IMG/VR virus record: IMGVR_UViG_3300049218_000083
Location: 1-64,000 of that record
Source: a virus
Direction: 5' to 3' (one strand)
DNA: 64,000 nt
In this document: positions 1 through 64,000 of the stretch, in pieces
Layout: each line of letters starts with the position of its first letter
Numbering within the stretch: position 1 is the stretch's first letter
Notes under the pieces: model-generated
Database searches by the model: none
Told to the model about the DNA's origin: nothing
The model's input: only the letters and a program-made list of their open reading frames with translations
Made by a program: the position numbers and the translations under genes

Positions 1-397
1 TTTCTTATTCATGGTTTCCTACGTGCATAATTTGTCCAAGATATTCAAATCAAGTAATTTAGAAAGTATTAACACAAAATCAAAGATAAAATCAAAGATA
101 AAATCAAAGATAAAATCAAAGATAAATTTCCAAAGGAAAACAAGTGACGTGATACTCAATCACTCACTTCGTTGGATTTGTTCTTTCAAAACCCAAATCG
201 AGATTTATCAGGACCTGCCGATTCATCGTTCGGTTGTTATTTGTTTATACACAGTTGGCCTCTGTGTCTGTAATTCAAAATTACATATCGTATCGTGTTG
301 AATTTTCAATCAACACTTTCCTGTTTATCGCAGTGGCTCTATAGCCTTAAAGCTGGCGGCACTTGTCAACCGCTCTCACGTTTTACAACTATAATCG
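1..397. other. Non-coding stretch downstream of uvsW
   Basis: No gene is convincingly supported. The stretch holds a 12-bp tandem repeat (77-124). On the minus strand there is a TTGACA-like -35 (364-369) about 20 nt before a TATAGA-like -10; the spacing is poor, so promoter activity is doubtful. A plus-strand frame across the repeat (11-301) gives only low-complexity Lys-Ser-Lys-Ile repeats and is probably spurious. Confidence 0.5.
77..124. repeat. Four perfect copies of a 12-bp direct repeat
   Basis: The unit AAAATCAAAGAT is repeated head to tail four times without change, then breaks down into an AT-rich run. It lies outside any convincing gene. It could be a protein-binding array, a recombination scar or a slippage product; nothing in the sequence decides between these. 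Confidence 0.9.
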
Positions 398-1933
398 TTA
401 TTGCTTAATCTGTATAGTGTAATGGCTGATTTCAAACTTTTCCTCATAGTACATGATCATTCTTTTGGCGTAGTGTTTGAGAGTGAAGTTAGGTCTATCG
501 TTACTTCCTTCTCGAAAGTCATCTGCAATATCGTAGAGAGTTGCGAAGGACTTATCTTCGGCAAGTCTGAGGATGCGCCCGATTGACTGGAGCGTCCTGA
601 TTTTGGCTTTGGTTGGGCTGGCGAAGATAAGATTATGGAGGTTCTTTATGTTTGTTCCGGTGGAAAAAACTCCAAAGGACGCAACGATAATGGCATCTTT
701 TTCTGTTTCGGTGATTCTGCGAACCTCTTCGCGATCCTCCACCTCAGTGCCTCCATGAACATAAAACAATTTGCGAGTAGTGTCCGCACCTAATTTCTCC
801 TGGAACATCTCGTGTAGCACGCGTCCATGCTTGTCCACATAGTGGAATAGAACGAGCGTGTTACCCTTGATCGACAAAGCAAGGTTACGAATGAATTTAT
901 TTCGCTTTTCATTCGAGATGATGAACTCCATCTCAGCAGCGAATTTGCTTGCTCCGGATTCTTCAACAGCTGGCTTGATCAATTCTCGAGTGCCTGGTGG
1001 GTACTTGAGGACGAGTGACTTGATGAACAGCTTCGACACGTGGCCGGCATCCATCAGCTTCTTGGTTGTTGTGATTTTCGTGACTGGCCCAAACCAACCT
1101 TCCATCTTTAGATTGTTTACGACTTGCTCGTGACTGGTGCCGGTAGTGGCCAGTCGATATGCAGCCTTGGTGGTGCGCTTGGCGACGTTGCTCACACAGT
1201 CTGCAGCGAAGGTATGCGCCTCGTCACCGACGATGAAGTCGTAACGATCAAACCAGTTGGCTTCGGGGAATTCGTAAATGGATTGCCACGTGCTGACTAC
1301 GAGTTTGCTCTGAGGCTCTATTGCGACGCTGTAGCCGTCGTACATGCGTTGGACCAGCTGTTCCACTGGCCACTTGTTCGCCGTGCTGTAGTCCTTGAAG
1401 TCGCTGTGCATCTGTTCTACGAGCGCAGTGGTAGGAACCGTGAGCAACCCCAAGTTCTGGCCATTGTCTAAAAGCCATCGCATGAAGCAATAGATAATGT
1501 AACTCTTACCGGACGATGTCGGACTGATCATCGTAAGCTTCTTGTATCGGACAGCCTTCGCGAGTGCAACTTCCTGGTAGTCACGTGCCGCGAGTGGTTT
1601 GCCACCCGAATGTATGTTCAGGGACTTGATGTATTCGGCTGCTTCCAGCACTGAGAAGTTGTTGTACACGAAGAGATTCGGGTTATACTTGATCGTGTAT
1701 TTGCGATCACGTGCAAACTCGAAGAGGTATCGTAACAAGCCTGCCGGCAATTCATGGGTGCGCGCATTGTAGAGGTGAATCCATCCCTGCCACTTGCCTT
1801 TGCGGCCAGCAGGAGTGAACTTGAAGTTCGGCATCTGGTATTTGAAATGCTCGTGTAGTTCTTTCTCTACAGCAGGCTCACCAGTGACTCGTACATAAAC
1901 TTCGTTGATCTTGTCTGCGACAATGTCAGCCAC
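398..1933 (-). CDS. uvsW: UvsW-like RNA-DNA / branch-migration helicase
   Basis: 511-aa superfamily 2 helicase. Walker A (PTSSGKS, residues 138-144), Walker B DEAH (237-240) and motif VI (QSIGRILR, 449-456) are all visible. A basic N-terminal domain precedes the helicase core, as in T4 UvsW. In T4, UvsW unwinds R-loops and branched recombination intermediates, helping the switch from origin-dependent to recombination-dependent replication. The neighbouring uvsY supports the call. The start overlaps the end of a GIY-YIG fragment by 8 nt. The catalytic motifs look intact. Confidence 0.93.
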   Translation of the reverse strand: MADIVADKINEVYVRVTGEPAVEKELHEHFKYQMPNFKFTPAGRKGKWQGWIHLYNARTHELPAGLLRYLFEFARDRKYTIKYNPNLFVYNNFSVLEAAEYIKSLNIHSGGKPLAARDYQEVALAKAVRYKKLTMISPTSSGKSYIIYCFMRWLLDNGQNLGLLTVPTTALVEQMHSDFKDYSTANKWPVEQLVQRMYDGYSVAIEPQSKLVVSTWQSIYEFPEANWFDRYDFIVGDEAHTFAADCVSNVAKRTTKAAYRLATTGTSHEQVVNNLKMEGWFGPVTKITTTKKLMDAGHVSKLFIKSLVLKYPPGTRELIKPAVEESGASKFAAEMEFIISNEKRNKFIRNLALSIKGNTLVLFHYVDKHGRVLHEMFQEKLGADTTRKLFYVHGGTEVEDREEVRRITETEKDAIIVASFGVFSTGTNIKNLHNLIFASPTKAKIRTLQSIGRILRLAEDKSFATLYDIADDFREGSNDRPNFTLKHYAKRMIMYYEEKFEISHYTIQIKQ

Positions 1934-2084
1934 GTAACACCTTGCAATGATTAAGTATTCGGATTCTGCCTACAACTTGTTTATTATGTTTGTGCGCTGC
2001 AAATTCTAGAACTCTCCGAATTGTGCCCTTTCCTACATAAAAAGGTTCATTAGTTCTTGGATCAACATAGAGATATGCGTACAT
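1926..2084 (-). CDS. Truncated GIY-YIG endonuclease-like ORF
   Basis: 52 aa when started at the ATG whose A is the last base of the uvsY stop codon (TAATG). It opens with the pattern YAYLYVDPRTNEPFYVGKG, the characteristic first half of the GIY-YIG nuclease fold with its Tyr and Gly-Lys-Gly positions. It then ends after about 50 residues, where a full domain needs about 90 or more. It lies between uvsY and uvsW and overlaps both. Probably the remnant of a homing endonuclease gene, without activity alone. Confidence 0.6.
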   Translation of the reverse strand: MYAYLYVDPRTNEPFYVGKGTIRRVLEFAAHKHNKQVVGRIRILNHCKVLRG

Positions 2085-2524
2085 TACTGACCCGCAATAA
2101 AGCGTTCCCAAGTCATGAATTCTTTTAATTGATACGTACGAGCATTGAGCTCCTTACATACCATCGTGCAGAACGAAATGGCTTCTTCGTTGTTGATCAT
2201 CTTCTTCTGTTCGGTCATCAAATCAGGGTCGGCTTCGAGATAGATGGCTAGGTCTTGCTTCAGGATGAAGCGAAATGGTTCCCAGCCGTTTGCCTTTAAA
2301 TCTTGCTCAGACATACGTCCGGTGTAGTAATCGATCTTTTTCTTTTTCAGGCGAATGAACTCAGCACGTTTCATTTTCAACGCAACAGAGTGAGCTGTGA
2401 TCTGGGAGCAATATTTGGCGTGTAGCTGAGGAATCCGTATGATCTCTTTGCCTGGTTCAGTTTTGTTGATAACAGCATCGGTTGCCCAATCTTCTACCAA
2501 CTTTTCAAGTGGCACAATGTTCAT
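2084..2524 (-). CDS. uvsY: UvsY-like recombination mediator
   Basis: 146 aa, close to T4 UvsY (137 aa). The centre holds a basic patch followed by a DYYTGR motif matching DYYSGR of T4 UvsY. The C-terminal helical part ending in FIAGQ parallels FEAGK. UvsY loads the UvsX recombinase onto gp32-coated single-stranded DNA. Its place beside uvsW matches T4-type genomes. A TATAAT hexamer lies about 15 nt upstream of the ATG. Confidence 0.85.
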   Translation of the reverse strand: MNIVPLEKLVEDWATDAVINKTEPGKEIIRIPQLHAKYCSQITAHSVALKMKRAEFIRLKKKKIDYYTGRMSEQDLKANGWEPFRFILKQDLAIYLEADPDLMTEQKKMINNEEAISFCTMVCKELNARTYQLKEFMTWERFIAGQ

Positions 2525-2538
2525 AACGAATCCTCGAA

Positions 2539-2544
2539 ATTATA
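2539..2544 (-). promoter_or_regulatory. TATAAT -10-like hexamer before uvsY
   Basis: A perfect TATAAT read on the minus strand, ending about 15 nt before the uvsY ATG and overlapping the stop codon of the upstream tube-fold gene. No good -35 is seen, so activity might depend on an activator. Weak evidence from one box. Confidence 0.35.
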
Positions 2545-3064
2545 CCTGACGTGATATATTGTAGTTCGTAAAGGCGAACTCCGCTGTAGCAGTTATGATG
2601 ATAGATGCATCGTCTTTGGTTGACATCTCGATGCTGCTCAAACTAGTCGGGAACATGTCAACAAAGTTGATCGTTAGGATCGGGTTGTTTTTGTTTGTCA
2701 GGATGGTCAAAATACCATCGCTGTACTGTGGTTTTTTGTTGGCTACCTGGAGCCGTTGCTGCATTGACAAATTCTTGTACTGTTGGAAGTTGTCAGGGAA
2801 TGTAACTCCTTTCAACCAGTCATTCACACTGGTCCAACTCCACATTGGTTCATCGACAAGGAACGTCATACGGAAACTGTCATAACGCATTTTTTCGCCT
2901 GGAACTGGTGCGTCAATGAACGGTGTCTGTTGAACGGCAGGTGTTGTGCTGATTCCAGGTATGTTGACAGCCTGTACAAAGAACTGCACATATGGCAAGC
3001 GTACGAAACTCATAGCGAACTTCGATGCTTGGAGTAGATTCTGGTCGGTTGGATTAGCGAGCAT
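2540..3064 (-). CDS. Tail-tube-fold structural protein
   Basis: 174 aa. A beta-rich protein with an FxVQxVNIPGI strand, a loop with Pro-Gly and DSFRMTFLVDE, then a Trp-containing helix (WLKGVTFP). This order is typical of the T4 gp19/gp54 tube fold and of related baseplate tube-initiator proteins. True gp19 lies elsewhere (14725-15291), so this is a second tube-fold protein, perhaps a baseplate tube component. A late-type GATAAATA box lies only 5 nt before the ATG, giving a very short leader with AGGT as possible ribosome site. The family level is inferred. Confidence 0.55.
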   Translation of the reverse strand: MLANPTDQNLLQASKFAMSFVRLPYVQFFVQAVNIPGISTTPAVQQTPFIDAPVPGEKMRYDSFRMTFLVDEPMWSWTSVNDWLKGVTFPDNFQQYKNLSMQQRLQVANKKPQYSDGILTILTNKNNPILTINFVDMFPTSLSSIEMSTKDDASIIITATAEFAFTNYNISRQV

Positions 3065-3069
3065 ACCTG

Positions 3070-3077
3070 TATTTATC
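3070..3077 (-). promoter_or_regulatory. Late-type promoter box GATAAATA
   Basis: Read on the minus strand this is GATAAATA, one base from the T4 late consensus TATAAATA. It sits at the end of the glycosyltransferase gene. The next ATG begins 6 nt after the box, so the transcript would be almost leaderless. Confidence 0.55.
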
Positions 3078-4071
3078 AGGCAATTCTAATGCCTGCTTTG
3101 GCTAACCTTTCTTCCATCTTCTTCATCGCGTTGTACATGATGTCCATTTGCTTATCAAACCGAGCACCCAGGGAAATGCGTGCTAACTCCGGCCACTGTA
3201 TTACATCCTCTTCAAAACCGAAGTGTATTCCTTCCTGAGCGGAATCAATTTGCGGATCATTTCCGCTGGGCGGCATTTCTGTGTTGTATTTGACACCCCA
3301 AGTGCGCAGCATTTCTTTAGTGACCTGAAACTTGCTTTTCTGCAACTCGTGATGAATGTAGTTCAGCTGGAAAAACCGACGGACTGGGCCAAGCTCGCCT
3401 GGATTGCGGTTCATCTTGATGCTGGCTCGGACAAACTGTCGATAATGGGATAGAACAGCCTTGCTGGTGATCTGTTCAACCGACCGCACTGGAAAGTGGT
3501 TGATTCGTACACCACAATCTGCGTCTGGCACGAATTTTCCATCCGGGCCAAACCAAGCATGGTTGCCGTGGTTGATCTTAACGTGCGGCGCATGTGCTTT
3601 GCTGCAGATGGCCTTGTACGTCACGTGATTCTCGCTCGCCAGTGGCGCGAAGCAACTGTACAATGGATTCGGTTTCTCGAAATAATTGATGTCAGTCGGG
3701 ACCCAGGATCTCCACATAGCTTTCGGCGTCATGTGTGGAGGAACAGTCATTAGCTTGGCTATGATGTCTTCTTTTGTTTCGTCTACAAACTCGTCAGCGT
3801 CTAGGAACATGAACCAGTCATAGAGTCCCCATGCGTTTACTGAGCGGAGTGCTGCAGTCGTCAACCCATCCTGGTTGTACGTGTTATCCCCATCGAATGT
3901 TGTGGTGATAGGGTAGCCAGCAGCCTTCAGTTTGTCGAGGATCGTTTGGGTTTCATCAACGCTGTTGTTGTTGATGATGTACATATGGTCAAAAACGCGG
4001 CAGTTGATCTTGACGAACAACTCGATGATGTCACATTCGTCTCTGACCTGCGCGATACATGCTATTCTCAT
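3076..4071 (-). CDS. Glycosyltransferase, family 2-like
   Basis: 331 aa from the ATG at 4071. The N-terminus (MRIACIAQVRDECDIIELF) and the metal-binding FLDADEF motif (about residues 89-95) are typical of GT-A glycosyltransferases that move a sugar from a nucleotide-sugar donor. The acceptor is unknown: virion protein, phage DNA or host surface glycan. A frame-open extension to 4146 exists, but it starts inside the gp23 terminator hairpin, so the later start is preferred. No strong ribosome site is visible. It sits between capsid and recombination genes. Confidence 0.75.
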   Translation of the reverse strand: MRIACIAQVRDECDIIELFVKINCRVFDHMYIINNNSVDETQTILDKLKAAGYPITTTFDGDNTYNQDGLTTAALRSVNAWGLYDWFMFLDADEFVDETKEDIIAKLMTVPPHMTPKAMWRSWVPTDINYFEKPNPLYSCFAPLASENHVTYKAICSKAHAPHVKINHGNHAWFGPDGKFVPDADCGVRINHFPVRSVEQITSKAVLSHYRQFVRASIKMNRNPGELGPVRRFFQLNYIHHELQKSKFQVTKEMLRTWGVKYNTEMPPSGNDPQIDSAQEGIHFGFEEDVIQWPELARISLGARFDKQMDIMYNAMKKMEERLAKAGIRIA

Positions 4072-4134
4072 GTTTCGATATACAGGATGCGGCTGTAGAT
4101 GGTATAGATCATGGTTTGTATATAGCGTGGATGC

Positions 4135-4157
4135 AAAAAGAGCCACCGAAGTGGCTC
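4135..4157 (-). terminator. Intrinsic terminator after gp23
   Basis: On the minus strand GAGCCAC, loop TTCG, GTGGCTC, followed by TTTTT. A 7-bp perfect stem with a stable UUCG tetraloop and a U-run, 28 nt past the gp23 stop. A classic rho-independent terminator. Confidence 0.9.
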
Positions 4158-4184
4158 CTCTCGCTTTCCAGTAATAGGAATCAA

Positions 4185-5549
4185 TTATTTCAAATTGATA
4201 ACTATGAACTTTCTGTAGTAGCAGTTGCTGTTGGCAACCAAAGAACCTGCACCGTAGGTCGTTCCCTGAGCGTATGGGTTTGCAACCAAACCATAACGCG
4301 TCTTGAAACCGATCTTTGGCTGGAAGGTGTTTGGATCGATTGCACGAACCATCTGCAAAGGAACGTATGGGCAGTAGAACAACCCAGCGTCGTAAACAGT
4401 TTGACCCTTGTAACCAACGACGACATAGTCGGCACCAGATACAGAGTATGGATCAGCATAGACCTTCAAACGACCGAACAAGGTTCCGCAGAACGTGTTG
4501 CCAGTGTCGTCAACACTAAGGTTAGTGTTGTTGGTCAAAGCAGACTGATAGTCCAACAATCCAGACATTGCCAAAGCTGACGCGATGTCAGTAGAGCAGA
4601 TCAGGATGTTGCCCTTACCACGACGAGTGTCCTTCGCGATCTTGTTAGCTTCGCGCTCGATTTGCATGATAAGTGACTTGTATGTTTCAACCTGCCAACG
4701 GCCAACGGTGTCACCGGTGCCAAGGACCTGAAGGTTGTAGATACCAGGAACGGTTGTACCGAACTGAGCACCAACGTTTGCAGTTGCGTACACGGTACGG
4801 ATAACTTCTCGGTTGATTTCTGACAAAATTTCTGTAGACAGAATGTTTGACAACTCGGTTTCTGCATCAAGACCGTGAATTGCCTTCAAGTCCTGTGCAA
4901 GTTCAAGGGTGTAGTCAGACTTCAAACCTCGGGTGTTTGCAGTGACTGTAACCTTTTCGATGCTGAAGCCCATGGTTCCCCATGAAACTGCACCACCAAG
5001 GTCTTCGCCGATACCAGTTGGCCAAGCCTGAGCAACGTTAGCCAAACCGAAGTTTGAGTTTGCTGGGTTGGTGTTCTGGGTGCCGTCGAATGGTGAGAAC
5101 GTCTGAGACGTGTTACCAGACACAGCGGTGTTTGCTTCGTTGTACAAAGCTTCACCCGTTACAAACGCAGTGTCGTTTGCAGTGGTGTACTTTGAACGCA
5201 TAGCGAAGATCAAGCCGGTTGGGCCAGTCATTGGCTGGACGCCGCAGAAGTCGTATGCAAGAAGGTTTGGAATAGAACGACGAACCAAGCTGATAAGGAT
5301 TGGGTCGAATCCTGCTACTGGACCTGCAGCTGAAGCAGAACCAGTGTATCCGCCAGTACCTGCTGCCATTGCTGGAGCGGTTTCTGTCAAGAACCCTTGG
5401 TTCATGCGAGCTTCTTCACGAGCAGCACGTTCTTGGTTTTCAAGAACAATTGCAGTTACAGTCTTCTTGTACTTGTCGCTGATTGGCGCAAGAGCGGCAT
5501 GGTCAAGAACCGCTGCCCACTTTGTTTTTAGATTTTCTGAAAGATACAT
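4185..5549 (-). CDS. 23: Major capsid protein gp23
   Basis: 454 aa, within the usual size for gp23 of distant T4 relatives. The order of scaffold, protease and portal genes around it fits. An LTE sequence at residues 54-56 suits the gp21 protease rule (Leu/Ile-x-Glu), so the mature protein may start at residue 57, close to T4 where about 65 residues are removed. Forms the capsid hexamers. A strong terminator follows directly. The ribosome site is GTAAAGGAAAAC before the ATG. No late box lies between gp22 and gp23, so it is probably read from the gp22 promoter. Confidence 0.93.
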   Translation of the reverse strand: MYLSENLKTKWAAVLDHAALAPISDKYKKTVTAIVLENQERAAREEARMNQGFLTETAPAMAAGTGGYTGSASAAGPVAGFDPILISLVRRSIPNLLAYDFCGVQPMTGPTGLIFAMRSKYTTANDTAFVTGEALYNEANTAVSGNTSQTFSPFDGTQNTNPANSNFGLANVAQAWPTGIGEDLGGAVSWGTMGFSIEKVTVTANTRGLKSDYTLELAQDLKAIHGLDAETELSNILSTEILSEINREVIRTVYATANVGAQFGTTVPGIYNLQVLGTGDTVGRWQVETYKSLIMQIEREANKIAKDTRRGKGNILICSTDIASALAMSGLLDYQSALTNNTNLSVDDTGNTFCGTLFGRLKVYADPYSVSGADYVVVGYKGQTVYDAGLFYCPYVPLQMVRAIDPNTFQPKIGFKTRYGLVANPYAQGTTYGAGSLVANSNCYYRKFIVINLK

Positions 5550-5583
5550 TTTCGTTTTCCTTTACTTCGTCAGAGGTTAAGAC

Positions 5584-6807
5584 TTAAACACTTCGAGAGA
5601 TTGCAGCAACATATTGTGCCATGGTTGAAGAAACTTCCTCATCCTGGGCAGGGACTTCACTTTCTACCAAAGCGACTTGCGCGTTGTTAGAATCCTGCTT
5701 CACCTTGGTGCCACTGTAACCCTCGCGGATTATTTGTAGCTTCTTAGTGTATTCACCATCTGTGGTGAACTCAACTCCCTCTGCGAGAGCTTTTACTTTG
5801 CTGGCCTGTGTGGCGGTGAGACCTTCACAAACCTTAGCAACGATTTCTGTTTTCTTGGCTTCGTTGATCTTCTTCTGAAGCTCAACATTACCATTCATAG
5901 CTGTATTTAGCTTTTCGGTAAGTTCAGCGATTTCAGCAGACAAAGATTCAACGACGTTGACTTGCTCTTCTGGCAGGTCAATGTAGTGCTGTTCGAACAA
6001 TGCCTTCAAACCACCAAGGAAGTCTTCTACCAACTCAGCCTTAAGGCCAGTCTCGATAGCAAGCTTGTTTTCTTCCTTCCACTCAGCAACCATGCTGGTA
6101 AGGTAGTCATCGACTTGAGCTTCAAGCTCAGCTTCGATATCCGCAACTGACTCTTCAGCAGCTTCAAGGATATCTTGTTCCATTTCTTCAACGACCATTA
6201 CTGCACGAGCAATAACAGCGGTCTCGAAAATGGTTGTAAGCTTGGTACGGAACTCGTCAGAGAATGTTTGGCCAGCAAGGATAGCATCGATGTCTTCCTT
6301 GCAAGACTTAGCCTTCATCTTCTCTTTCATCTTCATGACCTTTGCGTTCTTCGCTTCCTGAATTTCTTCAGGAGTCAATTCAATTTCGGTCTCTTCTTGA
6401 TGAATATGTGGATCCTTTGAAGCACCGTTGTCATCCTGGTTTGGACGAGCAAGTGCGCCATTGGTTGGCTTTGCGTAAGAACCAGCTTGAGTTCCGTTCA
6501 GGTCGTCTGGAGAGACCTTTGCAGAACCAAGAGAAGATCCCTCGGAACCTGGCTGCTCTGGCAGCTTTTCCATTGGAGCTTCATCATTGTCAGGCTTTGC
6601 ACCTGGCTTTTCAGCTTGCTTACGGTTCGCAGCGGTAATCTTTCCGACTGGAGTTGCTTGTGGGTTGTCATACGTGACACCACCAAGATTCACAGCGCCA
6701 TCAGAGGCTGGCTGAGAAGGCTCGTGGTGCATTGGTTCTGACGGTGCAGTTGCGCGAGACTTGTTAAGGACTTCTGCAGCAGCTTCGGCAAGGGTTTTGT
6801 GGGACAT
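5584..6807 (-). CDS. 22: Prohead scaffold core protein gp22
   Basis: 407 aa, longer than T4 gp22 (269 aa). The first 130 residues are low-complexity and Pro/Asn/Gly-rich. The remainder is strongly acidic and helical, with repeated Glu-rich coiled-coil segments, and ends in a conserved-looking YVAAISRSV tail. gp22 forms the temporary core on which gp23 assembles, and gp21 then digests it. The gp21-gp22-gp23 order supports the call. The N-terminal extension is unusual. A late-type CTAAATAT box lies 26 nt upstream. Confidence 0.87.
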   Translation of the reverse strand: MSHKTLAEAAAEVLNKSRATAPSEPMHHEPSQPASDGAVNLGGVTYDNPQATPVGKITAANRKQAEKPGAKPDNDEAPMEKLPEQPGSEGSSLGSAKVSPDDLNGTQAGSYAKPTNGALARPNQDDNGASKDPHIHQEETEIELTPEEIQEAKNAKVMKMKEKMKAKSCKEDIDAILAGQTFSDEFRTKLTTIFETAVIARAVMVVEEMEQDILEAAEESVADIEAELEAQVDDYLTSMVAEWKEENKLAIETGLKAELVEDFLGGLKALFEQHYIDLPEEQVNVVESLSAEIAELTEKLNTAMNGNVELQKKINEAKKTEIVAKVCEGLTATQASKVKALAEGVEFTTDGEYTKKLQIIREGYSGTKVKQDSNNAQVALVESEVPAQDEEVSSTMAQYVAAISRSV

Positions 6808-6833
6808 AGTAATTCAACTCCTAATCAGTGATA

Positions 6834-6841
6834 ATATTTAG
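6834..6841 (-). promoter_or_regulatory. Late-type promoter box CTAAATAT before gp22
   Basis: Read on the minus strand as CTAAATAT, followed by a leader containing TTAGGAGT before the gp22 ATG. Same form as the boxes before gp67, gp18 and the fibre genes. Confidence 0.65.
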
Positions 6842-6859
6842 TAGAATCGGGTTCTTGGG

Positions 6860-7501
6860 TTAGAGCTTGGAGAAGTAATTCTCCATGATCTTAAGTGCGA
6901 CTTCTTCAAGCTGGGCCTGCTTAGCACCCTTGATTTCCTTGTACATCTCATTCACATCAGCTTCTACAATGATTCCATTGTTCCAAATCCATTCCCTACC
7001 TTCCATCATTCCATTGACGAAAGCATCCGGTGCAGACGGATCAGAAACGACATCACCTGCTGTAGCAAGGTGATAGTCATCCTGAACCATATTGACTCCG
7101 TTCTGTTCCTTCAGAGAGCCCATACCACGAGATGAAACACCGATGGCAACGTTATCGTCGATCAGGTTCTTGACGATGTTACCGAATGGAGTTGAAAGCA
7201 CTTTCGCGCGACCAATCCAGTTGTTACCGTCTTCCTTCAGAGAAAGGATCTTGTGTGACGCACGATCGTAATTGATGGTTGGTGAAGCTGGGTGACCAAG
7301 TTCACCGACTGCTCGGTTGGTGTTGATCATTTCCTTGACATAGCGATTGACTTCGCGCTCAAGGATAGCTTTCGGATAGACACGCCCATTACGATTCTTT
7401 AGTTCAGACTGCAAGAACACACCTTCGATGAAGTAGTTCTTACCTGTAGCAGTCTGCTCAACAAGAGTCTTGGATTCTGTGTATTCTACAATCAGTTTCA
7501 T
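6860..7501 (-). CDS. 21: Prohead core protease gp21
   Basis: 213 aa, matching T4 gp21 (212 aa). It has an ELGHPASP segment with the likely catalytic His at residue 70 and a GVSSRGMGS segment with the likely catalytic Ser at 123-124, both typical of the gp21 serine protease family. It digests the scaffold and trims head proteins at Leu/Ile-x-Glu sites before DNA packaging. It lies directly upstream of gp22, as in T4. Confidence 0.92.
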   Translation of the reverse strand: MKLIVEYTESKTLVEQTATGKNYFIEGVFLQSELKNRNGRVYPKAILEREVNRYVKEMINTNRAVGELGHPASPTINYDRASHKILSLKEDGNNWIGRAKVLSTPFGNIVKNLIDDNVAIGVSSRGMGSLKEQNGVNMVQDDYHLATAGDVVSDPSAPDAFVNGMMEGREWIWNNGIIVEADVNEMYKEIKGAKQAQLEEVALKIMENYFSKL

Positions 7502-7511
7502 TCTTTTCTCT

Positions 7512-8204
7512 TTACTTTATCGCGTATGAGCGATGCTTACCTGCTGGCCATTGCTTCATTTCGCTGGAGTGTTTAGCAACATGAGTTACAACACCACGCT
7601 CACCGCTCTTCATGCTTGGGTGAATACCATGACGCCATTGCGCATTGGATTGTCTGTGGTGAGTTCCTGGGAACTTGGTTGAACGGTTGCCGTCGTCATG
7701 AAGATGAACATGGTCACCTGGCTTCATGTCGTGACCACCAGCGATGACGGAAACGTGTTCTTTGTCACCATAGGTGCCGTCTTTTCTCTTGCCATAGGTG
7801 TGGTGGACAACGCGAGCATATCCAGAACCACCATGACTGTCCCAAGAAGCTGTGTGTTCATGCTTCTCTGGTTTTTGTGTGTTAATCTTACCAGCACTAA
7901 CCAATGGAAGATGGTGTGGGTAGTTTTGATCGTTTTCATTTATGATTGAAATAGATTCAAAAATTGCTGAATCGTCACCGTCTTCATCAACATTTGGGAA
8001 GAAGAATGATTCAGTTTTTGGCTCTTCTGGCTTGTCATGAACTTTGATTTCTGCCCAGTGGTGAGAACTCTTCTTAACACTGGCACCACCACGGAAATCT
8101 TTGACTTTCGCGCCAACAGCAAGTGGCTTGCCAGACTTTTCGTGAACAAGCTTGGTTCGACCTTCGCGGTCAGACTCGTTCAAGTACTCTTTGAATACAC
8201 CCAT
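7512..8204 (-). CDS. Probable internal head protein
   Basis: 230 aa, no recognised family. It starts MGVFKEYLNES, resembling the short capsid-targeting peptide of T4 internal proteins, with a possible gp21 cleavage site after LNE at residue 10. A basic linker follows, then an acidic stretch and a His/Gly-rich C-terminal half with SHHW, GGHDMKPGDH and HLHDDG. Its place between gp21 and the gp68-like gene, and the shared N-terminal pattern with its neighbours, suggest it is packaged inside the head. Function is inference. Confidence 0.5.
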   Translation of the reverse strand: MGVFKEYLNESDREGRTKLVHEKSGKPLAVGAKVKDFRGGASVKKSSHHWAEIKVHDKPEEPKTESFFFPNVDEDGDDSAIFESISIINENDQNYPHHLPLVSAGKINTQKPEKHEHTASWDSHGGSGYARVVHHTYGKRKDGTYGDKEHVSVIAGGHDMKPGDHVHLHDDGNRSTKFPGTHHRQSNAQWRHGIHPSMKSGERGVVTHVAKHSSEMKQWPAGKHRSYAIK

Positions 8205-8205
8205 C

Positions 8206-8484
8206 TTACACCCCCATTGCGTGTCTACGACGCAAACTTCTTTTTCTCTTCAACAATGTTCGAGCCATCTTTGCTCGACGCTTGAACTTACCCTTTCGTG
8301 CTCCACGCTTTCTGTGAAGCTTTTCTTGTGCACTCATGCGCACCAGTCTTCCGCCACGTATCGTGAAGCCTTTCACGTTACTGACTTTTACGTTGCGCTG
8401 TACCTTACCATTCTTGATCCTAAGACGAATCCTTTTGATACGACCAGCAGTTTTCTCACTAAGATACTGCTTGAAGGATTTCAT
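8206..8484 (-). CDS. 68: Basic prohead core protein, gp68-like
   Basis: 92 aa and extremely basic (Lys/Arg-rich throughout, especially the last 40 residues), Cys-free. It starts MKSFKQYLSEK, a probable core-targeting peptide with a cleavable LSE. T4 gp68 is a small basic prohead core protein located between genes 67 and 21, and position and composition match. The identity is inferred from context, not from clear similarity. Confidence 0.6.
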   Translation of the reverse strand: MKSFKQYLSEKTAGRIKRIRLRIKNGKVQRNVKVSNVKGFTIRGGRLVRMSAQEKLHRKRGARKGKFKRRAKMARTLLKRKRSLRRRHAMGV

Positions 8485-8485
8485 T

Positions 8486-8974
8486 TTATGGATGGAATGT
8501 GTTATCGTTGTACTGGGTGTAGACGTTAGCGTATCCGCCGCCAGCGTCGCCTTCCTTGTTCAACTTAAGGATCAGCGTAAATCCGTCGCCTGGAATAGCA
8601 CCTTGAATAGTAAGTCCAAGATCACCACCCAAACCGTGATTCAAATTCGCAGTGTTTGCTGCAAGTGGGTTTGGCATGTACGCTTCAAACACGCTTGAAG
8701 TTTTACCACCAACAACAGCCAAGTCACTGTTTCCGCCAGCGCCAGTTCCAACCCATTGAAGGAGTGCATAGCCATTGGCAAAACCAGCAGCATACTGAAT
8801 AGAAATACAAGACAACACGCATGGCTTAGAGCTGTTTGCATAAGCGAGAGTGTTTGCCTGAATGATCTGAGTGTTACTGTTGGTTGCAGCCGTGTAATAG
8901 CCAACGATCTTAACAACAGTGCGATCGCCTGTATCGACCAAAATTTGTACTTCAGGGACGTTAGGTGTTGACAT
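8486..8974 (-). CDS. Small beta-rich virion protein, unknown
   Basis: 162 aa. Rich in Gly, Asn, Ala and Thr with no charged helices, starting MSTPNVPEVQIL. The composition resembles capsid-surface or cement proteins. It lies within the head cluster between probable internal proteins, but lacks the basic N-terminal targeting peptide they share, so it may be an outer decoration protein. No family recognised. Confidence 0.45.
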   Translation of the reverse strand: MSTPNVPEVQILVDTGDRTVVKIVGYYTAATNSNTQIIQANTLAYANSSKPCVLSCISIQYAAGFANGYALLQWVGTGAGGNSDLAVVGGKTSSVFEAYMPNPLAANTANLNHGLGGDLGLTIQGAIPGDGFTLILKLNKEGDAGGGYANVYTQYNDNTFHP

Positions 8975-8983
8975 CGTATCCTC

Positions 8984-10153
8984 TTACTTCAAATGGGTCG
9001 ACACAAATTTGGCGACCTTGCTCAATCCTGCTGGGCCACTGTTGATAAGAGACTCAATCTTCTTCTTATTCTGTGGATTTACCTTACTATGTAGCTTCAT
9101 GATCATTGCTGCTGTAGGATGATCAACCATGCCTGAAGAGCCGTTCTTGTAACGCACCTGAGCTGGATGACGTGTTTTCGTAATTGCGTGCAGCGTGTGA
9201 ATCGTTGCTTCATGTACAACATCTTCACCGAGCTCGGCAGCCGCATGCTTGTACTTGGCATAATGATGGTTTGCGCGACCTTCGTCACCTTCGATGTGAT
9301 GGCCGGCAGCTGACTTGAAATGATTTAGAGCTTTCTCACCATAACGCTGACGGACGACTTTTTCAATGTGACGATGTGGGCGGAATGATGGATCTTTCAG
9401 ATTGCGCGGACTTTGTAGATGCTTGACGTACATACCGAATAGGTTGTCGGAAGTATCTTCATTGACGCCAATCAGTGCCATGTAGTCTTCGTACACGTCA
9501 TCGATGATGTCATCATTCCAGTCTGATACGTCGTCTCCATTCTCTTCTAGTTCAGAACCGAGCCAGTTGTAAAGAGCGATGTCCAATTCACCCTTGTTAC
9601 CTTCGCCAACCAAACGCTTGTATGCCGCCTGTATAACGTCGATCTTGCGCTGACGGGGAATATCGTCGAACCCTTCTGTAAGAGTGTCTAGGTTCTCACC
9701 GTGCTGCTTGATATGATGCTGAAGCGTCTTGACAGACAGCTGATGCTTGTTAGCAGCCTTGATGTGTGCAGCTAGATTGCGAGGGTATGCCTTTGGGTCC
9801 GCAGCAGTGATGTCAGCCTTTTGCTTCGTTTTGGTCATAGCTTTACGAGTCGTTTCGACATCGCGTTCAAGGGTACGACGATCGGTGCGGATCTTCTTCA
9901 GTTCCGGACTCATTGCTTCATCAAGTGATTCTGTGAAATTGCCTACAGTGCTCAGCAAACGCTTTCCTAATGTTTCTGGGTTGTATGGAATCGCAACCTC
10001 AAGATCAAGGTTGTCATTGCGATAGGTTGCGACACGCTGGTTGTTTGGAAACAGACGAATCGCCTTTCTACGCATTGTAAGAACTGTAGGTGGATCCTGG
10101 AATGCAGGTGACTCCGTCAGTTCTCGAGTTCGTAGTTCTTTCAAAGTTTTCAT
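8984..10153 (-). CDS. Probable internal head protein with LxE cleavage sites
   Basis: 389 aa, no known family. N-terminus MKTLKELRTRELTES contains LTE near residue 13, and a further LDEA occurs near residue 77; both fit the gp21 protease rule. Charged, helical and rich in Lys, His and Glu. The C-terminal third has His clusters (HHIEG, NHHYAKYKHAAAE). The next gene upstream overlaps by one base. Probably packaged with the DNA. Confidence 0.5.
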   Translation of the reverse strand: MKTLKELRTRELTESPAFQDPPTVLTMRRKAIRLFPNNQRVATYRNDNLDLEVAIPYNPETLGKRLLSTVGNFTESLDEAMSPELKKIRTDRRTLERDVETTRKAMTKTKQKADITAADPKAYPRNLAAHIKAANKHQLSVKTLQHHIKQHGENLDTLTEGFDDIPRQRKIDVIQAAYKRLVGEGNKGELDIALYNWLGSELEENGDDVSDWNDDIIDDVYEDYMALIGVNEDTSDNLFGMYVKHLQSPRNLKDPSFRPHRHIEKVVRQRYGEKALNHFKSAAGHHIEGDEGRANHHYAKYKHAAAELGEDVVHEATIHTLHAITKTRHPAQVRYKNGSSGMVDHPTAAMIMKLHSKVNPQNKKKIESLINSGPAGLSKVAKFVSTHLK

Positions 10154-11859
10154 TAGTATGCTGTGTCCAATGCCTTGGTGGTGTGTGGGTGACCCTTGAC
10201 CGGACCACCCTCATCAGCCTCTTGTCCCATTTTGTGCAACTCAGCGTGCTTACCAGAGTGACTCTTCACCAACTCTTTCTCAGCTTTGTGGTACAAAGCA
10301 TGGTGCTTGGTGTTCTTGTGAAGGAAGTCAGCAGCATCGTGACGCTGTCCACCACTGTTAGCAGAAAAGGCTCCATGTAGGACTGAAGTCAAATGCGGGA
10401 ACTTCTCAGCTGCTTCTGTGATAACTTCTTCCTTGGTCAGTCTGTCGGTTGCTTTTTCGATACCGTTGATGCGCTTTACAGCTTTCTTCCAATGAGCGCG
10501 AGATGGTGTTCCACGTTCAAGGTTTTGACCAGCAGTATGTGCATGAGCTGCTGCGCCGTTCAAACCACCAGATGCCTTCTTGATGTAACGGCCAAGCAAT
10601 CCCTTTGACAATTCATTGACTACAGCTTCATCCTGACGGTGGGACTTGTCCCAATGAGCTGCATCTGTGTGACGACTTTCGTCTTCTTCACGTTCCTTCT
10701 TTTCTTTTGCCAAGCGAGCAACCAATGCTGCGTGGATTCCCCTTGATACAGTTTGACCAGCACGGAAATACGCACGAGAACCAGCGCGGAATGTTCCACG
10801 ACGTGCTTCGTCAAGCTCTGTTTCCTCACCAACGTGACCGAAGTTTTGAGCGAAGGTTGCCATCTTAGCAGCATGACCACCAGCAGCCTTTCCCTTTGCT
10901 ATGTCAGCAGCGGTAATCGGTGCGTTTGGGTCCTTGTGTAGCCACGCATGGAACGCACCTTTCTTCACATGAATCGTTGATTCTTCAACCTGTGGAAGAA
11001 CAGATTCATCACGACGTTGGTTTTTCTCTTTGTCTTTTCGCTTCTGGTTGAAACGTTCAGCACGCTTGTCCTTGAAGGTTTTCTTGATAGAAGCAGTTTC
11101 GTGGTTTGGGTTGTTGCCTGATTCGTTCATTGTATCTTCCTTAATGGAGTGAATAGCACCCTTACTAAGTGTCGTGTTAAAACTCCCACGACTGTGCTTT
11201 CCATATGGCTTCTCACCCTTCACGTGAGCAACGTGGTGATCTTTGAATATGGTGTCATTGTGAACAGCATATCCATGTCGCGCCGCATCAGCTTTCCAAG
11301 CATCTAGATCAGTATGCTTCTTTGTGTGGTGAAGGATTTCGTCAGATGGATCTTCGACACCCTCTTTCACAGCATGAACACCTTCACGGTTGGCCCACTG
11401 CTTAGCATGAGAATGCGCTTCTTCTTTATCGTCAGTATGATAGTCAGCCTTCTCTTGATGGACGCCATCTACGAAGTGCTTTACACGGTGTTCTTCCCAT
11501 TCCTTATCACGGTACACTTTCGCAGTGCGGTTGCCGTTGGTGTGGGTAGCTGTAAGCTTCAATGCTTCGTCAAGTGTTTCTTCCTTGACGTTGTGGTTTT
11601 TCACATGCTGATGATCTTCATAACTAAAGCGATGGTGTTCACCAGTTTTATGATCACGAATAACGTAATGATCATTGGCAACGTGGTGAAGATGACCTTC
11701 CTTCTTATCACCATGTTCTGGGTGATAGTAGTCCATGGTGCTTACCGCAAATCCGCGTGCCTTGTCTTTCTTGTTCGCAGCATGGATTCGATGAATCGTT
11801 CCCGTATCGAACCCGATATGCTTTGTCGCAAGATCGCGATATGAAGCTTCAGTCAACAT
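10153..11859 (-). CDS. Large His-rich internal head protein, probably multi-processed
   Basis: 568 aa. It begins MLTEAS and carries further LDEA sequences (about residues 97 and 355), all fitting Leu-x-Glu sites for the head protease. His content is very high, and several short domains look like independent modules separated by the LxE sites, for example one with GAFHAWLHKD. The pattern suggests a precursor cut into peptides that stay in the capsid, as T4 gp22 and gp67 are. No enzymatic motif seen. Confidence 0.5.
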   Translation of the reverse strand: MLTEASYRDLATKHIGFDTGTIHRIHAANKKDKARGFAVSTMDYYHPEHGDKKEGHLHHVANDHYVIRDHKTGEHHRFSYEDHQHVKNHNVKEETLDEALKLTATHTNGNRTAKVYRDKEWEEHRVKHFVDGVHQEKADYHTDDKEEAHSHAKQWANREGVHAVKEGVEDPSDEILHHTKKHTDLDAWKADAARHGYAVHNDTIFKDHHVAHVKGEKPYGKHSRGSFNTTLSKGAIHSIKEDTMNESGNNPNHETASIKKTFKDKRAERFNQKRKDKEKNQRRDESVLPQVEESTIHVKKGAFHAWLHKDPNAPITAADIAKGKAAGGHAAKMATFAQNFGHVGEETELDEARRGTFRAGSRAYFRAGQTVSRGIHAALVARLAKEKKEREEDESRHTDAAHWDKSHRQDEAVVNELSKGLLGRYIKKASGGLNGAAAHAHTAGQNLERGTPSRAHWKKAVKRINGIEKATDRLTKEEVITEAAEKFPHLTSVLHGAFSANSGGQRHDAADFLHKNTKHHALYHKAEKELVKSHSGKHAELHKMGQEADEGGPVKGHPHTTKALDTAY

Positions 11860-11877
11860 GGAGAAGACTCCTGGAAA

Positions 11878-12390
11878 TTAAGACATCTTCCCAAGGTGCT
11901 TCACGTCAACACCCTTGCTACCGTGGTGGACTGCAAACTTGTGCATTCCGCCAGATCCAGCAACATAGTAGTGCATTTCATGCTTGTCAGCATCAATGCC
12001 ACCATGGTCCTTGCTGATATGGTAATGTGGAGTGTGGAACTGCTGGAAAGTACCACGAGTGCTTACTGGCTCATGTTGGCCGGTTGCAGCAGCGTGAACA
12101 GCGTGTGCCATATGCTCAACAGAGCCTGGAGTGATGACCTTTTCGTCAACGACTTCAGTGTCTTCTACGACCTTCTTTCCTGGCATCGTTGGCTTACCCT
12201 TGATCTTTGGTCTCCAAGAGATATGAGGAAGCTTTGGGTCATGAATACCACCAGCCTCGTTGATAAGAGTTGAAGCGACTTCGATCTTGGTCTCAGCAAG
12301 GATAGCATCTACCTTTGCTTCGACAGCTTCGTTGAACTTCTGCTTGAAGCCGATAGCATCTTTGTTTTGAGCGGATTGTACTAGTGACAT
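11878..12390 (-). CDS. 67: Prohead core protein gp67-like
   Basis: 170 aa. The first 45 residues (SLVQSAQNKDAIGFKQKFNEA and following) align in pattern with the N-terminus of T4 gp67: a helix with a short acid/amide turn, then FxEA, then a basic helix ending in IEVA. T4 gp67 is a scaffold core protein directly downstream of portal gene 20, as here. The remaining 120 residues are extra compared with T4 (80 aa) and are Gly/His-rich, like the neighbouring internal proteins. Confidence 0.72.
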   Translation of the reverse strand: MSLVQSAQNKDAIGFKQKFNEAVEAKVDAILAETKIEVASTLINEAGGIHDPKLPHISWRPKIKGKPTMPGKKVVEDTEVVDEKVITPGSVEHMAHAVHAAATGQHEPVSTRGTFQQFHTPHYHISKDHGGIDADKHEMHYYVAGSGGMHKFAVHHGSKGVDVKHLGKMS

Positions 12391-12422
12391 TGTGATTCTC
12401 TCGTGGGAACGGGACTTACCTG

Positions 12423-12430
12423 TTATTTAG
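12423..12430 (-). promoter_or_regulatory. Late-type promoter box CTAAATAA before gp67
   Basis: Read on the minus strand as CTAAATAA, 33 nt before the gp67 ATG, in the gap after gp20. Matches the boxes in front of the other virion units. Confidence 0.6.
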
Positions 12431-12443
12431 TGTTATCAGGATC

Positions 12444-14078
12444 TTAGACAAGCTGATTCATTACTCGCTTGTTGAGCTCGCCAGCCTGATCCGTTGGTTG
12501 TTGCTCACCTGGCTTGACTGGACCTGGAGGAGGTGGTGGACCTGGAGGAGCAGCAGAACCAGCCAATGGGCCAGCTTCCTTCTCAATGTCCTTCGCTTCC
12601 TTCTTCATTTGCTTCTCTTCCTTGGCGATTTCAGCTTCGTCCATCATCAGGATGTTTTCCTTGACCCAACGCTCGCTGTAGAAACGACCAATGAAAGGCT
12701 CGACCAATGTCAGCGTGTTCATGCGGTTCGTAATCAACTCGGCTTCCTTCAACTCGGTGAAGTTGTTGTCCTTCACGAAGCGATAGGTGACATCCTGACG
12801 CATCTCAGCCCATTCATCGAGGGTACAGATGCCTTTCAATGTCAACTGACGCTGAAGCAATTCATCGAACAGCATTGAGAAGCGATTACGAAGTTTCTGA
12901 ACGAATTTGTCGAACTTGATTTCGTCACGAGTGATTTCAGCTGGACGACCAAGGTTGAAACCAGAATTTGTTTCAAGACGTGAAATAGGAACGCACAATG
13001 CGCGGTAAAGCTTCTTCTCGAAGTACAATACGGCATCCATGTTGTCAAATCCCTGACCTGATGGCAGCGTGGTAATTTCGGTTGACTTGTCTGGGGTTGA
13101 ACGAGGCATCCAGAAGTCTTCAAGCATAGAGAAATGTTTTCTGTCGTCTCGAATTTCACCAGTTCCAGCATCATATACAAGCTTGTTGCGGTACTTGGTC
13201 ATAATGTCTTTCAAGTACTGTTCAGCCTTTGCTTTTGGCAAACCACCAGTACCGACGTAAAATACACGACGCTCAGGAGCGCGAGAAACCTTGTAGATGA
13301 CAGTTGCGTCTTCGATGAAGCGCAGCTGGTTCATTGGACGGATAGCTTTGTGCAGATAACTCAACACGGTTGACTTGGCTGGGTCGAACAGTCCTGAAGT
13401 CAAGTGAATCACGGAGTCTTGAGACAGTTTCACACCACCAGCAAAGTTGCCGATGATCTGTGGTGACTGAATGCTGTTGTTTACGATCTTCTCATTGTAG
13501 AGATAGAACACTTCGATTTTTGTGATTACATCAATTCCATCAGAATTCTTCTGCTTTGTGATGTTACGGATTTTGCGAATACGACGTGGATCAATGAACG
13601 TCAGCTGTTGGATACCGTCGCGTGGATTTTCAGGATCGATGACAACGTTCCAGTATGCACGACCGTCGACATACCAACGACGGAAAATATCAGGACCATA
13701 TTTGTTGAAGTCAAGAAGCTTGAGAACGTTCTTGAACTCGTCACGAATCATTGTCTTGATTTCATCTTCCTGATCAAGGTCATCGAGGTTGATTTCAACG
13801 CTCTTGCCATGATCGTCGTGGACGATAGCTTCGTTGATGATGTCATCGATAGCGTTTTCCATTTCTGGTTGCATCGCCATCGTGCGATACTTTGATAGGA
13901 GGTCGACTTCGGAACGGTATGTGCCATCAAGGTCAACGTACACCCCATAATGGGCTCCTGAATTGATGTTTATAGCACCATCTTCAAGACTTGGTGATAC
14001 TACACTTTCCGGAACTTCCTTCTCAGTGTCTTGGCGTTTTATTTCGAACCCGAAGAGCTTAATAGAATTTTGTGCCAT
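12444..14078 (-). CDS. 20: Portal vertex protein gp20
   Basis: 544 aa (T4 gp20 is 524). Portal features include an early GAHYGVYVDLD segment, repeated acidic helices, an IDPRRIRKIR stretch, and a long FYVGTGGLPKAKAEQYL region highly typical of gp20. The C-terminus is Pro-rich (PPGPPPPPGP). It forms the dodecameric DNA entry ring at one capsid vertex and binds terminase and neck. It overlaps by one base with the HNH endonuclease gene inserted directly upstream. Confidence 0.95.
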   Translation of the reverse strand: MAQNSIKLFGFEIKRQDTEKEVPESVVSPSLEDGAININSGAHYGVYVDLDGTYRSEVDLLSKYRTMAMQPEMENAIDDIINEAIVHDDHGKSVEINLDDLDQEDEIKTMIRDEFKNVLKLLDFNKYGPDIFRRWYVDGRAYWNVVIDPENPRDGIQQLTFIDPRRIRKIRNITKQKNSDGIDVITKIEVFYLYNEKIVNNSIQSPQIIGNFAGGVKLSQDSVIHLTSGLFDPAKSTVLSYLHKAIRPMNQLRFIEDATVIYKVSRAPERRVFYVGTGGLPKAKAEQYLKDIMTKYRNKLVYDAGTGEIRDDRKHFSMLEDFWMPRSTPDKSTEITTLPSGQGFDNMDAVLYFEKKLYRALCVPISRLETNSGFNLGRPAEITRDEIKFDKFVQKLRNRFSMLFDELLQRQLTLKGICTLDEWAEMRQDVTYRFVKDNNFTELKEAELITNRMNTLTLVEPFIGRFYSERWVKENILMMDEAEIAKEEKQMKKEAKDIEKEAGPLAGSAAPPGPPPPPGPVKPGEQQPTDQAGELNKRVMNQLV

Positions 14079-14599
14079 TACAATCTACTCCACCCATCAG
14101 TGCCAAGTAGGCTACGGATTCGGCTATATGTTTTATCGACCAAATTTCTGCCTCTCTTGTTTGCTCTTACTGGAATCTTACCAGCCAAAGCTTCGGCAGC
14201 TTCACTTACGGAACCAAATGTTCCATACGGAGTATTTATTGCGCAAGCATTGTTGTTGATTCCACCTGTCTGGTTGACGTGTGGACGCTTGCCGCGCATT
14301 GCTTGTTTGTGTGCTTCAGTTTTCGGCTTGGACAGCTTAGCAATCGTCTCAAGAGTATGTTTCATACCCAAGCGATATTTGTGTCCTTTGTTTGCTTTGG
14401 ATACAGCGATCCTTGCTGCCTCTTCATGAGTGATCAACCCAGCGAGTCCTTTCCAGGCAATTTCATCCTGCCACATACCATGTTGCTCAAACAAAACACG
14501 ATGAGCTTCAGCGTGCTGTTCTACCGTTAAATCGACGATATTAGATGGGTCATTTGACCCACCCATATGCTTCGGAATTACATGGTGTTTATGCATCAC
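14078..14599 (-). CDS. HNH homing endonuclease, free-standing
   Basis: 173 aa. Opens with HKHHVIPKHMGGSNDPSNIVDLT and then EQHAEAHRVL, the HNH metal-finger pattern of phage homing endonucleases. The middle has a NUMOD3-like GxKHT stretch and the end a helix-turn-helix-like NTPYGTFGSVSEAAEAL segment (NUMOD1-like). It is wedged between tube and portal genes, consistent with site-specific invasion. Its N-terminus is very similar to the decayed copy at 44591-44740. Confidence 0.85.
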   Translation of the reverse strand: MMHKHHVIPKHMGGSNDPSNIVDLTVEQHAEAHRVLFEQHGMWQDEIAWKGLAGLITHEEAARIAVSKANKGHKYRLGMKHTLETIAKLSKPKTEAHKQAMRGKRPHVNQTGGINNNACAINTPYGTFGSVSEAAEALAGKIPVRANKRGRNLVDKTYSRIRSLLGTDGWSRL

Positions 14600-14605
14600 A
14601 AAGTC

Positions 14606-14613
14606 CTAAATAT
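14606..14613 (+). promoter_or_regulatory. Late-type box CTAAATAT on plus strand
   Basis: CTAAATAT on the plus strand ends 9 nt before the 5' end of the tRNA-like gene, so it could drive that tRNA. It points against the surrounding virion genes. Confidence 0.45.
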
Positions 14614-14622
14614 GAGGTTAAT

Positions 14623-14711
14623 GCGCCTGTAGCTCAGGGGAGACCCTCAGAAAGTCACAGAGCAATTGCCTGATAAGCAATAGGTCGTTGGTTCGACTCC
14701 AACCAGGCGCG
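14623..14711 (+). tRNA. tRNA-Ile (GAT) with an enlarged D-loop
   Basis: Acceptor stem GCGCCTG/CAGGCGC (7 of 7 pairs), D-stem GCTC/GAGC, anticodon stem ATTGC/GCAAT with loop CTGATAA (anticodon GAT, Ile), 5-nt variable loop, T-stem GTTGG/CCAAC with TTCGACT, discriminator G. No CCA is encoded. The D-loop (14636-14659) has 24 nt instead of the usual 7-11; the extra part can fold as AGGG-GAGA-CCCT, a 4-bp hairpin with a GNRA-type loop. It lies on the strand opposite to all neighbours. Confidence 0.8.
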
Positions 14712-14724
14712 CACCTCAGTTCAA

Positions 14725-15291
14725 TTAAACAGCAGCTGGCTGATAATCTCCAGCACCAGAACTAAGAAAGTACTGAACAGCAAGCGTGCACGACCATTCC
14801 TCGATACTATCATTCTGACCCCAGTCAACTTCAATCGGGCTGATATCGATTGGCCAAATGCCAACGAATTGGTACTGCGCAATTTGTGATCCATCCTTGC
14901 CATACTGAGTCACAGTTGCATCGACGCCATAACCACCATCGATAACGTCAGCAGCCGTGTTGCGAACGTTGAGGATTGGGTCGTTGATACCGTTGACCCA
15001 CTGCTCGAACGCAGAACGGATGGTGAAGTTTTCATCGTTGATGATTTGAATGGTCCAGTCCTGGTACTGACGGTTGCCGGCAAGCTTGACTTCACGACCG
15101 AAGTAGTAAAGAGGAGCCATGCCAACAGAAGTGCCTGGAAGCTGTGCAGCCTTCGCTTGGAAGGTTGCTAGCTGTGAAGCACCACCACCGAACGCCACGT
15201 ATGATGGAAACGGAAGTTGGATGTCGAACAGGTTGGCACGTGCGCCATCACCGGTCAGGTTTGTACGGAATTGTGTGACATCGAATGAAAT
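14725..15291 (-). CDS. 19: Tail tube protein gp19 with probable ATT start
   Basis: 188 aa if translation begins at the ATT at 15291. The ribosome site AGGGAGAAGG lies just before that ATT. The first ATG-like alternative in frame is a GTG at 15198, which would cut off residues matching the T4 gp19 start: GARANLFDIQL corresponds to FARPNLFQVEI, and TFQAKAAQLPG to TFQCKATALPA. The conserved KLAGNRQYQDWTI and GIWPIDISPIEVDW segments follow. It polymerises into the inner tail tube. A homing endonuclease-type gene ends 14 nt upstream and may have replaced the original start region. Confidence 0.85.
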   Translation of the reverse strand: MSFDVTQFRTNLTGDGARANLFDIQLPFPSYVAFGGGASQLATFQAKAAQLPGTSVGMAPLYYFGREVKLAGNRQYQDWTIQIINDENFTIRSAFEQWVNGINDPILNVRNTAADVIDGGYGVDATVTQYGKDGSQIAQYQFVGIWPIDISPIEVDWGQNDSIEEWSCTLAVQYFLSSGAGDYQPAAV

Positions 15292-15305
15292 GGTCCTTCT
15301 CCCTG

Positions 15306-15740
15306 TTAGGCTTTAGCCTTTTCCATCCAGATACGCTTTCCGGTAATTGGATCTTTCTTCCAAGTTTTACCAACTGACGACATCTCTGGATGTTGTTTAT
15401 AGAATTCTCTCATCACATTACCATGGCCCAGTCGACCATTCTTAGCGAAATGATGATTCTCTCTGATATTTAGCTTTGCTTCTTTCGTGTGTCTGTAGTC
15501 GCGAATCTTAGCATTATGCTCTTCTGTATGCCTTCTGCCCAAGTGCCATTGTCTATTTGCTTCAATAGACTCTGGCGAATGCTTTCTTCCATACCAATAG
15601 GAGTCTTGTCCGCTAGGAACAGGAGGTCCTGGTAGTCTTGTTACACCTTCCGGCAATACAATCCTACCACTTACACGCTCATCACAAATTACAATGGGTG
15701 TCAGTTCAACACCCATTACTTTCGCTATGGCTTCATTCAT
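15306..15740 (-). CDS. NUMOD3-type homing endonuclease-like protein
   Basis: 144 aa. The centre holds repeated short DNA-binding modules of the NUMOD3 kind (YGRKHSPESIEANRQWHLG, then GRRHTEEHNAKIRD), usually found in homing endonucleases. The N-terminus (VICDERVSGR, then Pro-rich) has no clear nuclease signature, and the C-terminus has KTWKKDPITGKRIWMEK. It sits exactly between sheath and tube genes with minimal spacing. Probably a homing endonuclease or a derivative lacking part of the catalytic domain. Confidence 0.65.
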   Translation of the reverse strand: MNEAIAKVMGVELTPIVICDERVSGRIVLPEGVTRLPGPPVPSGQDSYWYGRKHSPESIEANRQWHLGRRHTEEHNAKIRDYRHTKEAKLNIRENHHFAKNGRLGHGNVMREFYKQHPEMSSVGKTWKKDPITGKRIWMEKAKA

Positions 15741-15743
15741 ACT

Positions 15744-17486
15744 TTAGGCGATACCAGTCTGGCCAACAACTTCGTTGAAGCTGACTCCGGTTCCAACAGC
15801 GACGAAGTTCAACAAGATGAAGTTGATAGAACGCGCTGGCTGGACATAGATGTCGCCAACGAATTGGTCTGCATCGATGACTGCTGGCGTGTTGTTTGTG
15901 GTGTCGCAAACAACTTGGAATGCCGTAATACCACGCTGACCTTGGATTGTACGCAAGTATGGAGTGATCAAGCTTACGAATTGTGCACGAGTGAACGTGT
16001 CATTGAACTCGAACAAGCTAGAACGTGCTGCCAAACTGATTTGCTGTTCCATAACAAGGAACAAACGACGAACGTTGATACGATCAAACGCAGAGTCGTA
16101 GTTCAAGTGGGTCTTGTCACCGTAAAGCAAGGTTCCCTGACCTGGCAAAGAAACAACTGGGTTGATTCCTGCAAGGTAAAGAGCATTACGATCAGATTGA
16201 CCAGGGTTGTAAGCAAGCTTGACAACGTTGTTGATGACACCACGCTGAAGACCAGCTGGAGACCACCATGGAGCATTGGTTGCGTCTGTACGTGCGCACA
16301 AACCAGCGATGTCGCCAGCAAGTGGAATGTAACGGTAGACGTCGTTGTACTTGTCATACTGGTACTTGTAGCCAGTGTCAAGAACAGCGTATGAGCTGTA
16401 AGCAACGTTTGCACCCCATGCAAGAACTGCCGCAAGAGCCGCACCCTGGCCTGTAGCCTGAGCCGCAGCAAGTGGAGCAGAAGCGAACGCAACAGAGTCC
16501 TTACGAACTGCCGCAACGTCTTGGATGACGTAGTTCTGAACAGTGGTGTTAGAGTTTCCGGTGATCAACAATTCGACGCTAACGAAAGTTGGATCAGCGA
16601 AGTATCCCCATCCAGTGATCAAGTTTGCGCTGGTTACAATACCGTTGTTTCCGTTTGAGAACTGAACAACGTTTGCAGTTGCGTCAGAACCAAAGCTTGG
16701 AGCAACAAGCATTTGCGCAGTCGTGTTACCCCAACCAACAGTGTTAGCCTGAGGAACGCCGACGTTGTAGATGTACTGAGACTGAGCCCAGATGACTTCC
16801 TTGTAATAATTTGCCTGGCCAGTAGCAGTCTGCGCGTCCTTCAACTTTGAAAGACCCTGGTAGACTTCAAGAACCGTGTTAGCCTGACCAGTGATCAAGC
16901 CACCTGCGTCAACAACAAGGATGTGAACTTCGTCACCAGTTACGACGCCATTTGTAAGCTGGCTAACATAAGGAGTGGTGTTAGGAGCCCATGCGAACTG
17001 GTTTGCGAAGCTGTAAAGTGGTGAAGCTGGGTTGGTTGCAGCAGTTGTCCACGCTGCGCCATTAGCGAACGTGATGACTGAGATGCTGTTTCCAAGACCG
17101 CCTGGGAAGCGAGCGATGTAGTTGTTAGACGCAAGAGTGGTCTGGTATACACCGTCAAAGTAAGCTGTTGGATTGTCAACCTCGATTGCGATTCCGGTGT
17201 TAGAGCCGGTTGCGTTCAACATTCCCGTACCTTGTGCACGAAGAACTTGAAGGTTGTTTGAGTATGACAAGAAGTTAGCACCTTGGAAGAATGATTCCGC
17301 AGTGTTATTGTCAGGTTCTGAGAACGTAGATACCAACTGAACTTCGTTAGAAACCGGAGTAATGTAGTTTACAGGTCCCCAGTTGAACTGGCCAACCAAT
17401 GCCGCAACAGAAGTTGCAACAGCGGGAACTGAAGATACAAGACTGACTTCGTTTGTTACGATTCCAGGGCTGACTGGGAATGACAT
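15744..17486 (-). CDS. 18: Tail sheath protein gp18
   Basis: 580 aa (T4 gp18 is 659). It opens SFPVSPGIVTNEV, typical of contractile sheath N-termini, and the C-terminal third contains the conserved LYGDKT...FDRINVRRLF segment and the FNDTFTRAQF helix of the sheath polymerisation domain. It forms the contractile outer tail. The gene follows a terminator and a late-type promoter, so it starts its own late unit. Confidence 0.95.
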   Translation of the reverse strand: MSFPVSPGIVTNEVSLVSSVPAVATSVAALVGQFNWGPVNYITPVSNEVQLVSTFSEPDNNTAESFFQGANFLSYSNNLQVLRAQGTGMLNATGSNTGIAIEVDNPTAYFDGVYQTTLASNNYIARFPGGLGNSISVITFANGAAWTTAATNPASPLYSFANQFAWAPNTTPYVSQLTNGVVTGDEVHILVVDAGGLITGQANTVLEVYQGLSKLKDAQTATGQANYYKEVIWAQSQYIYNVGVPQANTVGWGNTTAQMLVAPSFGSDATANVVQFSNGNNGIVTSANLITGWGYFADPTFVSVELLITGNSNTTVQNYVIQDVAAVRKDSVAFASAPLAAAQATGQGAALAAVLAWGANVAYSSYAVLDTGYKYQYDKYNDVYRYIPLAGDIAGLCARTDATNAPWWSPAGLQRGVINNVVKLAYNPGQSDRNALYLAGINPVVSLPGQGTLLYGDKTHLNYDSAFDRINVRRLFLVMEQQISLAARSSLFEFNDTFTRAQFVSLITPYLRTIQGQRGITAFQVVCDTTNNTPAVIDADQFVGDIYVQPARSINFILLNFVAVGTGVSFNEVVGQTGIA

Positions 17487-17514
17487 ATGTTATAACTCCT
17501 TGAAGCAATACAGT

Positions 17515-17522
17515 GTATTTAG
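17515..17522 (-). promoter_or_regulatory. Late-type promoter box CTAAATAC before gp18
   Basis: Read on the minus strand as CCTAAATACAC, 29 nt before the gp18 ATG with AAGGAG in the leader. It lies just past the terminator that closes the accessory block. Confidence 0.7.
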
Positions 17523-17548
17523 GAAATACGGTTTTTCGCGCTGTAATG

Positions 17549-17570
17549 AAAAGACACGCCGAAGCGTGTC
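17549..17570 (-). terminator. Intrinsic terminator closing the accessory block
   Basis: On the minus strand GACACGC, loop TTCG, GCGTGTC, then TTTT. It is 37 nt past the stop of the last accessory gene and just before the gp18 promoter, so it insulates early from late transcription. Same TTCG design as the gp23 terminator. Confidence 0.88.
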
Positions 17571-17606
17571 TCTTATAGAGCTTCAAAGACTTATGTAGGG
17601 ATTACG

Positions 17607-17951
17607 TCATATGGAGAATCCATCTCGCCTGAAGTTAGGATCAGGTTGCCATAGGCATTTGGACCACTCAACGATTCTATTGCCATCGTAGCCACGGAAG
17701 TAAGCAAGGCGCTCAGCTTCTGTAACCTTTTCTAGATTGCCTGGCTCAACTGCCCACAGCGTCTCATAGATCTTCACTCGGATGACGAGAGTGCGTGCTT
17801 CAGGATGAATGTATGCTTCGCTGATTACGATGCAGAGCGTATCATTCCAAGTGTCATCGGGTTTGAGCAGTCCTTTGATTCGAACCACGTCGTTGATTTT
17901 GTGACCCATGAGACCCTCTGCGTTGAGACCCATAAGTATATAGCGAGTCAC
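17607..17951 (-). CDS. Hypothetical protein, 114 aa
   Basis: Not recognised. Soluble and beta-rich, with two Trp-containing segments (TLWAVEPG, SKCLWQPDP). The GTG start at 17951 overlaps the stop of the upstream gene (GTGA); an ATG six codons later is an alternative. Last gene of the accessory block before the terminator. Confidence 0.55.
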   Translation of the reverse strand: MTRYILMGLNAEGLMGHKINDVVRIKGLLKPDDTWNDTLCIVISEAYIHPEARTLVIRVKIYETLWAVEPGNLEKVTEAERLAYFRGYDGNRIVEWSKCLWQPDPNFRRDGFSI

Positions 17952-18133
17952 TCGTCTGAGGAAGATTTGTCCTTGTCTCGCTGCTCAACGAAGCTGCCGT
18001 ATGCGCACAGCCAAAGGAAGAACGCGCCGAACGCAAATGCGAAATAGGTGAGGCTGTAACCAGCTATCGCCTTTTCAACCATCGAAAGAAATGCCACTGT
18101 AAATGCCATGATCAAATAGATGAACATTTTCAT
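17948..18133 (-). CDS. Small membrane protein, two TM helices
   Basis: 61 aa. Hydrophobic stretches at residues 3-20 and 28-47, then a highly charged tail rich in Asp, Lys and Ser. Coupled to both neighbours by 4-nt overlaps. No family recognised; an inner-membrane location is likely. Confidence 0.6.
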   Translation of the reverse strand: MKMFIYLIMAFTVAFLSMVEKAIAGYSLTYFAFAFGAFFLWLCAYGSFVEQRDKDKSSSDE

Positions 18134-18453
18134 GCGTGTCCTTCTTCAACCAGTAATTGAGCATCTTCACTCGCAGTCGACTTCGACAACTGTTTCTTTT
18201 TGTCGTTGTGAACAGCCCAGTAAGTTCCGACGAACGCGCCAAGGACACCGTCTATAACGACCCAATGGTTGCTCAACCAGATCTGGGTGGACATTGTACC
18301 AGCCAGAACGATCATGGCTGACCAGAACGCTGCCTTGCCCGCATTTCGGTCAGCGGAATTCATGTTGTACTTGGCCCAGAAGATGTCGACGACTAGAGTG
18401 ATACCAAAGACGGCGGAATGTGGCCATACCATCTGTATAAATGCTGGAATCAT
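18130..18453 (-). CDS. Membrane protein, about three TM helices
   Basis: 107 aa with hydrophobic segments near residues 5-25, 42-60 and 66-83, and a charged C-terminal tail. Overlaps both adjacent genes by 4 nt. Function unknown. Membrane topology proteins in this position could modify the host envelope, but nothing specific shows it. Confidence 0.6.
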   Translation of the reverse strand: MIPAFIQMVWPHSAVFGITLVVDIFWAKYNMNSADRNAGKAAFWSAMIVLAGTMSTQIWLSNHWVVIDGVLGAFVGTYWAVHNDKKKQLSKSTASEDAQLLVEEGHA

Positions 18454-18707
18454 GATTTCTCCTCGTCAAGTGATTGAAGGTACTCGTCGACACTTCGAAC
18501 AAAATCATCCAGGTCGTCCTTGACCTGGTCGATCTCGACGGTTGGATTCAACAGCCGTTGCAGCTGATGGTTCTCTTCCTGAAGCTCTTCGATTCGAGCC
18601 TCGAGAGCATGGATGTACTCGATGGTATCGTCTACCGTCTGGGTCAGCTGATCCTCATCGAGATCTTCGAACCAATAATAGAACCAGTCGATGATCTTGT
18701 CAATCAT
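18450..18707 (-). CDS. Acidic coiled-coil protein
   Basis: 85 aa from the ATG at 18707, overlapping the stop of the upstream gene by 8 nt. N-terminal aromatic helix (IIDWFYYWFEDL) followed by a clear heptad-like coil (HALEARIEELQEENHQL) and an acidic tail. Possibly membrane-surface associated. No family recognised. Confidence 0.55.
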   Translation of the reverse strand: MIDKIIDWFYYWFEDLDEDQLTQTVDDTIEYIHALEARIEELQEENHQLQRLLNPTVEIDQVKDDLDDFVRSVDEYLQSLDEEKS

Positions 18708-18897
18708 GGAGAGCCAGATCCTCGTTGAGAAGCTGGCTGGGTGTTCCCATGACAATCTCTTTCACCTGAACTTCCGTCAGATTGCTCCAGCGCGCAGTCC
18801 AGTAGATAGACTGCTGTTGGTTCATTCCAGACTCGATCAGTTGGTTGAAATGAGTGCGGACTTGGTCCGACTTAGTTGTTTGCTGCTGCTGCTCCAT
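18700..18897 (-). CDS. Hypothetical protein, 65 aa
   Basis: Starts with MEQQQQTTKSDQ and has a helical centre (VRTHFNQLIESGMNQQQSI). Overlaps both neighbouring genes. Not recognised. Confidence 0.5.
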   Translation of the reverse strand: MEQQQQTTKSDQVRTHFNQLIESGMNQQQSIYWTARWSNLTEVQVKEIVMGTPSQLLNEDLALHD

Positions 18898-19066
18898 AAA
18901 GTCCCTTCATGTCGTGAATGCCGCGACTGCGTAGCCAACTGCGTGCCTCGTTGATCTTGCTGTCGAACTGCCGTGGCTGCTCGACGGTTTTGATGATCTG
19001 TCCCTTGACAGTCTTCGTCTCTTCATCCAATTGCGCTTGGTCCACCACTTTGAGAAATCGTATCAT
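18872..19066 (-). CDS. Hypothetical protein, 64 aa
   Basis: Small basic protein, with a KINEARSWLRSRGIHD segment near the end. Overlaps the next gene by 26 nt and the previous by 4 nt. Not recognised. Confidence 0.5.
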   Translation of the reverse strand: MIRFLKVVDQAQLDEETKTVKGQIIKTVEQPRQFDSKINEARSWLRSRGIHDMKGLYGAAAANN

Positions 19067-19302
19067 GATGCTAATGCCTCCTGGATTTGCCTTTCGGATT
19101 GACGATGAAGAACGTAGGCACGACGCAGCGACTCGACATCGAATGTCGCAACCTCATAAGCCACCTTGGTATGAACCTCAGTCGGCTTGCGCCCACAATG
19201 CGTGAACCGTTCAACCGTCGCGAACCTTGCCGTGTTGGCAGCAATAAACGCATACCAGCGGTTCAATTCATCTCGATTGCCCATTCTCACTTTCTCCACC
19301 AT
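19063..19302 (-). CDS. Hypothetical protein, 79 aa
   Basis: First gene behind the CGATAACT promoter at 19319-19362, with a strong GCGGAGG ribosome site. Helical, with RWYAFIAANTARFATV and a C-terminal RQSERQIQEALAS. Not recognised. Confidence 0.6.
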   Translation of the reverse strand: MVEKVRMGNRDELNRWYAFIAANTARFATVERFTHCGRKPTEVHTKVAYEVATFDVESLRRAYVLHRQSERQIQEALAS

Positions 19303-19318
19303 TTATTTAACCTCCGCA

Positions 19319-19362
19319 ATCATAGCTCGTCTTCGTAGAAATGTAACGATACGCAGTTATCG
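19319..19362 (-). promoter_or_regulatory. CGATAACT-type promoter
   Basis: On the minus strand CGATAACTGCGTATCG, then GTTACA (-35-like), 17 nt, TATGAT (-10). The upstream box starts 38 nt before the -10, as in three other sites. The box here is itself an inverted repeat (CGATA/TATCG). Followed by GCGGAGG and an ATG. Confidence 0.75.
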
Positions 19363-19533
19363 CCGACCGATACAAGGTATCTCAGATTCCGGAATAACCT
19401 GGTACGATCCTTTGTTCGAGGCAATGGCCACGGTGAATTTCTTCGGCGGCGAACCACAGAAGATACAGGTCCGGTATCCCAGCGCAACACGCGCCGGATC
19501 GATGATCTCTTCGCACTTGTCAGACTTACACAT
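19357..19533 (-). CDS. Small zinc-ribbon protein
   Basis: 58 aa from the ATG at 19533. Cys pairs at the start (CKSDKC) and in TCIFCGSP give a likely zinc site similar to DksA/TraR-like small phage proteins (pattern: CxxC, then PARxALGYxTC). It overlaps the upstream gene by 8 nt. The longer frame to 19614 lies inside that gene and is not used. Confidence 0.55.
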   Translation of the reverse strand: MCKSDKCEEIIDPARVALGYRTCIFCGSPPKKFTVAIASNKGSYQVIPESEIPCIGRR

Positions 19534-19693
19534 CACGTCCACAATAGAACACCTTTTTGAAAAGCCAAACGATGAAGTCCACGATGTGGCAGATAGCACA
19601 CTCGAGCATTTCAAGCATGAGCTTTAGGCCACAGCATGCCCAGGCTAGCAACACCAGCAGGATGATTTCTCCGCCAGCGCTGCCAGGAGTCAT
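19526..19693 (-). CDS. Small membrane protein, Cys-rich
   Basis: 55 aa from the ATG at 19693, coupled by ATGA to the upstream gene. One long hydrophobic segment (EIILLVLLAWACC) and four to five Cys residues (CCG, CAIC, YCG). Probably inserted in the membrane. Not recognised. Confidence 0.5.
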   Translation of the reverse strand: MTPGSAGGEIILLVLLAWACCGLKLMLEMLECAICHIVDFIVWLFKKVFYCGRDV

Positions 19694-19854
19694 TTTGACT
19701 GCCTTACGCAAACACCCTTTGACTCTAATTTTGTGTTTGCGATCACGGCCAATGCATCCTTACATTCCTGCTCGGATGAGAACCCAGGGACGACAGCGGT
19801 TGTTACACCGCCACCGTATGCGTAGAACAACGCGATGAGAACCCAGGTGTTCAT
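19690..19854 (-). CDS. Small secreted or membrane protein, 54 aa
   Basis: Found by reading the gap: an ATG overlapping the upstream stop (ATGA) and a stop overlapping the next ATG (ATGA). N-terminus MNTWVLIALFYAYGGGV looks like a signal peptide or TM helix; two Cys (EC, VC) in the rest could form a disulphide. Double coupling supports it being real. Confidence 0.6.
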   Translation of the reverse strand: MNTWVLIALFYAYGGGVTTAVVPGFSSEQECKDALAVIANTKLESKGVCVRQSK

Positions 19855-20045
19855 ACTCGAATGCCCTTGCGACCAAGGTTTTCGATGTCGGCGGCAACGA
19901 CTGTTGCCTTGGCTGCTAGAGCCTTCTCATCGAGACCCTGATAAATGCCAGCCTTCTTTGTGATGGCTCGCTGATCGTTCAGACGACGGCCAAGAGCACC
20001 AGTGCGTCGCTTGGAAATTCGACTCACGCTGTTACGCATGCCCAT
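19851..20045 (-). CDS. Basic hypothetical protein, 64 aa
   Basis: Strongly basic N-terminus (RISKRRTGALGRRL), then Ala/Lys-rich helix. Start overlaps the upstream stop. Could bind nucleic acid; no family recognised. Confidence 0.5.
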   Translation of the reverse strand: MGMRNSVSRISKRRTGALGRRLNDQRAITKKAGIYQGLDEKALAAKATVVAADIENLGRKGIRV

Positions 20046-20305
20046 TAGTGAACCCTCTGCATGACGATCATCTTGTGACCGACCTGCTTGGAAGTGAGGA
20101 CGAAGGTCAGGATGCTGGGACCATCGATGCGCTCCTGGACCTGGAATCGGACAGCTGCACCGTTGCGAAGCTGCAGATCCAAACCAAACTCGTCACCGAA
20201 GTCCTCGAAGATGGCTGACGGACCACGAACAGTCGCCAAGTCATCGGCATTGGCCATCAGAGTCTTGTTGGTGGGATCGATAGTAAACATGGTTGCTGGG
20301 AACAT
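20045..20305 (-). CDS. Hypothetical protein, 86 aa
   Basis: Preceded by GGAGAGAG. Mixed acidic and beta-rich sequence, with VQERIDGPSILTFVLTS near the end. Not recognised. Confidence 0.55.
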   Translation of the reverse strand: MFPATMFTIDPTNKTLMANADDLATVRGPSAIFEDFGDEFGLDLQLRNGAAVRFQVQERIDGPSILTFVLTSKQVGHKMIVMQRVH

Positions 20306-20319
20306 TTCACTCTCTCCAT

Positions 20320-20586
20320 TTATGTAATCGTCACAGTAACTGTACGCTTCTTTTCCAAAGAAAGCTTCACTTTTTCTACGATCTTAATGTTGAAGTCAAT
20401 GTGTGATTCAACACTACCATAATGCCTTTCGATCCCGAGTTCTTCTGCGAGTTGCTTGTTGACTTCAATCAAGTAGCAGAACAACCGCGCTGATAGAATT
20501 CGTCCAGCTTCCGCACGCTCTTTGGCAATCTTGAGTGCTTCAGTAAGATCCGAAATCTGGATGTCTTTCTTGGTTGGCTTAGCCAT
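20320..20586 (-). CDS. Hypothetical helical protein, 88 aa
   Basis: Helical, with TEALKIAKERAEAGRI and two Glu/Lys-rich segments. The start overlaps the previous small gene. Not recognised. Confidence 0.55.
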   Translation of the reverse strand: MAKPTKKDIQISDLTEALKIAKERAEAGRILSARLFCYLIEVNKQLAEELGIERHYGSVESHIDFNIKIVEKVKLSLEKKRTVTVTIT

Positions 20587-20755
20587 AACGCTTTTCCTTG
20601 TAGAGATCCGCTTCGATAGCGTCTCGTCGTGCGCGAAGTTCCTGAATCTCGTCGCGCATAATACGAGTCGGACGAAGGAAGTACTCCTTCAGGCAAATGT
20701 TGATGGTGTAATTGATCTCAGCCAACTCCCAACGGAGCTCGGTAAGCTTGTCCAT
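20579..20755 (-). CDS. Small coiled-coil protein, 58 aa
   Basis: Starts MDKLTELRWELAEINYTINI after TAGGAGAG. A two-helix coiled-coil with basic second helix (RARRDAIEADLYKEKRYG). Overlaps the next start by 8 nt. Not recognised. Confidence 0.55.
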   Translation of the reverse strand: MDKLTELRWELAEINYTINICLKEYFLRPTRIMRDEIQELRARRDAIEADLYKEKRYG

Positions 20756-20765
20756 CGAATCTCTC

Positions 20766-20978
20766 CTAAAGTAATCGGGGATCTACAGGCCACTGCGCGC
20801 TAGCTTTGATCGCTTCTTGGAAGTTGGCTATGGCCTCCTCAACTTCGCGCTCAGTACCACCAGGCACTCCGTTCCGCCATGGGCGGATAGTAGTGATACC
20901 ATCTTCGACGCAGACTCGCTCAGACGTTTTGAACGGAATGTGGGTCTTTCCACGTTCAGAGAACACCATGAGTTTCAT
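20766..20978 (-). CDS. Hypothetical protein, 70 aa
   Basis: Start chosen at the ATG overlapping the stop of the upstream membrane gene (ATGA). Sequence MKLMVFSERGKTHIPF, then a central TTIRPWRNGVPG and an acidic helix. The longer frame to 21200 is a shadow of the upstream gene. Confidence 0.55.
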   Translation of the reverse strand: MKLMVFSERGKTHIPFKTSERVCVEDGITTIRPWRNGVPGGTEREVEEAIANFQEAIKASAQWPVDPRLL

Positions 20979-21205
20979 TCTACCGTCTCCCGTATGTAGT
21001 GCTTCTTGATGAAGCCAATCACAAACATCGCCAGATGACTGAAGCCGAGGCTGATCAAACCAACTATTCGGCCAGGGATACACAGAATCACTGAGATGCA
21101 CATCATAACAAAAGCGCAAATGATGAACGTGATCATAAGCGCCAGCGCGACCAGCGCACCAAACCAAAAGAAGAAACTGGCTAGAAAGCCAAGTGCCCAT
21201 ATCAT
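20975..21205 (-). CDS. Membrane protein, two long TM helices
   Basis: 76 aa, almost wholly hydrophobic (residues 2-65), ending in a short charged tail. Overlaps the neighbours by 4 nt on each side. Unknown role in the inner membrane. Confidence 0.6.
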   Translation of the reverse strand: MIWALGFLASFFFWFGALVALALMITFIICAFVMMCISVILCIPGRIVGLISLGFSHLAMFVIGFIKKHYIRETVE

Positions 21206-21636
21206 ATAAGTTCCCTCAGTTCCAGATACATGGAATGATATTTCGCCAAACGCTTCATTTCCTTGGGCCCAACGTCCTTCAGGCGGCGAATGTCGCTGTT
21301 GTGGCGTAGGTCAGCCAACTTGACACGGATCGCGTCCTTGTTGCCGCGAAGCTGCATCATGTAGACTTCCTGAGAAAAATTCTCCTTGACCTTGCTCATG
21401 GCAAGAACGACGCGATCGGTAAAGCCCATGTCAAGGAGTGTCTGGGCTGTCACATCTGTGTCTTCAATCAGATCGTGACCGAGCGCGATGCACTGCAACT
21501 CTTCGTCGTCGGACTTGGTGTAGTACATGACTTTCAAGCAGTGAAGGATGTACGGATGTCCACCCTTGTCGAATACGCCTGCGAACTTGTTGGTTGCTAG
21601 AACAAGCATCTTGTCTAGCATCTCACCCTTCTTCAT
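21202..21636 (-). CDS. HD-domain (p)ppGpp hydrolase-like protein
   Basis: 144 aa. It carries the HD-domain signature of RelA/SpoT-type hydrolases: GHPYILHCLKVM (about 26-37), GHDLIEDTDVT with the HD pair at 54-55 and ED at 58-59, and KLADLRHNSD (106-115). Length and the single domain match small alarmone hydrolases (MESH1/SAH type), with no synthetase domain. Probably removes (p)ppGpp or related modified nucleotides in the infected cell, to relieve starvation control or counter toxic alarmone-type defence enzymes. Coupled to both neighbours by overlapping codons. Confidence 0.8.
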   Translation of the reverse strand: MKKGEMLDKMLVLATNKFAGVFDKGGHPYILHCLKVMYYTKSDDEELQCIALGHDLIEDTDVTAQTLLDMGFTDRVVLAMSKVKENFSQEVYMMQLRGNKDAIRVKLADLRHNSDIRRLKDVGPKEMKRLAKYHSMYLELRELI

Positions 21637-21845
21637 ACAGCGTTGATCCTTTTGGTTACACGAGCAGCTTCGTATTCCATCAGTTGTTTGACGACGATTG
21701 CTACGATGTCTGGTTTGTACGCATAGAGCGCAAGGTATTGCTGGACACTGCGACCACTCGTCATACGAGCAAAGTCAGCGGCACGCTCCGGAGTTTCGTT
21801 CACCCAGTCATTAAGACGAATCTGGGCTTGTTCGAAGTAGTTCAT
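21633..21845 (-). CDS. Hypothetical protein, 70 aa
   Basis: Helical, with a Tyr-rich middle (QQYLALYAYKPDIVAIVVK). It lies upstream of the HD protein in the same unit. A possible promoter (TTTCTTA ... TAGAAT) lies directly before it. Not recognised. Confidence 0.55.
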   Translation of the reverse strand: MNYFEQAQIRLNDWVNETPERAADFARMTSGRSVQQYLALYAYKPDIVAIVVKQLMEYEAARVTKRINAV

Positions 21846-21851
21846 GCCGCA

Positions 21852-21895
21852 ATTCTACTCGGTTGCTTAAGAAAGTAAAGACCTAGTATCCATCG
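21852..21895 (-). promoter_or_regulatory. Weak CGATAACT-type promoter
   Basis: On the minus strand a CGATGGAT box, CTTTCTTAAGC and a TAGAAT hexamer in the 38-nt arrangement of the stronger sites. The -10 is only 6 nt before the ATG, so the message would be leaderless. The upstream box lies in the end of the nucleotidyltransferase-like gene. Confidence 0.35.
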
Positions 21896-22731
21896 AACGC
21901 ATCACGCTCTTTCATAATGTGTTTCTTCAACTTGATCTCATGTTCAAAGCAATTCGGGCAAAGATTTCCACCCTTGTAGAGAGGCAAATGATGGTAGGTG
22001 TTACCGCAACGCTCGCAGTCAGAAGTTTGAATCGTCGTCTTATCAATTCGATCATCTTTGTCGAACTCGCCGTTGTATGCCATCCACTTGGAGTACTCTT
22101 CGCCTTTCAACTCGAAAGTGTTTGGATCAACAGTAACATTCTTGCGATTTCTGTGAACATAGCCGTTGACTCCAATGTCATACCGAACTTGTTCAGCGCA
22201 GTTTTTGCAATGGTGGGTATGATCTTTGGTTTGATACACTTCATCGTTCTCAAGAATCCTATTCTGACAACGTTCATCTTCGGTCAGATGAATCCACTCT
22301 CCATTCTTATCCTCTCGACGCTCTTTTCCACATGCTGGACACTCTCGACCTTCTGGATATTGATTATCCAGACATTGACCATCTTTGTCGATAGTCTGTT
22401 GTTCAGGGAAGAAGAGGTCGATAGGCTTGTCCAGATAGGACGCCTTTACAACCCAGCCGTGACGTTTGATGATCTCGATGCCGATAGTTGGTAGAGCCTC
22501 AAGTAATCCCTTCTCATCGATCGCAGGCGACTGTCTAATTCGGTAGAATAGGAAGTCCGCGTCTTTACGCTTTCCCTCCTTGTACAAGCAGCCACCTGTG
22601 AATGCTACGTGGCAACCAAACTCTGGGCAGATAGCCTCGATGGCTTTGGCCAGTTCGATTGCGTCTTCCCGCTCCCAAGGATGTTCCTTGTCCTTGATGA
22701 GCAATTCTTCCAGAGCACTAAGCGACGGCAT
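21883..22731 (-). CDS. Nucleotidyltransferase-fold protein with zinc ribbons
   Basis: 282 aa from the ATG at 22731, which overlaps the upstream zinc-ribbon gene. The first half has AFTGGCLYKEGKRKDADFLFY, the GG...DxD pattern of pol-beta-type nucleotidyltransferases. The second half contains three Cys-pair groups (ECPACGKE, HCKNCAEQ, CERCGNTYHH with CPNCFEH), probably zinc ribbons. Could modify a nucleic acid or protein; the substrate is unknown. The longer frame to 22824 is rejected because it reads through the small gene. Confidence 0.55.
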   Translation of the reverse strand: MPSLSALEELLIKDKEHPWEREDAIELAKAIEAICPEFGCHVAFTGGCLYKEGKRKDADFLFYRIRQSPAIDEKGLLEALPTIGIEIIKRHGWVVKASYLDKPIDLFFPEQQTIDKDGQCLDNQYPEGRECPACGKERREDKNGEWIHLTEDERCQNRILENDEVYQTKDHTHHCKNCAEQVRYDIGVNGYVHRNRKNVTVDPNTFELKGEEYSKWMAYNGEFDKDDRIDKTTIQTSDCERCGNTYHHLPLYKGGNLCPNCFEHEIKLKKHIMKERDAFDGY

Positions 22732-22897
22732 CTTCGCCTCTATACCATGTCTGACATGAATTACATTCGAAGAGTTCCGGATCATCCTTATCCGGCTTGT
22801 GAAACACGTTGCAACCACACTCACATCTGAATGTCACACCGTTGACTTTCGGCATGAACTGATGGAGCGTGCCATCTTCATGTAATAAAGGTTCCAT
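22718..22897 (-). CDS. Zinc-ribbon protein, 59 aa
   Basis: Two Cys pairs, FRCECGC and FECNSCQTWY, form a standard zinc ribbon. The stop overlaps the start of the nucleotidyltransferase-like gene, so the two are translationally coupled. Confidence 0.65.
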   Translation of the reverse strand: MEPLLHEDGTLHQFMPKVNGVTFRCECGCNVFHKPDKDDPELFECNSCQTWYRGEDAVA

Positions 22898-22898
22898 G

Positions 22899-23081
22899 TT
22901 ACATCAGGTGTAGAATAATGCCGGCGAATATTGCGCAGACAATCAACCAAACCAGACCCAGCAAACCGATACCAACGCAGTTGTCGCTGTCAAGTTTGTA
23001 GTGGGCTGGAAGCAGCGTTGCACAAGCCAAGCCAAAACCACCAGCCAAGAGAAGAATCAAAACAAATATTAAGTGATCCAT
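22899..23081 (-). CDS. Small membrane protein, 60 aa
   Basis: Two hydrophobic helices (residues 4-25 and 38-58) around a short charged loop (HYKLDSDN). Overlaps the previous gene by 13 nt. Not recognised. Confidence 0.6.
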   Translation of the reverse strand: MDHLIFVLILLLAGGFGLACATLLPAHYKLDSDNCVGIGLLGLVWLIVCAIFAGIILHLM

Positions 23082-23329
23082 GATTTCCTGATTTCCCGCA
23101 TCTTTAGAGCCAATTGCTTGCGGTCAATAAGGACCGCACCATTTCGTATAGCTTCATCACGCTTGGTCAGCGAAACATCATAGTGTGGGAAGGATGATGG
23201 TTGGAACCAGGCACGCTTCAAACCGATCAGGTCAGCCATTGCATGTAGCTCGACAAGCGTATCGGCTATCATGTGACACATGATCAGGCGTCGGTACGGT
23301 GCCCGCATATCATCTACGTAAACACTCAT
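23069..23329 (-). CDS. DUF4031-type protein
   Basis: 86 aa. Opens MSVYVDDMRAPYRRLIMCHMIADT and contains ELHAMADLIGL and HYDVSLTKRDEAI, the conserved pattern of the DUF4031 family often found in phages and bacteria. The biochemical role of the family is not known to me. Probably a full-length copy. Confidence 0.75.
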   Translation of the reverse strand: MSVYVDDMRAPYRRLIMCHMIADTLVELHAMADLIGLKRAWFQPSSFPHYDVSLTKRDEAIRNGAVLIDRKQLALKMREIRKSWIT

Positions 23330-23420
23330 GACAAATTATAACCTAAGATGGACTCAAAGGGTGAGCCTCGTTGTCGAAGCCCACCGATTCAGCCTTACTT
23401 CTGACCGACTACTGGAGCAT

Positions 23421-23582
23421 TCAAGAACGGGATCGGAGCGGCATCGCGAAATACATCAATTTGTCATCAATCTTCCGCTTGCAATATTTGCCATAGTACA
23501 GCTTGATGCCCAAAGGTAACAGAACGAACAGGTCGAGTAAGATGCAAACGGAAACAACAATCATCGGCCACGTGTGAATCAT
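23421..23582 (-). CDS. Small membrane protein, 53 aa
   Basis: Starts at an ATG overlapping the upstream stop (ATGA). One hydrophobic helix (ILLDLFVLLPLGI) then a basic tail (KYCKRKIDDK). Too short for most gene finders, but the coupling supports it. Confidence 0.5.
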   Translation of the reverse strand: MIHTWPMIVVSVCILLDLFVLLPLGIKLYYGKYCKRKIDDKLMYFAMPLRSRS

Positions 23583-24064
23583 TGTACGCAGCTCCTGGAG
23601 TGGTCCAGATCTATACCGATCCTAGCGTTGTTTTCGACGGTGTAGATCTTGTACGACAGCGCGCTGTACTGCCATACACGCTGCACAACCATGTAGTCAG
23701 GGTTTTCGACAACGAGGCTGTCAATTCCCTTGCTCACCAGGTAATGACCGGCAGCAAAGAGGCTCATTCCGATATAGACCTGGCGAGTTGTTGGATGGTT
23801 GCTGATCATTGACAACTGGCCGATTTCTTCGAAGCATGCACCGTTCTTTGCGATCTGCAAAGTCTGCATCGTGTCGACGACGTTCAGCAACTGCCAGACG
23901 ATTTCCGCAGCAGTCGTTTCACGGTTGGCGAAGCCAACATAAAAGTGCGTGCGGTAAACTTTTGGAGAGTCAGTCCCGTCAATGTCATCAGCTTTCGCTA
24001 TTGAGAAGGTTGACAAGACGAGCAGGAGCGATGTTAGCGCTCCGCCCAGGAAATTGGTCTTCAT
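23579..24064 (-). CDS. Exported protein with signal peptide
   Basis: 161 aa. Residues 1-25 form a clear Sec signal (basic KTN, hydrophobic ALTSLLLVLSTF, then ending AKA). The mature part has three Cys, aromatic segments and helical regions. Probably periplasmic or outer-membrane facing. No enzyme motif seen. A role such as superinfection control is possible but not shown. Confidence 0.65.
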   Translation of the reverse strand: MKTNFLGGALTSLLLVLSTFSIAKADDIDGTDSPKVYRTHFYVGFANRETTAAEIVWQLLNVVDTMQTLQIAKNGACFEEIGQLSMISNHPTTRQVYIGMSLFAAGHYLVSKGIDSLVVENPDYMVVQRVWQYSALSYKIYTVENNARIGIDLDHSRSCVQ

Positions 24065-24066
24065 GG

Positions 24067-24567
24067 TTAATAGTCCTCCGGATTGGGAAACATCGCGTTG
24101 AGCTCGTTCATCTCAGCAAGCAGCGGTTGCCATTTAGCGTTGAACGCAACCTTGGCAGCTTCGTACTCACGTTCGATCGTCAAGGCACGCTCTTGGGCTT
24201 CATCTCGAAGAGAATCGAGACGATCACGAAGCGTTTCAGCGACAAGCGTGCCCTCGAGAATTGGTCCATTGGGTTGGGCAACAACGCTGTGGCGCGGATT
24301 CCGCAGCTTGTAAAACGCATTCCCAAGAGTTACAAGAGGCGGCACTTGGTGGAACTTAGAGCTCGCCAGATAGGCCAGAGCATTTCCAATTTCGTTGGAC
24401 GTTCCCCACTTCCTCTCGAGCGCACTGTGTACTTCGCCAATCGAATGGGGACGACCATCATCCCAAATCGTCAGCTTCATAATCACCTTGGTTCTGCCTT
24501 GCTTACGCACGATGTCCTTGGGAGCACCCATTGCACCTGTACGCTCGCCGATGGTCGCATTCATCAT
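24067..24567 (-). CDS. Winged-helix-like coiled-coil protein
   Basis: 166 aa. The first half (DGRPHSIGEVHSALERKWG then EIGNALAYLASSK) resembles a winged-helix DNA-binding domain; the second half is a Glu/Arg-rich coiled coil. Could be a phage transcription regulator. No family named. Coupled to the next gene. Confidence 0.5.
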   Translation of the reverse strand: MMNATIGERTGAMGAPKDIVRKQGRTKVIMKLTIWDDGRPHSIGEVHSALERKWGTSNEIGNALAYLASSKFHQVPPLVTLGNAFYKLRNPRHSVVAQPNGPILEGTLVAETLRDRLDSLRDEAQERALTIEREYEAAKVAFNAKWQPLLAEMNELNAMFPNPEDY

Positions 24568-24776
24568 TGTGTCACCTCTTGTAGATCAGATCTGGGAATG
24601 GTGAAGAACGCTTCACCAGTTGGACGTTCGGAGACACAGACGTATTCGACACCCTCGATGGCAGTGTCATCAGCGGCAACGCCATAGACGTCCTGGACAA
24701 TGTAGACGATGTCGCCTACCTGGGCATCGGGCCGAGCCGCATTTTCTACGTTCATCACTTTGTATCGTTGCGTCAT
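24564..24776 (-). CDS. Hypothetical protein, 70 aa
   Basis: ATG at 24776 chosen because CGAGGAG precedes it at good distance. SH3-like beta pattern (VGDIVYIVQDVYGV). Overlaps the next gene by 4 nt. Not recognised. Confidence 0.55.
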   Translation of the reverse strand: MTQRYKVMNVENAARPDAQVGDIVYIVQDVYGVAADDTAIEGVEYVCVSERPTGEAFFTIPRSDLQEVTQ

Positions 24777-24817
24777 AAATCTCCTCGTAAGCAAGTATGG
24801 CCGAGTGAACTTTAATT

Positions 24818-25282
24818 CTAAAGAAGTTTGTAGATGGGAATCTTTTTCCCGAACCGTTCTATGAAGAGGTCATCCTTGTTCTCCTGATAAAGGATGACTC
24901 CAACGCACTCTGGAGAGAAGTCCACACTGCTGCGGCAGCGGTCTTCTGTGTTGGAAACCCGATCGATCTTGTGTAAGATTTCTTCGACGGTGGAACCTGT
25001 CTCGATGAAGTCATCCAGGATCATGTACCTCTTGACGTCGGTATGGTAGTCACACTCAATGGACTGTCCATGGCTACGTTCAGTTCCTTTCCGGATGACG
25101 ATCAAAGGAATCCCGGTGATGTAACTCACCGGGAACCCAACGGAGTAGCCTGAGACACCACGCACGGCGATTGCATCGAAGGGCACCCGTCTACGGAGTG
25201 CCTCTATTTGCTTCGCTAGACTGTCTGCCTTGGTCCTGATATGATCAGGATTCAGGTTCAGGTACGCAGTGCCAAACCTCAT
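24818..25282 (-). CDS. Phosphoribosyltransferase-like protein
   Basis: 154 aa. The PRPP-binding motif MILDDFIETGST is at residues 87-98, with an upstream FDAIAVRGVSG strand and loop typical of type I phosphoribosyltransferases (adenine or other base). It may salvage a nucleobase or use PRPP in nucleotide or NAD metabolism during infection; the base specificity cannot be read. Start overlaps the upstream stop (ATGA). Confidence 0.72.
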   Translation of the reverse strand: MRFGTAYLNLNPDHIRTKADSLAKQIEALRRRVPFDAIAVRGVSGYSVGFPVSYITGIPLIVIRKGTERSHGQSIECDYHTDVKRYMILDDFIETGSTVEEILHKIDRVSNTEDRCRSSVDFSPECVGVILYQENKDDLFIERFGKKIPIYKLL

Positions 25283-25491
25283 TCGACCACCAATGCCTCA
25301 ACCTCTTTGAGATTGATGTTGTACGTGGCATTGGTTTTGGAACCAAACCTGAAGTTGTAGTTCGTGAGCGCAGTTTCCTCCCTCGTCACTTTCCATTCAA
25401 CGATGTTCGTCATGACAATACGGGAACCCGACTTCATGTAGAACGTTGCTTTGTAGTGCCTACGGAACAACTTGGCCAGTAAGTACAGCAC
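25279..25491 (-). CDS. Hypothetical protein, 70 aa, GTG start
   Basis: GTG at 25491 preceded by AAGGAG at 7 nt. Reads on from the end of the upstream gene in another frame. Beta-rich sequence with GSRIVMTNIVEWKVTREE and a basic N-terminus. Not recognised. Confidence 0.5.
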   Translation of the reverse strand: MLYLLAKLFRRHYKATFYMKSGSRIVMTNIVEWKVTREETALTNYNFRFGSKTNATYNINLKEVEALVVE

Positions 25492-25687
25492 TTGCTTTCT
25501 CCTTGTTTGCCTTCTTGCGGTACTTGACGACGTCTTCACCAACGCGCTCGTTGCTGACGTTGAAGATGTCAGCCACCATACACGAGGTGACCAATTCCGA
25601 CACCACCTTCGGATCCATGTTGCCTGGGTCTGCGCAACTGTCATTCTCCGCAATCCACTGAATCGCTGAACGATAACCTGCTCTCAT
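25460..25687 (-). CDS. Hypothetical protein, 75 aa
   Basis: Preceded by CAGGAGATTCAA. N-terminal MRAGYRSAIQWIAENDSC, then a helical acid/basic domain. Overlaps the GTG-started gene by 32 nt. Not recognised. Confidence 0.55.
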   Translation of the reverse strand: MRAGYRSAIQWIAENDSCADPGNMDPKVVSELVTSCMVADIFNVSNERVGEDVVKYRKKANKEKASAVLTGQVVP

Positions 25688-25699
25688 TTGAATCTCCTG

Positions 25700-26110
25700 T
25701 TACTGATACTCAGGACGGTGCCGAGACCGCCCAATCAACCAATGGCCGCTGGATGCGCGTGCCCACTGGACCTTCGACAGAGTGTTCCAAAACAACTGTT
25801 GGAACCGTTGACCGTGACCTTGTAGTTCGTTCCTCCAGCGACGCGTAGACGTCCAATAGTCGAGATAGTGTGCATACTCGTGAGCCAGCAGAATGATCCA
25901 CTCGTGGGAGGGTGTTCCCTTGACGATGTGCATCGTGATCATCCGTTTGGCCTGGTAGCACATTCCCCAGACTGCCTGGTGACCCTCGAACTTGGGCTCA
26001 TGCCAGATCACGTAGATGGTCGGAGCCTTGAGCCGGAGCCCACGCTTGCGAATCCATTCACGGCAGATCTGCTTCGCCAGCTGAGACCGTTGTTTTCGCA
26101 ACAGTTTCAA
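25700..26110 (-). CDS. SprT-like zincin, TTG start
   Basis: 136 aa. HEYAHYLD (residues 77-84) is a HExxH zinc motif, preceded by a beta-rich region and followed by a basic C-terminal part with HGxxFxxLFW, the layout of SprT-like/SprT-type metallopeptidase domains. A TTG start is used with GGAGG at proper distance. Could be a DNA-bound protease or an inactive relative. It overlaps the 28-aa gene upstream. Confidence 0.62.
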   Translation of the reverse strand: MKLLRKQRSQLAKQICREWIRKRGLRLKAPTIYVIWHEPKFEGHQAVWGMCYQAKRMITMHIVKGTPSHEWIILLAHEYAHYLDYWTSTRRWRNELQGHGQRFQQLFWNTLSKVQWARASSGHWLIGRSRHRPEYQ

Positions 26111-26193
26111 ATGAACCTCCGGTTCGCTGGGTCAATGACCGCCATCACGCACAGAGCGATGGCAAGAACGTTGATGAAGATTCCTACGTACAT
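26107..26193 (-). CDS. 28-aa membrane peptide
   Basis: ATG at 26193 behind a strong AAGGAGG. The peptide is one hydrophobic helix (GIFINVLAIALCVMAVI) with a short polar tail, and its stop lies against the next start. Likely a real small membrane protein or a translation-coupling leader. Confidence 0.5.
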   Translation of the reverse strand: MYVGIFINVLAIALCVMAVIDPANRRFI

Positions 26194-26203
26194 GATTTCC
26201 TCC

Positions 26204-26515
26204 TTAGTCGTTGAACACAGTCACCACCCAGCCGCGAAGCTGGGGAAAGGAAGCCAGCGTCTTGTCATTTGGCGCTAGCGTCCAGAACATGATGTCACCC
26301 TCGCGATCCTCGCGACCAACGATCACGAACTCAGCGACCTCGTTGGTTTTCTCGGACATTATGAAGAGGCCAACCGGACCACCTTCCATGATATCGAACG
26401 GCTGCTTATGCGTCGTCCGGGCACTCAGGTCCGAAGCTTCACAACTCAGGGTCTTGATCGACTTCGAGACCGTGAAGAGCTTCGAGAGGTGGACATTCTT
26501 TGTAGCGATTGGCAT
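26204..26515 (-). CDS. Hypothetical protein, 103 aa
   Basis: First gene after the CGATAACT-type promoter at 26549-26592, with GGAGAACTGAA before the ATG. Mixed beta protein with GGPVGLFIMSEKTNEV. Not recognised. Confidence 0.6.
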   Translation of the reverse strand: MPIATKNVHLSKLFTVSKSIKTLSCEASDLSARTTHKQPFDIMEGGPVGLFIMSEKTNEVAEFVIVGREDREGDIMFWTLAPNDKTLASFPQLRGWVVTVFND

Positions 26516-26548
26516 TTCAGTTCTCCGTTCAGTTTCTACCTAGGACCA

Positions 26549-26592
26549 ACTCTAAGCGGAGTCGCCGAGTGTAGAAAGATACGCAGTTATCG
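26549..26592 (-). promoter_or_regulatory. CGATAACT-type promoter
   Basis: On the minus strand CGATAACTGC, then TTTCTA (-35 position), 17 nt, TAGAGT (-10). Box to -10 distance is 38 nt. The leader (CCTAGGTAGAAACTGAACGGAG) is almost identical to that of the site at 30302. Confidence 0.8.
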
Positions 26593-26601
26593 TTTCGTCG
26601 A

Positions 26602-27429
26602 CTACTTCGTAACTTCCTGAGCCTTGATGGTTTCGCGCAGAGCGACCAGGCGCTCGATCTCAGCGACATCGGCAGCAGCGTCCGGGTACACGGCGAGCGT
26701 AGCTGCAGAGTGCTTTGCGCGCCAGTGGTTGAGCTGGTAGGGGATGTCCTGGTAGAGCTGGCGAGAGACTTCCGAGCGCTGCTCATAAGGAACCGCGAGC
26801 ACGCGCTCCAGGATCGCCTTGCGGACTTTCTCGAACGACCGACTCACTGCCTCCAGCGCGTCTTTCTTGGCGGACTTGGTCCGGAAGGTGCCTTCGATGT
26901 GACCAGTTTTGACATCGACCTTGGTGTTGGCTGGTTTCTCGACCTTGATCTTTTCGGCAGGGATCAGCGCAGTGCCGAACTTCGGCAACACGCGAGTGGT
27001 TAGCATCTCAGCGTGGTCACGATTCATGTCGCGGCGCATTTCGGCCGAGTGGACCATGCTGGCGCGAACCGACTTCTGCTTGTACTCCGGCTGCTCAGCG
27101 AACACGAAGGTGATCATCTTGTAGCCGTACCGATCAGCACCCTCTTTATCACGACCGACGTAAGTGTTTTCGCTGTACTTCTCGATCACGCACGTTTCAA
27201 GACGCTTGGCTTCGGCGTCGAACGTGGCCGCATTCTCGAGGCAGGACTTGATGATTTGGTTGGTCAGGGTGATTTCATGCTGGGCAGGCTTGCGGTCAGC
27301 GCCAGGGCAAACACCGTTGAAGAAGTTATGCTCGACCGTGTAGCCGTGCTTGGCTACGTTTTTGCTCTTGAGGTTGAAAGCCTGGGTCCGACCACAAGCT
27401 TGGCAGGTTCCATCATGAGTATGTCGCAT
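26602..27429 (-). CDS. Zinc-finger protein of unknown function, 275 aa
   Basis: Starts MRHTHDGTCQACGRTQAFNL with a CxxC pair and a later FNGVCPG, an N-terminal zinc-binding layout; a mixed helical domain follows, with a conserved-looking MITFVFAEQPEYKQKSVRASMV and a long C-terminal helix. Similar-looking proteins are frequent in large phages and plasmids, but no function is known to me. It stands as a unit of its own between two promoter regions. Confidence 0.55.
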   Translation of the reverse strand: MRHTHDGTCQACGRTQAFNLKSKNVAKHGYTVEHNFFNGVCPGADRKPAQHEITLTNQIIKSCLENAATFDAEAKRLETCVIEKYSENTYVGRDKEGADRYGYKMITFVFAEQPEYKQKSVRASMVHSAEMRRDMNRDHAEMLTTRVLPKFGTALIPAEKIKVEKPANTKVDVKTGHIEGTFRTKSAKKDALEAVSRSFEKVRKAILERVLAVPYEQRSEVSRQLYQDIPYQLNHWRAKHSAATLAVYPDAAADVAEIERLVALRETIKAQEVTK

Positions 27430-27455
27430 TTCATTTCCAAGTAAGTAACCGATAG

Positions 27456-27520
27456 AGCAACTCTACGCGGACTGCTTACGAAAGGTAGACGATTTTACAA
27501 TAACGTCAAAATAGTCGCCG
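27456..27520 (-). promoter_or_regulatory. Possible promoter with CGATA palindrome
   Basis: Minus-strand sequence with CTTTCGTAAGCAGTCCGCG and TAGAGT, as in the other CGATAACT-type sites, but the upstream box at the expected distance is degenerate. A near-palindrome ACGATAGGCAGTTATCGT lies further up (27521-27540). Confidence 0.4.
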
Positions 27521-27533
27521 AAACGATAACTGC

Positions 27534-27710
27534 CTATCGTTCTAAATCCAATTCTTTGTAGCTGAAGCCCATTTCTAGGTCAGGACAAGCATCAAGCTGA
27601 ACAACGATCACATCCCAGTCGATGAATTTGACGACTTTTCCAGCCATGTAGCGGAGTTCCGACCAGTCTGATATCACGCGCACTCGCGTGCCCGGAGTCT
27701 TTATGCCCAT
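27534..27710 (-). CDS. Hypothetical protein, 58 aa
   Basis: Reads MGIKTPGTRVRVISDWSELRYM, a small SH3-like beta protein, preceded by AGAGGTGAGAA. Its end runs into the palindrome region. Not recognised. Confidence 0.55.
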   Translation of the reverse strand: MGIKTPGTRVRVISDWSELRYMAGKVVKFIDWDVIVVQLDACPDLEMGFSYKELDLER

Positions 27711-27713
27711 TTC

Positions 27714-28103
27714 TCACCTCTTTAAGATGTGTGTTTCTTTCTGTAGTTTTCTAGCGTATCGTACCGTTGCCCACGTTCCGGATCGCAAGATTTCTTCATC
27801 CTGCTCTGGGGTGGCGATGAGAACATCACAGGCATCGACGATGTCGTGGTTGCGATCAAGATATGGCTTGGGTGTGTGAATATGATGAGCACCAGTACAG
27901 AACGCTCGCCGATAATCGTTGGTCGGCGGATGGATGTGGATTAGCAGGAACATCACGCGAGCTAGATTATGAGCCTGAGCATCAGCGCCGACACAATCTC
28001 CATGGTGAAACTCTGTTGCGTTCAACTCAACCAACTTTGTGCCCAGCTGCTGCATCTGATTGTCAGACATGCCGGCTGAAGTTCCAGTGAACCCAATGAT
28101 CAT
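27714..28103 (-). CDS. SLOG/DprA-like nucleotide-binding protein
   Basis: 129 aa. N-terminus MIIGFTGTSAGMS, then HHGDCVGADAQAHNLA and PYLDRNHDIVDACDVLIATP with SGTWATVRYARK: the complete pattern of a small Rossmann-like SLOG domain. SLOG proteins bind nucleotide-derived ligands and occur in antiphage signalling systems and phage counter-measures. Here it may bind or hide a nucleotide messenger; that is an inference. Good ribosome site AAGAGGCGATT. Confidence 0.72.
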   Translation of the reverse strand: MIIGFTGTSAGMSDNQMQQLGTKLVELNATEFHHGDCVGADAQAHNLARVMFLLIHIHPPTNDYRRAFCTGAHHIHTPKPYLDRNHDIVDACDVLIATPEQDEEILRSGTWATVRYARKLQKETHILKR

Positions 28104-28336
28104 AATCGCCTCTTCTTCCAGGTGTACGGTTGGCCGTTGGGAAGCAACCCATCTTTGACACCATCGACTCCGATTGAATGGTGGCTCGCAGTTGTGACAA
28201 AGAACATTCCTTGCTCACGCAACTGAGCTGCACGCGCAAGCAGCAGTCCGATCTGTTGTTCACCGTCAGGGAACTGCTCGACGTTTGGAGCCATGACTCC
28301 GTCAAGGCTTTCGCACCAGTACACAACCATTGTCAT
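28100..28336 (-). CDS. Hypothetical protein, 78 aa
   Basis: Start selected at the ATG overlapping the upstream stop (ATGA). Sequence has MVVYWCESLDGVMAPN and TTASHHSIGVDGVKDG, then the tail LPNGQPYTWKKRRL. Not recognised. The longer frame to 28519 is a shadow of the membrane gene. Confidence 0.55.
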   Translation of the reverse strand: MTMVVYWCESLDGVMAPNVEQFPDGEQQIGLLLARAAQLREQGMFFVTTASHHSIGVDGVKDGLLPNGQPYTWKKRRL

Positions 28337-28593
28337 TTCTTCAGTCTCAAATAAGCGATCGATCCAATCCAGAAGAAGTTGGCTGCCATGATTGCACAAC
28401 CGCCAGCGAATGAAAACCACTGATCCAGGTGTGGGTAGTAGAATAAATTCCAGATTCCCCATCCTGCGAAGTAAATCACACTGACCAAAGAAATGCCTCT
28501 CGCCTGACGAGATTGCCACAACGCTTTGGTGTGATTCAGGATGAATAATGAACCAAAGAACTCGAACAGTCCATTCACCAAATCAGGAATCAT
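28333..28593 (-). CDS. PQ-loop/SemiSWEET-like membrane protein
   Basis: 86 aa with three hydrophobic helices (about 8-20, 36-53 and 60-82) and a KALWQSRQARGISLVSVIYF segment like the PQ-loop region of SemiSWEET and related small transporters. Such proteins pair into transporters. Whether it carries a solute or only has the fold is unknown. Coupled to the neighbours by overlapping codons. Confidence 0.5.
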   Translation of the reverse strand: MIPDLVNGLFEFFGSLFILNHTKALWQSRQARGISLVSVIYFAGWGIWNLFYYPHLDQWFSFAGGCAIMAANFFWIGSIAYLRLKK

Positions 28594-28979
28594 ACTTGAG
28601 CCTTGGTGACACGAAATTTGTCGAACAGTTTTTCAGCAAACTGCCAAGCCAGACTTGAACGGCCACCTGAGCGGTCATCGCTGTTGTACTTGCCAAACGT
28701 GGCGGAGTCGAGATGGTGATACCACTCGTGGAATACAGCCTTCAGATGAGAGCGACTGTGAACCCAGATGATTCTACATCCATATTGTCCCAAGCAACCA
28801 ACCTCAGGCATTGCGGTGCTGACGACCGGACGGCTGACACCATACTCTTCCGAGAGGATGTCACAAATCTCCTGCGCCGTTCGTCGATCCACCTTGAAGT
28901 AATATCCCTTCCTGGTAGGAAAGAGATCAGCCAAGGCTTGCGGACAGCGAACGTCCCACTCTTTAGTCACTCGGAGCAT
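28590..28979 (-). CDS. Zincin-like protein with HEWYHHLD
   Basis: 129 aa. HEWYHH (residues 84-89) is a HExxH metal site; the surroundings (LKAVFHEWYHHLDSATFGKY) are like those of domesticated metallopeptidases in mobile elements. Two Cys lie near GCLGQYGCRI. No signal peptide. Second zincin in this block besides 25700-26110. Good ribosome site AAGGAAGTG. Confidence 0.6.
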   Translation of the reverse strand: MLRVTKEWDVRCPQALADLFPTRKGYYFKVDRRTAQEICDILSEEYGVSRPVVSTAMPEVGCLGQYGCRIIWVHSRSHLKAVFHEWYHHLDSATFGKYNSDDRSGGRSSLAWQFAEKLFDKFRVTKAQV

Positions 28980-29151
28980 TTGGGTGCACTTCCTTTATGA
29001 GAAAAATCAGTTTGTCATTCTCGGTGTAAAACGAGTCCACATGTCTATCATGAGCATTGCTTATGATCTGTCCAATTCGCCAATGCTTTCGGTGCGGATG
29101 GCGGAATAGTACCCAGGCCAGCCGAAGTATGTCCCAAATTGACGTGCGCAT
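28963..29151 (-). CDS. Hypothetical protein, 62 aa
   Basis: Basic and His-rich (WVLFRHPHRKHWRI). It overlaps the zincin-like gene start by 17 nt and follows directly after the next gene. Not recognised. Confidence 0.5.
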   Translation of the reverse strand: MRTSIWDILRLAWVLFRHPHRKHWRIGQIISNAHDRHVDSFYTENDKLIFLIKEVHPNAPSD

Positions 29152-29152
29152 C

Positions 29153-29287
29153 CTAGGTTACTTCCTCAATTGCCCAGTCAGATTCCGGTTCATCGATAGA
29201 AGTCGTCCAGCTTTTCCACGTGTACGGCTGACTCGTATCGTGAGGAATACCCTGTTCCCAACGTTCTGCGATGCTCAGTTCTTTCAT
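29153..29287 (-). CDS. Hypothetical protein, 44 aa
   Basis: Short acidic and Trp-rich protein: MKELSIAERWEQGIPHD. ATG overlaps the upstream stop (ATGA). Not recognised; supported by the coupling only. Confidence 0.45.
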   Translation of the reverse strand: MKELSIAERWEQGIPHDTSQPYTWKSWTTSIDEPESDWAIEEVT

Positions 29288-29448
29288 CCTGGGTCACTCT
29301 CGTCGAGAAGTTCTGACAACAGCCGCAGCGCTCTGGCCACGTCTCTGTCCCAGATGGATGCTGATCCTTCTTTGGCTCGCAACTCTGCAGTCGCAGCCAT
29401 CCACTCAACACGTTCCGGTGAGATCGGTTCTTTGATTGGTTCTTTCAT
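29284..29448 (-). CDS. Hypothetical helical protein, 54 aa
   Basis: Opens with a repeated MKEPIKEPISPERVEWM, followed by an amphipathic helix. Overlaps the next gene by 4 nt. Not recognised. Confidence 0.45.
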   Translation of the reverse strand: MKEPIKEPISPERVEWMAATAELRAKEGSASIWDRDVARALRLLSELLDESDPG

Positions 29449-29468
29449 CCAATAAGTCTACCTCGTAA

Positions 29469-29672
29469 TTACACGCCAGCGGCAAGTTTTCCTTTCGAGA
29501 AAATTCCTTTGTTGACTTTCTTGCGTATGTGGACAGCTTCCTTGTGATGATGCCACTCATCCCCATACGCATGATGAGAGTCATCGATGCAACCAAGTAT
29601 GATTTCGCCCAGACCATTCCTACACCTCCAGGGATTCGAGATTGCCGATCCGCACACAGGGCAGACCGGCAT
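29469..29672 (-). CDS. Zinc-binding protein, about 67 aa
   Basis: From the ATG at 29672: MPVCPVCGSAISNPWRC with CxxC and a later Cys, then DDSHHAYGDEWHHH and a basic tail. A GTG at 29708 overlapping the upstream stop is an alternative start. Likely binds zinc. Confidence 0.5.
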   Translation of the reverse strand: MPVCPVCGSAISNPWRCRNGLGEIILGCIDDSHHAYGDEWHHHKEAVHIRKKVNKGIFSKGKLAAGV

Positions 29673-29700
29673 CTCAAGCCGGATGAACGGTGAGAGGACG

Positions 29701-29943
29701 CTAGACACGGTGGCTCCGAATGGCCCCGAGGTTCAGCTTGACCAGGTCCCAGCAGTCAGCGACCTGGTCGATGTTCAGGCCAGCGGCCACGCCGGCATCG
29801 ACGAACTGCTTGTATCCAATGGAGTCGCGGACCTCGCGGAAGGACTTAGTCGTGTCCCACTCGCAGCCCACCATACACGCGTAGAGCGTCCAGCGATCCA
29901 CCAGCTTCTCAGCAACCGTCGAGACGCAGAAGAGCGCGCTCAT
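29701..29943 (-). CDS. Hypothetical protein, 80 aa
   Basis: Helical, with three Cys (LFCVS, LYACMVGC) and AADxxNIDQVADCWDL-like end. Coupled to both neighbours. Not recognised. Confidence 0.5.
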   Translation of the reverse strand: MSALFCVSTVAEKLVDRWTLYACMVGCEWDTTKSFREVRDSIGYKQFVDAGVAAGLNIDQVADCWDLVKLNLGAIRSHRV

Positions 29944-30269
29944 GACAACTTCTCCGTGACATCCATGAACCCGAAGGAGACAACGACGAAGGTCTTGTAG
30001 ACGTCATCCTTCACTTCGACGAACACGTCACCGACCGAGGAAGAACGCGAACCCTTCATACCATGGTCCTTGGAACCGTAGAAGGTGACGCCATCATTCT
30101 CCCACCAGCCTTTCTCGATGGAGTTGGTCAGGTGATACGCGGTGTCGAGGCTCTCGGTGTCGACCGTCGCAACATGGTGGTAGTCTTGCATCACGTTTGG
30201 GACGAAACCCTCACAAACCATGAAGGTCGGCTCATTAGCGTGGAAGACCATAACAACTGCTTTCTCCAT
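29940..30269 (-). CDS. Hypothetical protein, 109 aa
   Basis: First gene behind the CGATAACT-type promoter at 30302-30345; ATG at 30269 after CTGGAGATTGAA. Beta-rich with repeated Val/Asp segments (FVEVKDDVYKTFVVVSFGF). Not recognised. Longer upstream frame is excluded because it crosses the promoter. Confidence 0.6.
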   Translation of the reverse strand: MEKAVVMVFHANEPTFMVCEGFVPNVMQDYHHVATVDTESLDTAYHLTNSIEKGWWENDGVTFYGSKDHGMKGSRSSSVGDVFVEVKDDVYKTFVVVSFGFMDVTEKLS

Positions 30270-30301
30270 TTCAATCTCCAGTTCAGTTTCTACTAGGAAT
30301 G

Positions 30302-30345
30302 ACTCTACGCGCACTCGGCGAGTTACGAAAGAGCCGCAGTTATCG
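30302..30345 (-). promoter_or_regulatory. CGATAACT-type promoter
   Basis: On the minus strand CGATAACTGC, TTTCGT at the -35 position, 17 nt, TAGAGT. Box to -10 distance 38 nt. Leader shares CCTAGTAGAAACTGAACTGGAGA with the site at 26549. Confidence 0.8.
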
Positions 30346-30628
30346 TTTTGGGGAAGAAGTCGCCGAGGGTCGCACCCAGCGGTTTCACCTGAAGAGCTTC
30401 GGCACGACGCTCGGCATCGCGCTTGGCTTCGGCACGTTCCCATTCCAGTTCGCGCTCCGCGATAGAATTGAGCTCGTCGATGGCCTCCGCGAGAGCAGCC
30501 TCGTCGTTCCAGAAGTCCTGGTTGATGTTGCGGGGACGGTGGCCGTAGGCTTCCTTGTAGACGTCCGAGTAGACGCTCTGCAAGCCTTCCAGCTTGGTGA
30601 AGGTGAACTCGGTAGAAAGGTCGCTCAT
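30323..30628 (-). CDS. Small conserved-type phage protein, 101 aa
   Basis: MSDLSTEFTFTKLEGLQSVYSDVYKEAYGHRPR-like start (split here by role: a short acidic lead, then the GHRPR turn), followed by a long Glu/Arg coiled coil. I have the impression this N-terminal pattern occurs in many phages, but the function is unknown. Transcribed from the CGATAACT promoter at 30661-30704; its 3' end runs through the next promoter. Confidence 0.6.
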   Translation of the reverse strand: MSDLSTEFTFTKLEGLQSVYSDVYKEAYGHRPRNINQDFWNDEAALAEAIDELNSIAERELEWERAEAKRDAERRAEALQVKPLGATLGDFFPKTITAALS

Positions 30629-30660
30629 CTTAGGTCTCCTGTTGGTTCAACGTAGAACGA

Positions 30661-30704
30661 ACTCTACGCCCAACTCGGCGACTAAGAAAGAGCGCCAGTT
30701 ATCG
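30661..30704 (-). promoter_or_regulatory. CGATAACT-type promoter
   Basis: On the minus strand CGATAACTGG, TTTCTT at the -35 position, 17 nt, TAGAGT. Box to -10 distance 38 nt. Drives the 101-aa gene, whose leader carries AACAGGAGACC. Confidence 0.8.
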
Positions 30705-30706
30705 TT

Positions 30707-30910
30707 TCACCAAACCCAGTTGATATCGTAGAAAGTGCTGATCATGAAGAATAGGTTGACGGCAGCGACCACTTCAAAAAAGTAGCCAAGCCGAAAAGCC
30801 TGCTTCTGGAACCGCAATCTGGTCTGGGCACGCTTGATGCACACCCAGGCTGAATAGATGGTTCCAGTGATCCAAAGCAACCAGAGTAACGCATGAATAT
30901 GGACGATCAT
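30707..30910 (-). CDS. Small membrane protein, 67 aa
   Basis: ATG at 30910 preceded by GGAGGAGAGAAAGAA. Two hydrophobic helices (residues 4-22 and 42-60). Coupled to the upstream zinc-ribbon gene by ATGA. Not recognised. Confidence 0.55.
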   Translation of the reverse strand: MIVHIHALLWLLWITGTIYSAWVCIKRAQTRLRFQKQAFRLGYFFEVVAAVNLFFMISTFYDINWVW

Positions 30911-31053
30911 TTCTTTCTCTCCTCCGCGCATCCAAAGCGATTTTTACACTTACGAAATTCGATTGGTATGTATGCAGCAACGATCCAACCGCACTTCTTA
31001 CACTTTGCCACACCGATGCCTGGTTCTGGATCACACTTCGGGCCATCCGTCAT
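30907..31053 (-). CDS. Zinc-ribbon-like protein, 48 aa
   Basis: Contains KCDP, VAKCKKCGW and RKCKNRFGC: at least four Cys in zinc-knuckle spacing. Both ends overlap neighbouring genes by 4 nt, supporting it. Confidence 0.55.
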   Translation of the reverse strand: MTDGPKCDPEPGIGVAKCKKCGWIVAAYIPIEFRKCKNRFGCAEERKK

Positions 31054-31238
31054 CGTCTGGCTCCAGAGCAGTTGAAAGGAGGTCCCAGCAAGGATCCGGC
31101 ACAGTCGCAGACTCGAAGAGGTTGTGATACAGGCTTGGGTTGAAGTGCGTCACTGATACGCTCAAGCAGCGTGGCGTCCTCGATCTGTGGTCCCTCGGCG
31201 AGTATCTGTTCCCGCACCAATTCGTTGAGCGTCTTCAA
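31050..31238 (-). CDS. Hypothetical protein, 62 aa
   Basis: MKTLNELVREQILAEGPQIED, helical at first, then a CDCAGS Cys pair. Coupled to both neighbours. Not recognised. Confidence 0.5.
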   Translation of the reverse strand: MKTLNELVREQILAEGPQIEDATLLERISDALQPKPVSQPLRVCDCAGSLLGPPFNCSGARR

Positions 31239-31744
31239 TCGGTGTACTTCTTCATGATAGCTTCGACAGCGTCTTTGGCCTCTTTCAAGCCTACGCCAGT
31301 TCGCGTGCGATAAATCTTAATTGCCATAATCTTCTGTGAGCCGACGTGTCGTTGAAGTGGGCCACCAAGCACGTTCAGCATCTCTCTTTCTAGCTCGCTT
31401 GCCTTCGCCTGAGCCTCTGCAGCGACCTGTTCGGCAAACCTCCGCTTACGTGTTTCGGCTGGGTCGCGTCCCTCTCTGTAGCCTTCTACTAGCGTGCGCA
31501 CGACATAGCCAATGAGCCACCCAGTCTCGTATGGCGCAGATTTGAAACCGTGCCAAATCGCTTGAAGAATCGTAAGCGACCCTGTACGAATCCCGGCTGC
31601 AAATTTTTGCAATTTTGCATACAGCGGCACGCTCGGGGAAGTACCGGATGATGACGGAGTCGGTGGAGCATTGTCGACTGACCCCATCGCCTGCCCATCA
31701 TGATAGGATTTTCGCGTAAGCCATTTCCACATGCCATTCTCCAT
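31235..31744 (-). CDS. Protein with C-terminal ribosomal L7/L12-like module
   Basis: 169 aa. The last 30 residues read KIMAIKIYRTRTGVGLKEAK then DAVEAIMKKY, the signature of the L7/L12 C-terminal domain (K..IK..R..TG.GLKEAK..VE), the part that recruits translation GTPases. The N-terminal 100 residues are unrelated, with a Pro/Ser linker, one hydrophobic helix and a long charged helix. May tether to the host translation machinery or just use the fold. No strong ribosome site is seen before the ATG. Confidence 0.6.
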   Translation of the reverse strand: MENGMWKWLTRKSYHDGQAMGSVDNAPPTPSSSGTSPSVPLYAKLQKFAAGIRTGSLTILQAIWHGFKSAPYETGWLIGYVVRTLVEGYREGRDPAETRKRRFAEQVAAEAQAKASELEREMLNVLGGPLQRHVGSQKIMAIKIYRTRTGVGLKEAKDAVEAIMKKYTD

Positions 31745-31895
31745 CTTGCGTGCTCGATCTTGAGCATGGCAATCTTGGGTTCATCAATGAGCACTCGTAA
31801 AGGACTTTCTTGAGTCAGTTGTCGAAATAGATAACTGGTACTCGTTTTCGACAGTCTTAATGGTTCTGACACGAGCAGGAGTCCCACGACAAACA

Positions 31896-32039
31896 TTAAG
31901 TTCTCGTAATGTTCAGTATTCGTCTTGCGTAGCCATACAGTGAATAGATAGTCTTTCGTTTGCAGTGTGGGCACGCAATGGCTACATTACGGAAACTTAA
32001 TGTGAGACGATGCAGTTCGTGGCCTGTGCCAGCACTCAT
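31896..32039 (-). CDS. Possible 47-aa zinc-binding ORF
   Basis: Reads MSAGTGHELHRLTLSF, then IACPHCKRKTIYSLYG. In another frame, the sequence 31772-31895 could continue it (RELNVCRGTPARV). It looks like a frameshifted small gene of the CPHC...VC type. Weak; no clear ribosome site. Confidence 0.3.
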   Translation of the reverse strand: MSAGTGHELHRLTLSFRNVAIACPHCKRKTIYSLYGYARRILNITRT

Positions 32040-32287
32040 ATGGATGAGTCAAATGTGCAAGCATTACGATACGTCTTTCGGCACTCAATCAGGTCGGGTA
32101 CAATGATCGTGTAGGATACGTTAAATTCTTTCTTCTCTGAAACGATAACTAGTACTCTATTATTCTCGAAAATACGATCGGTAGCGTACGGTAGCGTACT
32201 AACGCACGATCTAAATCCCGGTAGAATGTAATCGTGAAGTAAAGAGGTTTCTAACGGTTTCTACATTAACTTTCAAGGAGACATTAT
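32040..32287. promoter_or_regulatory. Divergent intergenic region
   Basis: No gene seen. On the plus strand CGATAACTAGTACTC (32137-32151) is followed after 39 nt by TAGCGT, an imperfect version of the 38-nt promoter arrangement, and later by CGGTAGAATG as another -10 candidate. The perfect 10-bp tandem GGTAGCGTAC occurs twice (32180-32199). An AAGGAG site precedes the plus-strand gene at 32288. Confidence 0.5.
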
Positions 32288-32629
32288 ATGAGCAGCAAAA
32301 AGCGTACATCTCATCGGACCATGGTCCGGAACATCTCGGTGACGAAGGTCACTGGTGCAACGGATGGTGGGAAGATCGTTGGGCGGCAGGCGTCCGGCAG
32401 TCGGTATCCGCGTTTCACGCCATTCGTGCAGGGACTCGACGATCTCAACTACCAGATCGGTGTTGGGTTCAAGGAGTCGGCGAAAGAAGGTCTCAAAGTG
32501 CTGACTGGCACGATGCGCACTTTCAAGGGCAGGTACAAGGATGCCAAGTCCATCGCTCGGGCCATGACCAACGTGGCACGCCAGGTCAATAAGGGTGTCA
32601 GTGGCGAATCGGCGAAAGTAGCAAGCTGA
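32288..32629 (+). CDS. Basic hypothetical protein, 113 aa
   Basis: First gene of the plus-strand block, after TTCAAGGAGACATTAT. Strongly basic start (SSKKRTSHRTMVRNI), then helical segments, Lys/Arg-rich and Gly-containing. Possibly nucleic-acid binding. Not recognised. Confidence 0.6.
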   Translation: MSSKKRTSHRTMVRNISVTKVTGATDGGKIVGRQASGSRYPRFTPFVQGLDDLNYQIGVGFKESAKEGLKVLTGTMRTFKGRYKDAKSIARAMTNVARQVNKGVSGESAKVAS

Positions 32630-32654
32630 CGAAGGTCAAACCCTGGGCCCACAT

Positions 32655-32685
32655 GAGGAGTGGTTGCTCATAACAACCACTCCTC
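32655..32685 (+). terminator. 12-bp hairpin between plus-strand genes
   Basis: GAGGAGTGGTTG, 7-nt loop, CAACCACTCCTC: a perfect 12-bp stem. No U-run follows, and the next gene ribosome site AAGGAGG starts 9 nt later, so it may be an RNA processing or stability element or an attenuator rather than a full terminator. Confidence 0.5.
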
Positions 32686-32707
32686 TACAACAATAAGGAG
32701 GCTGAAT

Positions 32708-32971
32708 GTGCCATTCTATCCTGATCCAGTTATGATCCCGATGACTCCACGGTGTGCTATTACGATTGCGAGATCGATCGAACGTAACACACCATTCTTT
32801 GATGATCCACGTGACCACGAGGATTATCTCCATGGGCTGGATCATGCGCTTGAGTGTCTTGAGCATATGACCAAGTTGCTGAAGTACATCCGAAGCAGCT
32901 TGCCATCTGTCGAGCCGAAACTCAAGGTGATGATCACTCGTCAATTACTGAAAGGATGTGACCTAGAATGA
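32708..32971 (+). CDS. Hypothetical protein, 87 aa, GTG start
   Basis: GTG at 32708 preceded by AAGGAGG at 6 nt. Mixed sequence with DDPRDHEDYLHGLDHALECLEHM. Not recognised. The longer GTG start at 32660 lies within the hairpin and is not chosen. Confidence 0.55.
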   Translation: MPFYPDPVMIPMTPRCAITIARSIERNTPFFDDPRDHEDYLHGLDHALECLEHMTKLLKYIRSSLPSVEPKLKVMITRQLLKGCDLE

Positions 32972-33183
32972 ATCATGAAAACACCTATCGTGTAACCATC
33001 AATCTCATTGGCACCAAGCATATCAAAACCATGGTTGGCAAAAGCCTGGTTGACATTACATCTGAAATCATGCGTGAGTCTGAGGATGCATTCTATGCAG
33101 TGACCATTGAAAAACTCGTCGAAACGCAAACACTCTTTGATGTCACTGGCACGTTTCGCACCAGAGCACTGAAGGGGGGGTGA
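32968..33183 (+). CDS. Hypothetical protein, 71 aa
   Basis: ATGA overlap with the preceding gene. Beta/alpha mixed sequence, MNHENTYRVTINLIGTKHIK. Not recognised. Confidence 0.55.
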   Translation: MNHENTYRVTINLIGTKHIKTMVGKSLVDITSEIMRESEDAFYAVTIEKLVETQTLFDVTGTFRTRALKGG

Positions 33184-33198
33184 GAAACCAAAGGAAGG

Positions 33199-33372
33199 AT
33201 GATGAAATGCATTATTCGTAACTGTACCAACGACCTGGCACCCAGAGCCAAGTCTAAGATGTGCAGCAACTGCCGCTCCAGCATTCATCGATGGGACAAA
33301 CGCAGACCCAGTGAACGGCTGGAGCGCATTCGTAATCTCAACCTTTACACTGCAAGAATGAAGGAGGTGTAG
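33199..33372 (+). CDS. Small zinc-finger protein, 57 aa
   Basis: Two adjacent ATGs after AAGGAAGG. Cys positions KCIIRNC and MCSNCRS give a CxxxxC/CxxC zinc site followed by a basic tail (WDKRRPSERLERIRN). Probably nucleic-acid binding. Confidence 0.6.
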   Translation: MMKCIIRNCTNDLAPRAKSKMCSNCRSSIHRWDKRRPSERLERIRNLNLYTARMKEV

Positions 33373-33373
33373 C

Positions 33374-33691
33374 ATGCGAAAGCACAAGGAAGAATACAAA
33401 CGCAGCATTGCCAAGCGTGTGAAGGCTGGTGAAGCAGTAGCTGCCATTGCCAAGTCAGACAAGCTTGCGAACTCTCTGATCTACAACTGGACCAAACGGT
33501 TCTCAGACCCCAGTCCAAAGGCTGTTAAGAAACGCAAGCATACTCCAATGCAGGAAGCAATCATCTATCTGCACCATGCTCGGACAGCCGCCGTGCTGTC
33601 AGTCACACAGGACCCAAGCAGGATGGATGACCCAGTGTATCTCTTTGCCATGATGGCGCTCAGAACACTTGAGGGTAAGCTGTTGGAGTAG
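33374..33691 (+). CDS. Transposase-type HTH protein
   Basis: 105 aa. KEEYKRSIAKRVKAGEAVAA then LANSLIYNWTKRF resembles the helix-turn-helix of IS3/IS-type transposase OrfA and related regulators. No catalytic domain, so probably a DNA-binding regulator of this plus-strand operon. Ribosome site GAAGGAGG. Confidence 0.55.
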   Translation: MRKHKEEYKRSIAKRVKAGEAVAAIAKSDKLANSLIYNWTKRFSDPSPKAVKKRKHTPMQEAIIYLHHARTAAVLSVTQDPSRMDDPVYLFAMMALRTLEGKLLE

Positions 33692-33700
33692 AGTGGGTGA

Positions 33701-33748
33701 GTTGGATGGCCATGGATGGCTGTCCAACACATTAAGAATCTTTAATGT
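33701..33748. terminator. Bidirectional terminator between convergent genes
   Basis: A 12-bp stem (GTTGGATGGCCA/TGGCTGTCCAAC, two GU pairs, loop TGGA) is followed by a second hairpin ACATTAA-N6-TTAATGT and a T-rich stretch. The second hairpin covers the stop of the minus-strand gene. Confidence 0.65.
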
Positions 33749-34295
33749 TCTTTGTACTATCTATTTTCAATTTGCCAAGCTTCCAATCCTTGAACTCTTC
33801 CTTCACTGGCACGTTGTCAATCACGACTATCATCTGCTGACGTTCACCATTGTTGAACCACTTCAGCTTGCCTCCAGGTGATTGTTGCAATTCTTGGAAC
33901 AATGGTCCTGCACTTCCAATGGCATGATCGTTCCCAAGATTCGCAGTGGCAATGGCTGCACGTGCTGCTGCAGTATGCGTGCCACCCTCTGGGAATCCCT
34001 CTTTACTGTTGAGCACCAATGGGTTTTTGTAATCGAGCGTGCTGAGAATCGCTGTAAGTTTGGCAGCACACTGTTCCTCGGTTCCAACTAGCAGCGTGGA
34101 TACACGAAACAGCCTTCTGTTATTGCCATTTGCCTTGGTTATAGCGATCAGCTTTTTACCATTGCCAATGTATGCATCGCTGGACTGATCCGTCCCAAAC
34201 GATAAGTCGGTTGAGCGATGCAGTCCATAGAAGTACGCACCCGTTGGAATGAACACAGTACGAAATACGAAATTCAAGCGAGGTAGATTATTCAT
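33732..34295 (-). CDS. Putative GIY-YIG-related homing endonuclease
   Basis: 187 aa. N-terminal TGAYFYGLHRSTD and DAYIGNGKKL resemble the GIY...YIG strand pair in the phage group where GIY is altered; the C-terminal third has the NUMOD3-like HTAAARAAI and DHAIGSAGPLF. It stands alone with its own terminator. Assignment is by pattern and is not certain. Confidence 0.5.
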   Translation of the reverse strand: MNNLPRLNFVFRTVFIPTGAYFYGLHRSTDLSFGTDQSSDAYIGNGKKLIAITKANGNNRRLFRVSTLLVGTEEQCAAKLTAILSTLDYKNPLVLNSKEGFPEGGTHTAAARAAIATANLGNDHAIGSAGPLFQELQQSPGGKLKWFNNGERQQMIVVIDNVPVKEEFKDWKLGKLKIDSTKNIKDS

Positions 34296-34328
34296 GATTG
34301 TAGTTACGAGTTGTCCGATTTTTGTTGG

Positions 34329-34415
34329 TCACGCTCTATATAGTCTGTGATCTCTCTCTATCAGCATCACGTACAGTCCAGGCACTCTGTCTAGTTGATT
34401 CAGATACTTGCACAT
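34329..34415 (-). CDS. Hypothetical 28-aa ORF
   Basis: MCKYLNQLDRVPGLYVMLIE and a basic tail. ATG overlaps the stop of the upstream ORF (TGATG). Supported only by this coupling. Confidence 0.35.
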   Translation of the reverse strand: MCKYLNQLDRVPGLYVMLIERDHRLYRA

Positions 34416-34534
34416 CAAAACGTCTTATCAATGCATAGATCATACATAACCTTCACAATGATAGGTCTGAGTAGAGCAATCATTTCATTGATTGTTAGCT
34501 TACCTTTATTCTCATTATAGATTTTTCTTGGCAT
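34415..34534 (-). CDS. Hypothetical 39-aa ORF
   Basis: Basic start MPRKIYNENKGKLTINEM, then hydrophobic LLRPIIVKVMYDL. Overlaps the end of the broken gene upstream and the next start. Weak evidence but coupled. Confidence 0.4.
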   Translation of the reverse strand: MPRKIYNENKGKLTINEMIALLRPIIVKVMYDLCIDKTF

Positions 34535-34896
34535 GGTCTAGTAATGCAAGTGGTGTTTCTGACCCATTTGGTAGTCTCTTGTGTCGGCCAAGGAATTCAT
34601 CGATGAATGTAATTACATGGCGTCCGGAGATGTTTGGGTACGTGTTGCGATCAGATTCTGTTGGATCTCAGCATCTCGAAAGGTTTCTGACTTCTCTGTA
34701 TTCTCTCCTGTCAGGCTTACGAATTCATCCAGTCCATCCCTCAGGATTGGAATGTATGGCACATAGAACATATGCCAACAGATCGATCAGGTTCAGCGCG
34801 CCCATTGGTTCTTTTGATGTATTCTTCATCCGTGCCAACCAGGTCTTCAGACTCTGGTTCAGGTTCAACAACTGTTACGATTACATTATTCGCCAT
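34515..34896 (-). pseudogene. Broken gene spread over three frames
   Basis: Reading minus, MANNVIVTVVEPEPESEDLVG continues to about RAEPDRSVG, then coding-like sequence shifts frame (FYVPYIPILRDGLDEFVSL to ATRT) and again (NTYPNISGRHVITFIDEF to DHAKKNL). Each piece ends by an early stop in its frame. The simplest reading is one gene of about 125-145 aa with two frameshifts, either decayed or due to sequence errors. A chain of two overlapping small genes is an alternative. It shares the LDEF motif with the next genes. Confidence 0.45.
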
Positions 34897-35095
34897 CGAC
34901 ATAATACACCATGCCATTGTTCAATGCGCTTGCTTCATCTGGTTCGAGAGGATAGGTTTCGTTGTAGACATATCGATCCATGAATGGTTTGCCATCGATA
35001 TATCGAACACGCTCCAGATAGCTTGGTCTGTATATTGTAGTCGTAATTGCTACGAACTCATCCAAATCATCATGGGATGGTACTTGGTCCGTCAT
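34886..35095 (-). CDS. Small acidic protein with LDEF motif
   Basis: 69 aa from the ATG at 35095 (MTDQVPSHDDLDEFVAI). Acidic, Tyr-rich. Its stop overlaps the next start. One of a series of adjacent small acidic proteins with a D-x-L-D-E-F-like motif. Confidence 0.55.
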   Translation of the reverse strand: MTDQVPSHDDLDEFVAITTTIYRPSYLERVRYIDGKPFMDRYVYNETYPLEPDEASALNNGMVYYVDGE

Positions 35096-35432
35096 CATCT
35101 TCATCCTCAGTCCATTGTGTGATTCTGTCCTGTAACAGAATCGCATTCGGACTCAATTCTAAATGGCTCTTGCGAACACCTGGAGACTGGAAAACCTTTT
35201 GGCCCCTTGGCTCATCACCATTAAGACCAGATCGTGTTCGTAGCCAAACAGCAGATGCTGGAACATCACGTTCTCGAATTATTACATCATTGATTGCGCT
35301 AATCAGATCAAATTCCACACCATTGCGTTCATTGGCTGTGTGAATGTCTGGATACTCACGCTGGTAGTAGATCAGAGTGACCATGTCATCCAGTTCACCA
35401 AAGAAATCATCATCGTCTTCAGTCATCGTCAT
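35070..35432 (-). CDS. Acidic hypothetical protein
   Basis: 120 aa from the ATG at 35432. Starts MTMTEDDDDFFGELDDMVTL, then a beta-rich, mixed domain with RERDVPASAVWLRTRSG and an acidic C-terminus. Overlaps the upstream and downstream genes. Not recognised. Confidence 0.55.
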   Translation of the reverse strand: MTMTEDDDDFFGELDDMVTLIYYQREYPDIHTANERNGVEFDLISAINDVIIRERDVPASAVWLRTRSGLNGDEPRGQKVFQSPGVRKSHLELSPNAILLQDRITQWTEDEDDDGPSTIP

Positions 35433-35652
35433 CACCAAACAGTGCGTCGCGCTCATCATCCGTGAGAGTTTCGCGAGCGGCTCTTTCTTCATCCATTCGC
35501 ATTCGTTTCATCAGTTCATCGATTGACATGAACTCCCAATCACCTTTCAGTTTGCGGTTTTGAGCAGTGACTGTAACCTTCTCGATGGTGATCCTGAGTC
35601 TGTTTGGTGTGGGTGCATCCGTACCAACGATATCATCAAATTCATCACTCAT
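35419..35652 (-). CDS. Acidic hypothetical protein, 77 aa
   Basis: ATG at 35652 after AAGGAATCCGAG. MSDEFDDIVGTDAPTPN start, beta strand RITIEKVTV, then a helix (SIDELMKRMRMDEERA) and the tail FGDDDD. Not recognised. Confidence 0.55.
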   Translation of the reverse strand: MSDEFDDIVGTDAPTPNRLRITIEKVTVTAQNRKLKGDWEFMSIDELMKRMRMDEERAARETLTDDERDALFGDDDD

Positions 35653-36052
35653 CTCGGATTCCTTGTTGGATTGCAATGCCACGAGCGTCATCGTTGTCGA
35701 TTTTCGTAATCTTGGCATGCTTCATTGCTTCGATCATGTCAATGCCATGGACACGATTCATGTAATCAATCTGTTCCTGCGATATGGTTGCCCAACGTCC
35801 ATCTGGCAGCTTGACTTGCTGCGCCTTTGGTTTTGGTGTGGCTATGCCAGCGCGAAGATTGAACTCATCATCTTCATCTATTTCTGGATCTTCTTCGATG
35901 ATCTTTTCAACCACGGTTTTCGTAATCTCAGCAATCACCTTTTTGTCAATCTCATCACGAATGCTCTTGGCAGCGGCTCGCGCTGCTTCATCATCTGCAT
36001 ACTCCATGTCATACAGATTCTGTTGCATTTCTACTGTGTACTTGGCGTCCAT
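35645..36052 (-). CDS. Acidic helical protein, 135 aa
   Basis: Starts MDAKYTVEMQQNLYDMEYAD; Glu/Asp-rich with central DPEIDEDDEFNLRAGI and a C-terminal DGRWATISQEQIDYMN. TAATG overlap with the upstream gene. Not recognised. Confidence 0.55.
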   Translation of the reverse strand: MDAKYTVEMQQNLYDMEYADDEAARAAAKSIRDEIDKKVIAEITKTVVEKIIEEDPEIDEDDEFNLRAGIATPKPKAQQVKLPDGRWATISQEQIDYMNRVHGIDMIEAMKHAKITKIDNDDARGIAIQQGIRDE

Positions 36053-36336
36053 TAGAATTCATCATCCTGTAATCCGATCTTGTGTTTAGATATGTATTCG
36101 ACTGCTGCTGGTGATTGGTAAACGTCCACATGCCTGCCGCGATACATTTCACGAACGTGTTTGGTCTTTCGTATCCATTTGGATCCAGGTGGCAAATCAG
36201 ACTCCAACACCATCTTGACCACGAAACCAAATCCAATGCCAAACTCACGCAGATCCTCGCAGTCGTCTTTTGGTGGATCAACCAGCATGACCCAGATTTC
36301 CATACCAAATACATCAATGTCGTCATCTTCATTCAT
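36052..36336 (-). CDS. Hypothetical protein, 94 aa
   Basis: Begins MNEDDDIDVFGMEIWVMLVD; acidic beta start, then a basic region (KWIRKTKHVREMYRGRH). Overlaps neighbours. Not recognised. Confidence 0.55.
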   Translation of the reverse strand: MNEDDDIDVFGMEIWVMLVDPPKDDCEDLREFGIGFGFVVKMVLESDLPPGSKWIRKTKHVREMYRGRHVDVYQSPAAVEYISKHKIGLQDDEF

Positions 36337-36568
36337 ACGCTTCTATCTCTGTCTGGCTGAGCCATCGATCAACTTCCGGCTCGAAGTTACCATCAATCGT
36401 TTGGACATAGTATAGAATGATTGGTTCTTTCCAAGCCAGAAAACCAACCACCTCGCAATGAACACCAGTGGCTATGTGTCTGACTTTCTGACCCAGCTGA
36501 AACCTTGGAGTTTCGTAACGACCAAAGCAATCAACATGCATCCAGTGATTACAGTCCAGGCTTTCCAT
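36329..36568 (-). CDS. Hypothetical protein, 79 aa
   Basis: ATG at 36568 (MESLDCNHWMHVDCFGRYE). Two Cys and three His near the start; SH3-like QKVRHIATGVHCEVVGF. Overlaps both neighbours. Not recognised. Confidence 0.5.
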   Translation of the reverse strand: MESLDCNHWMHVDCFGRYETPRFQLGQKVRHIATGVHCEVVGFLAWKEPIILYYVQTIDGNFEPEVDRWLSQTEIEAYE

Positions 36569-36743
36569 AGATCTTTTCGTACATCTCTGCACGCCCATCC
36601 TTGCCTGGATTCTGTTTGCGGTATTCAGCAACAGCGTCTAGCCATTGCTCGAACTTGCTGATCTCTTGCTTGTCATTGGGTGACAGCTTGCGCTTCTTGT
36701 TCCAGAAACGAACCTTATGAACGAGGTGGGAGATAATAGTCAT
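36549..36743 (-). CDS. Basic helical protein, 64 aa
   Basis: From the ATG at 36743: MTIISHLVHKVRFWNKKRKL then EISKFEQWLDAVAEYRK and EMYEKIYGKPGL. An in-frame ATG at 36767 is possible. Not recognised. Confidence 0.5.
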   Translation of the reverse strand: MTIISHLVHKVRFWNKKRKLSPNDKQEISKFEQWLDAVAEYRKQNPGKDGRAEMYEKIYGKPGL

Positions 36744-36990
36744 GGTTGGTCCAGGATGAATAGCCATTCTTGTCTTCGTATTCTAACGACAGATGAACAA
36801 TGGACAGGTGTGGGTTGTCCATTACCTTCTTCAGCTGTTCGATCACGTCTGCAATCACTTCTGAGCGCGGTATGATATGGTCAATCTCTTGATCCTCATC
36901 CGGAACAGCATACGAACCAACATCGTGGGAGAAGAACTCATCGCTTTCGTCGAGTTGCTCTTCATCGTCAAATGGATTGTTTTCGCTCAT
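36715..36990 (-). CDS. Acidic hypothetical protein, 91 aa
   Basis: MSENNPFDDEEQLDESDEFF start followed by an IIPRSEVIADVIEQL helix. Overlaps both neighbours; same LDE..EF theme as the adjacent genes. Confidence 0.55.
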   Translation of the reverse strand: MSENNPFDDEEQLDESDEFFSHDVGSYAVPDEDQEIDHIIPRSEVIADVIEQLKKVMDNPHLSIVHLSLEYEDKNGYSSWTNHDYYLPPRS

Positions 36991-37289
36991 GGTTTCGCCC
37001 CGATCAGTTGTATTGCTTCTCGCATGCTTGGTGTGTCTACTGGTGTGCCTTCAATGATAGCTGTTAATGCGCTGCGCACTTCGCTAATGTATTGATCTCT
37101 GGTCATGCCCCATGGTATGGTAAAATAGATCAGCAGGTTGCTATCTATTACACCAAAGAACTCGTCGAAGTCAGGATCACCAGTTGCCATGTCATTGGCA
37201 GGAGCGAAAAGGTTTCGCTCAGCCATAGCATCTTGAACATCCTTTAGGAACATCGATGTAATGATTTGTTGACGTAGAGTTGCGCTCAT
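36987..37289 (-). CDS. Hypothetical protein, 100 aa
   Basis: Helical start (SATLRQQIITSMFLKDVQDA), then DPDFDEFFGVIDSNLLIYF and an Ile-rich C-terminus. Coupled by ATGA to both neighbours. Not recognised. Confidence 0.55.
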   Translation of the reverse strand: MSATLRQQIITSMFLKDVQDAMAERNLFAPANDMATGDPDFDEFFGVIDSNLLIYFTIPWGMTRDQYISEVRSALTAIIEGTPVDTPSMREAIQLIGAKP

Positions 37290-37582
37290 TTCTTTTGACC
37301 TTCTATGTGCATTCTAGCCATGTACTCTGGTGACCAGTATTCTTTCATGTCTTTACAGTTTTTGGCATATCCCATGTAGATAGCAGACATTGGAATGTCT
37401 GGCTCATAGCAGAACGTTACATCGATCATGTTATCCACCACGCGCCTGTATAGACACAATGGTTTCTTCTTGGGTGGTTCGTATGGTTGCTCTGTGGCTT
37501 CTACAAACTCACTCAATTCATCAAGTTCAGTCTGGTCTTTCTGCTGAGACAATGGATATGCCGCCTGTATTTTCGCTGTCAT
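37286..37582 (-). CDS. Hypothetical protein, 98 aa
   Basis: Contains ELDELSEFVEATE near residue 20, then a basic Pro-rich stretch (PPKKKP) and four Cys in the second half. Overlaps neighbours. Not recognised. Confidence 0.55.
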   Translation of the reverse strand: MTAKIQAAYPLSQQKDQTELDELSEFVEATEQPYEPPKKKPLCLYRRVVDNMIDVTFCYEPDIPMSAIYMGYAKNCKDMKEYWSPEYMARMHIEGQKK

Positions 37583-37877
37583 CAGGTGATATGTAGGGAG
37601 ACTGCCTGTTCAACTCACCCCATGACGAACCGATACCATCAGAAACATTGAAACCACTGTCACGCAATGCTTTTCGCACCCAATCAGCAATCTGATCTGG
37701 CTCGACATCCGGATTGGTGTCAGCCCACCAGTAAGCCTTGATTGCTATCTCGAACATGAGATGAATCAGTTTCTGTTGGCGATCGTAGCTCATTTCATTT
37801 CCAGTACCAGTGCTCACACCAGTTGTTACCACAGTGAAGAACTCTTCCCAGTTGGAATACAGGACAGGTTCAGACAT
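37527..37877 (-). CDS. Hypothetical protein, 116 aa
   Basis: MSEPVLYSNWEEFFTVVTTG, then a central helix with AIKAYWWADTNPDVEPDQI. Overlaps the next gene by 56 nt and the upstream membrane gene by 8 nt. Not recognised. Confidence 0.55.
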   Translation of the reverse strand: MSEPVLYSNWEEFFTVVTTGVSTGTGNEMSYDRQQKLIHLMFEIAIKAYWWADTNPDVEPDQIADWVRKALRDSGFNVSDGIGSSWGELNRQSPYISPDDSENTGGISIVSAERPD

Positions 37878-38031
37878 TTTGTTGTTCCTTGACTGCTTTT
37901 CGAACCTCGATCACGAACATGACAATCAGCTTGATCAAGTTGATTACCCATGTGATTAGGTTCAAGAGTCCAGTTACGCTCAGCCAGCGTATCATGAACG
38001 ATGCATTCCACCACTCTTGAAACAGGCTCAT
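37870..38031 (-). CDS. Small membrane protein, 53 aa
   Basis: MSLFQEWWNASFMIRWLSVTG then a long hydrophobic helix (LLNLITWVINLIKLIVMFVI) and a basic tail. ATGA coupling on the upstream side. Probably inner membrane. Confidence 0.55.
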   Translation of the reverse strand: MSLFQEWWNASFMIRWLSVTGLLNLITWVINLIKLIVMFVIEVRKAVKEQQNV

Positions 38032-38447
38032 CGCTTCGGCACCAGCGGTATGTCGAAGAAGTTCCAGATAGCATCAGCAATGCTGCCAATGAACTCGAAT
38101 ACGATATCCAGATTGCCAACCAGCATGATCACATTGAGTGTTGGTGTAACAACAGCAATCAGACGCCAGAAGATGTGGCCGAGCTTCAACGTTGGTGTGT
38201 ATACGTCTGCCGAAGCAATGTATCCACGACTGCCAAACTCATGGCTCTTTGCATTGTATTCAGCAACCTCACGCTCGTATCGCGCTCTGTCTTCGATACA
38301 ATGTGCGCGGCTCTTGATGTCATTGTAATATTCTGCGACAGTGCGCTTGCCGTAGATAACTGCCAAAGCACCACCTGGCAATGCATACGCATAAAGCGCC
38401 AGTGTCATTGTGTGTGCGTAGTAATAGCCAAGAATCCAATCAATCAT
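38028..38447 (-). CDS. Membrane protein, 139 aa
   Basis: N-terminal helix (ILGYYYAHTMTLALYAYAL) and two C-terminal ones (FWRLIAVVTPTLNVIMLV, IVFEFIGSIADAIWNFF) flank a charged helical region. May be a phage inner-membrane effector, but no function is visible. Coupled to both neighbours. Confidence 0.55.
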   Translation of the reverse strand: MIDWILGYYYAHTMTLALYAYALPGGALAVIYGKRTVAEYYNDIKSRAHCIEDRARYEREVAEYNAKSHEFGSRGYIASADVYTPTLKLGHIFWRLIAVVTPTLNVIMLVGNLDIVFEFIGSIADAIWNFFDIPLVPKR

Positions 38448-38685
38448 AAATTGCTCCCGTTATCGTACCGACAGCCTGTTCCCATGACAATGTCATCACC
38501 AACACCACTGCAAACAGCAAACCCAACGCCACCCACAGTGGAACGTACCAAATCAGCCGCCACAGAATCACATGTGGCATACGAATATTGCGGTATTGCC
38601 ACATCCACCAAAACTGTTGCCAGGCATTCATGCCGCTGTTGCTCAGGTAATCTTGTTCCTGAGCGTCAGGTCGAAAGAATATCAT
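38440..38685 (-). CDS. Membrane protein, 81 aa
   Basis: ATG at 38685 overlaps the upstream stop. Trp-rich amphipathic segment (NAWQQFWWMWQYRN) followed by two hydrophobic helices. Not recognised. Confidence 0.55.
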   Translation of the reverse strand: MIFFRPDAQEQDYLSNSGMNAWQQFWWMWQYRNIRMPHVILWRLIWYVPLWVALGLLFAVVLVMTLSWEQAVGTITGAIYD

Positions 38686-39626
38686 CGGCGAACCCTCTCT
38701 TCCCGCCAACGAGGATACAGGTTGCGGCGGAACAGGTGCTCATAGTCCTCGACGTCGACACCGATATCCTCGCACAGCTCCTCAAATGCCTCTACGCATG
38801 GCTTTGGCTGGATGGTCTGCATGTACTCATTGGTGCATAGCTGCACATGAGTGTAATCTTTATTGGCAGTGCGTTCCTGCATCCAACGAATGTAAGCACA
38901 CAACCAATTGATCTGGTGGAACTGTTCATCCCAGGTCGGTGCCATCTCGAAGAAGCGAAACTCGAACGTGTCCATCTCGGTTCCAGTCCATAGGAACATC
39001 ATATCCTTGTTGCCCTGACCATACAGACTGCTGCTTTCAATGTATTCATCGCGCATCAGATAGTTCAGGAAGCGATCGGTGCTTCCAGCCCATTCGTTAT
39101 GCCCAATCTCAATCTTCTTGTTGATGTAGACGTTCATTGCGCCTTCTTCATCCGGCTCACCAAAGATCCATGGCAGGTATGGACGCATGACCAAATCCTT
39201 AGCGATTGCCCATTTCAGCTTGTGGTCGTTGATTCCAACGTGGATATGCGCTCCACCACAAACAGCAGTTGGATTCTTTGGAAAGAATAGGTTCTCTTCG
39301 TAGGTGTCACGTACACCAATGCTGAAATGACGCAGCTGATCAAACGTGCGGCATATCTTGCTGGACGTTTCAATGCAGTGCCCATCAGCACCACAATTGG
39401 CATATGATACACGCCTACGACGCAACCCATTGCGGATTGCAGCATATGACTGGTTGAGGATTTCGCCAAAGCGATTGCGACGCCAATGAACGCGCTCTTC
39501 ACGAGGCACGGTGTCTGGAATTGCTATTTCGCCCCACTCACCAATACGAAGATTGTATTTTTCATCGTAGGAGATATGGATCCCTGTTAGTTCAGTTCCA
39601 AACGTATACGGCAGCACTGGATTCAT
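38682..39626 (-). CDS. Amidoligase-like carboxylate-amine ligase
   Basis: 314 aa. FGTEL (9-13), CIETSS (84-89), GGAHIHVGI (124-132) and FEFRFFE (around 230) are the ordered ATP/metal-binding segments of the amidoligase branch of the glutamine-synthetase/GCS superfamily. These enzymes join a carboxylate to an amine using ATP. Possible targets are peptides, cell-wall components or a phage metabolite. No peptidase or partner enzyme lies beside it; the neighbours are small membrane proteins. Confidence 0.68.
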   Translation of the reverse strand: MNPVLPYTFGTELTGIHISYDEKYNLRIGEWGEIAIPDTVPREERVHWRRNRFGEILNQSYAAIRNGLRRRRVSYANCGADGHCIETSSKICRTFDQLRHFSIGVRDTYEENLFFPKNPTAVCGGAHIHVGINDHKLKWAIAKDLVMRPYLPWIFGEPDEEGAMNVYINKKIEIGHNEWAGSTDRFLNYLMRDEYIESSSLYGQGNKDMMFLWTGTEMDTFEFRFFEMAPTWDEQFHQINWLCAYIRWMQERTANKDYTHVQLCTNEYMQTIQPKPCVEAFEELCEDIGVDVEDYEHLFRRNLYPRWREERVRR

Positions 39627-39641
39627 GATATAGATTGCCTC

Positions 39642-39755
39642 TCACAGATGTATTTGAGCCGCTATGATAACTAATGCCTTCATGAAAATCAAATCACCAC
39701 CACAGTATGCCAGCCAATACATGACTGCACCAAGGCAGATAAGATAGACAATCAA
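39642..39755 (-). CDS. Possible 37-aa membrane peptide, TTG start
   Basis: LIVYLICLGAVMYWLAYCGG then LIFMKALVIIAAQIHL, wholly hydrophobic, in the gap between the amidoligase and the next gene. Only non-ATG starts upstream, and the ribosome site AGAGAAG is distant. Weak. Confidence 0.3.
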   Translation of the reverse strand: MIVYLICLGAVMYWLAYCGGDLIFMKALVIIAAQIHL

Positions 39756-39776
39756 CCAGAAGACTTCTAGCTTCTC

Positions 39777-40142
39777 TTACTTGTCATCTTTCAACTCAGG
39801 AAACAAACGCACCAATGCGTCACCCTTCTCGCGTATGTACACACCAGTCTGTGTTGGTTCAACGCGCCCAAGCTGCATCTGAGTAAGGCGAACCAACTCA
39901 GCTTCTGTTTCAAGTTCCAGCATGCGCACCTTGTACTCTTCAGGTGTTTCATGTGGCAGCATTGGCGCAGTATGCTCAGGAATTGGTATCAATGCGCGCT
40001 CGGCAGCGATTTCCTCAGCAGCTTGCTGAATTATTGGATTGTCGAATGGCTCAATCGTTTGGAATGAGCGACCCAAACCAGAGCCTGATGTGGCTTTGAT
40101 TTTCTGGATGCGGGTGAGCGCTGGATTGATTGGCTTGTTCAT
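39777..40142 (-). CDS. Hypothetical protein, 121 aa
   Basis: Basic start (MNKPINPALTRIQKIKATSG), then an Ala/Glu-rich helical region with PHETPEEYKVRMLELETEAE. Overlaps the upstream gene by 4 nt. Not recognised. Confidence 0.5.
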   Translation of the reverse strand: MNKPINPALTRIQKIKATSGSGLGRSFQTIEPFDNPIIQQAAEEIAAERALIPIPEHTAPMLPHETPEEYKVRMLELETEAELVRLTQMQLGRVEPTQTGVYIREKGDALVRLFPELKDDK

Positions 40143-40468
40143 AGATTGAGCGTTGAAACCTCTTTGACTATACCTTCTCGGTTCACGAACAGGTATATAT
40201 GACGGCCAGTTGGAAACACATCAGCAATTGTACCGTAACCAGTGCCTTGAACATACACTGTCCACTTCATATCGTAGTGGGTCAGGATGGCAAGTGCGGT
40301 TTTCTTTGGCAGGCCACGGAATGTCTGGACGATTTCGTCGCGAGTCGCCAGCTTAACTGGTCGAGTCTGTTTCACAATGTTGCCTGCCCAGTCGGTGTTA
40401 GTCACCTCGACAGTCATTGTCGTAGTCCAGTCCTCATAGGTTTTCTTCAGCTTGGCTTTCACTTTCAC
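40139..40468 (-). CDS. Hypothetical protein, 109 aa, GTG start
   Basis: GTG at 40468 behind GAGGG. Beta-rich, with LATRDEIVQTFRGLPKKTAL. The upstream gap has ATTTAGAAT. Not recognised. Confidence 0.5.
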   Translation of the reverse strand: MKVKAKLKKTYEDWTTTMTVEVTNTDWAGNIVKQTRPVKLATRDEIVQTFRGLPKKTALAILTHYDMKWTVYVQGTGYGTIADVFPTGRHIYLFVNREGIVKEVSTLNL

Positions 40469-40504
40469 AGGTTGACCCTCATGATGTAATAACGAATCAC
40501 TATT

Positions 40505-40912
40505 CTAAATCGTATCGCGTATCTTTAGTAGAATTTGCGTAACCTCAGTCGATGCTGGTGAGTTACCATGCTTGTCTGGATGACACAGTCGTATCATACG
40601 CGAAACAAGTTCTTTGTTGAATGTACCAGGTGGACTTTTTCCACTGTGTCCATTCTGTAACATCTGGGCTCGAATTTCTAGCATGTGATAATCGTGAGCC
40701 AATTTGTTGTATCTGAGCTCGAGCATCAGTTTCTGAATCTCAGCCATGATCTGTTTATTCTTGGTCGCTTCCAGCTCACGTTGCAACTGTTCGACTTTCG
40801 TCTGTAGCTGGACTGTTTCGGCTGCCATTTGACGTATAGCTCCAAGATATGTTATGAGCTTGACGAACGCCCAGGCAAGCATGAATGCCAATAGACCAAT
40901 CACAAAACCCAT
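40505..40912 (-). CDS. Membrane-anchored J-domain-like protein
   Basis: 135 aa. N-terminal TM helix (residues 2-22), then a coiled coil (about 30-85), then a C-terminal stretch MIRLCHPDKHGNS (106-118) with the HPD motif used by DnaJ proteins to activate Hsp70. The surrounding helix pattern (NKELVSRM before, ILLKIRDTI after) fits a short or partial J-domain. It could recruit host DnaK to the membrane. The HPD is seen directly; J-domain function is inferred. Confidence 0.62.
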   Translation of the reverse strand: MGFVIGLLAFMLAWAFVKLITYLGAIRQMAAETVQLQTKVEQLQRELEATKNKQIMAEIQKLMLELRYNKLAHDYHMLEIRAQMLQNGHSGKSPPGTFNKELVSRMIRLCHPDKHGNSPASTEVTQILLKIRDTI

Positions 40913-40919
40913 AATGTAA

Positions 40920-40975
40920 TTCCTTTGCCCACCATCATATGCTAGCTGAAGAAAATCGTAATCGTTAGTCCATCC
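40920..40975 (-). promoter_or_regulatory. Possible promoter before the J-domain-like gene
   Basis: Minus-strand CGATTACGATTTTCTTCAGCTAGCATATGATGG: an upstream CGATTACG box, a TTTTCTTC element and TATGAT, similar in parts to the CGATAACT sites but with shorter spacing. Weak. Confidence 0.35.
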
Positions 40976-41177
40976 ACATATGGTCGACTGCCACTATCTT
41001 GTGTGGCGACGCAACTCGGCTCAAGAATTGCGCTTCGGCTTCTGCTGCTTCCTTTGTGTGATACTTGGTAGCCAAATTCACACAGTTGTGCCACGTACCA
41101 GGACATGTATAGTAATGGGTGTAAGATGCCGGCTCCGTATGCATCTCAATCAACCAGTAAACCTTTCCCATGCTCAC
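40965..41177 (-). CDS. Hypothetical protein, 70 aa
   Basis: MSMGKVYWLIEMHTEPASYT followed by YTCPGTWHNCVNLATKY and an Ala/Glu helix. It lies just 3 nt after terL. Similar in feel to short phage proteins that hold a single substrate-like domain; not recognised. Confidence 0.5.
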   Translation of the reverse strand: MSMGKVYWLIEMHTEPASYTHYYTCPGTWHNCVNLATKYHTKEAAEAEAQFLSRVASPHKIVAVDHMWMD

Positions 41178-41180
41178 TCC

Positions 41181-42899
41181 TTAATGATAGCTGTAACCAG
41201 AGTATGTCAGGCCACCTTCGTCACCCTGACTCTGACCGACTTCTTCCCAGATGATTCCATCCTGCTTGAACTTCTTTGGACCTGGGTCGGCGACTACTCG
41301 CTTCATCTCAACTGGCATTTCGTGTGCCAAGTTCTGGATATGATCCTGGTATAGCTCTGAGCGCGTGTCGATAGCAGACATTGCCTTGAAGAACGCCTGG
41401 GTCGTTAGCCAAGCGAACAGCACCAGGGTCATAACGGTATCATCATTGCTCTCTTCGTCTGCTGCATACGTCTTGTTAGGCTTGATGACGAACGTTGTCA
41501 GCTCACTAATTGTGGTGAAGTCCTGGATCTGCAACTGGCTATTCTCAACCAATGCCTTGAGTGCATTACATCCCTGACGCTTGGTCTTTGGTGTTGTGCG
41601 AACACCTGCTGTACGCATAGATTGGGTTGTGACCTTTGTATCCTTGTACTGTGGATCTGACTCTGTGTAGAATATGTTTTCGTATTCCAAATCATCGGCG
41701 AGTATCTTCAGCACTAATGAACCAATGTCATTGGATTCGCAGAGTACATATGCCATGTTGTAATAGGTTGCAATTTGATAGATCACAGATGGATACAGTT
41801 CAGCTGGCACATCGTTGGCATGGTATACACCAACAACCTTGTATGGCATGCTGGTAACATCTACCACGCTGATTGCGTGATAGTCCAACTCTTTACCGTG
41901 GCTAACATCACAGCAAGCAACATAACGGTTGGTTGGCACCACGTCTTCATACATGTAGAACTTGTTCTCGAACAGTTCCTTTACAGGATCGACATAGATT
42001 AGGTTCTTGAGCGCACGGCTGCTGATCAATGTACCTGCGGAACCCATGAACTCGACTTCCTGTTCCTGTAGGAACTTCTCCTCGCTCATTACAGATTTCT
42101 GGTCTTCCATCCATAGCTTGTTACGTCCAGGAACCTGATCCCAGGTCACTGTGATATGCTTGAACTTGGACTTCTTGTTCTTAGCATCCATGAACATCTT
42201 GTAGAAGTGGTTCATACCATTTGGTGTGCTGGATATGATAACCTTGGATTTCTGACCAGATGAGATGGTTGGGTATACAGAAGTGAAGAAATTCAAAGCA
42301 ACATTGTTTGGTACGTGGGCATACTCGTCCAGATACAACAAGCTGATTGTGTATCCTCGGATAGCATTGCTTGATGTTGGTGCTGAGAAACAGCGAGAAC
42401 CGTTCTCCAATAGGAAGCTGGTCTTGTTCCATACGACGATACCCTGTTGCATCCATAGCGGTACATGCATATACATTTCTTGCACGCGACTCAGAATTTC
42501 AGTAGACGTATCCTGCTTGTTAGCAAGAATAGCAACGGTCTTCAGGTCCTGGAATAGAATATACCATAGGATGTATGCAGCACTGGTCTGTGTCTTGCCT
42601 GACTGACGTGCAGCACGCATAATCAAACGGTTCCAACGGTGCATCTTATGCACCATACGCTTCTGATATTTGCGCAACTCAAATGGAATCAAACCAAGGT
42701 CGGTGGATACGATCTTGACATAGTTGACAATGAAGTATTCAGGGTCAGATGCGCAGCGCGTGTACTCTGTGATTTGATCCTGGGTCAACGCTATCTTTTG
42801 ACCAATCTTCTTCAGTCGTGGATTGCTGTTGAACTTCTCAAGGAAGTCACTCGCACCCTCGACCTCTTGTACAATTGGAAATGTCTTTTGTTGTGCCAT
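41181..42899 (-). CDS. 17: Terminase large subunit gp17
   Basis: 572 aa (T4 gp17 is 610). ATPase: Walker A AARQSGKT (about 96-103) and Walker B LLYLDEYAHV (about 193). Nuclease: CCDVSHGKELDYHAI (about 350) with the metal Asp, as in the gp17 RNase H-like domain. It packages DNA through the portal and cuts concatemers. Its start overlaps gp16 by one base. In T4, gene 18 would follow directly; here 23.7 kb intervene. Confidence 0.95.
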   Translation of the reverse strand: MAQQKTFPIVQEVEGASDFLEKFNSNPRLKKIGQKIALTQDQITEYTRCASDPEYFIVNYVKIVSTDLGLIPFELRKYQKRMVHKMHRWNRLIMRAARQSGKTQTSAAYILWYILFQDLKTVAILANKQDTSTEILSRVQEMYMHVPLWMQQGIVVWNKTSFLLENGSRCFSAPTSSNAIRGYTISLLYLDEYAHVPNNVALNFFTSVYPTISSGQKSKVIISSTPNGMNHFYKMFMDAKNKKSKFKHITVTWDQVPGRNKLWMEDQKSVMSEEKFLQEQEVEFMGSAGTLISSRALKNLIYVDPVKELFENKFYMYEDVVPTNRYVACCDVSHGKELDYHAISVVDVTSMPYKVVGVYHANDVPAELYPSVIYQIATYYNMAYVLCESNDIGSLVLKILADDLEYENIFYTESDPQYKDTKVTTQSMRTAGVRTTPKTKRQGCNALKALVENSQLQIQDFTTISELTTFVIKPNKTYAADEESNDDTVMTLVLFAWLTTQAFFKAMSAIDTRSELYQDHIQNLAHEMPVEMKRVVADPGPKKFKQDGIIWEEVGQSQGDEGGLTYSGYSYH

Positions 42900-43438
42900 T
42901 ACACTACTGGCCTATCCGTATCCACGTCATCATCCGCATCGTCCTGATCTTCAATTACCACTGGACGAACGTCACGTACCATTGTCAACAGGTCAGCAGT
43001 TGTTCCAACGAACACTGCATTCTGCACCTGCAACGTGGTGTTACCCAATCCTGGGTTGGTATTGCTCTGGCGAGCGTTATTGACAAGCGTGATTGCGTTG
43101 TTCTGAACCTTTTGATGGTCAGCATGTATCTTGAGCAGCTTTTCACTGATGTCCGCGTTGTGACGCAGCATAGCAGCAAGCACTTCGTAATGCCTTGCTG
43201 ACATTGACTCACGAGAAACCTTCATGAGCTCTTCGATTGCTTCGTTATTCTTTCTGAGCGTATCGTACAGCGTCTCACGAGCAAAGTCAGCATCAGTCTT
43301 AGCCTTTTCAACCACGGACTGTGATTCGGCTAATGCGCGTCGCTGCTCGGTTTCTTCTTTCTCTTGATTGTTAGCAAGCACAACACCCAATGCTGCTGCC
43401 ATCGCTTCCTTTCTGTCTATCGGTGCATCATCTATCAT
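42899..43438 (-). CDS. 16: Terminase small subunit gp16
   Basis: 179 aa (T4 gp16 is 164). The middle is a long helical region (DFARETLYDTLRKNNEAIEEL to HADISEKLLKIHADHQ), the coiled oligomerisation core of the T4-type small terminase; the N-terminus is acidic and the C-terminus is Asp-rich. It regulates the gp17 motor and recognises DNA. Position between gp15 and gp17 is as in T4. Confidence 0.9.
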   Translation of the reverse strand: MIDDAPIDRKEAMAAALGVVLANNQEKEETEQRRALAESQSVVEKAKTDADFARETLYDTLRKNNEAIEELMKVSRESMSARHYEVLAAMLRHNADISEKLLKIHADHQKVQNNAITLVNNARQSNTNPGLGNTTLQVQNAVFVGTTADLLTMVRDVRPVVIEDQDDADDDVDTDRPVV

Positions 43439-43441
43439 GGT

Positions 43442-44461
43442 TTATACCGTCTTAGGGAACTCTGTAATCGCTGTATTCACTGTGTATGTAGTAGAACTGT
43501 TCGCATTCGCTGGGTCTGGTGTGTTGGTAACGGTGGCAATGATGATGTTTGGTGTAGTCTGTGCGACTGGATAAGTTGCACCAGTGTTAACACCAGTGAC
43601 GTTCTCGCCAGCCACGAATGTGCCCTGGACGTTGGTAACAACAAGTATTCCAGCGTTGGCATTCCAAGAAGATACATTACCAGTTCCAGATGAATCTGGA
43701 AGGTTGGCACCCTGATATACGATTTCATTCAACTGGTATGTACCGATACCAGCTGCTGTATTCATCGTCAACGTTTCTTCTGCAGGCATTCCAGCACCAC
43801 CCAATGAACTGTCGATGTAGAAATTGGTGTTGACCTGAGTGATAACGTTGCCAGTGATGATTGGACCAAAGAACTGCGCTTGAATGGTGAATCCTAGCGT
43901 CCAGATAATGGTTCGCTCTTTCTCTTGTGCATCACCTTCGTAGTCATCCTGACAGGTTACAGAGTCAAGGAGGATAGGTGTATTGCGTGAGATACCAAGC
44001 TCCGGCACATAGTTGATTGTCAGCGTGTAGTCTGGTGAAAATACAGGCAGGATCTGTTCAATCAACTGTTCGCCGTCTGCTCTGTTGCGCACATAGATGT
44101 ACAATTCCATACCAATGTTCCATGGCACGGACTGATACTGCTGTTGTGCTGAACTACCAACACCTGGCACCGTTACACTGTTGAACGTGCTAAGCTTACG
44201 GGATGGATCGTATTGGTAGCTGACAACCTCGAATGATGCGCGTGGCAAACTGATCTCAATTGGCTTGGCACCACGTGGGTTCTCAAGCAAACGATTCAGG
44301 AAGTTTTCTTTACCAGCACGCTGAATAGGTACAGTCAAACGACTGATTTCCTGGTTGGTCACGTTGTCATACTTGACCATCACCATGTTGTTGAACAACG
44401 AAGCAAACGCTGCGTTAATGTATCGTATCGTGCGGAAGTAATATGGAGGAAAATTTAGCAT
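43442..44461 (-). CDS. 15: Tail terminator / sheath-completion protein gp15
   Basis: 339 aa (T4 gp15 is 272). Starts with MLNFPPYYFRTIRYINAAFASLFNNM, typical for gp15, then VPIQRAGKENFLNRL and a beta-rich domain with DEDYEG-type acidic turn. The C-terminal 100 residues (NVTGVNTGAT... ) are an extra beta domain. It closes the tail tube and sheath before head joining. Confidence 0.87.
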   Translation of the reverse strand: MLNFPPYYFRTIRYINAAFASLFNNMVMVKYDNVTNQEISRLTVPIQRAGKENFLNRLLENPRGAKPIEISLPRASFEVVSYQYDPSRKLSTFNSVTVPGVGSSAQQQYQSVPWNIGMELYIYVRNRADGEQLIEQILPVFSPDYTLTINYVPELGISRNTPILLDSVTCQDDYEGDAQEKERTIIWTLGFTIQAQFFGPIITGNVITQVNTNFYIDSSLGGAGMPAEETLTMNTAAGIGTYQLNEIVYQGANLPDSSGTGNVSSWNANAGILVVTNVQGTFVAGENVTGVNTGATYPVAQTTPNIIIATVTNTPDPANANSSTTYTVNTAITEFPKTV

Positions 44462-44740
44462 GATGTAACCTTCTTACAATTATCAAAGTGGTATCTGGAC
44501 ATATTTATGCTAGATCCAACCTTGCCACAATGTGGACATGTTCTAATTGCTTGTATAACTTTCTTTCTTGGTTTAGATAGTTTCCAAGTTTTACCAGTAT
44601 TCATCCTGCCAACGTCCATATTGTTCGAACAAAATACGATGAGCTTCAGCGTGTTGTTCTACAGTCAACTCAATCAAGTTAGATGGATCATCAGTTCCAC
44701 CAGCATGTCTTGGAGTAATGTGATGTATGTGCATCAACAT
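44455..44740 (-). pseudogene. Decayed HNH homing endonuclease gene
   Basis: Two overlapping pieces in different frames. The first (44591-44740) reads MLMHIHHITPRHAGGTDDPSN to GRWQDEYW and stops; it is nearly the same as the N-terminus of the intact gene at 14078-14599. The second (44455-44604) starts inside it and reads MNTGKTWKLSKPRKKVIQAI then CPHCGKVGSSINMSRYHFDNCK, a zinc-finger end typical of such endonucleases. An internal deletion with frame change seems to have inactivated the gene. It lies between gp14 and gp15. Confidence 0.75.
44501..44508 (-). promoter_or_regulatory. Late-type promoter box ATAAATAT before gp15
   Basis: Minus-strand GCATAAATATG, 40 nt before the gp15 ATG and inside the endonuclease remnant. 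Same form as other late boxes. Confidence 0.45.
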
Positions 44741-45648
44741 TAGCTGTCTCCTTGCACGGGATTCGACTCACTCCAGTTGAGAATATTGTTAGCGATAGCC
44801 TCGACATCATCATTGTCTGACAGTGGATGGTTGATAGAATCCAGCACGTCATATGACGCAAGAGTCCACTTCGCACCACTGTTAGCTCCAAATATGTAGG
44901 TGTTTGGTACGAACAATCCACTGATTGTTTTGAGCTGTAGCGTTTCGGTTGGCAAGTTCCAATTGACAATGGTAGCAGTAGCTGATTCCACACCATTGAT
45001 ATTGTTGTTGCTGGTTTGAAATACCTGTTCACTTTGATCGTATGAACCTGTGCCACCACTTTCCAACACAAAGTTGTATACGAACGCAATGCTGTTGATG
45101 ACATTGGAAACTTCAGGCACGTTGGTTGTGACGACTTCGTCATTGTATCTGAACTTTTCAATAATCAACGAGAAGCCATAGAATCCAGTCTCTGGTGCCT
45201 GTGGGTCAGTAGCACCCTTACCAAAGTCATAGAAGAAATACTCTTCATCGGCATACTTGATTTCAAACAGCGCACCAAAGTTGCGCAACCAGATCAAATC
45301 ACCTTCTTGTGGACGCAGATATGCGCCTTGGACTTCACGTTTCCAGGCTATGTTCGGCATAAGCAAGCGTGCTTGCTTCTTTACAGTCAGGCCAAACTTA
45401 CCAAACATTTCACCACCCTCGAAATTGTCCACGGACTGGACATAACATTCGATGGTATAGTTGTTGGCATATGCTTTGGTTGGGTCATCACCATACAGCA
45501 AATCAATGGTCTGACCTTCAGACTGTGAGGTGCGCGGTATGTATGTGACGTCTATTCCCCAAGTTTGTATAAACTCGTTGAGAAGGTCTTCGTGCAATCT
45601 TTGATCCTGAAGGCTGCCGAAGTTGTTCATTATGGTGCGTGTTACCAT
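44740..45648 (-). CDS. 14: Neck protein gp14
   Basis: 302 aa (T4 gp14 is 256). N-terminal FGSLQDQRLHEDLLNEFIQTWGIDVTYIPR is typical for gp14, as is the GGEMFGKFGLTVKKQARL section. It joins gp13 to form the neck and link head to tail. The order gp13-gp14-gp15 is conserved. Confidence 0.88.
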   Translation of the reverse strand: MVTRTIMNNFGSLQDQRLHEDLLNEFIQTWGIDVTYIPRTSQSEGQTIDLLYGDDPTKAYANNYTIECYVQSVDNFEGGEMFGKFGLTVKKQARLLMPNIAWKREVQGAYLRPQEGDLIWLRNFGALFEIKYADEEYFFYDFGKGATDPQAPETGFYGFSLIIEKFRYNDEVVTTNVPEVSNVINSIAFVYNFVLESGGTGSYDQSEQVFQTSNNNINGVESATATIVNWNLPTETLQLKTISGLFVPNTYIFGANSGAKWTLASYDVLDSINHPLSDNDDVEAIANNILNWSESNPVQGDS

Positions 45649-45782
45649 TTGATGGTATATCCTGCTGGTTCAGTTCCTGGGATTCTCAGTATTCTATGGC
45701 CTAATTGACTTACGAAAAGTTTCCTACCAATTTTAGATGCTCCGACTTTTGCTCTGTTTTCTTTAGTTACCCAACAAACCAT
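45642..45782 (-). CDS. Homing endonuclease remnant, 46 aa
   Basis: Starts at an ATG overlapping the gp13 stop. KVGASKIGRKLFVSQLGHRI and GTEPAGYTIKW resemble the C-terminal DNA-contact part of HNH-type phage endonucleases. No catalytic portion remains. Placed exactly in the gp13-gp14 junction. Confidence 0.45.
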   Translation of the reverse strand: MVCWVTKENRAKVGASKIGRKLFVSQLGHRILRIPGTEPAGYTIKW

Positions 45783-46552
45783 TAACCAAAGTCGAAGTTT
45801 GCTGGTGCCTCGAACGTATCTCTGATGTATTGCTTGAGTCTGATGACTTCTTCATTGCCTTCGTCAAATATCTTCTGGCCATTGACGACCAAACCACCAG
45901 GTAGAGGTGTACTGCTGAATTTTTTCAAATTCGCGCCCCACTGGCGCTTGATCAGTGCTGTGGATAGCTGCTTGAGTGCTGGAGATGACCAGAACCTGGT
46001 ATCCCCATCTGGTAGATACGTGTAGCATTCAGCAATGATGTAGCTTCCAACAGTTACGTCACCACCCTGACCAAATCCCCAGTCAAGGTCGCAATTCAAT
46101 ATGTTGGTGTAACGGTTGTATCGAACTGGAATATCACCGATGAACAACATTTCCAGTGTACGGATATGCTCATTTGCCAATTCGAAGTAAACATAGTCAG
46201 CGCTCGTGAAGTCATACAACTCATTGAGCCTGATCTGGTAGTTCAAGTCAAAAATGTTGAAGTTCTGAGCGCTGGTGCTATTGACTGTATCAGTTGACAA
46301 AGGAAACACACGCGTCACGTTGAAGCAGGTGTTTGGCATTGTGAAATACTGGTTGGCAAGAACGGCTGGCGTGACCAACAGGGAGATGTACTGCTTCTGT
46401 GTACCGTCGAACTCGAAGTCATGGATAAAGTCTAGAGCCTCATCGATACGGTCATCAGCCTGTTCTGGTGTGACATTGATATCGACAGCACCCTGACCAA
46501 GCTCACGGAAGCACCATCCAATCAGTTCTTGCTTGCTACTTGGCTGCGCCAT
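45782..46552 (-). CDS. 13: Neck protein gp13
   Basis: 256 aa (T4 gp13 is 309). SSKQELIGWCFRELGQGAVDINVTPEQADDRIDEALDF is a gp13-type start, followed by a beta-rich domain. Forms the head completion collar with gp14. Order supports the identity. Confidence 0.85.
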   Translation of the reverse strand: MAQPSSKQELIGWCFRELGQGAVDINVTPEQADDRIDEALDFIHDFEFDGTQKQYISLLVTPAVLANQYFTMPNTCFNVTRVFPLSTDTVNSTSAQNFNIFDLNYQIRLNELYDFTSADYVYFELANEHIRTLEMLFIGDIPVRYNRYTNILNCDLDWGFGQGGDVTVGSYIIAECYTYLPDGDTRFWSSPALKQLSTALIKRQWGANLKKFSSTPLPGGLVVNGQKIFDEGNEEVIRLKQYIRDTFEAPANFDFG

Positions 46553-46553
46553 G

Positions 46554-47354
46554 TTAGTATCCTATCGCGAAGTATTTGATTGCGCTGGTTGTGATAGCAC
46601 CACCAGAGTAAGAGGTTGACCAGATGAACGCATTCGCATTTGAACTGTTGACATAACATGGTGTAGCACCATTTGGTGTCAACGTCACAAAGAATGAATT
46701 GTTCGGGAACGATGTGTTGAAATTGTTGATCTTGACTGGACCTTCACCACCTGGAGCAGAAGCGAACTGGCCCCACTGAAGAATCAAACCGCTGGACAAT
46801 TCAATGATACCATTAGCAGCCAGCGTTTGTGATGTTTGAATCAATGGCGCAATCCAGGTGCCGTCAGCACGCAAGAAGTTAGTCGTTCCACCGCCAGATG
46901 CAGGGACAACACCACGACCACTGGAAGTAAATTGACTCAACGCTGTTGTTGAGACAGCTGTTATACGACCACGTGCGTCAACAGTGAACACAGGGATAGC
47001 AGATCCATTGCCATAAGAACCAGCCGTTGCTCCAGAGTTGGATACACCAGTGTTTGCTACTGCATAAGCAGCTTCGGCCACAGCCAATGCAGTAGCAGCA
47101 TTGTTGATGCCATTGTTTGCCGCAGCATAAGCAGCCTGAGCGGTTGACTGAGCAGTAGCAGCAGCGCTGGCAGCAGCATTAGCAGCAGCATAAGCAGCAG
47201 TCGCCACGCTGTAAGCAGAATTGGCAGCACCATACGCGGTGTTTGCCTGACCGTATGCCGTACCGATGTTGGCAGAGAGGTTGGATAGCAAAACGTCCAG
47301 TGTCACATTGGCTGTATTACGAATTTGCTGTAGGAATGGTTCTTGCTGTGACAT
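46554..47354 (-). CDS. Tail fibre with Ala-rich coil and receptor-type tip
   Basis: 266 aa. Residues 30-100 are Ala/Asn-rich heptads (YGAANSAYSVATAAYAAANAA) typical of a trimeric coil; the middle is NFLRADGTW, as in short tail fibres. The C-terminus (IIELSSGLILQWGQF... NSFFVTLTP) is like the receptor-binding end domain shared by many phage fibres. Probably a distal or short fibre. Confidence 0.72.
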   Translation of the reverse strand: MSQQEPFLQQIRNTANVTLDVLLSNLSANIGTAYGQANTAYGAANSAYSVATAAYAAANAAASAAATAQSTAQAAYAAANNGINNAATALAVAEAAYAVANTGVSNSGATAGSYGNGSAIPVFTVDARGRITAVSTTALSQFTSSGRGVVPASGGGTTNFLRADGTWIAPLIQTSQTLAANGIIELSSGLILQWGQFASAPGGEGPVKINNFNTSFPNNSFFVTLTPNGATPCYVNSSNANAFIWSTSYSGGAITTSAIKYFAIGY

Positions 47355-47376
47355 GTTAATCCTGAGGTGGCTGACT

Positions 47377-47384
47377 GTATTTAG
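47377..47384 (-). promoter_or_regulatory. Late-type promoter box CTAAATAC
   Basis: Minus-strand GCCTAAATACAGTC, 23 nt before the fibre gene at 46554-47354. Confidence 0.65.
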
Positions 47385-47399
47385 GCATTACGAATTCAG

Positions 47400-47981
47400 T
47401 TAAAGTATCGTCACTGATACGTTTTCCTTGGCCTGAATCAAGTCGCCAGTGTTGGCACTGTTAACGAATACAAGCACCTGGCCAGTAAGAGTGTATATTG
47501 CGTTGCTGTTAGGCTGCTGCACACGGTTGTAGAAGATCACGACATTTGAGGTGTTTGCTGGAGCATATGATAGGTAGAAACTGTTCTGTCCCTGAAGTGC
47601 AATGAACTCATCATCCAGCACCTGGTTGACAACGTTCGGAGTCAATGGTTGTGTTACGACTGCGCTTGGCAATACGATGAAGTCGCCGGACAACAGCTGA
47701 ACTATTCCATTGCCTGTGTTAGCAATGATCGTGTAAAGATAGCTGCCATACGCAATGTTTGCTGTGTTGGCTGCATCCAGGGTGATCATGGTGTTACCAT
47801 TGGCTGCGTCAAACGCAACGATCTTTAGATTGGCTGCTGGAAAGTTGCTGTACGGATTCTGACGTACAACACCAGTGAACGCATAGTTGGCAACGTTGAT
47901 AGCGGTGCCGTTGTCATTCAACAGCTGCATATCGCTGCTGAAATCAGCACCTTGATATACGAATAGAGTTTTGGTTGACAT
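47400..47981 (-). CDS. Beta-rich fibre/baseplate protein, 193 aa
   Basis: Starts MSTKTLFVYQGADFSSDMQL, resembling the N-terminal anchoring domain of phage baseplate upper proteins, then Asn/Ala-rich beta repeats. Between collagen-like and Ala-rich fibre genes. Probably links a fibre to the baseplate. Confidence 0.5.
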   Translation of the reverse strand: MSTKTLFVYQGADFSSDMQLLNDNGTAINVANYAFTGVVRQNPYSNFPAANLKIVAFDAANGNTMITLDAANTANIAYGSYLYTIIANTGNGIVQLLSGDFIVLPSAVVTQPLTPNVVNQVLDDEFIALQGQNSFYLSYAPANTSNVVIFYNRVQQPNSNAIYTLTGQVLVFVNSANTGDLIQAKENVSVTIL

Positions 47982-47984
47982 TCT

Positions 47985-48251
47985 TTAATCTGCCTGTACA
48001 AGTAGCCAAGCAACATTGGATACATCTGAACCACTGGTGCTATGAATTTGGAAACTGTTTCCAACGTTGCGTGAATTGACGTATGGAGTGCGTGGTGAGC
48101 CACCTGATCCACTGGCTCCGGTTGCTCCTGTTGGACCGACTGGACCTGTTGCTCCACTCGCACCTGTTGCGCCTTGGCCACCGCTACCAGCTGGACCAGT
48201 TGCGGCTACGAGTTTGAAATCTTGGGTTTGGCCTGAAACGATGACTTTCAT
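47985..48251 (-). CDS. Short collagen-like fibre protein, 88 aa
   Basis: Between a beta start (MKVIVSGQTQDFKLV) and a terminal globular domain (residues 52-88) lies a run of about 12 Gly-x-y triplets ([18 protein letters not shown]). Likely forms a small triple helix. Preceded by a late box. Confidence 0.7.
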   Translation of the reverse strand: MKVIVSGQTQDFKLVAATGPAGSGGQGATGASGATGPVGPTGATGASGSGGSPRTPYVNSRNVGNSFQIHSTSGSDVSNVAWLLVQAD

Positions 48252-48271
48252 TGGGAGTCCTGGTTGATACT

Positions 48272-48279
48272 GTATTTAG
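48272..48279 (-). promoter_or_regulatory. Late-type promoter box CTAAATAC
   Basis: Minus-strand GGCTAAATACAGT, 21 nt before the collagen-like gene. It lies back to back with the plus-strand box at 48286. Confidence 0.65.
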
Positions 48280-48285
48280 CCAACC

Positions 48286-48294
48286 CATAAATAC
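48286..48294 (+). promoter_or_regulatory. Late-type box CATAAATAC on plus strand
   Basis: Only 5 nt separate it from the ATG at 48299. If used as a late promoter, the transcript would begin at or near the start codon, giving a leaderless message; no ribosome site is visible. Confidence 0.5.
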
Positions 48295-48298
48295 CAAG

Positions 48299-48934
48299 AT
48301 GAACGATGTAATAGAACAACTGGACAAGGCTTTAGCGACGGCAACTCGATACGATGACCCATATGTCCTGTATCAGTTCAAACCGTTCAGCGATGACTTC
48401 TACCATCTTTTGCGATCTAACTTGCCAGATGAAAAACACTACTACGAGTTTGACCACCCAGACTCCATGCGTCCGGATGGATCAAATTCTCGTTTGATCC
48501 TATCATTCAGAGAACGATTGGATGCTTTGCCAGAACCACAACGCACGTTTTGGAAAGAACTGAACACCGTGTTACGCAGCAAAGAACTCTGTGATATTGT
48601 TAAGAAATATCATGCACCAGAGTATGGTGATCTCCATGCTGTCCCAATGCTTCAGAAAGATAAACTTGGATACACCATCAAGGTTCACCCAGACTGGGTT
48701 CGGAAAGCGATTACGATGCAGTTCTATTTGCCTTCGGATGATAGTCTCAGACAATACGGAACAGAAATTTACCGAACCAAAACAGAGAAGGTTAGAACAC
48801 TGGATTTCTTACCCAACACAGGCTATTCATTCAAAGTCAGTCATAATACTTGGCATGCTGTTTCACCAATTGGTAATGTAGTGCGTGATTCCATGATGTT
48901 GATCTATTACTTTGAAGAGTGGGAAGAGAAATGA
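48299..48934 (+). CDS. 2OG-Fe(II) oxygenase-like protein
   Basis: 211 aa from the ATG at 48299. Predicted iron ligands: HPD (His130, Asp132), His186 in TWHAV, with Arg196 downstream as 2OG-binding. Beta strands around them fit the jelly-roll of oxygenases that hydroxylate amino acids or sugars. It lies on the plus strand within the fibre cluster and is followed by a coupled gene. The substrate may be a fibre, for example collagen-type repeats. Confidence 0.58.
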   Translation: MNDVIEQLDKALATATRYDDPYVLYQFKPFSDDFYHLLRSNLPDEKHYYEFDHPDSMRPDGSNSRLILSFRERLDALPEPQRTFWKELNTVLRSKELCDIVKKYHAPEYGDLHAVPMLQKDKLGYTIKVHPDWVRKAITMQFYLPSDDSLRQYGTEIYRTKTEKVRTLDFLPNTGYSFKVSHNTWHAVSPIGNVVRDSMMLIYYFEEWEEK

Positions 48935-49494
48935 ATGAAGTGTACATAGTTGCTGGCGGCCCATCACTTGCTGACTTTGACTGGCGTTCGCTTGATGACA
49001 AACATGTAATTACAATCAACAACGCAGCATTCAAGTTGCCCAATGCAAAGTATGTCTATTTCTGCAACAGAGATTGGTTCGAGAAATGGAAATATGAACT
49101 GAGAGCGCATAAAGGAATAGTCATACAAGGTTCAGTTCCAACCGATTCAAACAACGTCGTACATGAACTGTGGGTAGAACGTTGGGCGTTCGTAGATGGG
49201 TTCGGTTTGACCACGAAACATGGTTGCCTTATACCAGGAGGCAACAGTGGCTATGCCGCAATCAATCTGGCTGTCCAGCTAGGATACAAGAAAATCTATC
49301 TACTCGGTTATGACATGAAGCATGACGGTGATAGAGCAAACTATCACGATGATCACTTATGGCACTCATCCAAAGAAAGCTTTCCTGGATGGCTTCGACG
49401 GTTTGAAGATCTTGTTCAGCCTTTGAAAGATTTGGGTATCCAGGTTGTTAACCTGACTCCAAATTCTGATCTGAAAGTATTTCCAGTTACTTGA
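48931..49494 (+). CDS. DUF115/MAF-like sugar-related protein
   Basis: 187 aa, ATGA overlap with the oxygenase. VAGGPSLADFDW, NNAAFKLPNAKYVYFCN and PGGNSGYAAINLAVQLGYKKIYLLGYDM form the Rossmann-like core pattern of the DUF115 family, related to some glycosyltransferases and pterin pyrophosphokinases. Probably acts on sugars or nucleotide-sugars. No signal peptide. Confidence 0.6.
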   Translation: MNEVYIVAGGPSLADFDWRSLDDKHVITINNAAFKLPNAKYVYFCNRDWFEKWKYELRAHKGIVIQGSVPTDSNNVVHELWVERWAFVDGFGLTTKHGCLIPGGNSGYAAINLAVQLGYKKIYLLGYDMKHDGDRANYHDDHLWHSSKESFPGWLRRFEDLVQPLKDLGIQVVNLTPNSDLKVFPVT

Positions 49495-50251
49495 AGGTGA
49501 AATAAGCACCACCGTTTATACCAGGGTGTGATGTTCCAACGATAACTGCACCATTACCACCTGCACCCAATGCAATACCGCTGGGTGATCCTGTAACAGG
49601 TGTTCCACCTGTACCTGTAGAAGTTCCTCCAGCTGTGTTTTGAACATTACCACCGGATGCAGAACCACCAGCACCACCACCTGTAGTTTTACCACCAACA
49701 CCAAAATTGGCAGTCATTGTTGTGATGCTCAATGTTCCTGATGAACATACAGAGTTTGTTCCATTTGATCCATTACCGTGCACCACACCACCAGCACCAC
49801 CAGTTCCAACTGTAACAGACAATGTCTGACCACCTGAGCAACTGTATGTACTTTTGGAATATCCACCTGCACCACCACCATAACCGGGAGAGGTAGAACA
49901 GCCTGATCCAACGTTACCTGATCCACCACCGCCACCGCCCCAAATTTCTATAGTCACAGACGTTGCGCCTGTTGGGATTGTAACTGTTTCAGTGCTTGCG
50001 ACATTGACAGAATATGTTGCTGTTCCAAGAGCAGCAAATATGGTGTTCAAATCATTGCCACCGCTGTGAACACCAGTGGCAGAGTTTGCAGATCCATGAG
50101 ATAACGCAGCAAACAGCGTGTTAAGATCCGCTCCACTAGATTTGATGCTAGTTGCAGATGCTGTTGCAATTGATCCTATGCTTCCACCAGTGACGTATGG
50201 TGCAAAGATAGAAGAAAGATCAACACCAGCATGTTCAACGTTAGTTGTCAT
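49487..50251 (-). CDS. Glycine-rich polyglycine adhesin
   Basis: 254 aa. From about residue 100: IEIWGGGGGGSGNVGSG, GYGGGAGGYS, GTGGAGGVVHGNG and TTGGGAGGSASGG, separated by variable loops ending in an aromatic. This is the polyglycine-II sandwich layout of gp38-type adhesins that sit at the tip of long tail fibres in T4 relatives and determine host range. A short repeat of GGNDLNTIFAAL-like units precedes it. Confidence 0.75.
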   Translation of the reverse strand: MTTNVEHAGVDLSSIFAPYVTGGSIGSIATASATSIKSSGADLNTLFAALSHGSANSATGVHSGGNDLNTIFAALGTATYSVNVASTETVTIPTGATSVTIEIWGGGGGGSGNVGSGCSTSPGYGGGAGGYSKSTYSCSGGQTLSVTVGTGGAGGVVHGNGSNGTNSVCSSGTLSITTMTANFGVGGKTTGGGAGGSASGGNVQNTAGGTSTGTGGTPVTGSPSGIALGAGGNGAVIVGTSHPGINGGAYFTFK

Positions 50252-50421
50252 TATGTGTTAGGTGTAGGTGCTTTCATGTTGTGAACATTGTGCCAATGAT
50301 CTACAGTTTGATCTTGTGTAAGACCAACAATTCCTGTTAAGATATCCGCAACCTTCGCAAAGTCTGGATTCGTATAAAGCGACTCAAACTCCGCATTTGC
50401 TGTATTTGCTGTGGTATCCAT
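50251..50421 (-). CDS. Small protein, 56 aa
   Basis: [20 protein letters not shown], with a helix ADILTGIVGLTQDQTVDHW. Both ends overlap neighbouring genes (TAATG-type). Found by reading the gap. Perhaps a fibre accessory. Not recognised. Confidence 0.5.
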   Translation of the reverse strand: MDTTANTANAEFESLYTNPDFAKVADILTGIVGLTQDQTVDHWHNVHNMKAPTPNT

Positions 50422-53366
50422 TATTTCCTCTTTAGCAGTTCAACTTCTGCTCTCAATGCTTTCAATTCTTCAACCAATGCGCCTATGATACCATTGTAGT
50501 TAAGGCTTTTGTGTCCTGTCTCTTCATTCGTATCAACGAGCTCAGGCATAACTTTTTCAACGTCCTGGGCAATCAAACCAGCAGATGCTTTGTTGTTGTT
50601 CTTCCAGTTAAATCTGACACCATTCAGACCAGCTATGATGTTTTGTGCATCAGTGATTTTCTTTACATTATCCTTCAGATCCAAGTCAGATGTTGTATTC
50701 AAAATGGTAGCAGCCAATGTACCAGTGCTTGACTGGATCGTTACCGCTGCGCAAGTGTAATTAGGTGCTGGTGATCCTGAAGTACCATTTGACCAGACAA
50801 CAGGATATGCAGTTGGATCTGTTCTACCGCTGTTTGTTGTTAAGGTTCCAGCAGTTGTTGCTGATGTGGCTGAAGTAGCTGAAGCAACAGCGCCAGAAAC
50901 AAGAGAACCAGGAACGGTTCCGGCAGTCAATGTACCGTTCATCCAATACCAATCCCACGCACCAGAACTTGTGTTGTAGAAACCACTGATTCGACTGCTC
51001 TGTGTGGTGTCACTGACCATCAAATGTTGGTTTTGATATGACTGGTTGAAATGTATTCCAGTCCATGATGATGTTGTTCCACTTATTGCTATAGCACCAT
51101 AGCTCGTTGGTGATGGTGATATGGTTGAAGATGTACCAAATTGGAACACAAGTCCACTGCTGGTGATTCCAAGTACTGATACTCCACCAACTGCTCCATT
51201 ATCACCACCAACGTTAAACAGGTGGGCACCACCATTGGCAACATAATTCATGTTTCCGACATAATCTGAACGAACACGACCTTTAACAGATGTTCCGTTG
51301 TTAAATTCAAGTGCTGATTGACCTGAGCCGTTGACGTTCTTTACAACAATTCCGCCAACAGATCCAATACTATTTGCGTATGCTGCACTGTTAGCTGTGA
51401 CAACAAGTTGCAACTGTCCAGATGGATCCGTTGAAATGATTGGTGGATATGCACTGCTTTGTGAATCGAAGACCAATGTGCCAGATGGTGCTGTGTTTGG
51501 TGTTGAACCAGCATTTGGATACAACGTTACATCGATAGAACCAAAAACATTGACCGCAAAATAGCTGTAATTGGCTGCGAGACAGTATAGGTAAACAGAT
51601 ACAGATGAATCTGATTCGGTGTAACAACGAACACCTGAACCATTTATCAACTGTTGACCTTCGGAATAGAATTTCCAAGAGAAGCCATTTCTATTACCAA
51701 AGCATATCGTGTAATGTGATGCTCCACTTGCTGACCAACCGCTGTTGAATTTACCATCGATTGTTAGGTTGTCATAACTTCCAGATGTACTTGCAGGAAG
51801 GTTAGCAATCTTGTAAAGCGTTGTGCTGGCTGGCGCTGAACCAACACCCTGGAAACCTAGCAAATTTCCTGGGTTTGAAATCATGTTGGTTGCTTGAACA
51901 TTTCCAGTAAAGTAGTGGACAGCATTTGGATCTAAGCCATTACCATATGAAATAGCTGTTACGTTTGATGTTCCGTTAGCTCTAGATACCGCAAAAATGT
52001 TGTTGATATTTGCGCCATTGTCATTGAGAGTCTGGAAAATCCATTCGCCTGTTGCTACGTCTACGTATGACCTATACGTGCCAGTGTTAGCATTGGCTGT
52101 TGTGCTTTTCTGAACAAACAATGGATATGCGTTAGCGAACACCAAAGTAGAGTTGGCAACGTTGTATGTCAGGTCACTGTATCCTGCAAATACACCATTG
52201 GCGTTGATTTGTAGATCTAGGTTTGCACCACCCGGAATTCCTCCACCACCTGTCAGTGCAGTATCGATCGTGACGTTAGTTGTGTTTCCACCGATGATAA
52301 CGTTCGATGTATTGGCAGATTTGATAGCAAGTACACCACCACCTGTTGCTCCAGTTGCGCCAGTTGGTCCTGTTGGTCCTGTTGGTCCTGTTGAACCAGT
52401 ACTTCCTGCTGGTCCGGTTGGTCCTGTCGGACCTGTTGAGCCAGTGCTGCCAGTTGAGCCAGTGCTGCCAGTGCTGCCAGTTGGACCTGCTGGTCCAGTA
52501 CTTCCTGCTGGTCCGGTTGGTCCTGTCGGACCTGTTGAGCCAGTGCTGCCAGTTGGACCTGTTGAGCCAGTGCTGCCAGTGCTGCCAGTTGGACCTGCTG
52601 GTCCAGTACTTCCTGTTGGTCCGGTTGGTCCTGTCGGACCTGTCGGTCCTGTTAATCCAGTTGCACCAGTGCTGCCAGTTGGGCCAGTCGGACCAGTGCT
52701 GCCAGTTGGACCTGTTGGTCCTGTGCTTCCTGTAGAACCTGTAGAACCAGTTGGTCCTGTTGGTCCAGTACTTCCTGTTGGTCCAGTTGGACCTGTTGGG
52801 CCTGTAGCACCTGTCGCTCCTGTGGCACCTACACCAGTGGAACCTGTTGATCCTGTAGCACCGGCTGGACCTGTTGGTCCAGTGGCACCAGTTGCTCCGA
52901 CTCCAGTTGCTCCCGTGCTACCTGATGGTCCGGTCGGTCCGGTCGGTCCAGTTGCTCCAGTTGGGCCAGTAGGACCTGTCGGTCCGGTAGCTCCGGAAGC
53001 ACCTGTCGCACCAGATGCACCTGTTGCGCCGATAGCCGCATTGCCTCCAGGAAATACATCGATGAATACGTTGACGGACTGGTGAGTGAAGTCATCTGTA
53101 ACCTTCAACAGCACGTTTGCGCTGTTGCTGAAATTCAAGTTCGCTGTGACGTTGACTAGAACGCCATTCTCTTCAATCTTAAGTGAACTGCCACCGCCAA
53201 GTGGTGCGAACTGATTGTTCGCATACGCACCTTCAAAGGCATTAAGATCAGTGTTGAAACGAAGATCGCCTTCCTTCGGGTTTGGGCGCTGCGCTGTATT
53301 TCCGGTTGGGAGAGTTAGCGCATCTTTCGCAATCGAGAAGTCAAAAGACGCATTATTTGCTGACAT
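50421..53366 (-). CDS. Long tail fibre, collagen-like, S74 chaperone C-terminus
   Basis: 981 aa. The N-terminal domain is small; residues about 110-345 are uninterrupted Gly-x-y triplets (mostly GPT, GST, GAT), then a beta-rich shaft, then an S74 intramolecular chaperone (about 880-981) with [23 protein letters not shown] and a final coiled coil. Such chaperones trimerise the fibre and cut themselves off at Ser-Asp. Two nearly identical fibre types suggest receptor variety. A late box lies upstream. Confidence 0.85.
52330..53040. repeat. Collagen-like Gly-x-y codon repeat
   Basis: Degenerate 9-bp periodicity of Gly-Pro-Thr/Gly-Ala-Thr/Gly-Ser-Thr codons. The repetitive DNA favours recombination between fibre genes and length changes. 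The opposite strand gives long Pro-rich false frames. Confidence 0.85.
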
Positions 53367-53393
53367 GGGTGTCTCATGTAGAACGAACCCATG

Positions 53394-53401
53394 TATTTAT
53401 C
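53394..53401 (-). promoter_or_regulatory. Late-type promoter box GATAAATA
   Basis: Minus-strand GATAAATACATGGG, 28 nt before the fibre ATG at 53366. It overlaps the end of the glycosyltransferase coding region upstream of it. Confidence 0.6.
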
Positions 53402-53407
53402 GCGAAC

Positions 53408-54496
53408 TCACAGTTGATACCAACCTTCACCTTCGTAGACGTTGAGCACATCCTGAAAGAATCGCTCGTATCGTGGCGCAATAGCCTCAAGCGAATAGTT
53501 CTCTGCCACCTGCCTACACTTGGCAGGCTCAATCTTGTGGACGTTCTGAGCCGCCTCTACGAAGTCCTTGTATGTCCTGCAACGATAGCCTGTTACACCA
53601 TGAGTGTTATATTCCGTGAACGCACCCCAGTCAGTCGTAATAATTGGAGTGCCGCTGAACAGATTCTCAATCGATACACCGGCAAACGGTTCGAGATACA
53701 GGCTCGGTATGAAGGACGCTGTAGCCTTCGACATGAGTGTCCGACGCTTTTCTGTATCAGCGTAGCCAACATACTCTACATGCTCTGGAAACTTGATGCT
53801 GCCATCCGTTTGACCTGCGATGATCAGTTTCTTACCCAATGCCTGAGTGACTTGGATTGCGATGTCAACACCTTTCCCTGGGTATACGCGCCCAAGGAAC
53901 AGAAAGTAGTCATCCTTCTTGTCACTGTAAGTGAAATCTTCTGGGTCAAAGTAGTTTGGAATGACAACGTGATACCAGTCCTGCATACACTTGCCCACAG
54001 CTGGCATTCCATAGTATGCGTGGTAGATAGCATATGATTCAAATATCTTCCACTTGGTGGTGGCAACAGCTGGATAGCCGATACCTGGCTCAATCACAAT
54101 CATGCTGTCTTTTTCAGCCAGATAGATTCGCTCCAAACCAACACCCCAGAATGGTAGCAGGATGTCTGTCTTGCGCTTGCGTTTGTTGATTTCTCGGATA
54201 GCATTGGCACAGAACACCTGGTGAGCATGATCGTTGACGTCATGCTTGAAGAAGTTCTTGCGCCAGTCATAGTTGCCGTATGCGATCTCGAGGTCTTTGT
54301 TCGTAACGACTGTCACATGCTCAGAACAATCGACGACGCTATCTTCATGACCATAATGAATCACCTCGTGGCCGCGAGCGTGCATCATCTTGCAAAACTT
54401 GAAAACCTTTTGGGTGAACGCGCAAGCAGTGTACTCTTTGCTCGTTACCGTATGTGGCAAGCCACAAACATGTAATCTCATAATGTCTTGACCCAA
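53408..54496 (-). CDS. Glycosyltransferase, GT4-like
   Basis: 362 aa. GRVYPGKGVDIAI (acceptor/NDP region), KKLIIAGQTDG and an E-x7-E core EPFAGVSIENL with SGTPIITTDWG are typical of retaining GT-B family 4 enzymes. N-terminal MRLHVCGLPHTV-like start; an ATG at 54481 may be the true start. It may glycosylate fibres, capsid or a host glycan. Confidence 0.75.
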   Translation of the reverse strand: MGQDIMRLHVCGLPHTVTSKEYTACAFTQKVFKFCKMMHARGHEVIHYGHEDSVVDCSEHVTVVTNKDLEIAYGNYDWRKNFFKHDVNDHAHQVFCANAIREINKRKRKTDILLPFWGVGLERIYLAEKDSMIVIEPGIGYPAVATTKWKIFESYAIYHAYYGMPAVGKCMQDWYHVVIPNYFDPEDFTYSDKKDDYFLFLGRVYPGKGVDIAIQVTQALGKKLIIAGQTDGSIKFPEHVEYVGYADTEKRRTLMSKATASFIPSLYLEPFAGVSIENLFSGTPIITTDWGAFTEYNTHGVTGYRCRTYKDFVEAAQNVHKIEPAKCRQVAENYSLEAIAPRYERFFQDVLNVYEGEGWYQL

Positions 54497-54693
54497 TCCT
54501 CGAACATTTTCAACTCAAATTTTTCAGCAAAGCAAACGGTTGTAATACCAAACACCTGGCTTACATTCCAACGTTTGTCCTGGTATGGAAAGCCTCTCCA
54601 GGAAGTGTACTCGGACTGAAAATGCTCTTTTAGATGATCGAAGATGCGCTGACTGTGTGAGTAGTAATCCCGATCGAGTACAATTTGATACAT
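54478..54693 (-). CDS. Hypothetical protein, 71 aa
   Basis: ATG at 54693 (MYQIVLDRDYYSHSQRIF). Aromatic-rich helical protein overlapping the oxygenase stop and the glycosyltransferase start. Not recognised. Confidence 0.5.
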   Translation of the reverse strand: MYQIVLDRDYYSHSQRIFDHLKEHFQSEYTSWRGFPYQDKRWNVSQVFGITTVCFAEKFELKMFEDWVKTL

Positions 54694-54694
54694 G

Positions 54695-55267
54695 TCATCT
54701 CCATTTCGGACCATCGATCCAGGCAGCTATACTGTAGCGCATTCCTGATGTAACTGGTAGAGCAGCGTGCTCAATGAACGATGGGAAGAAGATTACAGTT
54801 CCCTGGCCGCGAATCTCGGCAGCGTTGGGTTGCTCCTGAACACCGTACAATTCAAAGTTACCACCCTCATATGTAGCAGGATCAGAAAGCTGGATGATTG
54901 CGGAAAGCTTGCGATGGTACTTGGGATCGTTGTTCATCCAAAAGACGTCGTTGTGTTTCTTGTATTCACCCTTGACTGCGCCATCGTATTCGGCGATTTG
55001 GAGATAACTCAGCTTGGACAAATGGAAGCCAAACCATTGATCGTTTGACTCTAAAGCCATGCCCCATAGGTCATTGAAAATGAAGCCTAGTTCGGCGTCG
55101 TTTGGATACACGAAGCGTGTCTTAGACTTACGATGTTGGTTGTTTGCTGCCTTACCGTCAACACCAAGCTGTGCATCAGAACCTGGGCGAGATTTCGCGA
55201 TACGGATGATATCGTTACAGATTTCTGGGCTGTATTTGTTCTTGTAGTAAACCCATTCACCTTTCAT
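54695..55267 (-). CDS. 2OG-Fe(II) oxygenase (prolyl-hydroxylase type)
   Basis: 190 aa. HNDVFW (His105, Asp107), HRKLSAIIQLSDP, GGNFELYG, GQGTVIFFPSFIEHAALPV (His167), GMRYSIAAWIDGPKW (Arg177): a complete P4H-like jelly-roll. Similar oxygenases occur in T4-type phages, with hydroxylation of a fibre or a host protein as likely role. The nearby collagen-like Gly-Pro-Thr proteins are attractive substrates, but this is inference. Confidence 0.8.
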   Translation of the reverse strand: MKGEWVYYKNKYSPEICNDIIRIAKSRPGSDAQLGVDGKAANNQHRKSKTRFVYPNDAELGFIFNDLWGMALESNDQWFGFHLSKLSYLQIAEYDGAVKGEYKKHNDVFWMNNDPKYHRKLSAIIQLSDPATYEGGNFELYGVQEQPNAAEIRGQGTVIFFPSFIEHAALPVTSGMRYSIAAWIDGPKWR

Positions 55268-55299
55268 AACGAACTCCCATTATTAAATGATCTACAACT

Positions 55300-56157
55300 T
55301 TACCTGAAATACGTGAACAGTACAAATCCACCTTGACCTGATGCAGCTTCTACTGCGCCAGAGAATAGGACGACTGATCCACTACCTCCTCCACCTGGAG
55401 AAGACGCAGCAACTGTACCACCAGTAGATGGATAACCACCTTGTCCATATGTGCCAGTCGGTCCCAACTGATAGTTCCCATATGGTGTATTATCGAACAC
55501 ACTTGGCTGAACACTTCCACCAGAGCCAAGTCCACCTGGACCGCTAAAGCTTGTTCCACCTTCTACACCTGCACCGCCAGTCAAGTTCTTGATGTTACCA
55601 CCAGCAGCCGTACCACCAGCAGAGTCTGGTGTAAACGCAGCCGTACCACCAGCACCATTGTTAGCATGCATAGTTGTGATAGTTGCACCTGAAACTGAGG
55701 TGTTTGTTGTTCCTCTTGATCCAGCACTTCCTGCAGTTGATCCACCAAGGCCACCTGTACCACAAACATATGAGAATGTTTGACCAGATGTACATGCGAC
55801 GTTGGTCAATGCATAGCCACCAGATCCACCACCGGATCCGACAGTATCCTGAGCACCACCGCTGTAGTATCCACCACCGCCACCACTGCCCCAAGCCTCA
55901 ATGGTTACGTTTCCCGCACCTGATGGGACGGTTTCTGTTCCTGAACCTGAATATTGTAGAACACCATCCATCCACTGATTGCCTGCATACTTGCGTATGT
56001 TCAGCTTTCCAGATGATGGAATGTTTACGATTTGACCGTAAGTGTTGGAGACTTCAGAACCACCGTTGTAATATGAAAGAAGGTTCTTTGGTGTTGTGGT
56101 TCCAGTGAACTCTTTGATGATCTGCAGTAGAGAGATCGTGCCTGTTGCCGGAATCAT
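55300..56157 (-). CDS. Glycine-rich polyglycine adhesin, second copy
   Basis: 285 aa. After a SGKLNIRKYAGNQWMDGVLQ-like domain come glycine-rich repeats (GSGGGGGYYSGG, GSGGGSGGYAL, GGAGVEGGTSFSGPGGLGSGG) as in the adhesin at 49487, with a C-terminal GGFVLFTYFR ending. Second polyglycine-type tip protein of this phage. Confidence 0.72.
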   Translation of the reverse strand: MIPATGTISLLQIIKEFTGTTTPKNLLSYYNGGSEVSNTYGQIVNIPSSGKLNIRKYAGNQWMDGVLQYSGSGTETVPSGAGNVTIEAWGSGGGGGYYSGGAQDTVGSGGGSGGYALTNVACTSGQTFSYVCGTGGLGGSTAGSAGSRGTTNTSVSGATITTMHANNGAGGTAAFTPDSAGGTAAGGNIKNLTGGAGVEGGTSFSGPGGLGSGGSVQPSVFDNTPYGNYQLGPTGTYGQGGYPSTGGTVAASSPGGGGSGSVVLFSGAVEAASGQGGFVLFTYFR

Positions 56158-56158
56158 C

Positions 56159-59506
<3,348 letters not shown>

Positions 59507-59533
59507 TTAGAGTAGATCTTCAGCTGGAGTCAA

Positions 59534-59541
59534 TTATTTAG
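59534..59541 (-). promoter_or_regulatory. Late-type promoter box CTAAATAA
   Basis: Minus-strand CGCTAAATAATTG, 27 nt before the ATG of the 1115-aa fibre. It overlaps the stop of the small gene upstream. Confidence 0.6.
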
Positions 59542-59758
59542 CGAGTGTTGGCGTGGAATTTGAAAGCGAAGCAAACATCTGTTTCAGTTCCTGAACCTCA
59601 CTACGAAGGGTGCGCAACTCGTTTTCACGTGCTTCATCCTTCTTGAGATCAGCGATACGCTTTTCGTGGCGACGAACGGCGAGTTGGTCTGTATTCAATA
59701 CAGCCTGAGTGGCCATGTCTCTCACCAGGTGGGAGTGGTCCTTTATCTTAGCTAGCAT
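59534..59758 (-). CDS. Small structural-type protein, 74 aa
   Basis: From the ATG at 59758: MLAKIKDHSHLVRDMATQAVLN, then a Glu/Arg-rich coil. This start pattern is known to me from small proteins near baseplate or fibre genes of T4-like phages; function unknown. Confidence 0.55.
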   Translation of the reverse strand: MLAKIKDHSHLVRDMATQAVLNTDQLAVRRHEKRIADLKKDEARENELRTLRSEVQELKQMFASLSNSTPTLAK

Positions 59759-59759
59759 G

Positions 59760-60326
59760 TTACTTGTCCTTTTTGTTTTGGGACGCAATTTCAGCTTTCG
59801 TTGCGTTTACCCAAGCCTGCAAACCTTCGGCAGTTGCCTTGTATTGCAAGCAGATACCATAGTTCGCATTATCTATTGCCAGTGCGTCAACAGGTGTGAC
59901 ACCGGATGGAGTCGCTGCTGAAGCTGCTGTAGGATCGATAGGCAATCCCTGAACGATATTGTTGTACGCTGCTACCCATCCATCTGATAGGATGTAGTGA
60001 GTGTCAGGCACGAACTTTACAACGGTCGCTGCATTGTCATGCACAACCTTTGTGATGACCTTCACGCGGTCAACATACTGGATCTGAATCTTGGTGTTAG
60101 TTTTGGTGACGATTTCATGCAATTCATCAGCATCCTTCTTCTGGGTTGCGATGTATGCGTTGATTTCTTTCTGTGCTTCAGCTTCCACCTTGTTGTGGAA
60201 CCAAACCTTGCCCCAAATGAACAAACCAACCAAAAGCACTGCGGCACCGCCAGCAAGATATGCGTTTGGAATCAATTTGAAAGCTGCACCAACACCGTCT
60301 TCAAGAAGGGTTGTAATTATGCTCAT
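59760..60326 (-). CDS. Spanin-like membrane protein
   Basis: 188 aa from the ATG at 60326. N-terminal TM helix (AYLAGGAAVLLVGLFIWGKVWF) then an extended coiled-coil region and a C-terminal ICLQYKATAEGLQAWVNATK with a single Cys, a layout like inner-membrane spanins (Rz) that help break the outer membrane. No Rz1 or endolysin is seen next to it. Position among fibre genes is unusual. Confidence 0.45.
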   Translation of the reverse strand: MSIITTLLEDGVGAAFKLIPNAYLAGGAAVLLVGLFIWGKVWFHNKVEAEAQKEINAYIATQKKDADELHEIVTKTNTKIQIQYVDRVKVITKVVHDNAATVVKFVPDTHYILSDGWVAAYNNIVQGLPIDPTAASAATPSGVTPVDALAIDNANYGICLQYKATAEGLQAWVNATKAEIASQNKKDK

Positions 60327-60330
60327 GATC

Positions 60331-63132
60331 TTAACCTGCTGGGACTGCGATGGCACGATAATTTTGTACCAGTGGTGGTACGGTTTCATCGTTAGCAAAC
60401 AGCACGATCTTGATTGCAAAATACTTGAAAGTGCCACCGAGTGGATATACAACGCCACCTTGCGTGTAGCTCAACTGACCCTTTCCGCCAGTGTTGAAGC
60501 TAAGAGAGATCTGGGTGTTTTGATCAGCACTGTAAAGGTCCTGAGCTTTGCTCATCTGCTGCCAGTACTTGTTGGTGAACAAATCGGTATCTGTTCCAGA
60601 CATGACCTTGTAGTAGACCTGGATGTCTGTACCTTGTGGGCGGATGCAGTCAACAAACACCTGCAAGTCACCGGCATCGAATCCATCAGCCAACGTGATT
60701 TGCTTGGTCACATAACGTGTCAAACCGTTTCCACCTGACTGACCAGTCTCACCAGTGATTACACCAGTTGCGTTTGCTGGAGCACCAGGTTCAGAGAACG
60801 TAATTGTTGGAGAGACTACGTATCCTCCACCTGGGTTGATGATGTTCACAGCAGTGACGCTGTTGCCGGTAAGAGACAGCACGTTTGCCGTTGCCTGGAT
60901 AGCCAAGTCGCCGGTTGGTGCGCTGATTGTGACAACGATGTTTGCTGCGTTTATGTGATTTCCTGGGCTGGTGATTGAAATAGAACCAGCGTCGATTTCA
61001 CCGTTGTTGATCAGGTTGGTGACTGCCAAAAGACTTAGACGTTCTGCGTTGAAGATTGGAGATACATCTGGGTCAACCGTGAAAAGCGTTGCCTCTACCA
61101 AAGTGCTGTTACCATTACCAGCTGAGATGATACGACGACGGTTGCTTGACAATGAGCTGTTCTTCAAATCAGCGCCGAAGTTATACAGGCTGTTTGGATC
61201 GATCGCGAAGTATCCTGTGTCTGGTGCACCAGTGTTAGCAATCGTAGTCAACATTGAGTAATCGATGTTGGCAACTGGGAATGTCAAGTCAGATGAGTGG
61301 AGCAGCGCCAAGTCCATGTAAGTGTTCTGGACTGGTGAATCTGCAGCGAATACCATGCTGACTGGTGTCTGGCTGAACTGTGCCTTGTTCAATACGAACA
61401 TCATCTGAACGCCTGGCAATGGGTTCCATGCGCTTGAGTTTTGCGCTTCATAGAAGTTGCCGACGTAGTTGCCTTGTTGAACCAGAGCAGTGCTGTTAGC
61501 CTGCGGCTCTCCAGTGTTTGCTACCCAAACTTCGTAGTCTGGTGATTCAGAGTACACAACGATTGCGTATTCTGTTGCTGGAGCCAAGTAAACTGGGTCC
61601 CCGAAACTGAACTTTGTGATTGTGGCAGCATTTGAGCTGTCTGGATATACACCAGTGTTGCTCTGAGCGTTATAACCTGCGGTGGTATTAACATCAGCCC
61701 ACTCTACGGTTGCGGATGCAAGAATGGTTGAGGTTGGGAATCCGTTGACTACCTCTGCCAATCTTACAGTTACGGGGAACTGGGTGCTGTTACCAGATGG
61801 CTTGTTTTGGAAGAACAGGTCGATGCTGGTGCAATAGATGCCGTTGTCGGTTTTCGCAACGTTTGGTGTTGGAACCGTGAACGTTTGTGCCAAAGGATCT
61901 GGAGATGCTTGTGGATCGTTACCGTTGGTTGTGTTGTTAACCTGGCCCTGTGTAGCCGCACTCTGAGGAACAACAGAACTGTTGCCAGCAGCGGTCAGCG
62001 TTGGAGACGTAACAACGACTGGCGTCTGTGCAGTCGTGCTGGTAGGCGCAATAGAACCAACAGCAGCGAAGATAGCTGTCGCACGCATCGTTGCGTCTGG
62101 GTCCTGATATGACACACCGTCGTTGATAGTGAACAGACGGTTGCCGGCTGAGAAGTTGACATTCTGATCTTCAGGGATGTTGAAGATACCGGAAACATGG
62201 CCGACATCATCGACGACAGGAGAACCGATTGCGTAACCTGCCTGAAGCCTGTTGGTTCCAGTTCCATAGATTGGATATGTCAATGCAGTGTTCAATGACA
62301 GCACGTTGTTTGCTACGCTGATGATTTTTGCGCTCTGGCCAACACCGTCACCAGATACGATAGACACAATACTGTTGACAACAGAAGATGGTGGCGTACC
62401 ATTGATGATCAAGTTAGAAGTGTTTGACTGCGCAACCGTGATCAAACCACTCAATGAGCTGTATGCGTTGGCAAGGAAGAAGTTGTTTACATTCGCGACG
62501 TTAGTTACACGTGCGTTCAACGGGAACTTTGAACCAAACACATGGTTGACAACGTTAGCGATACCGCCATTTGCGGTTATTGCCTTGCCAACCTTGTAGA
62601 TGATATCGTTGCCTACAGTATTTGCGATCAAACCATTGTTTGGCTGGATGACCAATGCTTGGTCTTTGTAATTCCAGAACACGACGGTTCCGAGGAAGGT
62701 ATTTGCTTGACTGTTCTGGCTGTTGTTAGCCTGATAGACGATGTCACCAGGAGAGTACCAATCGCTGTAGAACGTGTTTGAGTTTGCTGGACCGAATGGT
62801 GTTACATTGACAGTCAGGAAGTTCTCATTGACGTAGATCAGGTTGGCTTGGCTCGTGTCGATGACTTCGACGTAAGCGTGTGTTGTATTGCAGTAAAGTC
62901 CGGTCCCGTCAGCGAACGCATTGCTTGATGTTCCGATGTTCGTTGAAAGCACAGAAGCTGGCTGAACGAATGGATTAACGAATACATCGTCAAAGTAGCA
63001 ATTCGCTGAAACATAAGGTTTTAAGTCATGTGCAGAGAACTCAACTTGGATATTACGAATAGATGGAACGATGCTATGATCGATCTGCGATTGACCAGCG
63101 ATTACGATGATTGGGTTAGTCAAAGTGGACAT
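60331..63132 (-). CDS. Very large beta-rich virion protein, 933 aa
   Basis: Contains DPLAQTFTV, then TSIDLFFQNKPSGNSTQFPV, then DPVYLAPATEYAIVVYSESPDYEVW, and at the end DGFDAGDLQVFVDCIRPQGTD. I know this order from large baseplate or fibre-type structural proteins in T4-like marine phages (DUF4815 group). Here the protein is split from its upstream half (63132 onward) by a stop-start overlap TAATG. It probably sits in the baseplate or fibre anchor. Confidence 0.65.
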   Translation of the reverse strand: MSTLTNPIIVIAGQSQIDHSIVPSIRNIQVEFSAHDLKPYVSANCYFDDVFVNPFVQPASVLSTNIGTSSNAFADGTGLYCNTTHAYVEVIDTSQANLIYVNENFLTVNVTPFGPANSNTFYSDWYSPGDIVYQANNSQNSQANTFLGTVVFWNYKDQALVIQPNNGLIANTVGNDIIYKVGKAITANGGIANVVNHVFGSKFPLNARVTNVANVNNFFLANAYSSLSGLITVAQSNTSNLIINGTPPSSVVNSIVSIVSGDGVGQSAKIISVANNVLSLNTALTYPIYGTGTNRLQAGYAIGSPVVDDVGHVSGIFNIPEDQNVNFSAGNRLFTINDGVSYQDPDATMRATAIFAAVGSIAPTSTTAQTPVVVTSPTLTAAGNSSVVPQSAATQGQVNNTTNGNDPQASPDPLAQTFTVPTPNVAKTDNGIYCTSIDLFFQNKPSGNSTQFPVTVRLAEVVNGFPTSTILASATVEWADVNTTAGYNAQSNTGVYPDSSNAATITKFSFGDPVYLAPATEYAIVVYSESPDYEVWVANTGEPQANSTALVQQGNYVGNFYEAQNSSAWNPLPGVQMMFVLNKAQFSQTPVSMVFAADSPVQNTYMDLALLHSSDLTFPVANIDYSMLTTIANTGAPDTGYFAIDPNSLYNFGADLKNSSLSSNRRRIISAGNGNSTLVEATLFTVDPDVSPIFNAERLSLLAVTNLINNGEIDAGSISITSPGNHINAANIVVTISAPTGDLAIQATANVLSLTGNSVTAVNIINPGGGYVVSPTITFSEPGAPANATGVITGETGQSGGNGLTRYVTKQITLADGFDAGDLQVFVDCIRPQGTDIQVYYKVMSGTDTDLFTNKYWQQMSKAQDLYSADQNTQISLSFNTGGKGQLSYTQGGVVYPLGGTFKYFAIKIVLFANDETVPPLVQNYRAIAVPAG

Positions 63133-64000
63133 TACAGAACCTTCACGGATGTTGGAGAGATCGTTGTAGAGTTCTTCACAGTGGCCCCAGATGCCAACTG
63201 GATTGAACTACCCAACTGAGCATTATTTAGTGGAGCAACTGAAGCAGCTGCAACTGAAGCAACAGGTACACCATACCAATTAGTGATTGGGCTGATGACA
63301 CCGTATGAACCTGCGCTGACTCTGACCTGGACATAATGGTATCCGCGATAGCCATTGTACCAGTAGTCGAATGGATAATGCCAGAAGTCGAGAACATCGA
63401 TGTACGTAGAAACAACAACTGGTGCGCTTGGTGGAGCAACGTTTGCTGCTGGCTTCAATGCTGGAGCCGTGACTGGCTTTGGCAATGGTGGCAATGCTGG
63501 AGACGCAGTTGGTGGTTGAATAATCTGTGGTGTCAAAGTTGGGCTGAACCAGTAGTCGGTTTCTGGCGTCAACTTCATGGTTCCTGTGAACTGAGCGAAC
63601 AAGAATGGCTGTACAGAGATAGCCGTGGTTGCTGCATTCTGAACGACAGCTGGCACTTCAGTGTATGGCAATGAGTAAGTCTTGTCACCTTCGTTGATTG
63701 CCGCAGTATTTGAAATTAGGTTCAATCCCAATGGAGTCTGAATCTTGAATGGAGACATGGTTCCTTGCTGCAAGTAGCAGGTAAGATCCGTGCTCAAATT
63801 GTCGACATAACTGAAGTCACCGAAGTCATCTGCGATGATTCCATACTGTGGTTTTGGAGTTACACCGTCCTGATATGTCAATGTTTCTGCAGCCGCCTGT
63901 GACTCAAGCTGGCTCAATGCGCTGTAGTATTCAAGCTGGCTGATACGTGAGTCAAGGCTAGCGATATCCTTCATCGTGTATCGCTTGTTCTCAACATACT
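63132..64000 (-). CDS. C-terminal part of a large structural protein (cut by window edge)
   Basis: The frame is open to the window end. It reads YVENKRYTMKDIASLDSRIS and LEYYSALSQLES, followed by DFGDFSYVDNLSTD, a Pro-rich linker and a DFWHYPFDYWYNGY segment with TQ-rich loops. RYTMKDI...LEYY is the conserved core of the same DUF4815-type proteins as the gene downstream. The start lies beyond 64000. The overlap suggests that one ancestral gene was split into two. Confidence 0.65.
   Translation of the reverse strand, partial: YVENKRYTMKDIASLDSRISQLEYYSALSQLESQAAAETLTYQDGVTPKPQYGIIADDFGDFSYVDNLSTDLTCYLQQGTMSPFKIQTPLGLNLISNTAAINEGDKTYSLPYTEVPAVVQNAATTAISVQPFLFAQFTGTMKLTPETDYWFSPTLTPQIIQPPTASPALPPLPKPVTAPALKPAANVAPPSAPVVVSTYIDVLDFWHYPFDYWYNGYRGYHYVQVRVSAGSYGVISPITNWYGVPVASVAAASVAPLNNAQLGSSIQLASGATVKNSTTISPTSVKVL

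Follow-up and report, generated by a model that had tools for sequence, protein, structure and literature searches.

The window analyzed is a 64,000 nucleotide stretch of viral DNA (positions 1 to 64,000 of IMG/VR record IMGVR_UViG_3300049218_000083). Its head genes form one tight block on the minus strand in the order gp20, gp67-like gene, p568, p389, p162, p92, p230, gp21, gp22 and gp23. The identities of gp20, gp21, gp22 and gp23 were assigned using Pfam and PHROGs. Approximately 5 kb of additional coding DNA lies between gp20 and gp21. The gap was compared in 65 relatives possessing both genes and measured 338 to 1,360 bp in 64 of them and 5,513 bp in L002, the nearest relative. The preliminary description had placed four extra long genes between gp21 and gp67. 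The locations, the strand and the unusual interval agree with this, but p92 is not long (92 aa) and p162 had been overlooked. The genes between gp20 and gp22 are:

6860 to 7501, minus strand: gp21-type prohead protease (Peptidase_S77, E 2e-38), the presumed cutter
7512 to 8204, minus strand: p230, His-rich, leader MGVFKEYLNE
8206 to 8484, minus strand: p92, conserved highly basic core protein in a gp68-like position, leader MKSFKQYLSE
8486 to 8974, minus strand: p162, beta-rich, no [LIVM]xE-type site, conserved in the clade
8984 to 10153, minus strand: p389, conserved core-like protein with inserted modules, leader MKTLKELRTRELTE
10153 to 11859, minus strand: p568, putative cargo polyprotein of approximately eight modules split by [LIVM]xE sites
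11878 to 12390, minus strand: gp67-like prohead core protein with an 87 aa His-rich C-terminal module after VVDE

The T4 late promoter TATAAATA was not found in the window, where 0.7 occurrences are expected by chance. The predicted model of p162 (pLDDT 62) was too poor for a reliable fold match. No match to p389 or p230 was found in named phages. By eye, the VKDFRG stretch of p230 resembles a stretch of L153 p901.

The proteins p568 and p389 and the C-terminus of the gp67-like protein are mosaics of modules of 45 to 95 aa. Relatives carry the same modules in different orders. The modules are joined at [LIVM]xE sites, which are often doubled as xE-(E/D)T-[LIV](D/N)E. The modules of p568 are:

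11566 to 11847, minus strand: module 1, residues 5 to 98, ends in VKEETLDE, no relative found
11362 to 11565, minus strand: module 2, residues 99 to 166, phrog_7884 family
11122 to 11361, minus strand: module 3, residues 167 to 246, also present in L002, ends in IKEDTMNE
10981 to 11121, minus strand: module 4, residues 247 to 293, SGNNPNH, found as well in L082 and, C-terminally, in L096 p768
10807 to 10980, minus strand: module 5, residues 294 to 351, KGAFH
10612 to 10806, minus strand: module 6, residues 352 to 416, ends in VVNE, no relative found
10414 to 10611, minus strand: module 7, residues 417 to 482, LSK-type
10156 to 10413, minus strand: module 8, residues 483 to 568, no relative found

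A search with the whole of p568 retrieved nothing related from viral contigs, and named phages gave no match over its full length. No modules were found elsewhere in the 166.7 kb genome. The KGAFH module is the first module in L002 and L095 and the second in L096. It also occurs as short stand-alone ORFs in L097 to L106 and is fused to gp67 in L109. Fusions of modules to gp67 were likewise seen in the cultured phage BUCT-ZZ01 (LSK) and in L145. Modules are swapped between genes, and they also occur as free-standing genes of unrelated phages. The gp67-like gene and p568 share a frame in the window. Readthrough from the former into the latter was rejected on two grounds: in L002, L095 and L096 the two frames are different, and p568 carries an AGGAG of its own.

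In p389 and the gp67-like protein the modules are added to a conserved backbone. The N-terminal 45 residues of the gp67-like protein are the core protein part and contain a LINE site. The match to phrog_1064 ('prohead') is weak (E 0.0017) and covers residues 3 to 44 only; the position after gp20 fits. The modules of p389 are:

9674 to 9916, minus strand: inserted module, residues 80 to 160, AMSPELKK
9458 to 9673, minus strand: inserted stretch, residues 161 to 232
8987 to 9208, minus strand: conserved C-terminal module, residues 316 to 389, ATIH, directly after VVHE

The AMSPELKK module is also present in L002 and L095 and was not found in L082, L083, L096 or L109. Residues 161 to 232 have counterparts in L082 and L095 and none was found in the short L109 form.

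The sites mark the module borders. Across 24 proteins, 65 of 137 homology breakpoints fell within 4 aa of a [LIVM]xE site, compared to 25.3 expected and a maximum of 48 in 2,000 shifts. This stricter version is the reported result. With lenient BLAST settings the signal was weaker, 60 of 213 breakpoints lying within 4 aa compared to 38.6 expected, because low-complexity matches diluted it. All 19 copies of the LSK-type module lie immediately after [LIVM]xE, against a background of 2.2% per position, in a scan that imposed no upstream requirement. Three doubled sites are present in p568 (VKE-ETLDE, IKE-DTMNE and VGE-ETELDE) where 0.29 are expected. The corresponding values are 8 and 0.54 for L002 and 9 and 0.58 for L096. 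The preliminary description had relied on LxE content itself. That criterion was dropped, since literal [LI]xE counts are not above the shuffled expectation in p568 (5 compared to 3.75, p = 0.3) or p389 (6 compared to 3.7, p = 0.15). Chance is exceeded by where the [LIVM]xE sites lie and by their doubling.

The T4 proteins IPI, IPII, IPIII and Alt have a capsid targeting sequence and are cleaved by gp21. The window resembles that system in encoding a gp21-type protease, in the LxE leaders of p230, p92, p389 and the p568 orthologues of L002, L095 and L096, and in small cargo proteins that would presumably be ejected with the DNA. The major capsid protein of the window itself has FLTE|T at residue 56, the expected position of T4-type cleavage. 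A basic leader before L-x-E had been ascribed to all four genes. In p230, p92 and p389 an N-terminal leader of 10 to 19 residues does end in a gp21 site. In p568 only the site is present (MLTE, residues 1 to 4), with an in-frame stop seven codons 5' of the ATG, and for this reason it was not filed as a T4-type internal protein. It may nevertheless work like one. Strict FxxYLxE-type leaders were found genome-wide only in p92 and p230, besides two chance matches. The T4 internal proteins are one cargo protein per gene, whereas the window strings many modules in one gene, often with doubled sites, and its p568 is leaderless.

The His-rich character that had been reported holds for p568 (10%), p230 (10%) and the gp67-like protein (9%) but not for p92 (2%). 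The His and Lys content and the basic LSK tails could suggest that the modules are released in the head to help packaging, by condensing DNA or balancing charge, and have no action in the host. This is very unlikely. The net charge of p568 is only +8 over 568 aa, and one module has free-standing homologues that are early genes, made long before packaging.

That module is p568 module 2. It matched the phrog_7884 profile with an E-value of 3.3e-16 over positions 8 to 64 of 66, placing it in this family, and it also aligned with Pseudomonas phage proteins. In T7-like Pseudomonas phages (Autographiviridae) phrog_7884 is a free-standing early gene in the block before the RNA polymerase. The small proteins of Eir4, Achelous and PspYZU08 are of the same family; there they are separate early genes upstream of the RNA polymerase, while the window copy is a module of a head-cluster polyprotein. 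The module is predicted to fold as a compact unit of three strands and a helix starting at the predicted cut (pLDDT approximately 93 for residues 1 to 60, and 48 at the end, a disordered tail). Several free-standing copies have their start Met 14 to 17 aa before an anchor, and most embedded copies have the cut site 14 to 18 aa before the same anchor. AcrF1, an anti-CRISPR, ranked second in Foldseek but was not significant (E 0.36, TM 0.56). Homology of module 2 to AcrF1 is unsupported because the profile comparison gave an E-value of 0.12 and the HMM score was below those of many shuffles.

The phrog_7884 module is also carried, without any such site, by large phage proteins of two other classes, so location inside a large protein need not imply cleavage. 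The window proteins could act whole, the xE motifs being habitual linkers passed on along with the modules. A parallel is offered by the polyvalent proteins of phages and conjugative elements, which have many domains in one polypeptide delivered with DNA (PMC5512222). Their authors liken them to polyproteins and propose release via embedded peptidase domains (PMC5512222). The window proteins differ in that neither enzymatic domains nor an embedded peptidase can be recognised in them; release would be in trans by the prohead protease, at sites between very small modules. Action as uncleaved multidomain proteins is improbable given the distribution of the sites. Of 14 records with Peptidase_S77 or a T4 portal, 13 have a [LIVM]xE-type site ahead of the embedded phrog_7884 module; of 24 records with neither, in which the module lies in other large proteins, none does. 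In L133, which has Peptidase_S77, no site lies within 21 aa of the module. The doubling of sites at junctions also argues against it.

The p568 protein, the p389 inserts and the gp67-like C-terminus are probably head cargo polyproteins that gp21 would cleave. The modular mosaic, the exchange between genes and phages, the border sites and the association with T4-type heads are observed. Packaging in the window phage, cleavage, injection and function are what we infer from them. The polyproteins would enter the prohead core during assembly, and the gp21-type protease would cut after [LIVM]xE at module borders. Separate mini-proteins of 45 to 95 aa would be left inside the mature head. They would go into the host with the DNA and act ahead of any phage gene expression, in host take-over or counter-defence. 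For an anti-defence role, which is conjectural, the best lead is the module homologous to early genes of T7-like Pseudomonas phages. Searches of Pfam and PADLOC gave no confident match for p568, p389, p230 or their orthologues, nor could any defence or enzyme family be assigned to them with confidence.

Sites alone are not proof of useful products, because the core proteins gp22 and gp67 are likewise cleaved at numerous positions simply to clear the core. The modules could be an enlarged prohead core, a scaffold filler whose fragments have no role in the host, gp21 merely breaking up, clearing or compacting it. The genes do lie within the gp20 to gp21 core cluster, with gp67 and p389 as conserved backbones, and in T4 both gp22 and gp67 are cleaved to small fragments (PMC9026906, PMC5694885). 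This explanation is unlikely, though it has some chance of being correct. The modules are diverse, swapped from gene to gene and free-standing in unrelated phages; one serves T7-like phages as an early gene and was modelled as a well folded domain. Similar polyproteins also occur outside the core cluster in cultured relatives, namely Caulobacter phage Cr30, P-TIM68 and S-SKS1.

Virion data are available for the cultured cyanophage S-CREM2, in which several proteins with capsid-targeting leaders were detected by proteomics (PMC10665884). These include a SAM hydrolase (MKDFDSFLEE), a kinase (VKRFDAFLTE) and a cytidylyltransferase (MKNFSSFLTE) (PMC10665884). The modular protein gp160 was also detected in the virion (PMC10665884). 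It has two shuffled modules in common with the P-TIM68 polyprotein. The architecture, the comparative genomics and this proteomics of a related cultured phage support the direction of the earlier suggestion of internal head cargo, for which raw LxE counts and leaders were a weak basis. The list of four cargo genes needs revision. Protein p92 (67 to 76% identical in relatives) is a conserved basic core protein and thus not extra cargo, and p568 is leaderless. The main feature, polyproteins of exchangeable modules with cut sites at their borders, had been missed.

The inner head (ejection) proteins of SPN3US and phiKZ are likewise a large internal cargo on which a gp21-related protease acts, in some cases at several sites (PMC5694885, PMC10052503). 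There, long N-terminal propeptides are stripped from a single mature protein, whereas the window sites divide modules along the whole chain. Outside bioRxiv and subscription journals, no description of a cargo polyprotein cut by the prohead protease was found in the literature on tailed phages. Tentatively, and with somewhat less than even confidence, we suggest that T4-type phages, including jumbo and cyanobacterial phages, share a pool of mini-effectors. These would be made as one late chain, packed, cut by the protease and co-injected to do the work that early genes do in other phages, with the xE junction as a general plug-in site for recombinational exchange of cargo.

If the cargo polyprotein reading is true, a single gene supplies the phage head with many different small proteins for delivery, freed by the maturation protease. 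Module borders at xE, often doubled, in phages with a gp21-type protease would then serve as a simple sequence rule by which injected proteins that lack annotation could be recognised in T4-like and jumbo phages. It would also open a route to candidate counter-defence proteins that are active before gene expression.

The source virus record is 166,743 bases long, of which the window is a part. The window contains a T4-type head block on the minus strand:

12444-14078, minus strand, gp20
11878-12390, minus strand, gp67-like gene
10153-11859, minus strand, p568
8984-10153, minus strand, p389
8486-8974, minus strand, p162
8206-8484, minus strand, p92
7512-8204, minus strand, p230
6860-7501, minus strand, gp21 protease
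same head block, minus strand, gp22 and gp23

Extra genes between gp21 and gp67 had been noticed in the preliminary description, and the sizes of the gp20-gp21 gap showed this expansion to be real. The gap is approximately 4.9 kb in the window, likewise in the related contig L096, and 5.5 kb in L002, the nearest relative, compared to 338-1360 bp in 64 of the 65 fetched relatives having both genes. Two HNH-like genes and one GIY-YIG-like gene, judged by eye, adjoin head and tail genes (14078-14599, 15306-15740 and 1926-2111, minus strand), as homing endonucleases often do. A glycosyltransferase-like gene, also assigned by eye, lies immediately downstream of the major capsid gene (3076-4146, minus strand).

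Leaders ending in LxE, described at first for four long cargo genes, were found in p230 (LNE), p92 (LSE) and p389 (LTE). The fourth, p568, lacks a leader: it starts with MLTE only, an in-frame stop occurs seven codons ahead of its ATG, and AGGAG lies 8 bases before that ATG. The missing leader is the main gap of the proposed mechanism in this phage. p92 belongs to the conserved, basic core proteins and is not an extra long cargo gene. No site was found in p162. The abundance of LxE did not hold as a criterion in p568, where [LI]xE was not enriched (5 compared to 3.75 expected). A better test of the claim was therefore needed. The p162-type protein is beta-rich, has neither site nor leader and is conserved in the clade between the p389-type gene and p92 (window 8486-8974; L002:8846-9343; L096:13187-13687; L109:9992-10456). 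A 133-aa protein resembling it occupies the same interval of cultured phage BUCT-ZZ01 (L115:7166-7567). These are possibly head structural or decoration proteins.

Relatives were gathered from contigs L002 (p762), L093, L095 (p396), L096 (p768), L083 (p437), L082 and L109, and from Caulobacter phage Cr30 (p682) and Synechococcus phage S-SKS1 (p682). The p568-type proteins are modular mosaics. They are built of modules of approximately 45-95 aa which recur in varied orders. The KGAFH module (p568 residues 294-351) occupies the fifth position in p568, the first in L002 and L095 and the second in L096, and is fused to gp67 in L109. A module of the L083 gp67 has a second copy in p437, also encoded on that contig (64% identical). 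p389 comprises a conserved backbone with inserts; in L109 it takes a short form, 240 aa long. Twenty-three shared module families were catalogued from fragments cut at sites, so the catalogue illustrates the site rule without testing it.

Judged from sequence, [LIVM]xE sites almost certainly mark the module borders. Of 137 homology breakpoints, taken as local-alignment ends, 65 lay no more than 4 aa from a site compared to 25.3 expected, although common junction motifs may make alignments stop there and related proteins are non-independent. None of 2000 rotations of site positions within each protein reached 65. LSK-type modules (p568 residues 417-482) directly followed [LIVM]xE in 19/19 distinct copies, against a background of 2.2% per position; the search pattern demands nothing upstream, and because its signature was built on copies already known, highly divergent ones may escape it. 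Doubled sites 4-7 aa apart, xE-(E/D)T-[LIV](D/N)E, were frequent at junctions, numbering 3 in p568, 8 in L002 and 9 in L096 (0.29, 0.54 and 0.58 expected, respectively). One 640-aa protein (L154:2021-3943) carries several tandem LSK-type modules, each after an xE site, and ends with a phrog_7884 module.

Phage contigs frequently carry the phrog_7884 module (p568 residues 99-166), and 42 records plus the window were compared. It stood shortly after [LIVM]xE in contigs with Peptidase_S77 (S77, the gp21-type protease family) or a T4 portal in L120, L121, L122, L125, L127, L128, L139, L145, L153, L159, L002 and L095, making 13 records with the window. The 516 kb contig L133 is S77-positive with no site within 21 aa of the module. 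In two other large-protein classes none of the 24 records had S77, a T4 portal or a site (0/24). The association was significant by Fisher's test (p = 3e-9), with records that are not phylogenetically independent and many of which are fragments, where a missing S77 is no proof of true absence. L126, L132, L137, L154 and L186, fragments with a site and neither marker, were left out. Several free-standing copies begin with a Met that precedes a given anchor by 14-17 aa; in embedded copies the site precedes this anchor by 14-18 aa (by 21 aa in L093, L095 and L121). A cut at the site would thus restore about the same N-terminus. Large phage proteins of the GQFKP class (L129, L136, L140, L162 and others) and the KTGxRP class (L123, L142, L163 and others) carry the module without xE sites, and no T4-type protease was found in their contigs.

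AlphaFold predicted the phrog_7884 module as a confident three-strand plus helix domain starting at the predicted cut, with confidence dropping in the last eight residues. Its top viral fold matches were uncharacterised phage proteins. A weak PDB fold match to AcrF1 (E 0.36) was unsupported as homology by profile tests and is only a lead. No module confidently matched known defence or enzyme families. In Pseudomonas phages Eir4, Achelous and PspYZU08 (Autographiviridae) the phrog_7884 gene lies within the small-gene block before the RNA polymerase gene, and is the first gene in PspYZU08. In T7 the corresponding block is the earliest to be transcribed and contains genes for host take-over and anti-restriction. 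By analogy, the phrog_7884 protein may have such a role.

In T4 a 10-residue leader, removed by gp21, is sufficient for packaging (PMC9026906). In virions of S-CREM2, a cultured T4-like cyanophage, the proteins detected by mass spectrometry included a SAM hydrolase, a kinase and a cytidylyltransferase; according to the authors, contamination of the virion sample is not excludable (PMC10665884). Leaders were read here in gp6 (MKDFDSFLEE), gp13 (MKDLHSFLTE), gp14 (VKRFDAFLTE) and gp154 (MKNFSSFLTE). In two stretches read, 4 of 17 virion-detected proteins had leaders compared to 1 of 31 undetected (p = 0.05), counting gp14, which has a GTG start, was missed by the strict pattern requiring an initial M and was added by eye. 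Virion-detected gp160 is a modular protein with xE sites; two of its modules occur in swapped order (80% and 66% identical) in a 1006-aa protein of P-TIM68, which also contains an LSK module. In BUCT-ZZ01 an LSK module is fused to a gp67-like protein between gp20 and gp21, which links the modules to the prohead core. Cyanophage cytidylyltransferases open with a T4-like capsid-targeting leader (MKKFSDFLSE, L118:780-1949; MKNFSSFLTE, L202:8209-9069), which may account for their detection in virions. S-CREM2 gp12 (L203:4205-6814), a virion-detected Cas9-like nuclease, has a leader-like RFASFMAE near its N-terminus and may be a packaged nuclease.

Most likely, the proteins would be synthesized with the head operon, enter the prohead core via leaders or core-bound modules and be cut by gp21 at junctions, and the modules would be kept in the head, injected with the DNA and act early in the host. 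Packaging is highly probable and cleavage at junctions is probable. Injection of separate modules is somewhat favored, and a counter-defence or take-over function is put forward tentatively. A search confined to open-licence PMC literature found no description of prohead-protease-cut cargo polyproteins. The candidate cargo would operate in the manner of T4 internal proteins, and its concept is similar to that of polyvalent proteins. It would belong, as a variant, among head-delivered internal proteins.

Follow-up and report, generated by a model that had tools for sequence, protein, structure and literature searches.

A dyad at a fixed distance from the -10 hexamer marks a multi-copy family of candidate promoters in an uncultivated T4-like phage

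Activators of the CRP type bind either near -42, where the site overlaps the -35 element (class II), or further upstream, near -62 or -71 (class I). The MotA box, TGCTTtA, is centred at -30, 12 ± 1 bp from the -10. Promoter Pm of phage Mu, on which Mor acts, has a -10 but no -35 and carries, centred at -43.5, a 16-bp element in which a 6-bp spacer separates 5-bp inverted repeats (PMC4390567). MotA of T4 acts at -30 (PMC2988021), and T4-like early promoters occur in many copies with a conserved region upstream (PMC2988021, PMC1524935). Many T4-like phages are devoid of MotA and AsiA. An overlap of early with late promoters was suggested to serve middle transcription in cyanomyoviruses and RB49 (PMC2984593).

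The stretch of DNA analysed here (the window) comprised bases 1-64000 of a 166,743-base IMG/VR virus record, G000, which was assigned to an uncultivated T4-like myovirus on the basis of portal, scaffold, terminase and tail-sheath-stabilizer matches. Its TerL displayed no identity above ~43 % to any named phage in the collection. The record encodes a gp55-like late sigma (phrog_234, record positions 165744-166352) as well as CobS/CobT-like genes, and is probably near complete because its ends share a near-identical repeat of ~132 bases (1-132 and 166612-166743), with a short tandem array at its end. Genes were called with a simple script based on open reading frames and ribosome sites, so that the start of a gene, or its surroundings being labelled intergenic, is in some cases approximate. 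A tRNA-Thr-like gene was located on the plus strand at window 14623-14712, amid minus-strand structural genes, while L011:5116-5442 and L011:2978-3451, found among small early-type genes, corresponded to a PilZ-domain protein and a pyrimidine-dimer glycosylase. A relative, G003 (115.8 kb), displayed a TerL ~67 % identical to that of G000; contig L039 overlaps the end of G003, the shared 1,533 bp being 100 % identical.

On the minus strand of the window, CGATAACTG begins at 19362, 26592, 30345 and 30704 and is followed exactly 38 nt on, start to start, by a -10 hexamer, which is TATGAT at 19324-19319 and TAGAGT at 26554-26549, 30307-30302 and 30666-30661. All four sites proposed in an earlier sequence-only reading were thereby recovered with their spacing. 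The whole 166.7-kb record held six exact pairs of CGATAACT with TAGAGT or TATGAT, always 38 nt apart, two of them outside the window (107018 and 108255). Genome-wide enrichment of the pair, the lack of which would have counted against that reading, was borne out, since 200 Markov-shuffled genomes yielded one 38-nt pair in total. Distances from CGATAACT to common -10 hexamers, counted from 15 to 110 nt, were 38 (six times) and 79 (once), with nothing else. A full-length matrix derived from five like sites gave 60-80 bits for those sites, on which it had been trained, and 3.8 at best in six shuffles. CobS is preceded by a seventh box (159811), which was followed at 38 nt by just CAAACT. The exact composite patterns were found nowhere in IMG/VR beyond this phage, and comparison of a 61-nt promoter with known phages returned only chance-level matches of 21 nt (E = 5).

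Five of the six sites share a composite structure consisting of GAAACGATAACTG (replaced by AAAACGATAACTG at 30345), a -35 region containing TCTTTC, a spacer with a TCGSCGA element, and TAGAGT. The spacer element of these TAGAGT sites reads ASTCGSCGAST and extends from about -28 to -18; neither this element nor the dyad of which the box is half (see below) had been mentioned in the earlier reading. Three such promoters (type A) occupy the minus strand of the window. The first, 26549-26596, combines a dyad at 26573-26596 (GAAACGATAACTGCGTATCTTTCT) with spacer element ACTCGGCGACT at 26560-26570 and precedes gene 26204-26515. The second, 30302-30349 (dyad 30326-30349, spacer element ACTCGCCGAGT at 30313-30323), precedes the likely gene 29940-30269, and the third, 30661-30708 (dyad 30685-30708, spacer element AGTCGCCGAGT at 30673-30683), precedes gene 30323-30628. 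A variant of type A at 19319-19366, also on the minus strand and ahead of gene 19063-19302, displays a dyad at 19343-19366 (CGATAACTGCGTATCG, 5-bp arms, 6-bp spacer) and fair hexamers of its own (GTTACA-N17-TATGAT) but lacks the spacer palindrome. The -35 region had been described as TTTC-type or GTTACA, which is correct: GTTACA was encountered at 19362 only and TCTTTC at the others, where TTTCTT, TTTCGT or TTTCTA stand 17 bp before the -10.

Conservation among the five like sites was patchy. Invariant columns amounted to 12 out of 13 in the box, none of the next four, all six of TCTTTC, none of the following four and all six of the -10, with only one out of 16 in the upstream flank and three out of 31 downstream. 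Such a pattern would be expected of constraint rather than of plain duplication. The similarity between sites 26592 and 30345 extends through the leader to the ribosome-binding site, so that copying took place to some degree, and the whole set might be seen as one duplicated promoter cassette whose conservation reflects recent descent and not a bound factor. This is very improbable, since the 4-nt gaps and the flanks are unconserved, a 1-nt displacement of the spacer element at 30704 leaves the box still 38 nt from the -10, and related boxes occupy matching loci in G003.

The box CGATAACTG constitutes the left half of an imperfect dyad of roughly 20 bp, AACGATA-N6-TATCGTT. Its arms are perfect over seven bases at 27520-27543 and over five at 19362; at most 38-nt sites, the right one is degenerate and usually reads TCTTT. 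With the -10 taken as -12 to -7, the dyad centre at the 38-nt sites falls at -42.5 and the dyad overlaps the -35 region; except at 19362, the sites have a weak core promoter (TTTCTT, TTTCGT or TTTCTA with TAGAGT). A dyad over the -35 region could block polymerase, and the fair hexamers of 19362 would suit a repressor operator that silences otherwise ordinary early sigma-70 promoters after the early phase. We consider such an operator unlikely, because repression requires neither a single exact spacing in six promoters nor dyads at a remove of 50-67 nt from the -10, as further promoters of the two phages have them upstream, and because the other five sites have poor hexamers.

A symmetric dyad matrix recovered all sites and added others, among them 25667-25690, 105665-105688 and 162196-162219; it thereby revealed additional intergenic sites linked to promoters, the reverse orientation included. 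Distances from dyad centre to -10 in G000 were 30.5 nt (six times), 50.5, 58.5 and 66.5 nt, which are not integral helical turns apart. The three longer ones were found ahead of the CobT-like gene (50.5), gene 104890-105579 (58.5) and gene 26602-27429 (66.5), at promoters which, together with 21852, display the -30 core CTTTCGTAA-N9/10-TANANT. Three loci that had been listed as weaker versions of the 38-nt pair turned out to be organized otherwise. At 27456, a long-distance promoter (27460-27543, minus strand) displays the perfect dyad AACGATAGGCAGTTATCGTT within 27520-27543, the CTTTCGTAA box at 27484-27476 and TAGAGT at 27465-27460, to which the 66.5-nt distance applies. At 32137, the dyad GAAACGATAACTAGTACTCTATTA (32139-32162, plus strand) is located upstream of the plus-strand genes 32288-33691, with no -10 at 38 nt and TAGAAT 71.5 nt from its centre. 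The third, 21852-21875 (minus strand), is devoid of the box and consists of a -30-type core, CTTTCTTAA-N9-TAGAAT, which is shared with 27484 and with the promoter of CobT. No clear -10 accompanied a dyad-like site between called genes (AAATAGATAACTGGTACTCGTTTT, 31825-31848) or the weaker intergenic dyad at 25667-25690 (TGAACGATAACCTGCTCTCATTTG).

A related box, GGTACTAGTTAACGTTTC or its reverse, was encountered in eight places in G003, nearly all intergenic. From the centre of GGTACTAGTTAACGTTTC-type boxes to TATAAT, G003 and L039 mostly displayed 66.5 nt, with 65.5, 67.5, 49.5 and 59.5 nt once each, values that almost coincide with the longer distances of G000; the 30.5-nt arrangement was not seen in them, the -42 position being occupied by a different box, AAGTTAAAT. 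Dyads upstream of CobS, CobT, the ligase operon and the phrog_4046-like 104890 gene, representing four orthologous transcription units, were common to both lineages. The hypergeometric probability for orthology of the dyad loci was 2e-7 within 350 bp, a window picked post hoc, and 1e-3 within 250 bp. At nine promoters of G003, AAGTTAA preceded TATAAT by 34-36 nt. A further set of nine promoters in G003 (L032-L037), e.g. at minus 48172, 60432 and 18503, follows the pattern ACTCTTACA-N11-(G)TATAAT and takes the -30 position typical of MotA, although no MotA match was obtained in this phage by HMM. An ATG was located ~5-8 nt past the -10 at several promoters (G003 minus 568, 1468, 62132, 64717 and 89929; window 21845, ~7 nt past the -10 of 21852, gene 21633-21845), and such proximity suggests that these transcripts may be leaderless.

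More distant CobS/CobT phages carry AAGTKATTGATT, mostly with a -10 located 53 nt downstream. The pattern AAGT[TG]ATTGATT was observed upstream of CobS/CobT and of some other genes in L054, L055, L058, L059, L061-L063, L067-L070 and L073; among its 21 unique sites, a -10-like hexamer was found at 53 nt in 12 and at 54 nt in three. That AAGTKATTGATT may be the same element as the dyad box is only a lead, and the box was absent, by pattern, from most TerL, ligase and CobT relatives examined. The AAGTKATTGATT promoters of this wider group are AT-rich upstream, and T4 early promoters display UP, -35, TGn and -10 elements plus extra consensus (PMC2988021). Both features would accord with a box that is a polymerase-contact element (a UP-like alpha-CTD site with extended contacts) of ordinary early promoters, with no separate activator. 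This is, in our judgement, quite improbable: GAAACGATAACTG is a specific sequence rather than a run of A and T, it is encountered again in dyad form, in either orientation and with several spacings, and its core promoter is far from consensus, unlike those of T4 early promoters.

The MotA and AsiA HMMs (PF09114, PF09010) were silent in G000, G003 and G016, the latter two being partial records, while the T4 control was positive; likewise, the Mor family (PF08765) displayed no match in these three at E <= 1. Pfam or PHROGs scans of ~50 proteins revealed no convincing regulator besides the late sigma, and no helix-turn-helix was detected among conserved small proteins. The gene at 33374-33691 was rejected as the factor, its HTH_Tnp_1 match being weak (E 2e-4, below cut-off) and no G003 ortholog being found. 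The dyad pattern gave two matches in 84,980 GTDB genomes, approximately the chance level, and so pinpointed no host operator. It may be that the host supplies the factor, or that the phage encodes it in a divergent form.

With modest confidence, we favour the interpretation that these are pre-replicative (delayed-early/middle) promoters used by a sigma-70-type polymerase with a putative dimeric activator at the dyad. The host sigma-70-type RNA polymerase would read them with the aid of a dimeric DNA-binding protein. Bound to AACGATA-N6-TATCKTT near -42.5, the latter would overlap and replace the poor -35 element and recruit polymerase through contact with sigma region 4 and/or the alpha C-terminal domain; elsewhere, it would act from the same dyad further up (about -62, -71 and -78), as alpha-subunit activators do. 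The sequences themselves show the constant spacing, the dyad, its uneven conservation, the corresponding promoters of the relative and the lack of MotA/AsiA matches. Where and when transcription starts, that the dyad serves to activate and not to repress, and that a factor exists, be it of phage or host origin, are what we infer. Weighing against this interpretation are the degenerate right half of most 38-nt sites, the prevalence in the relative of 66.5 nt over the -42 position, distances that do not differ by whole helical turns, the fair hexamers of 19362 and the negative search for an activator among the ~50 proteins. Activation by a dimer was preferred because the fixed spacing, the weak hexamers and the dyad over the -35 region match Mu Pm with Mor; repressor, UP-like contact element and plain duplication are each less likely. 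Pre-replicative timing was deduced from the genes served and from a separate CTAAATA set at structural genes. This late-type set was found on the minus strand at window 6841, 12430, 17522, 47384, 48279 and 59541, 28-40 nt before genes that are mostly structural. The T4-like late -10 (TATAAATA/CTAAATA) was absent from the sites of the 38-nt family, which thus do not classify as late promoters.

A broader proposal, which we regard as doubtful, is that this lineage swapped the MotA/AsiA middle switch for an unrelated dimeric activator of an undescribed family, acting from about -42, -62, -71 and -78, and that the box changed between relatives while its genome positions were kept. Promoters with an overlapping activator are already known; in the open-access papers searched, no description was found of a multi-copy set of them in a T4-like phage that lacks MotA and has a relative with a changed box at the same genome positions. 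A defined promoter set with a fixed dyad, kept at orthologous genes in a relative, offers a concrete, testable alternative for middle transcription, and could serve as bait for finding the missing activator.

Compared with T4-like early promoters, the family likewise occurs in many copies before small early-type genes with a conserved region upstream, but its match to the host consensus is mostly poor where that of T4 early promoters is very good, and its upstream box is a dyad instead of an A-rich tract. Like T4 middle promoters, it combines a phage-specific box with a sigma-70-type -10 and no good -35, and the MotA-like position is taken by the CTTTCGTAA-like-N9/10-TANANT core in G000 and the ACTCTTACA set in G003. 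However, the 38-nt box spans about -50 to -35, its sequence is unlike TGCTTtA, no MotA or AsiA was found by HMM and no TGCTT occurred at -30 in the listed sites, which thus do not classify as MotA-dependent middle promoters. The sequence-only reading had regarded the box as activator-like and distinct from that of MotA; this was supported by the fixed distance in six sites, the weak core at five, the related boxes in G003 and the missing MotA/AsiA, and needs amending in that the box is half of a ~20-bp dyad near -42.5 that is used at other distances too. Like CRP sites, the dyad is found near -42 at some promoters and near -62 or -71 at others, although its sequence is not TGTGA-N6-TCACA and -78.5 lies outside the canonical positions of CRP. 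The constant spacing to the -10 at the 38-nt sites is what a class II promoter, with a factor bound at about -41.5, would be expected to display. Unlike Mu Pm, which exists in one copy, the arrangement is present here in many copies, most with a degenerate right arm, in a phage without PF08765 match. In layout, the level at which they were compared, the two resemble each other in part: CGATA-N6-TATCG is perfect at 19362 and 27520-27543, and its centre near -42.5 at the 38-nt sites would fit the Mor/C position if the -10 is -12 to -7. The "new promoter class" announced earlier is accordingly retained as a family with fixed box spacing, and would best be described as a lineage-specific use of a known arrangement, with an activator over the -35 region as Mor at Mu Pm.
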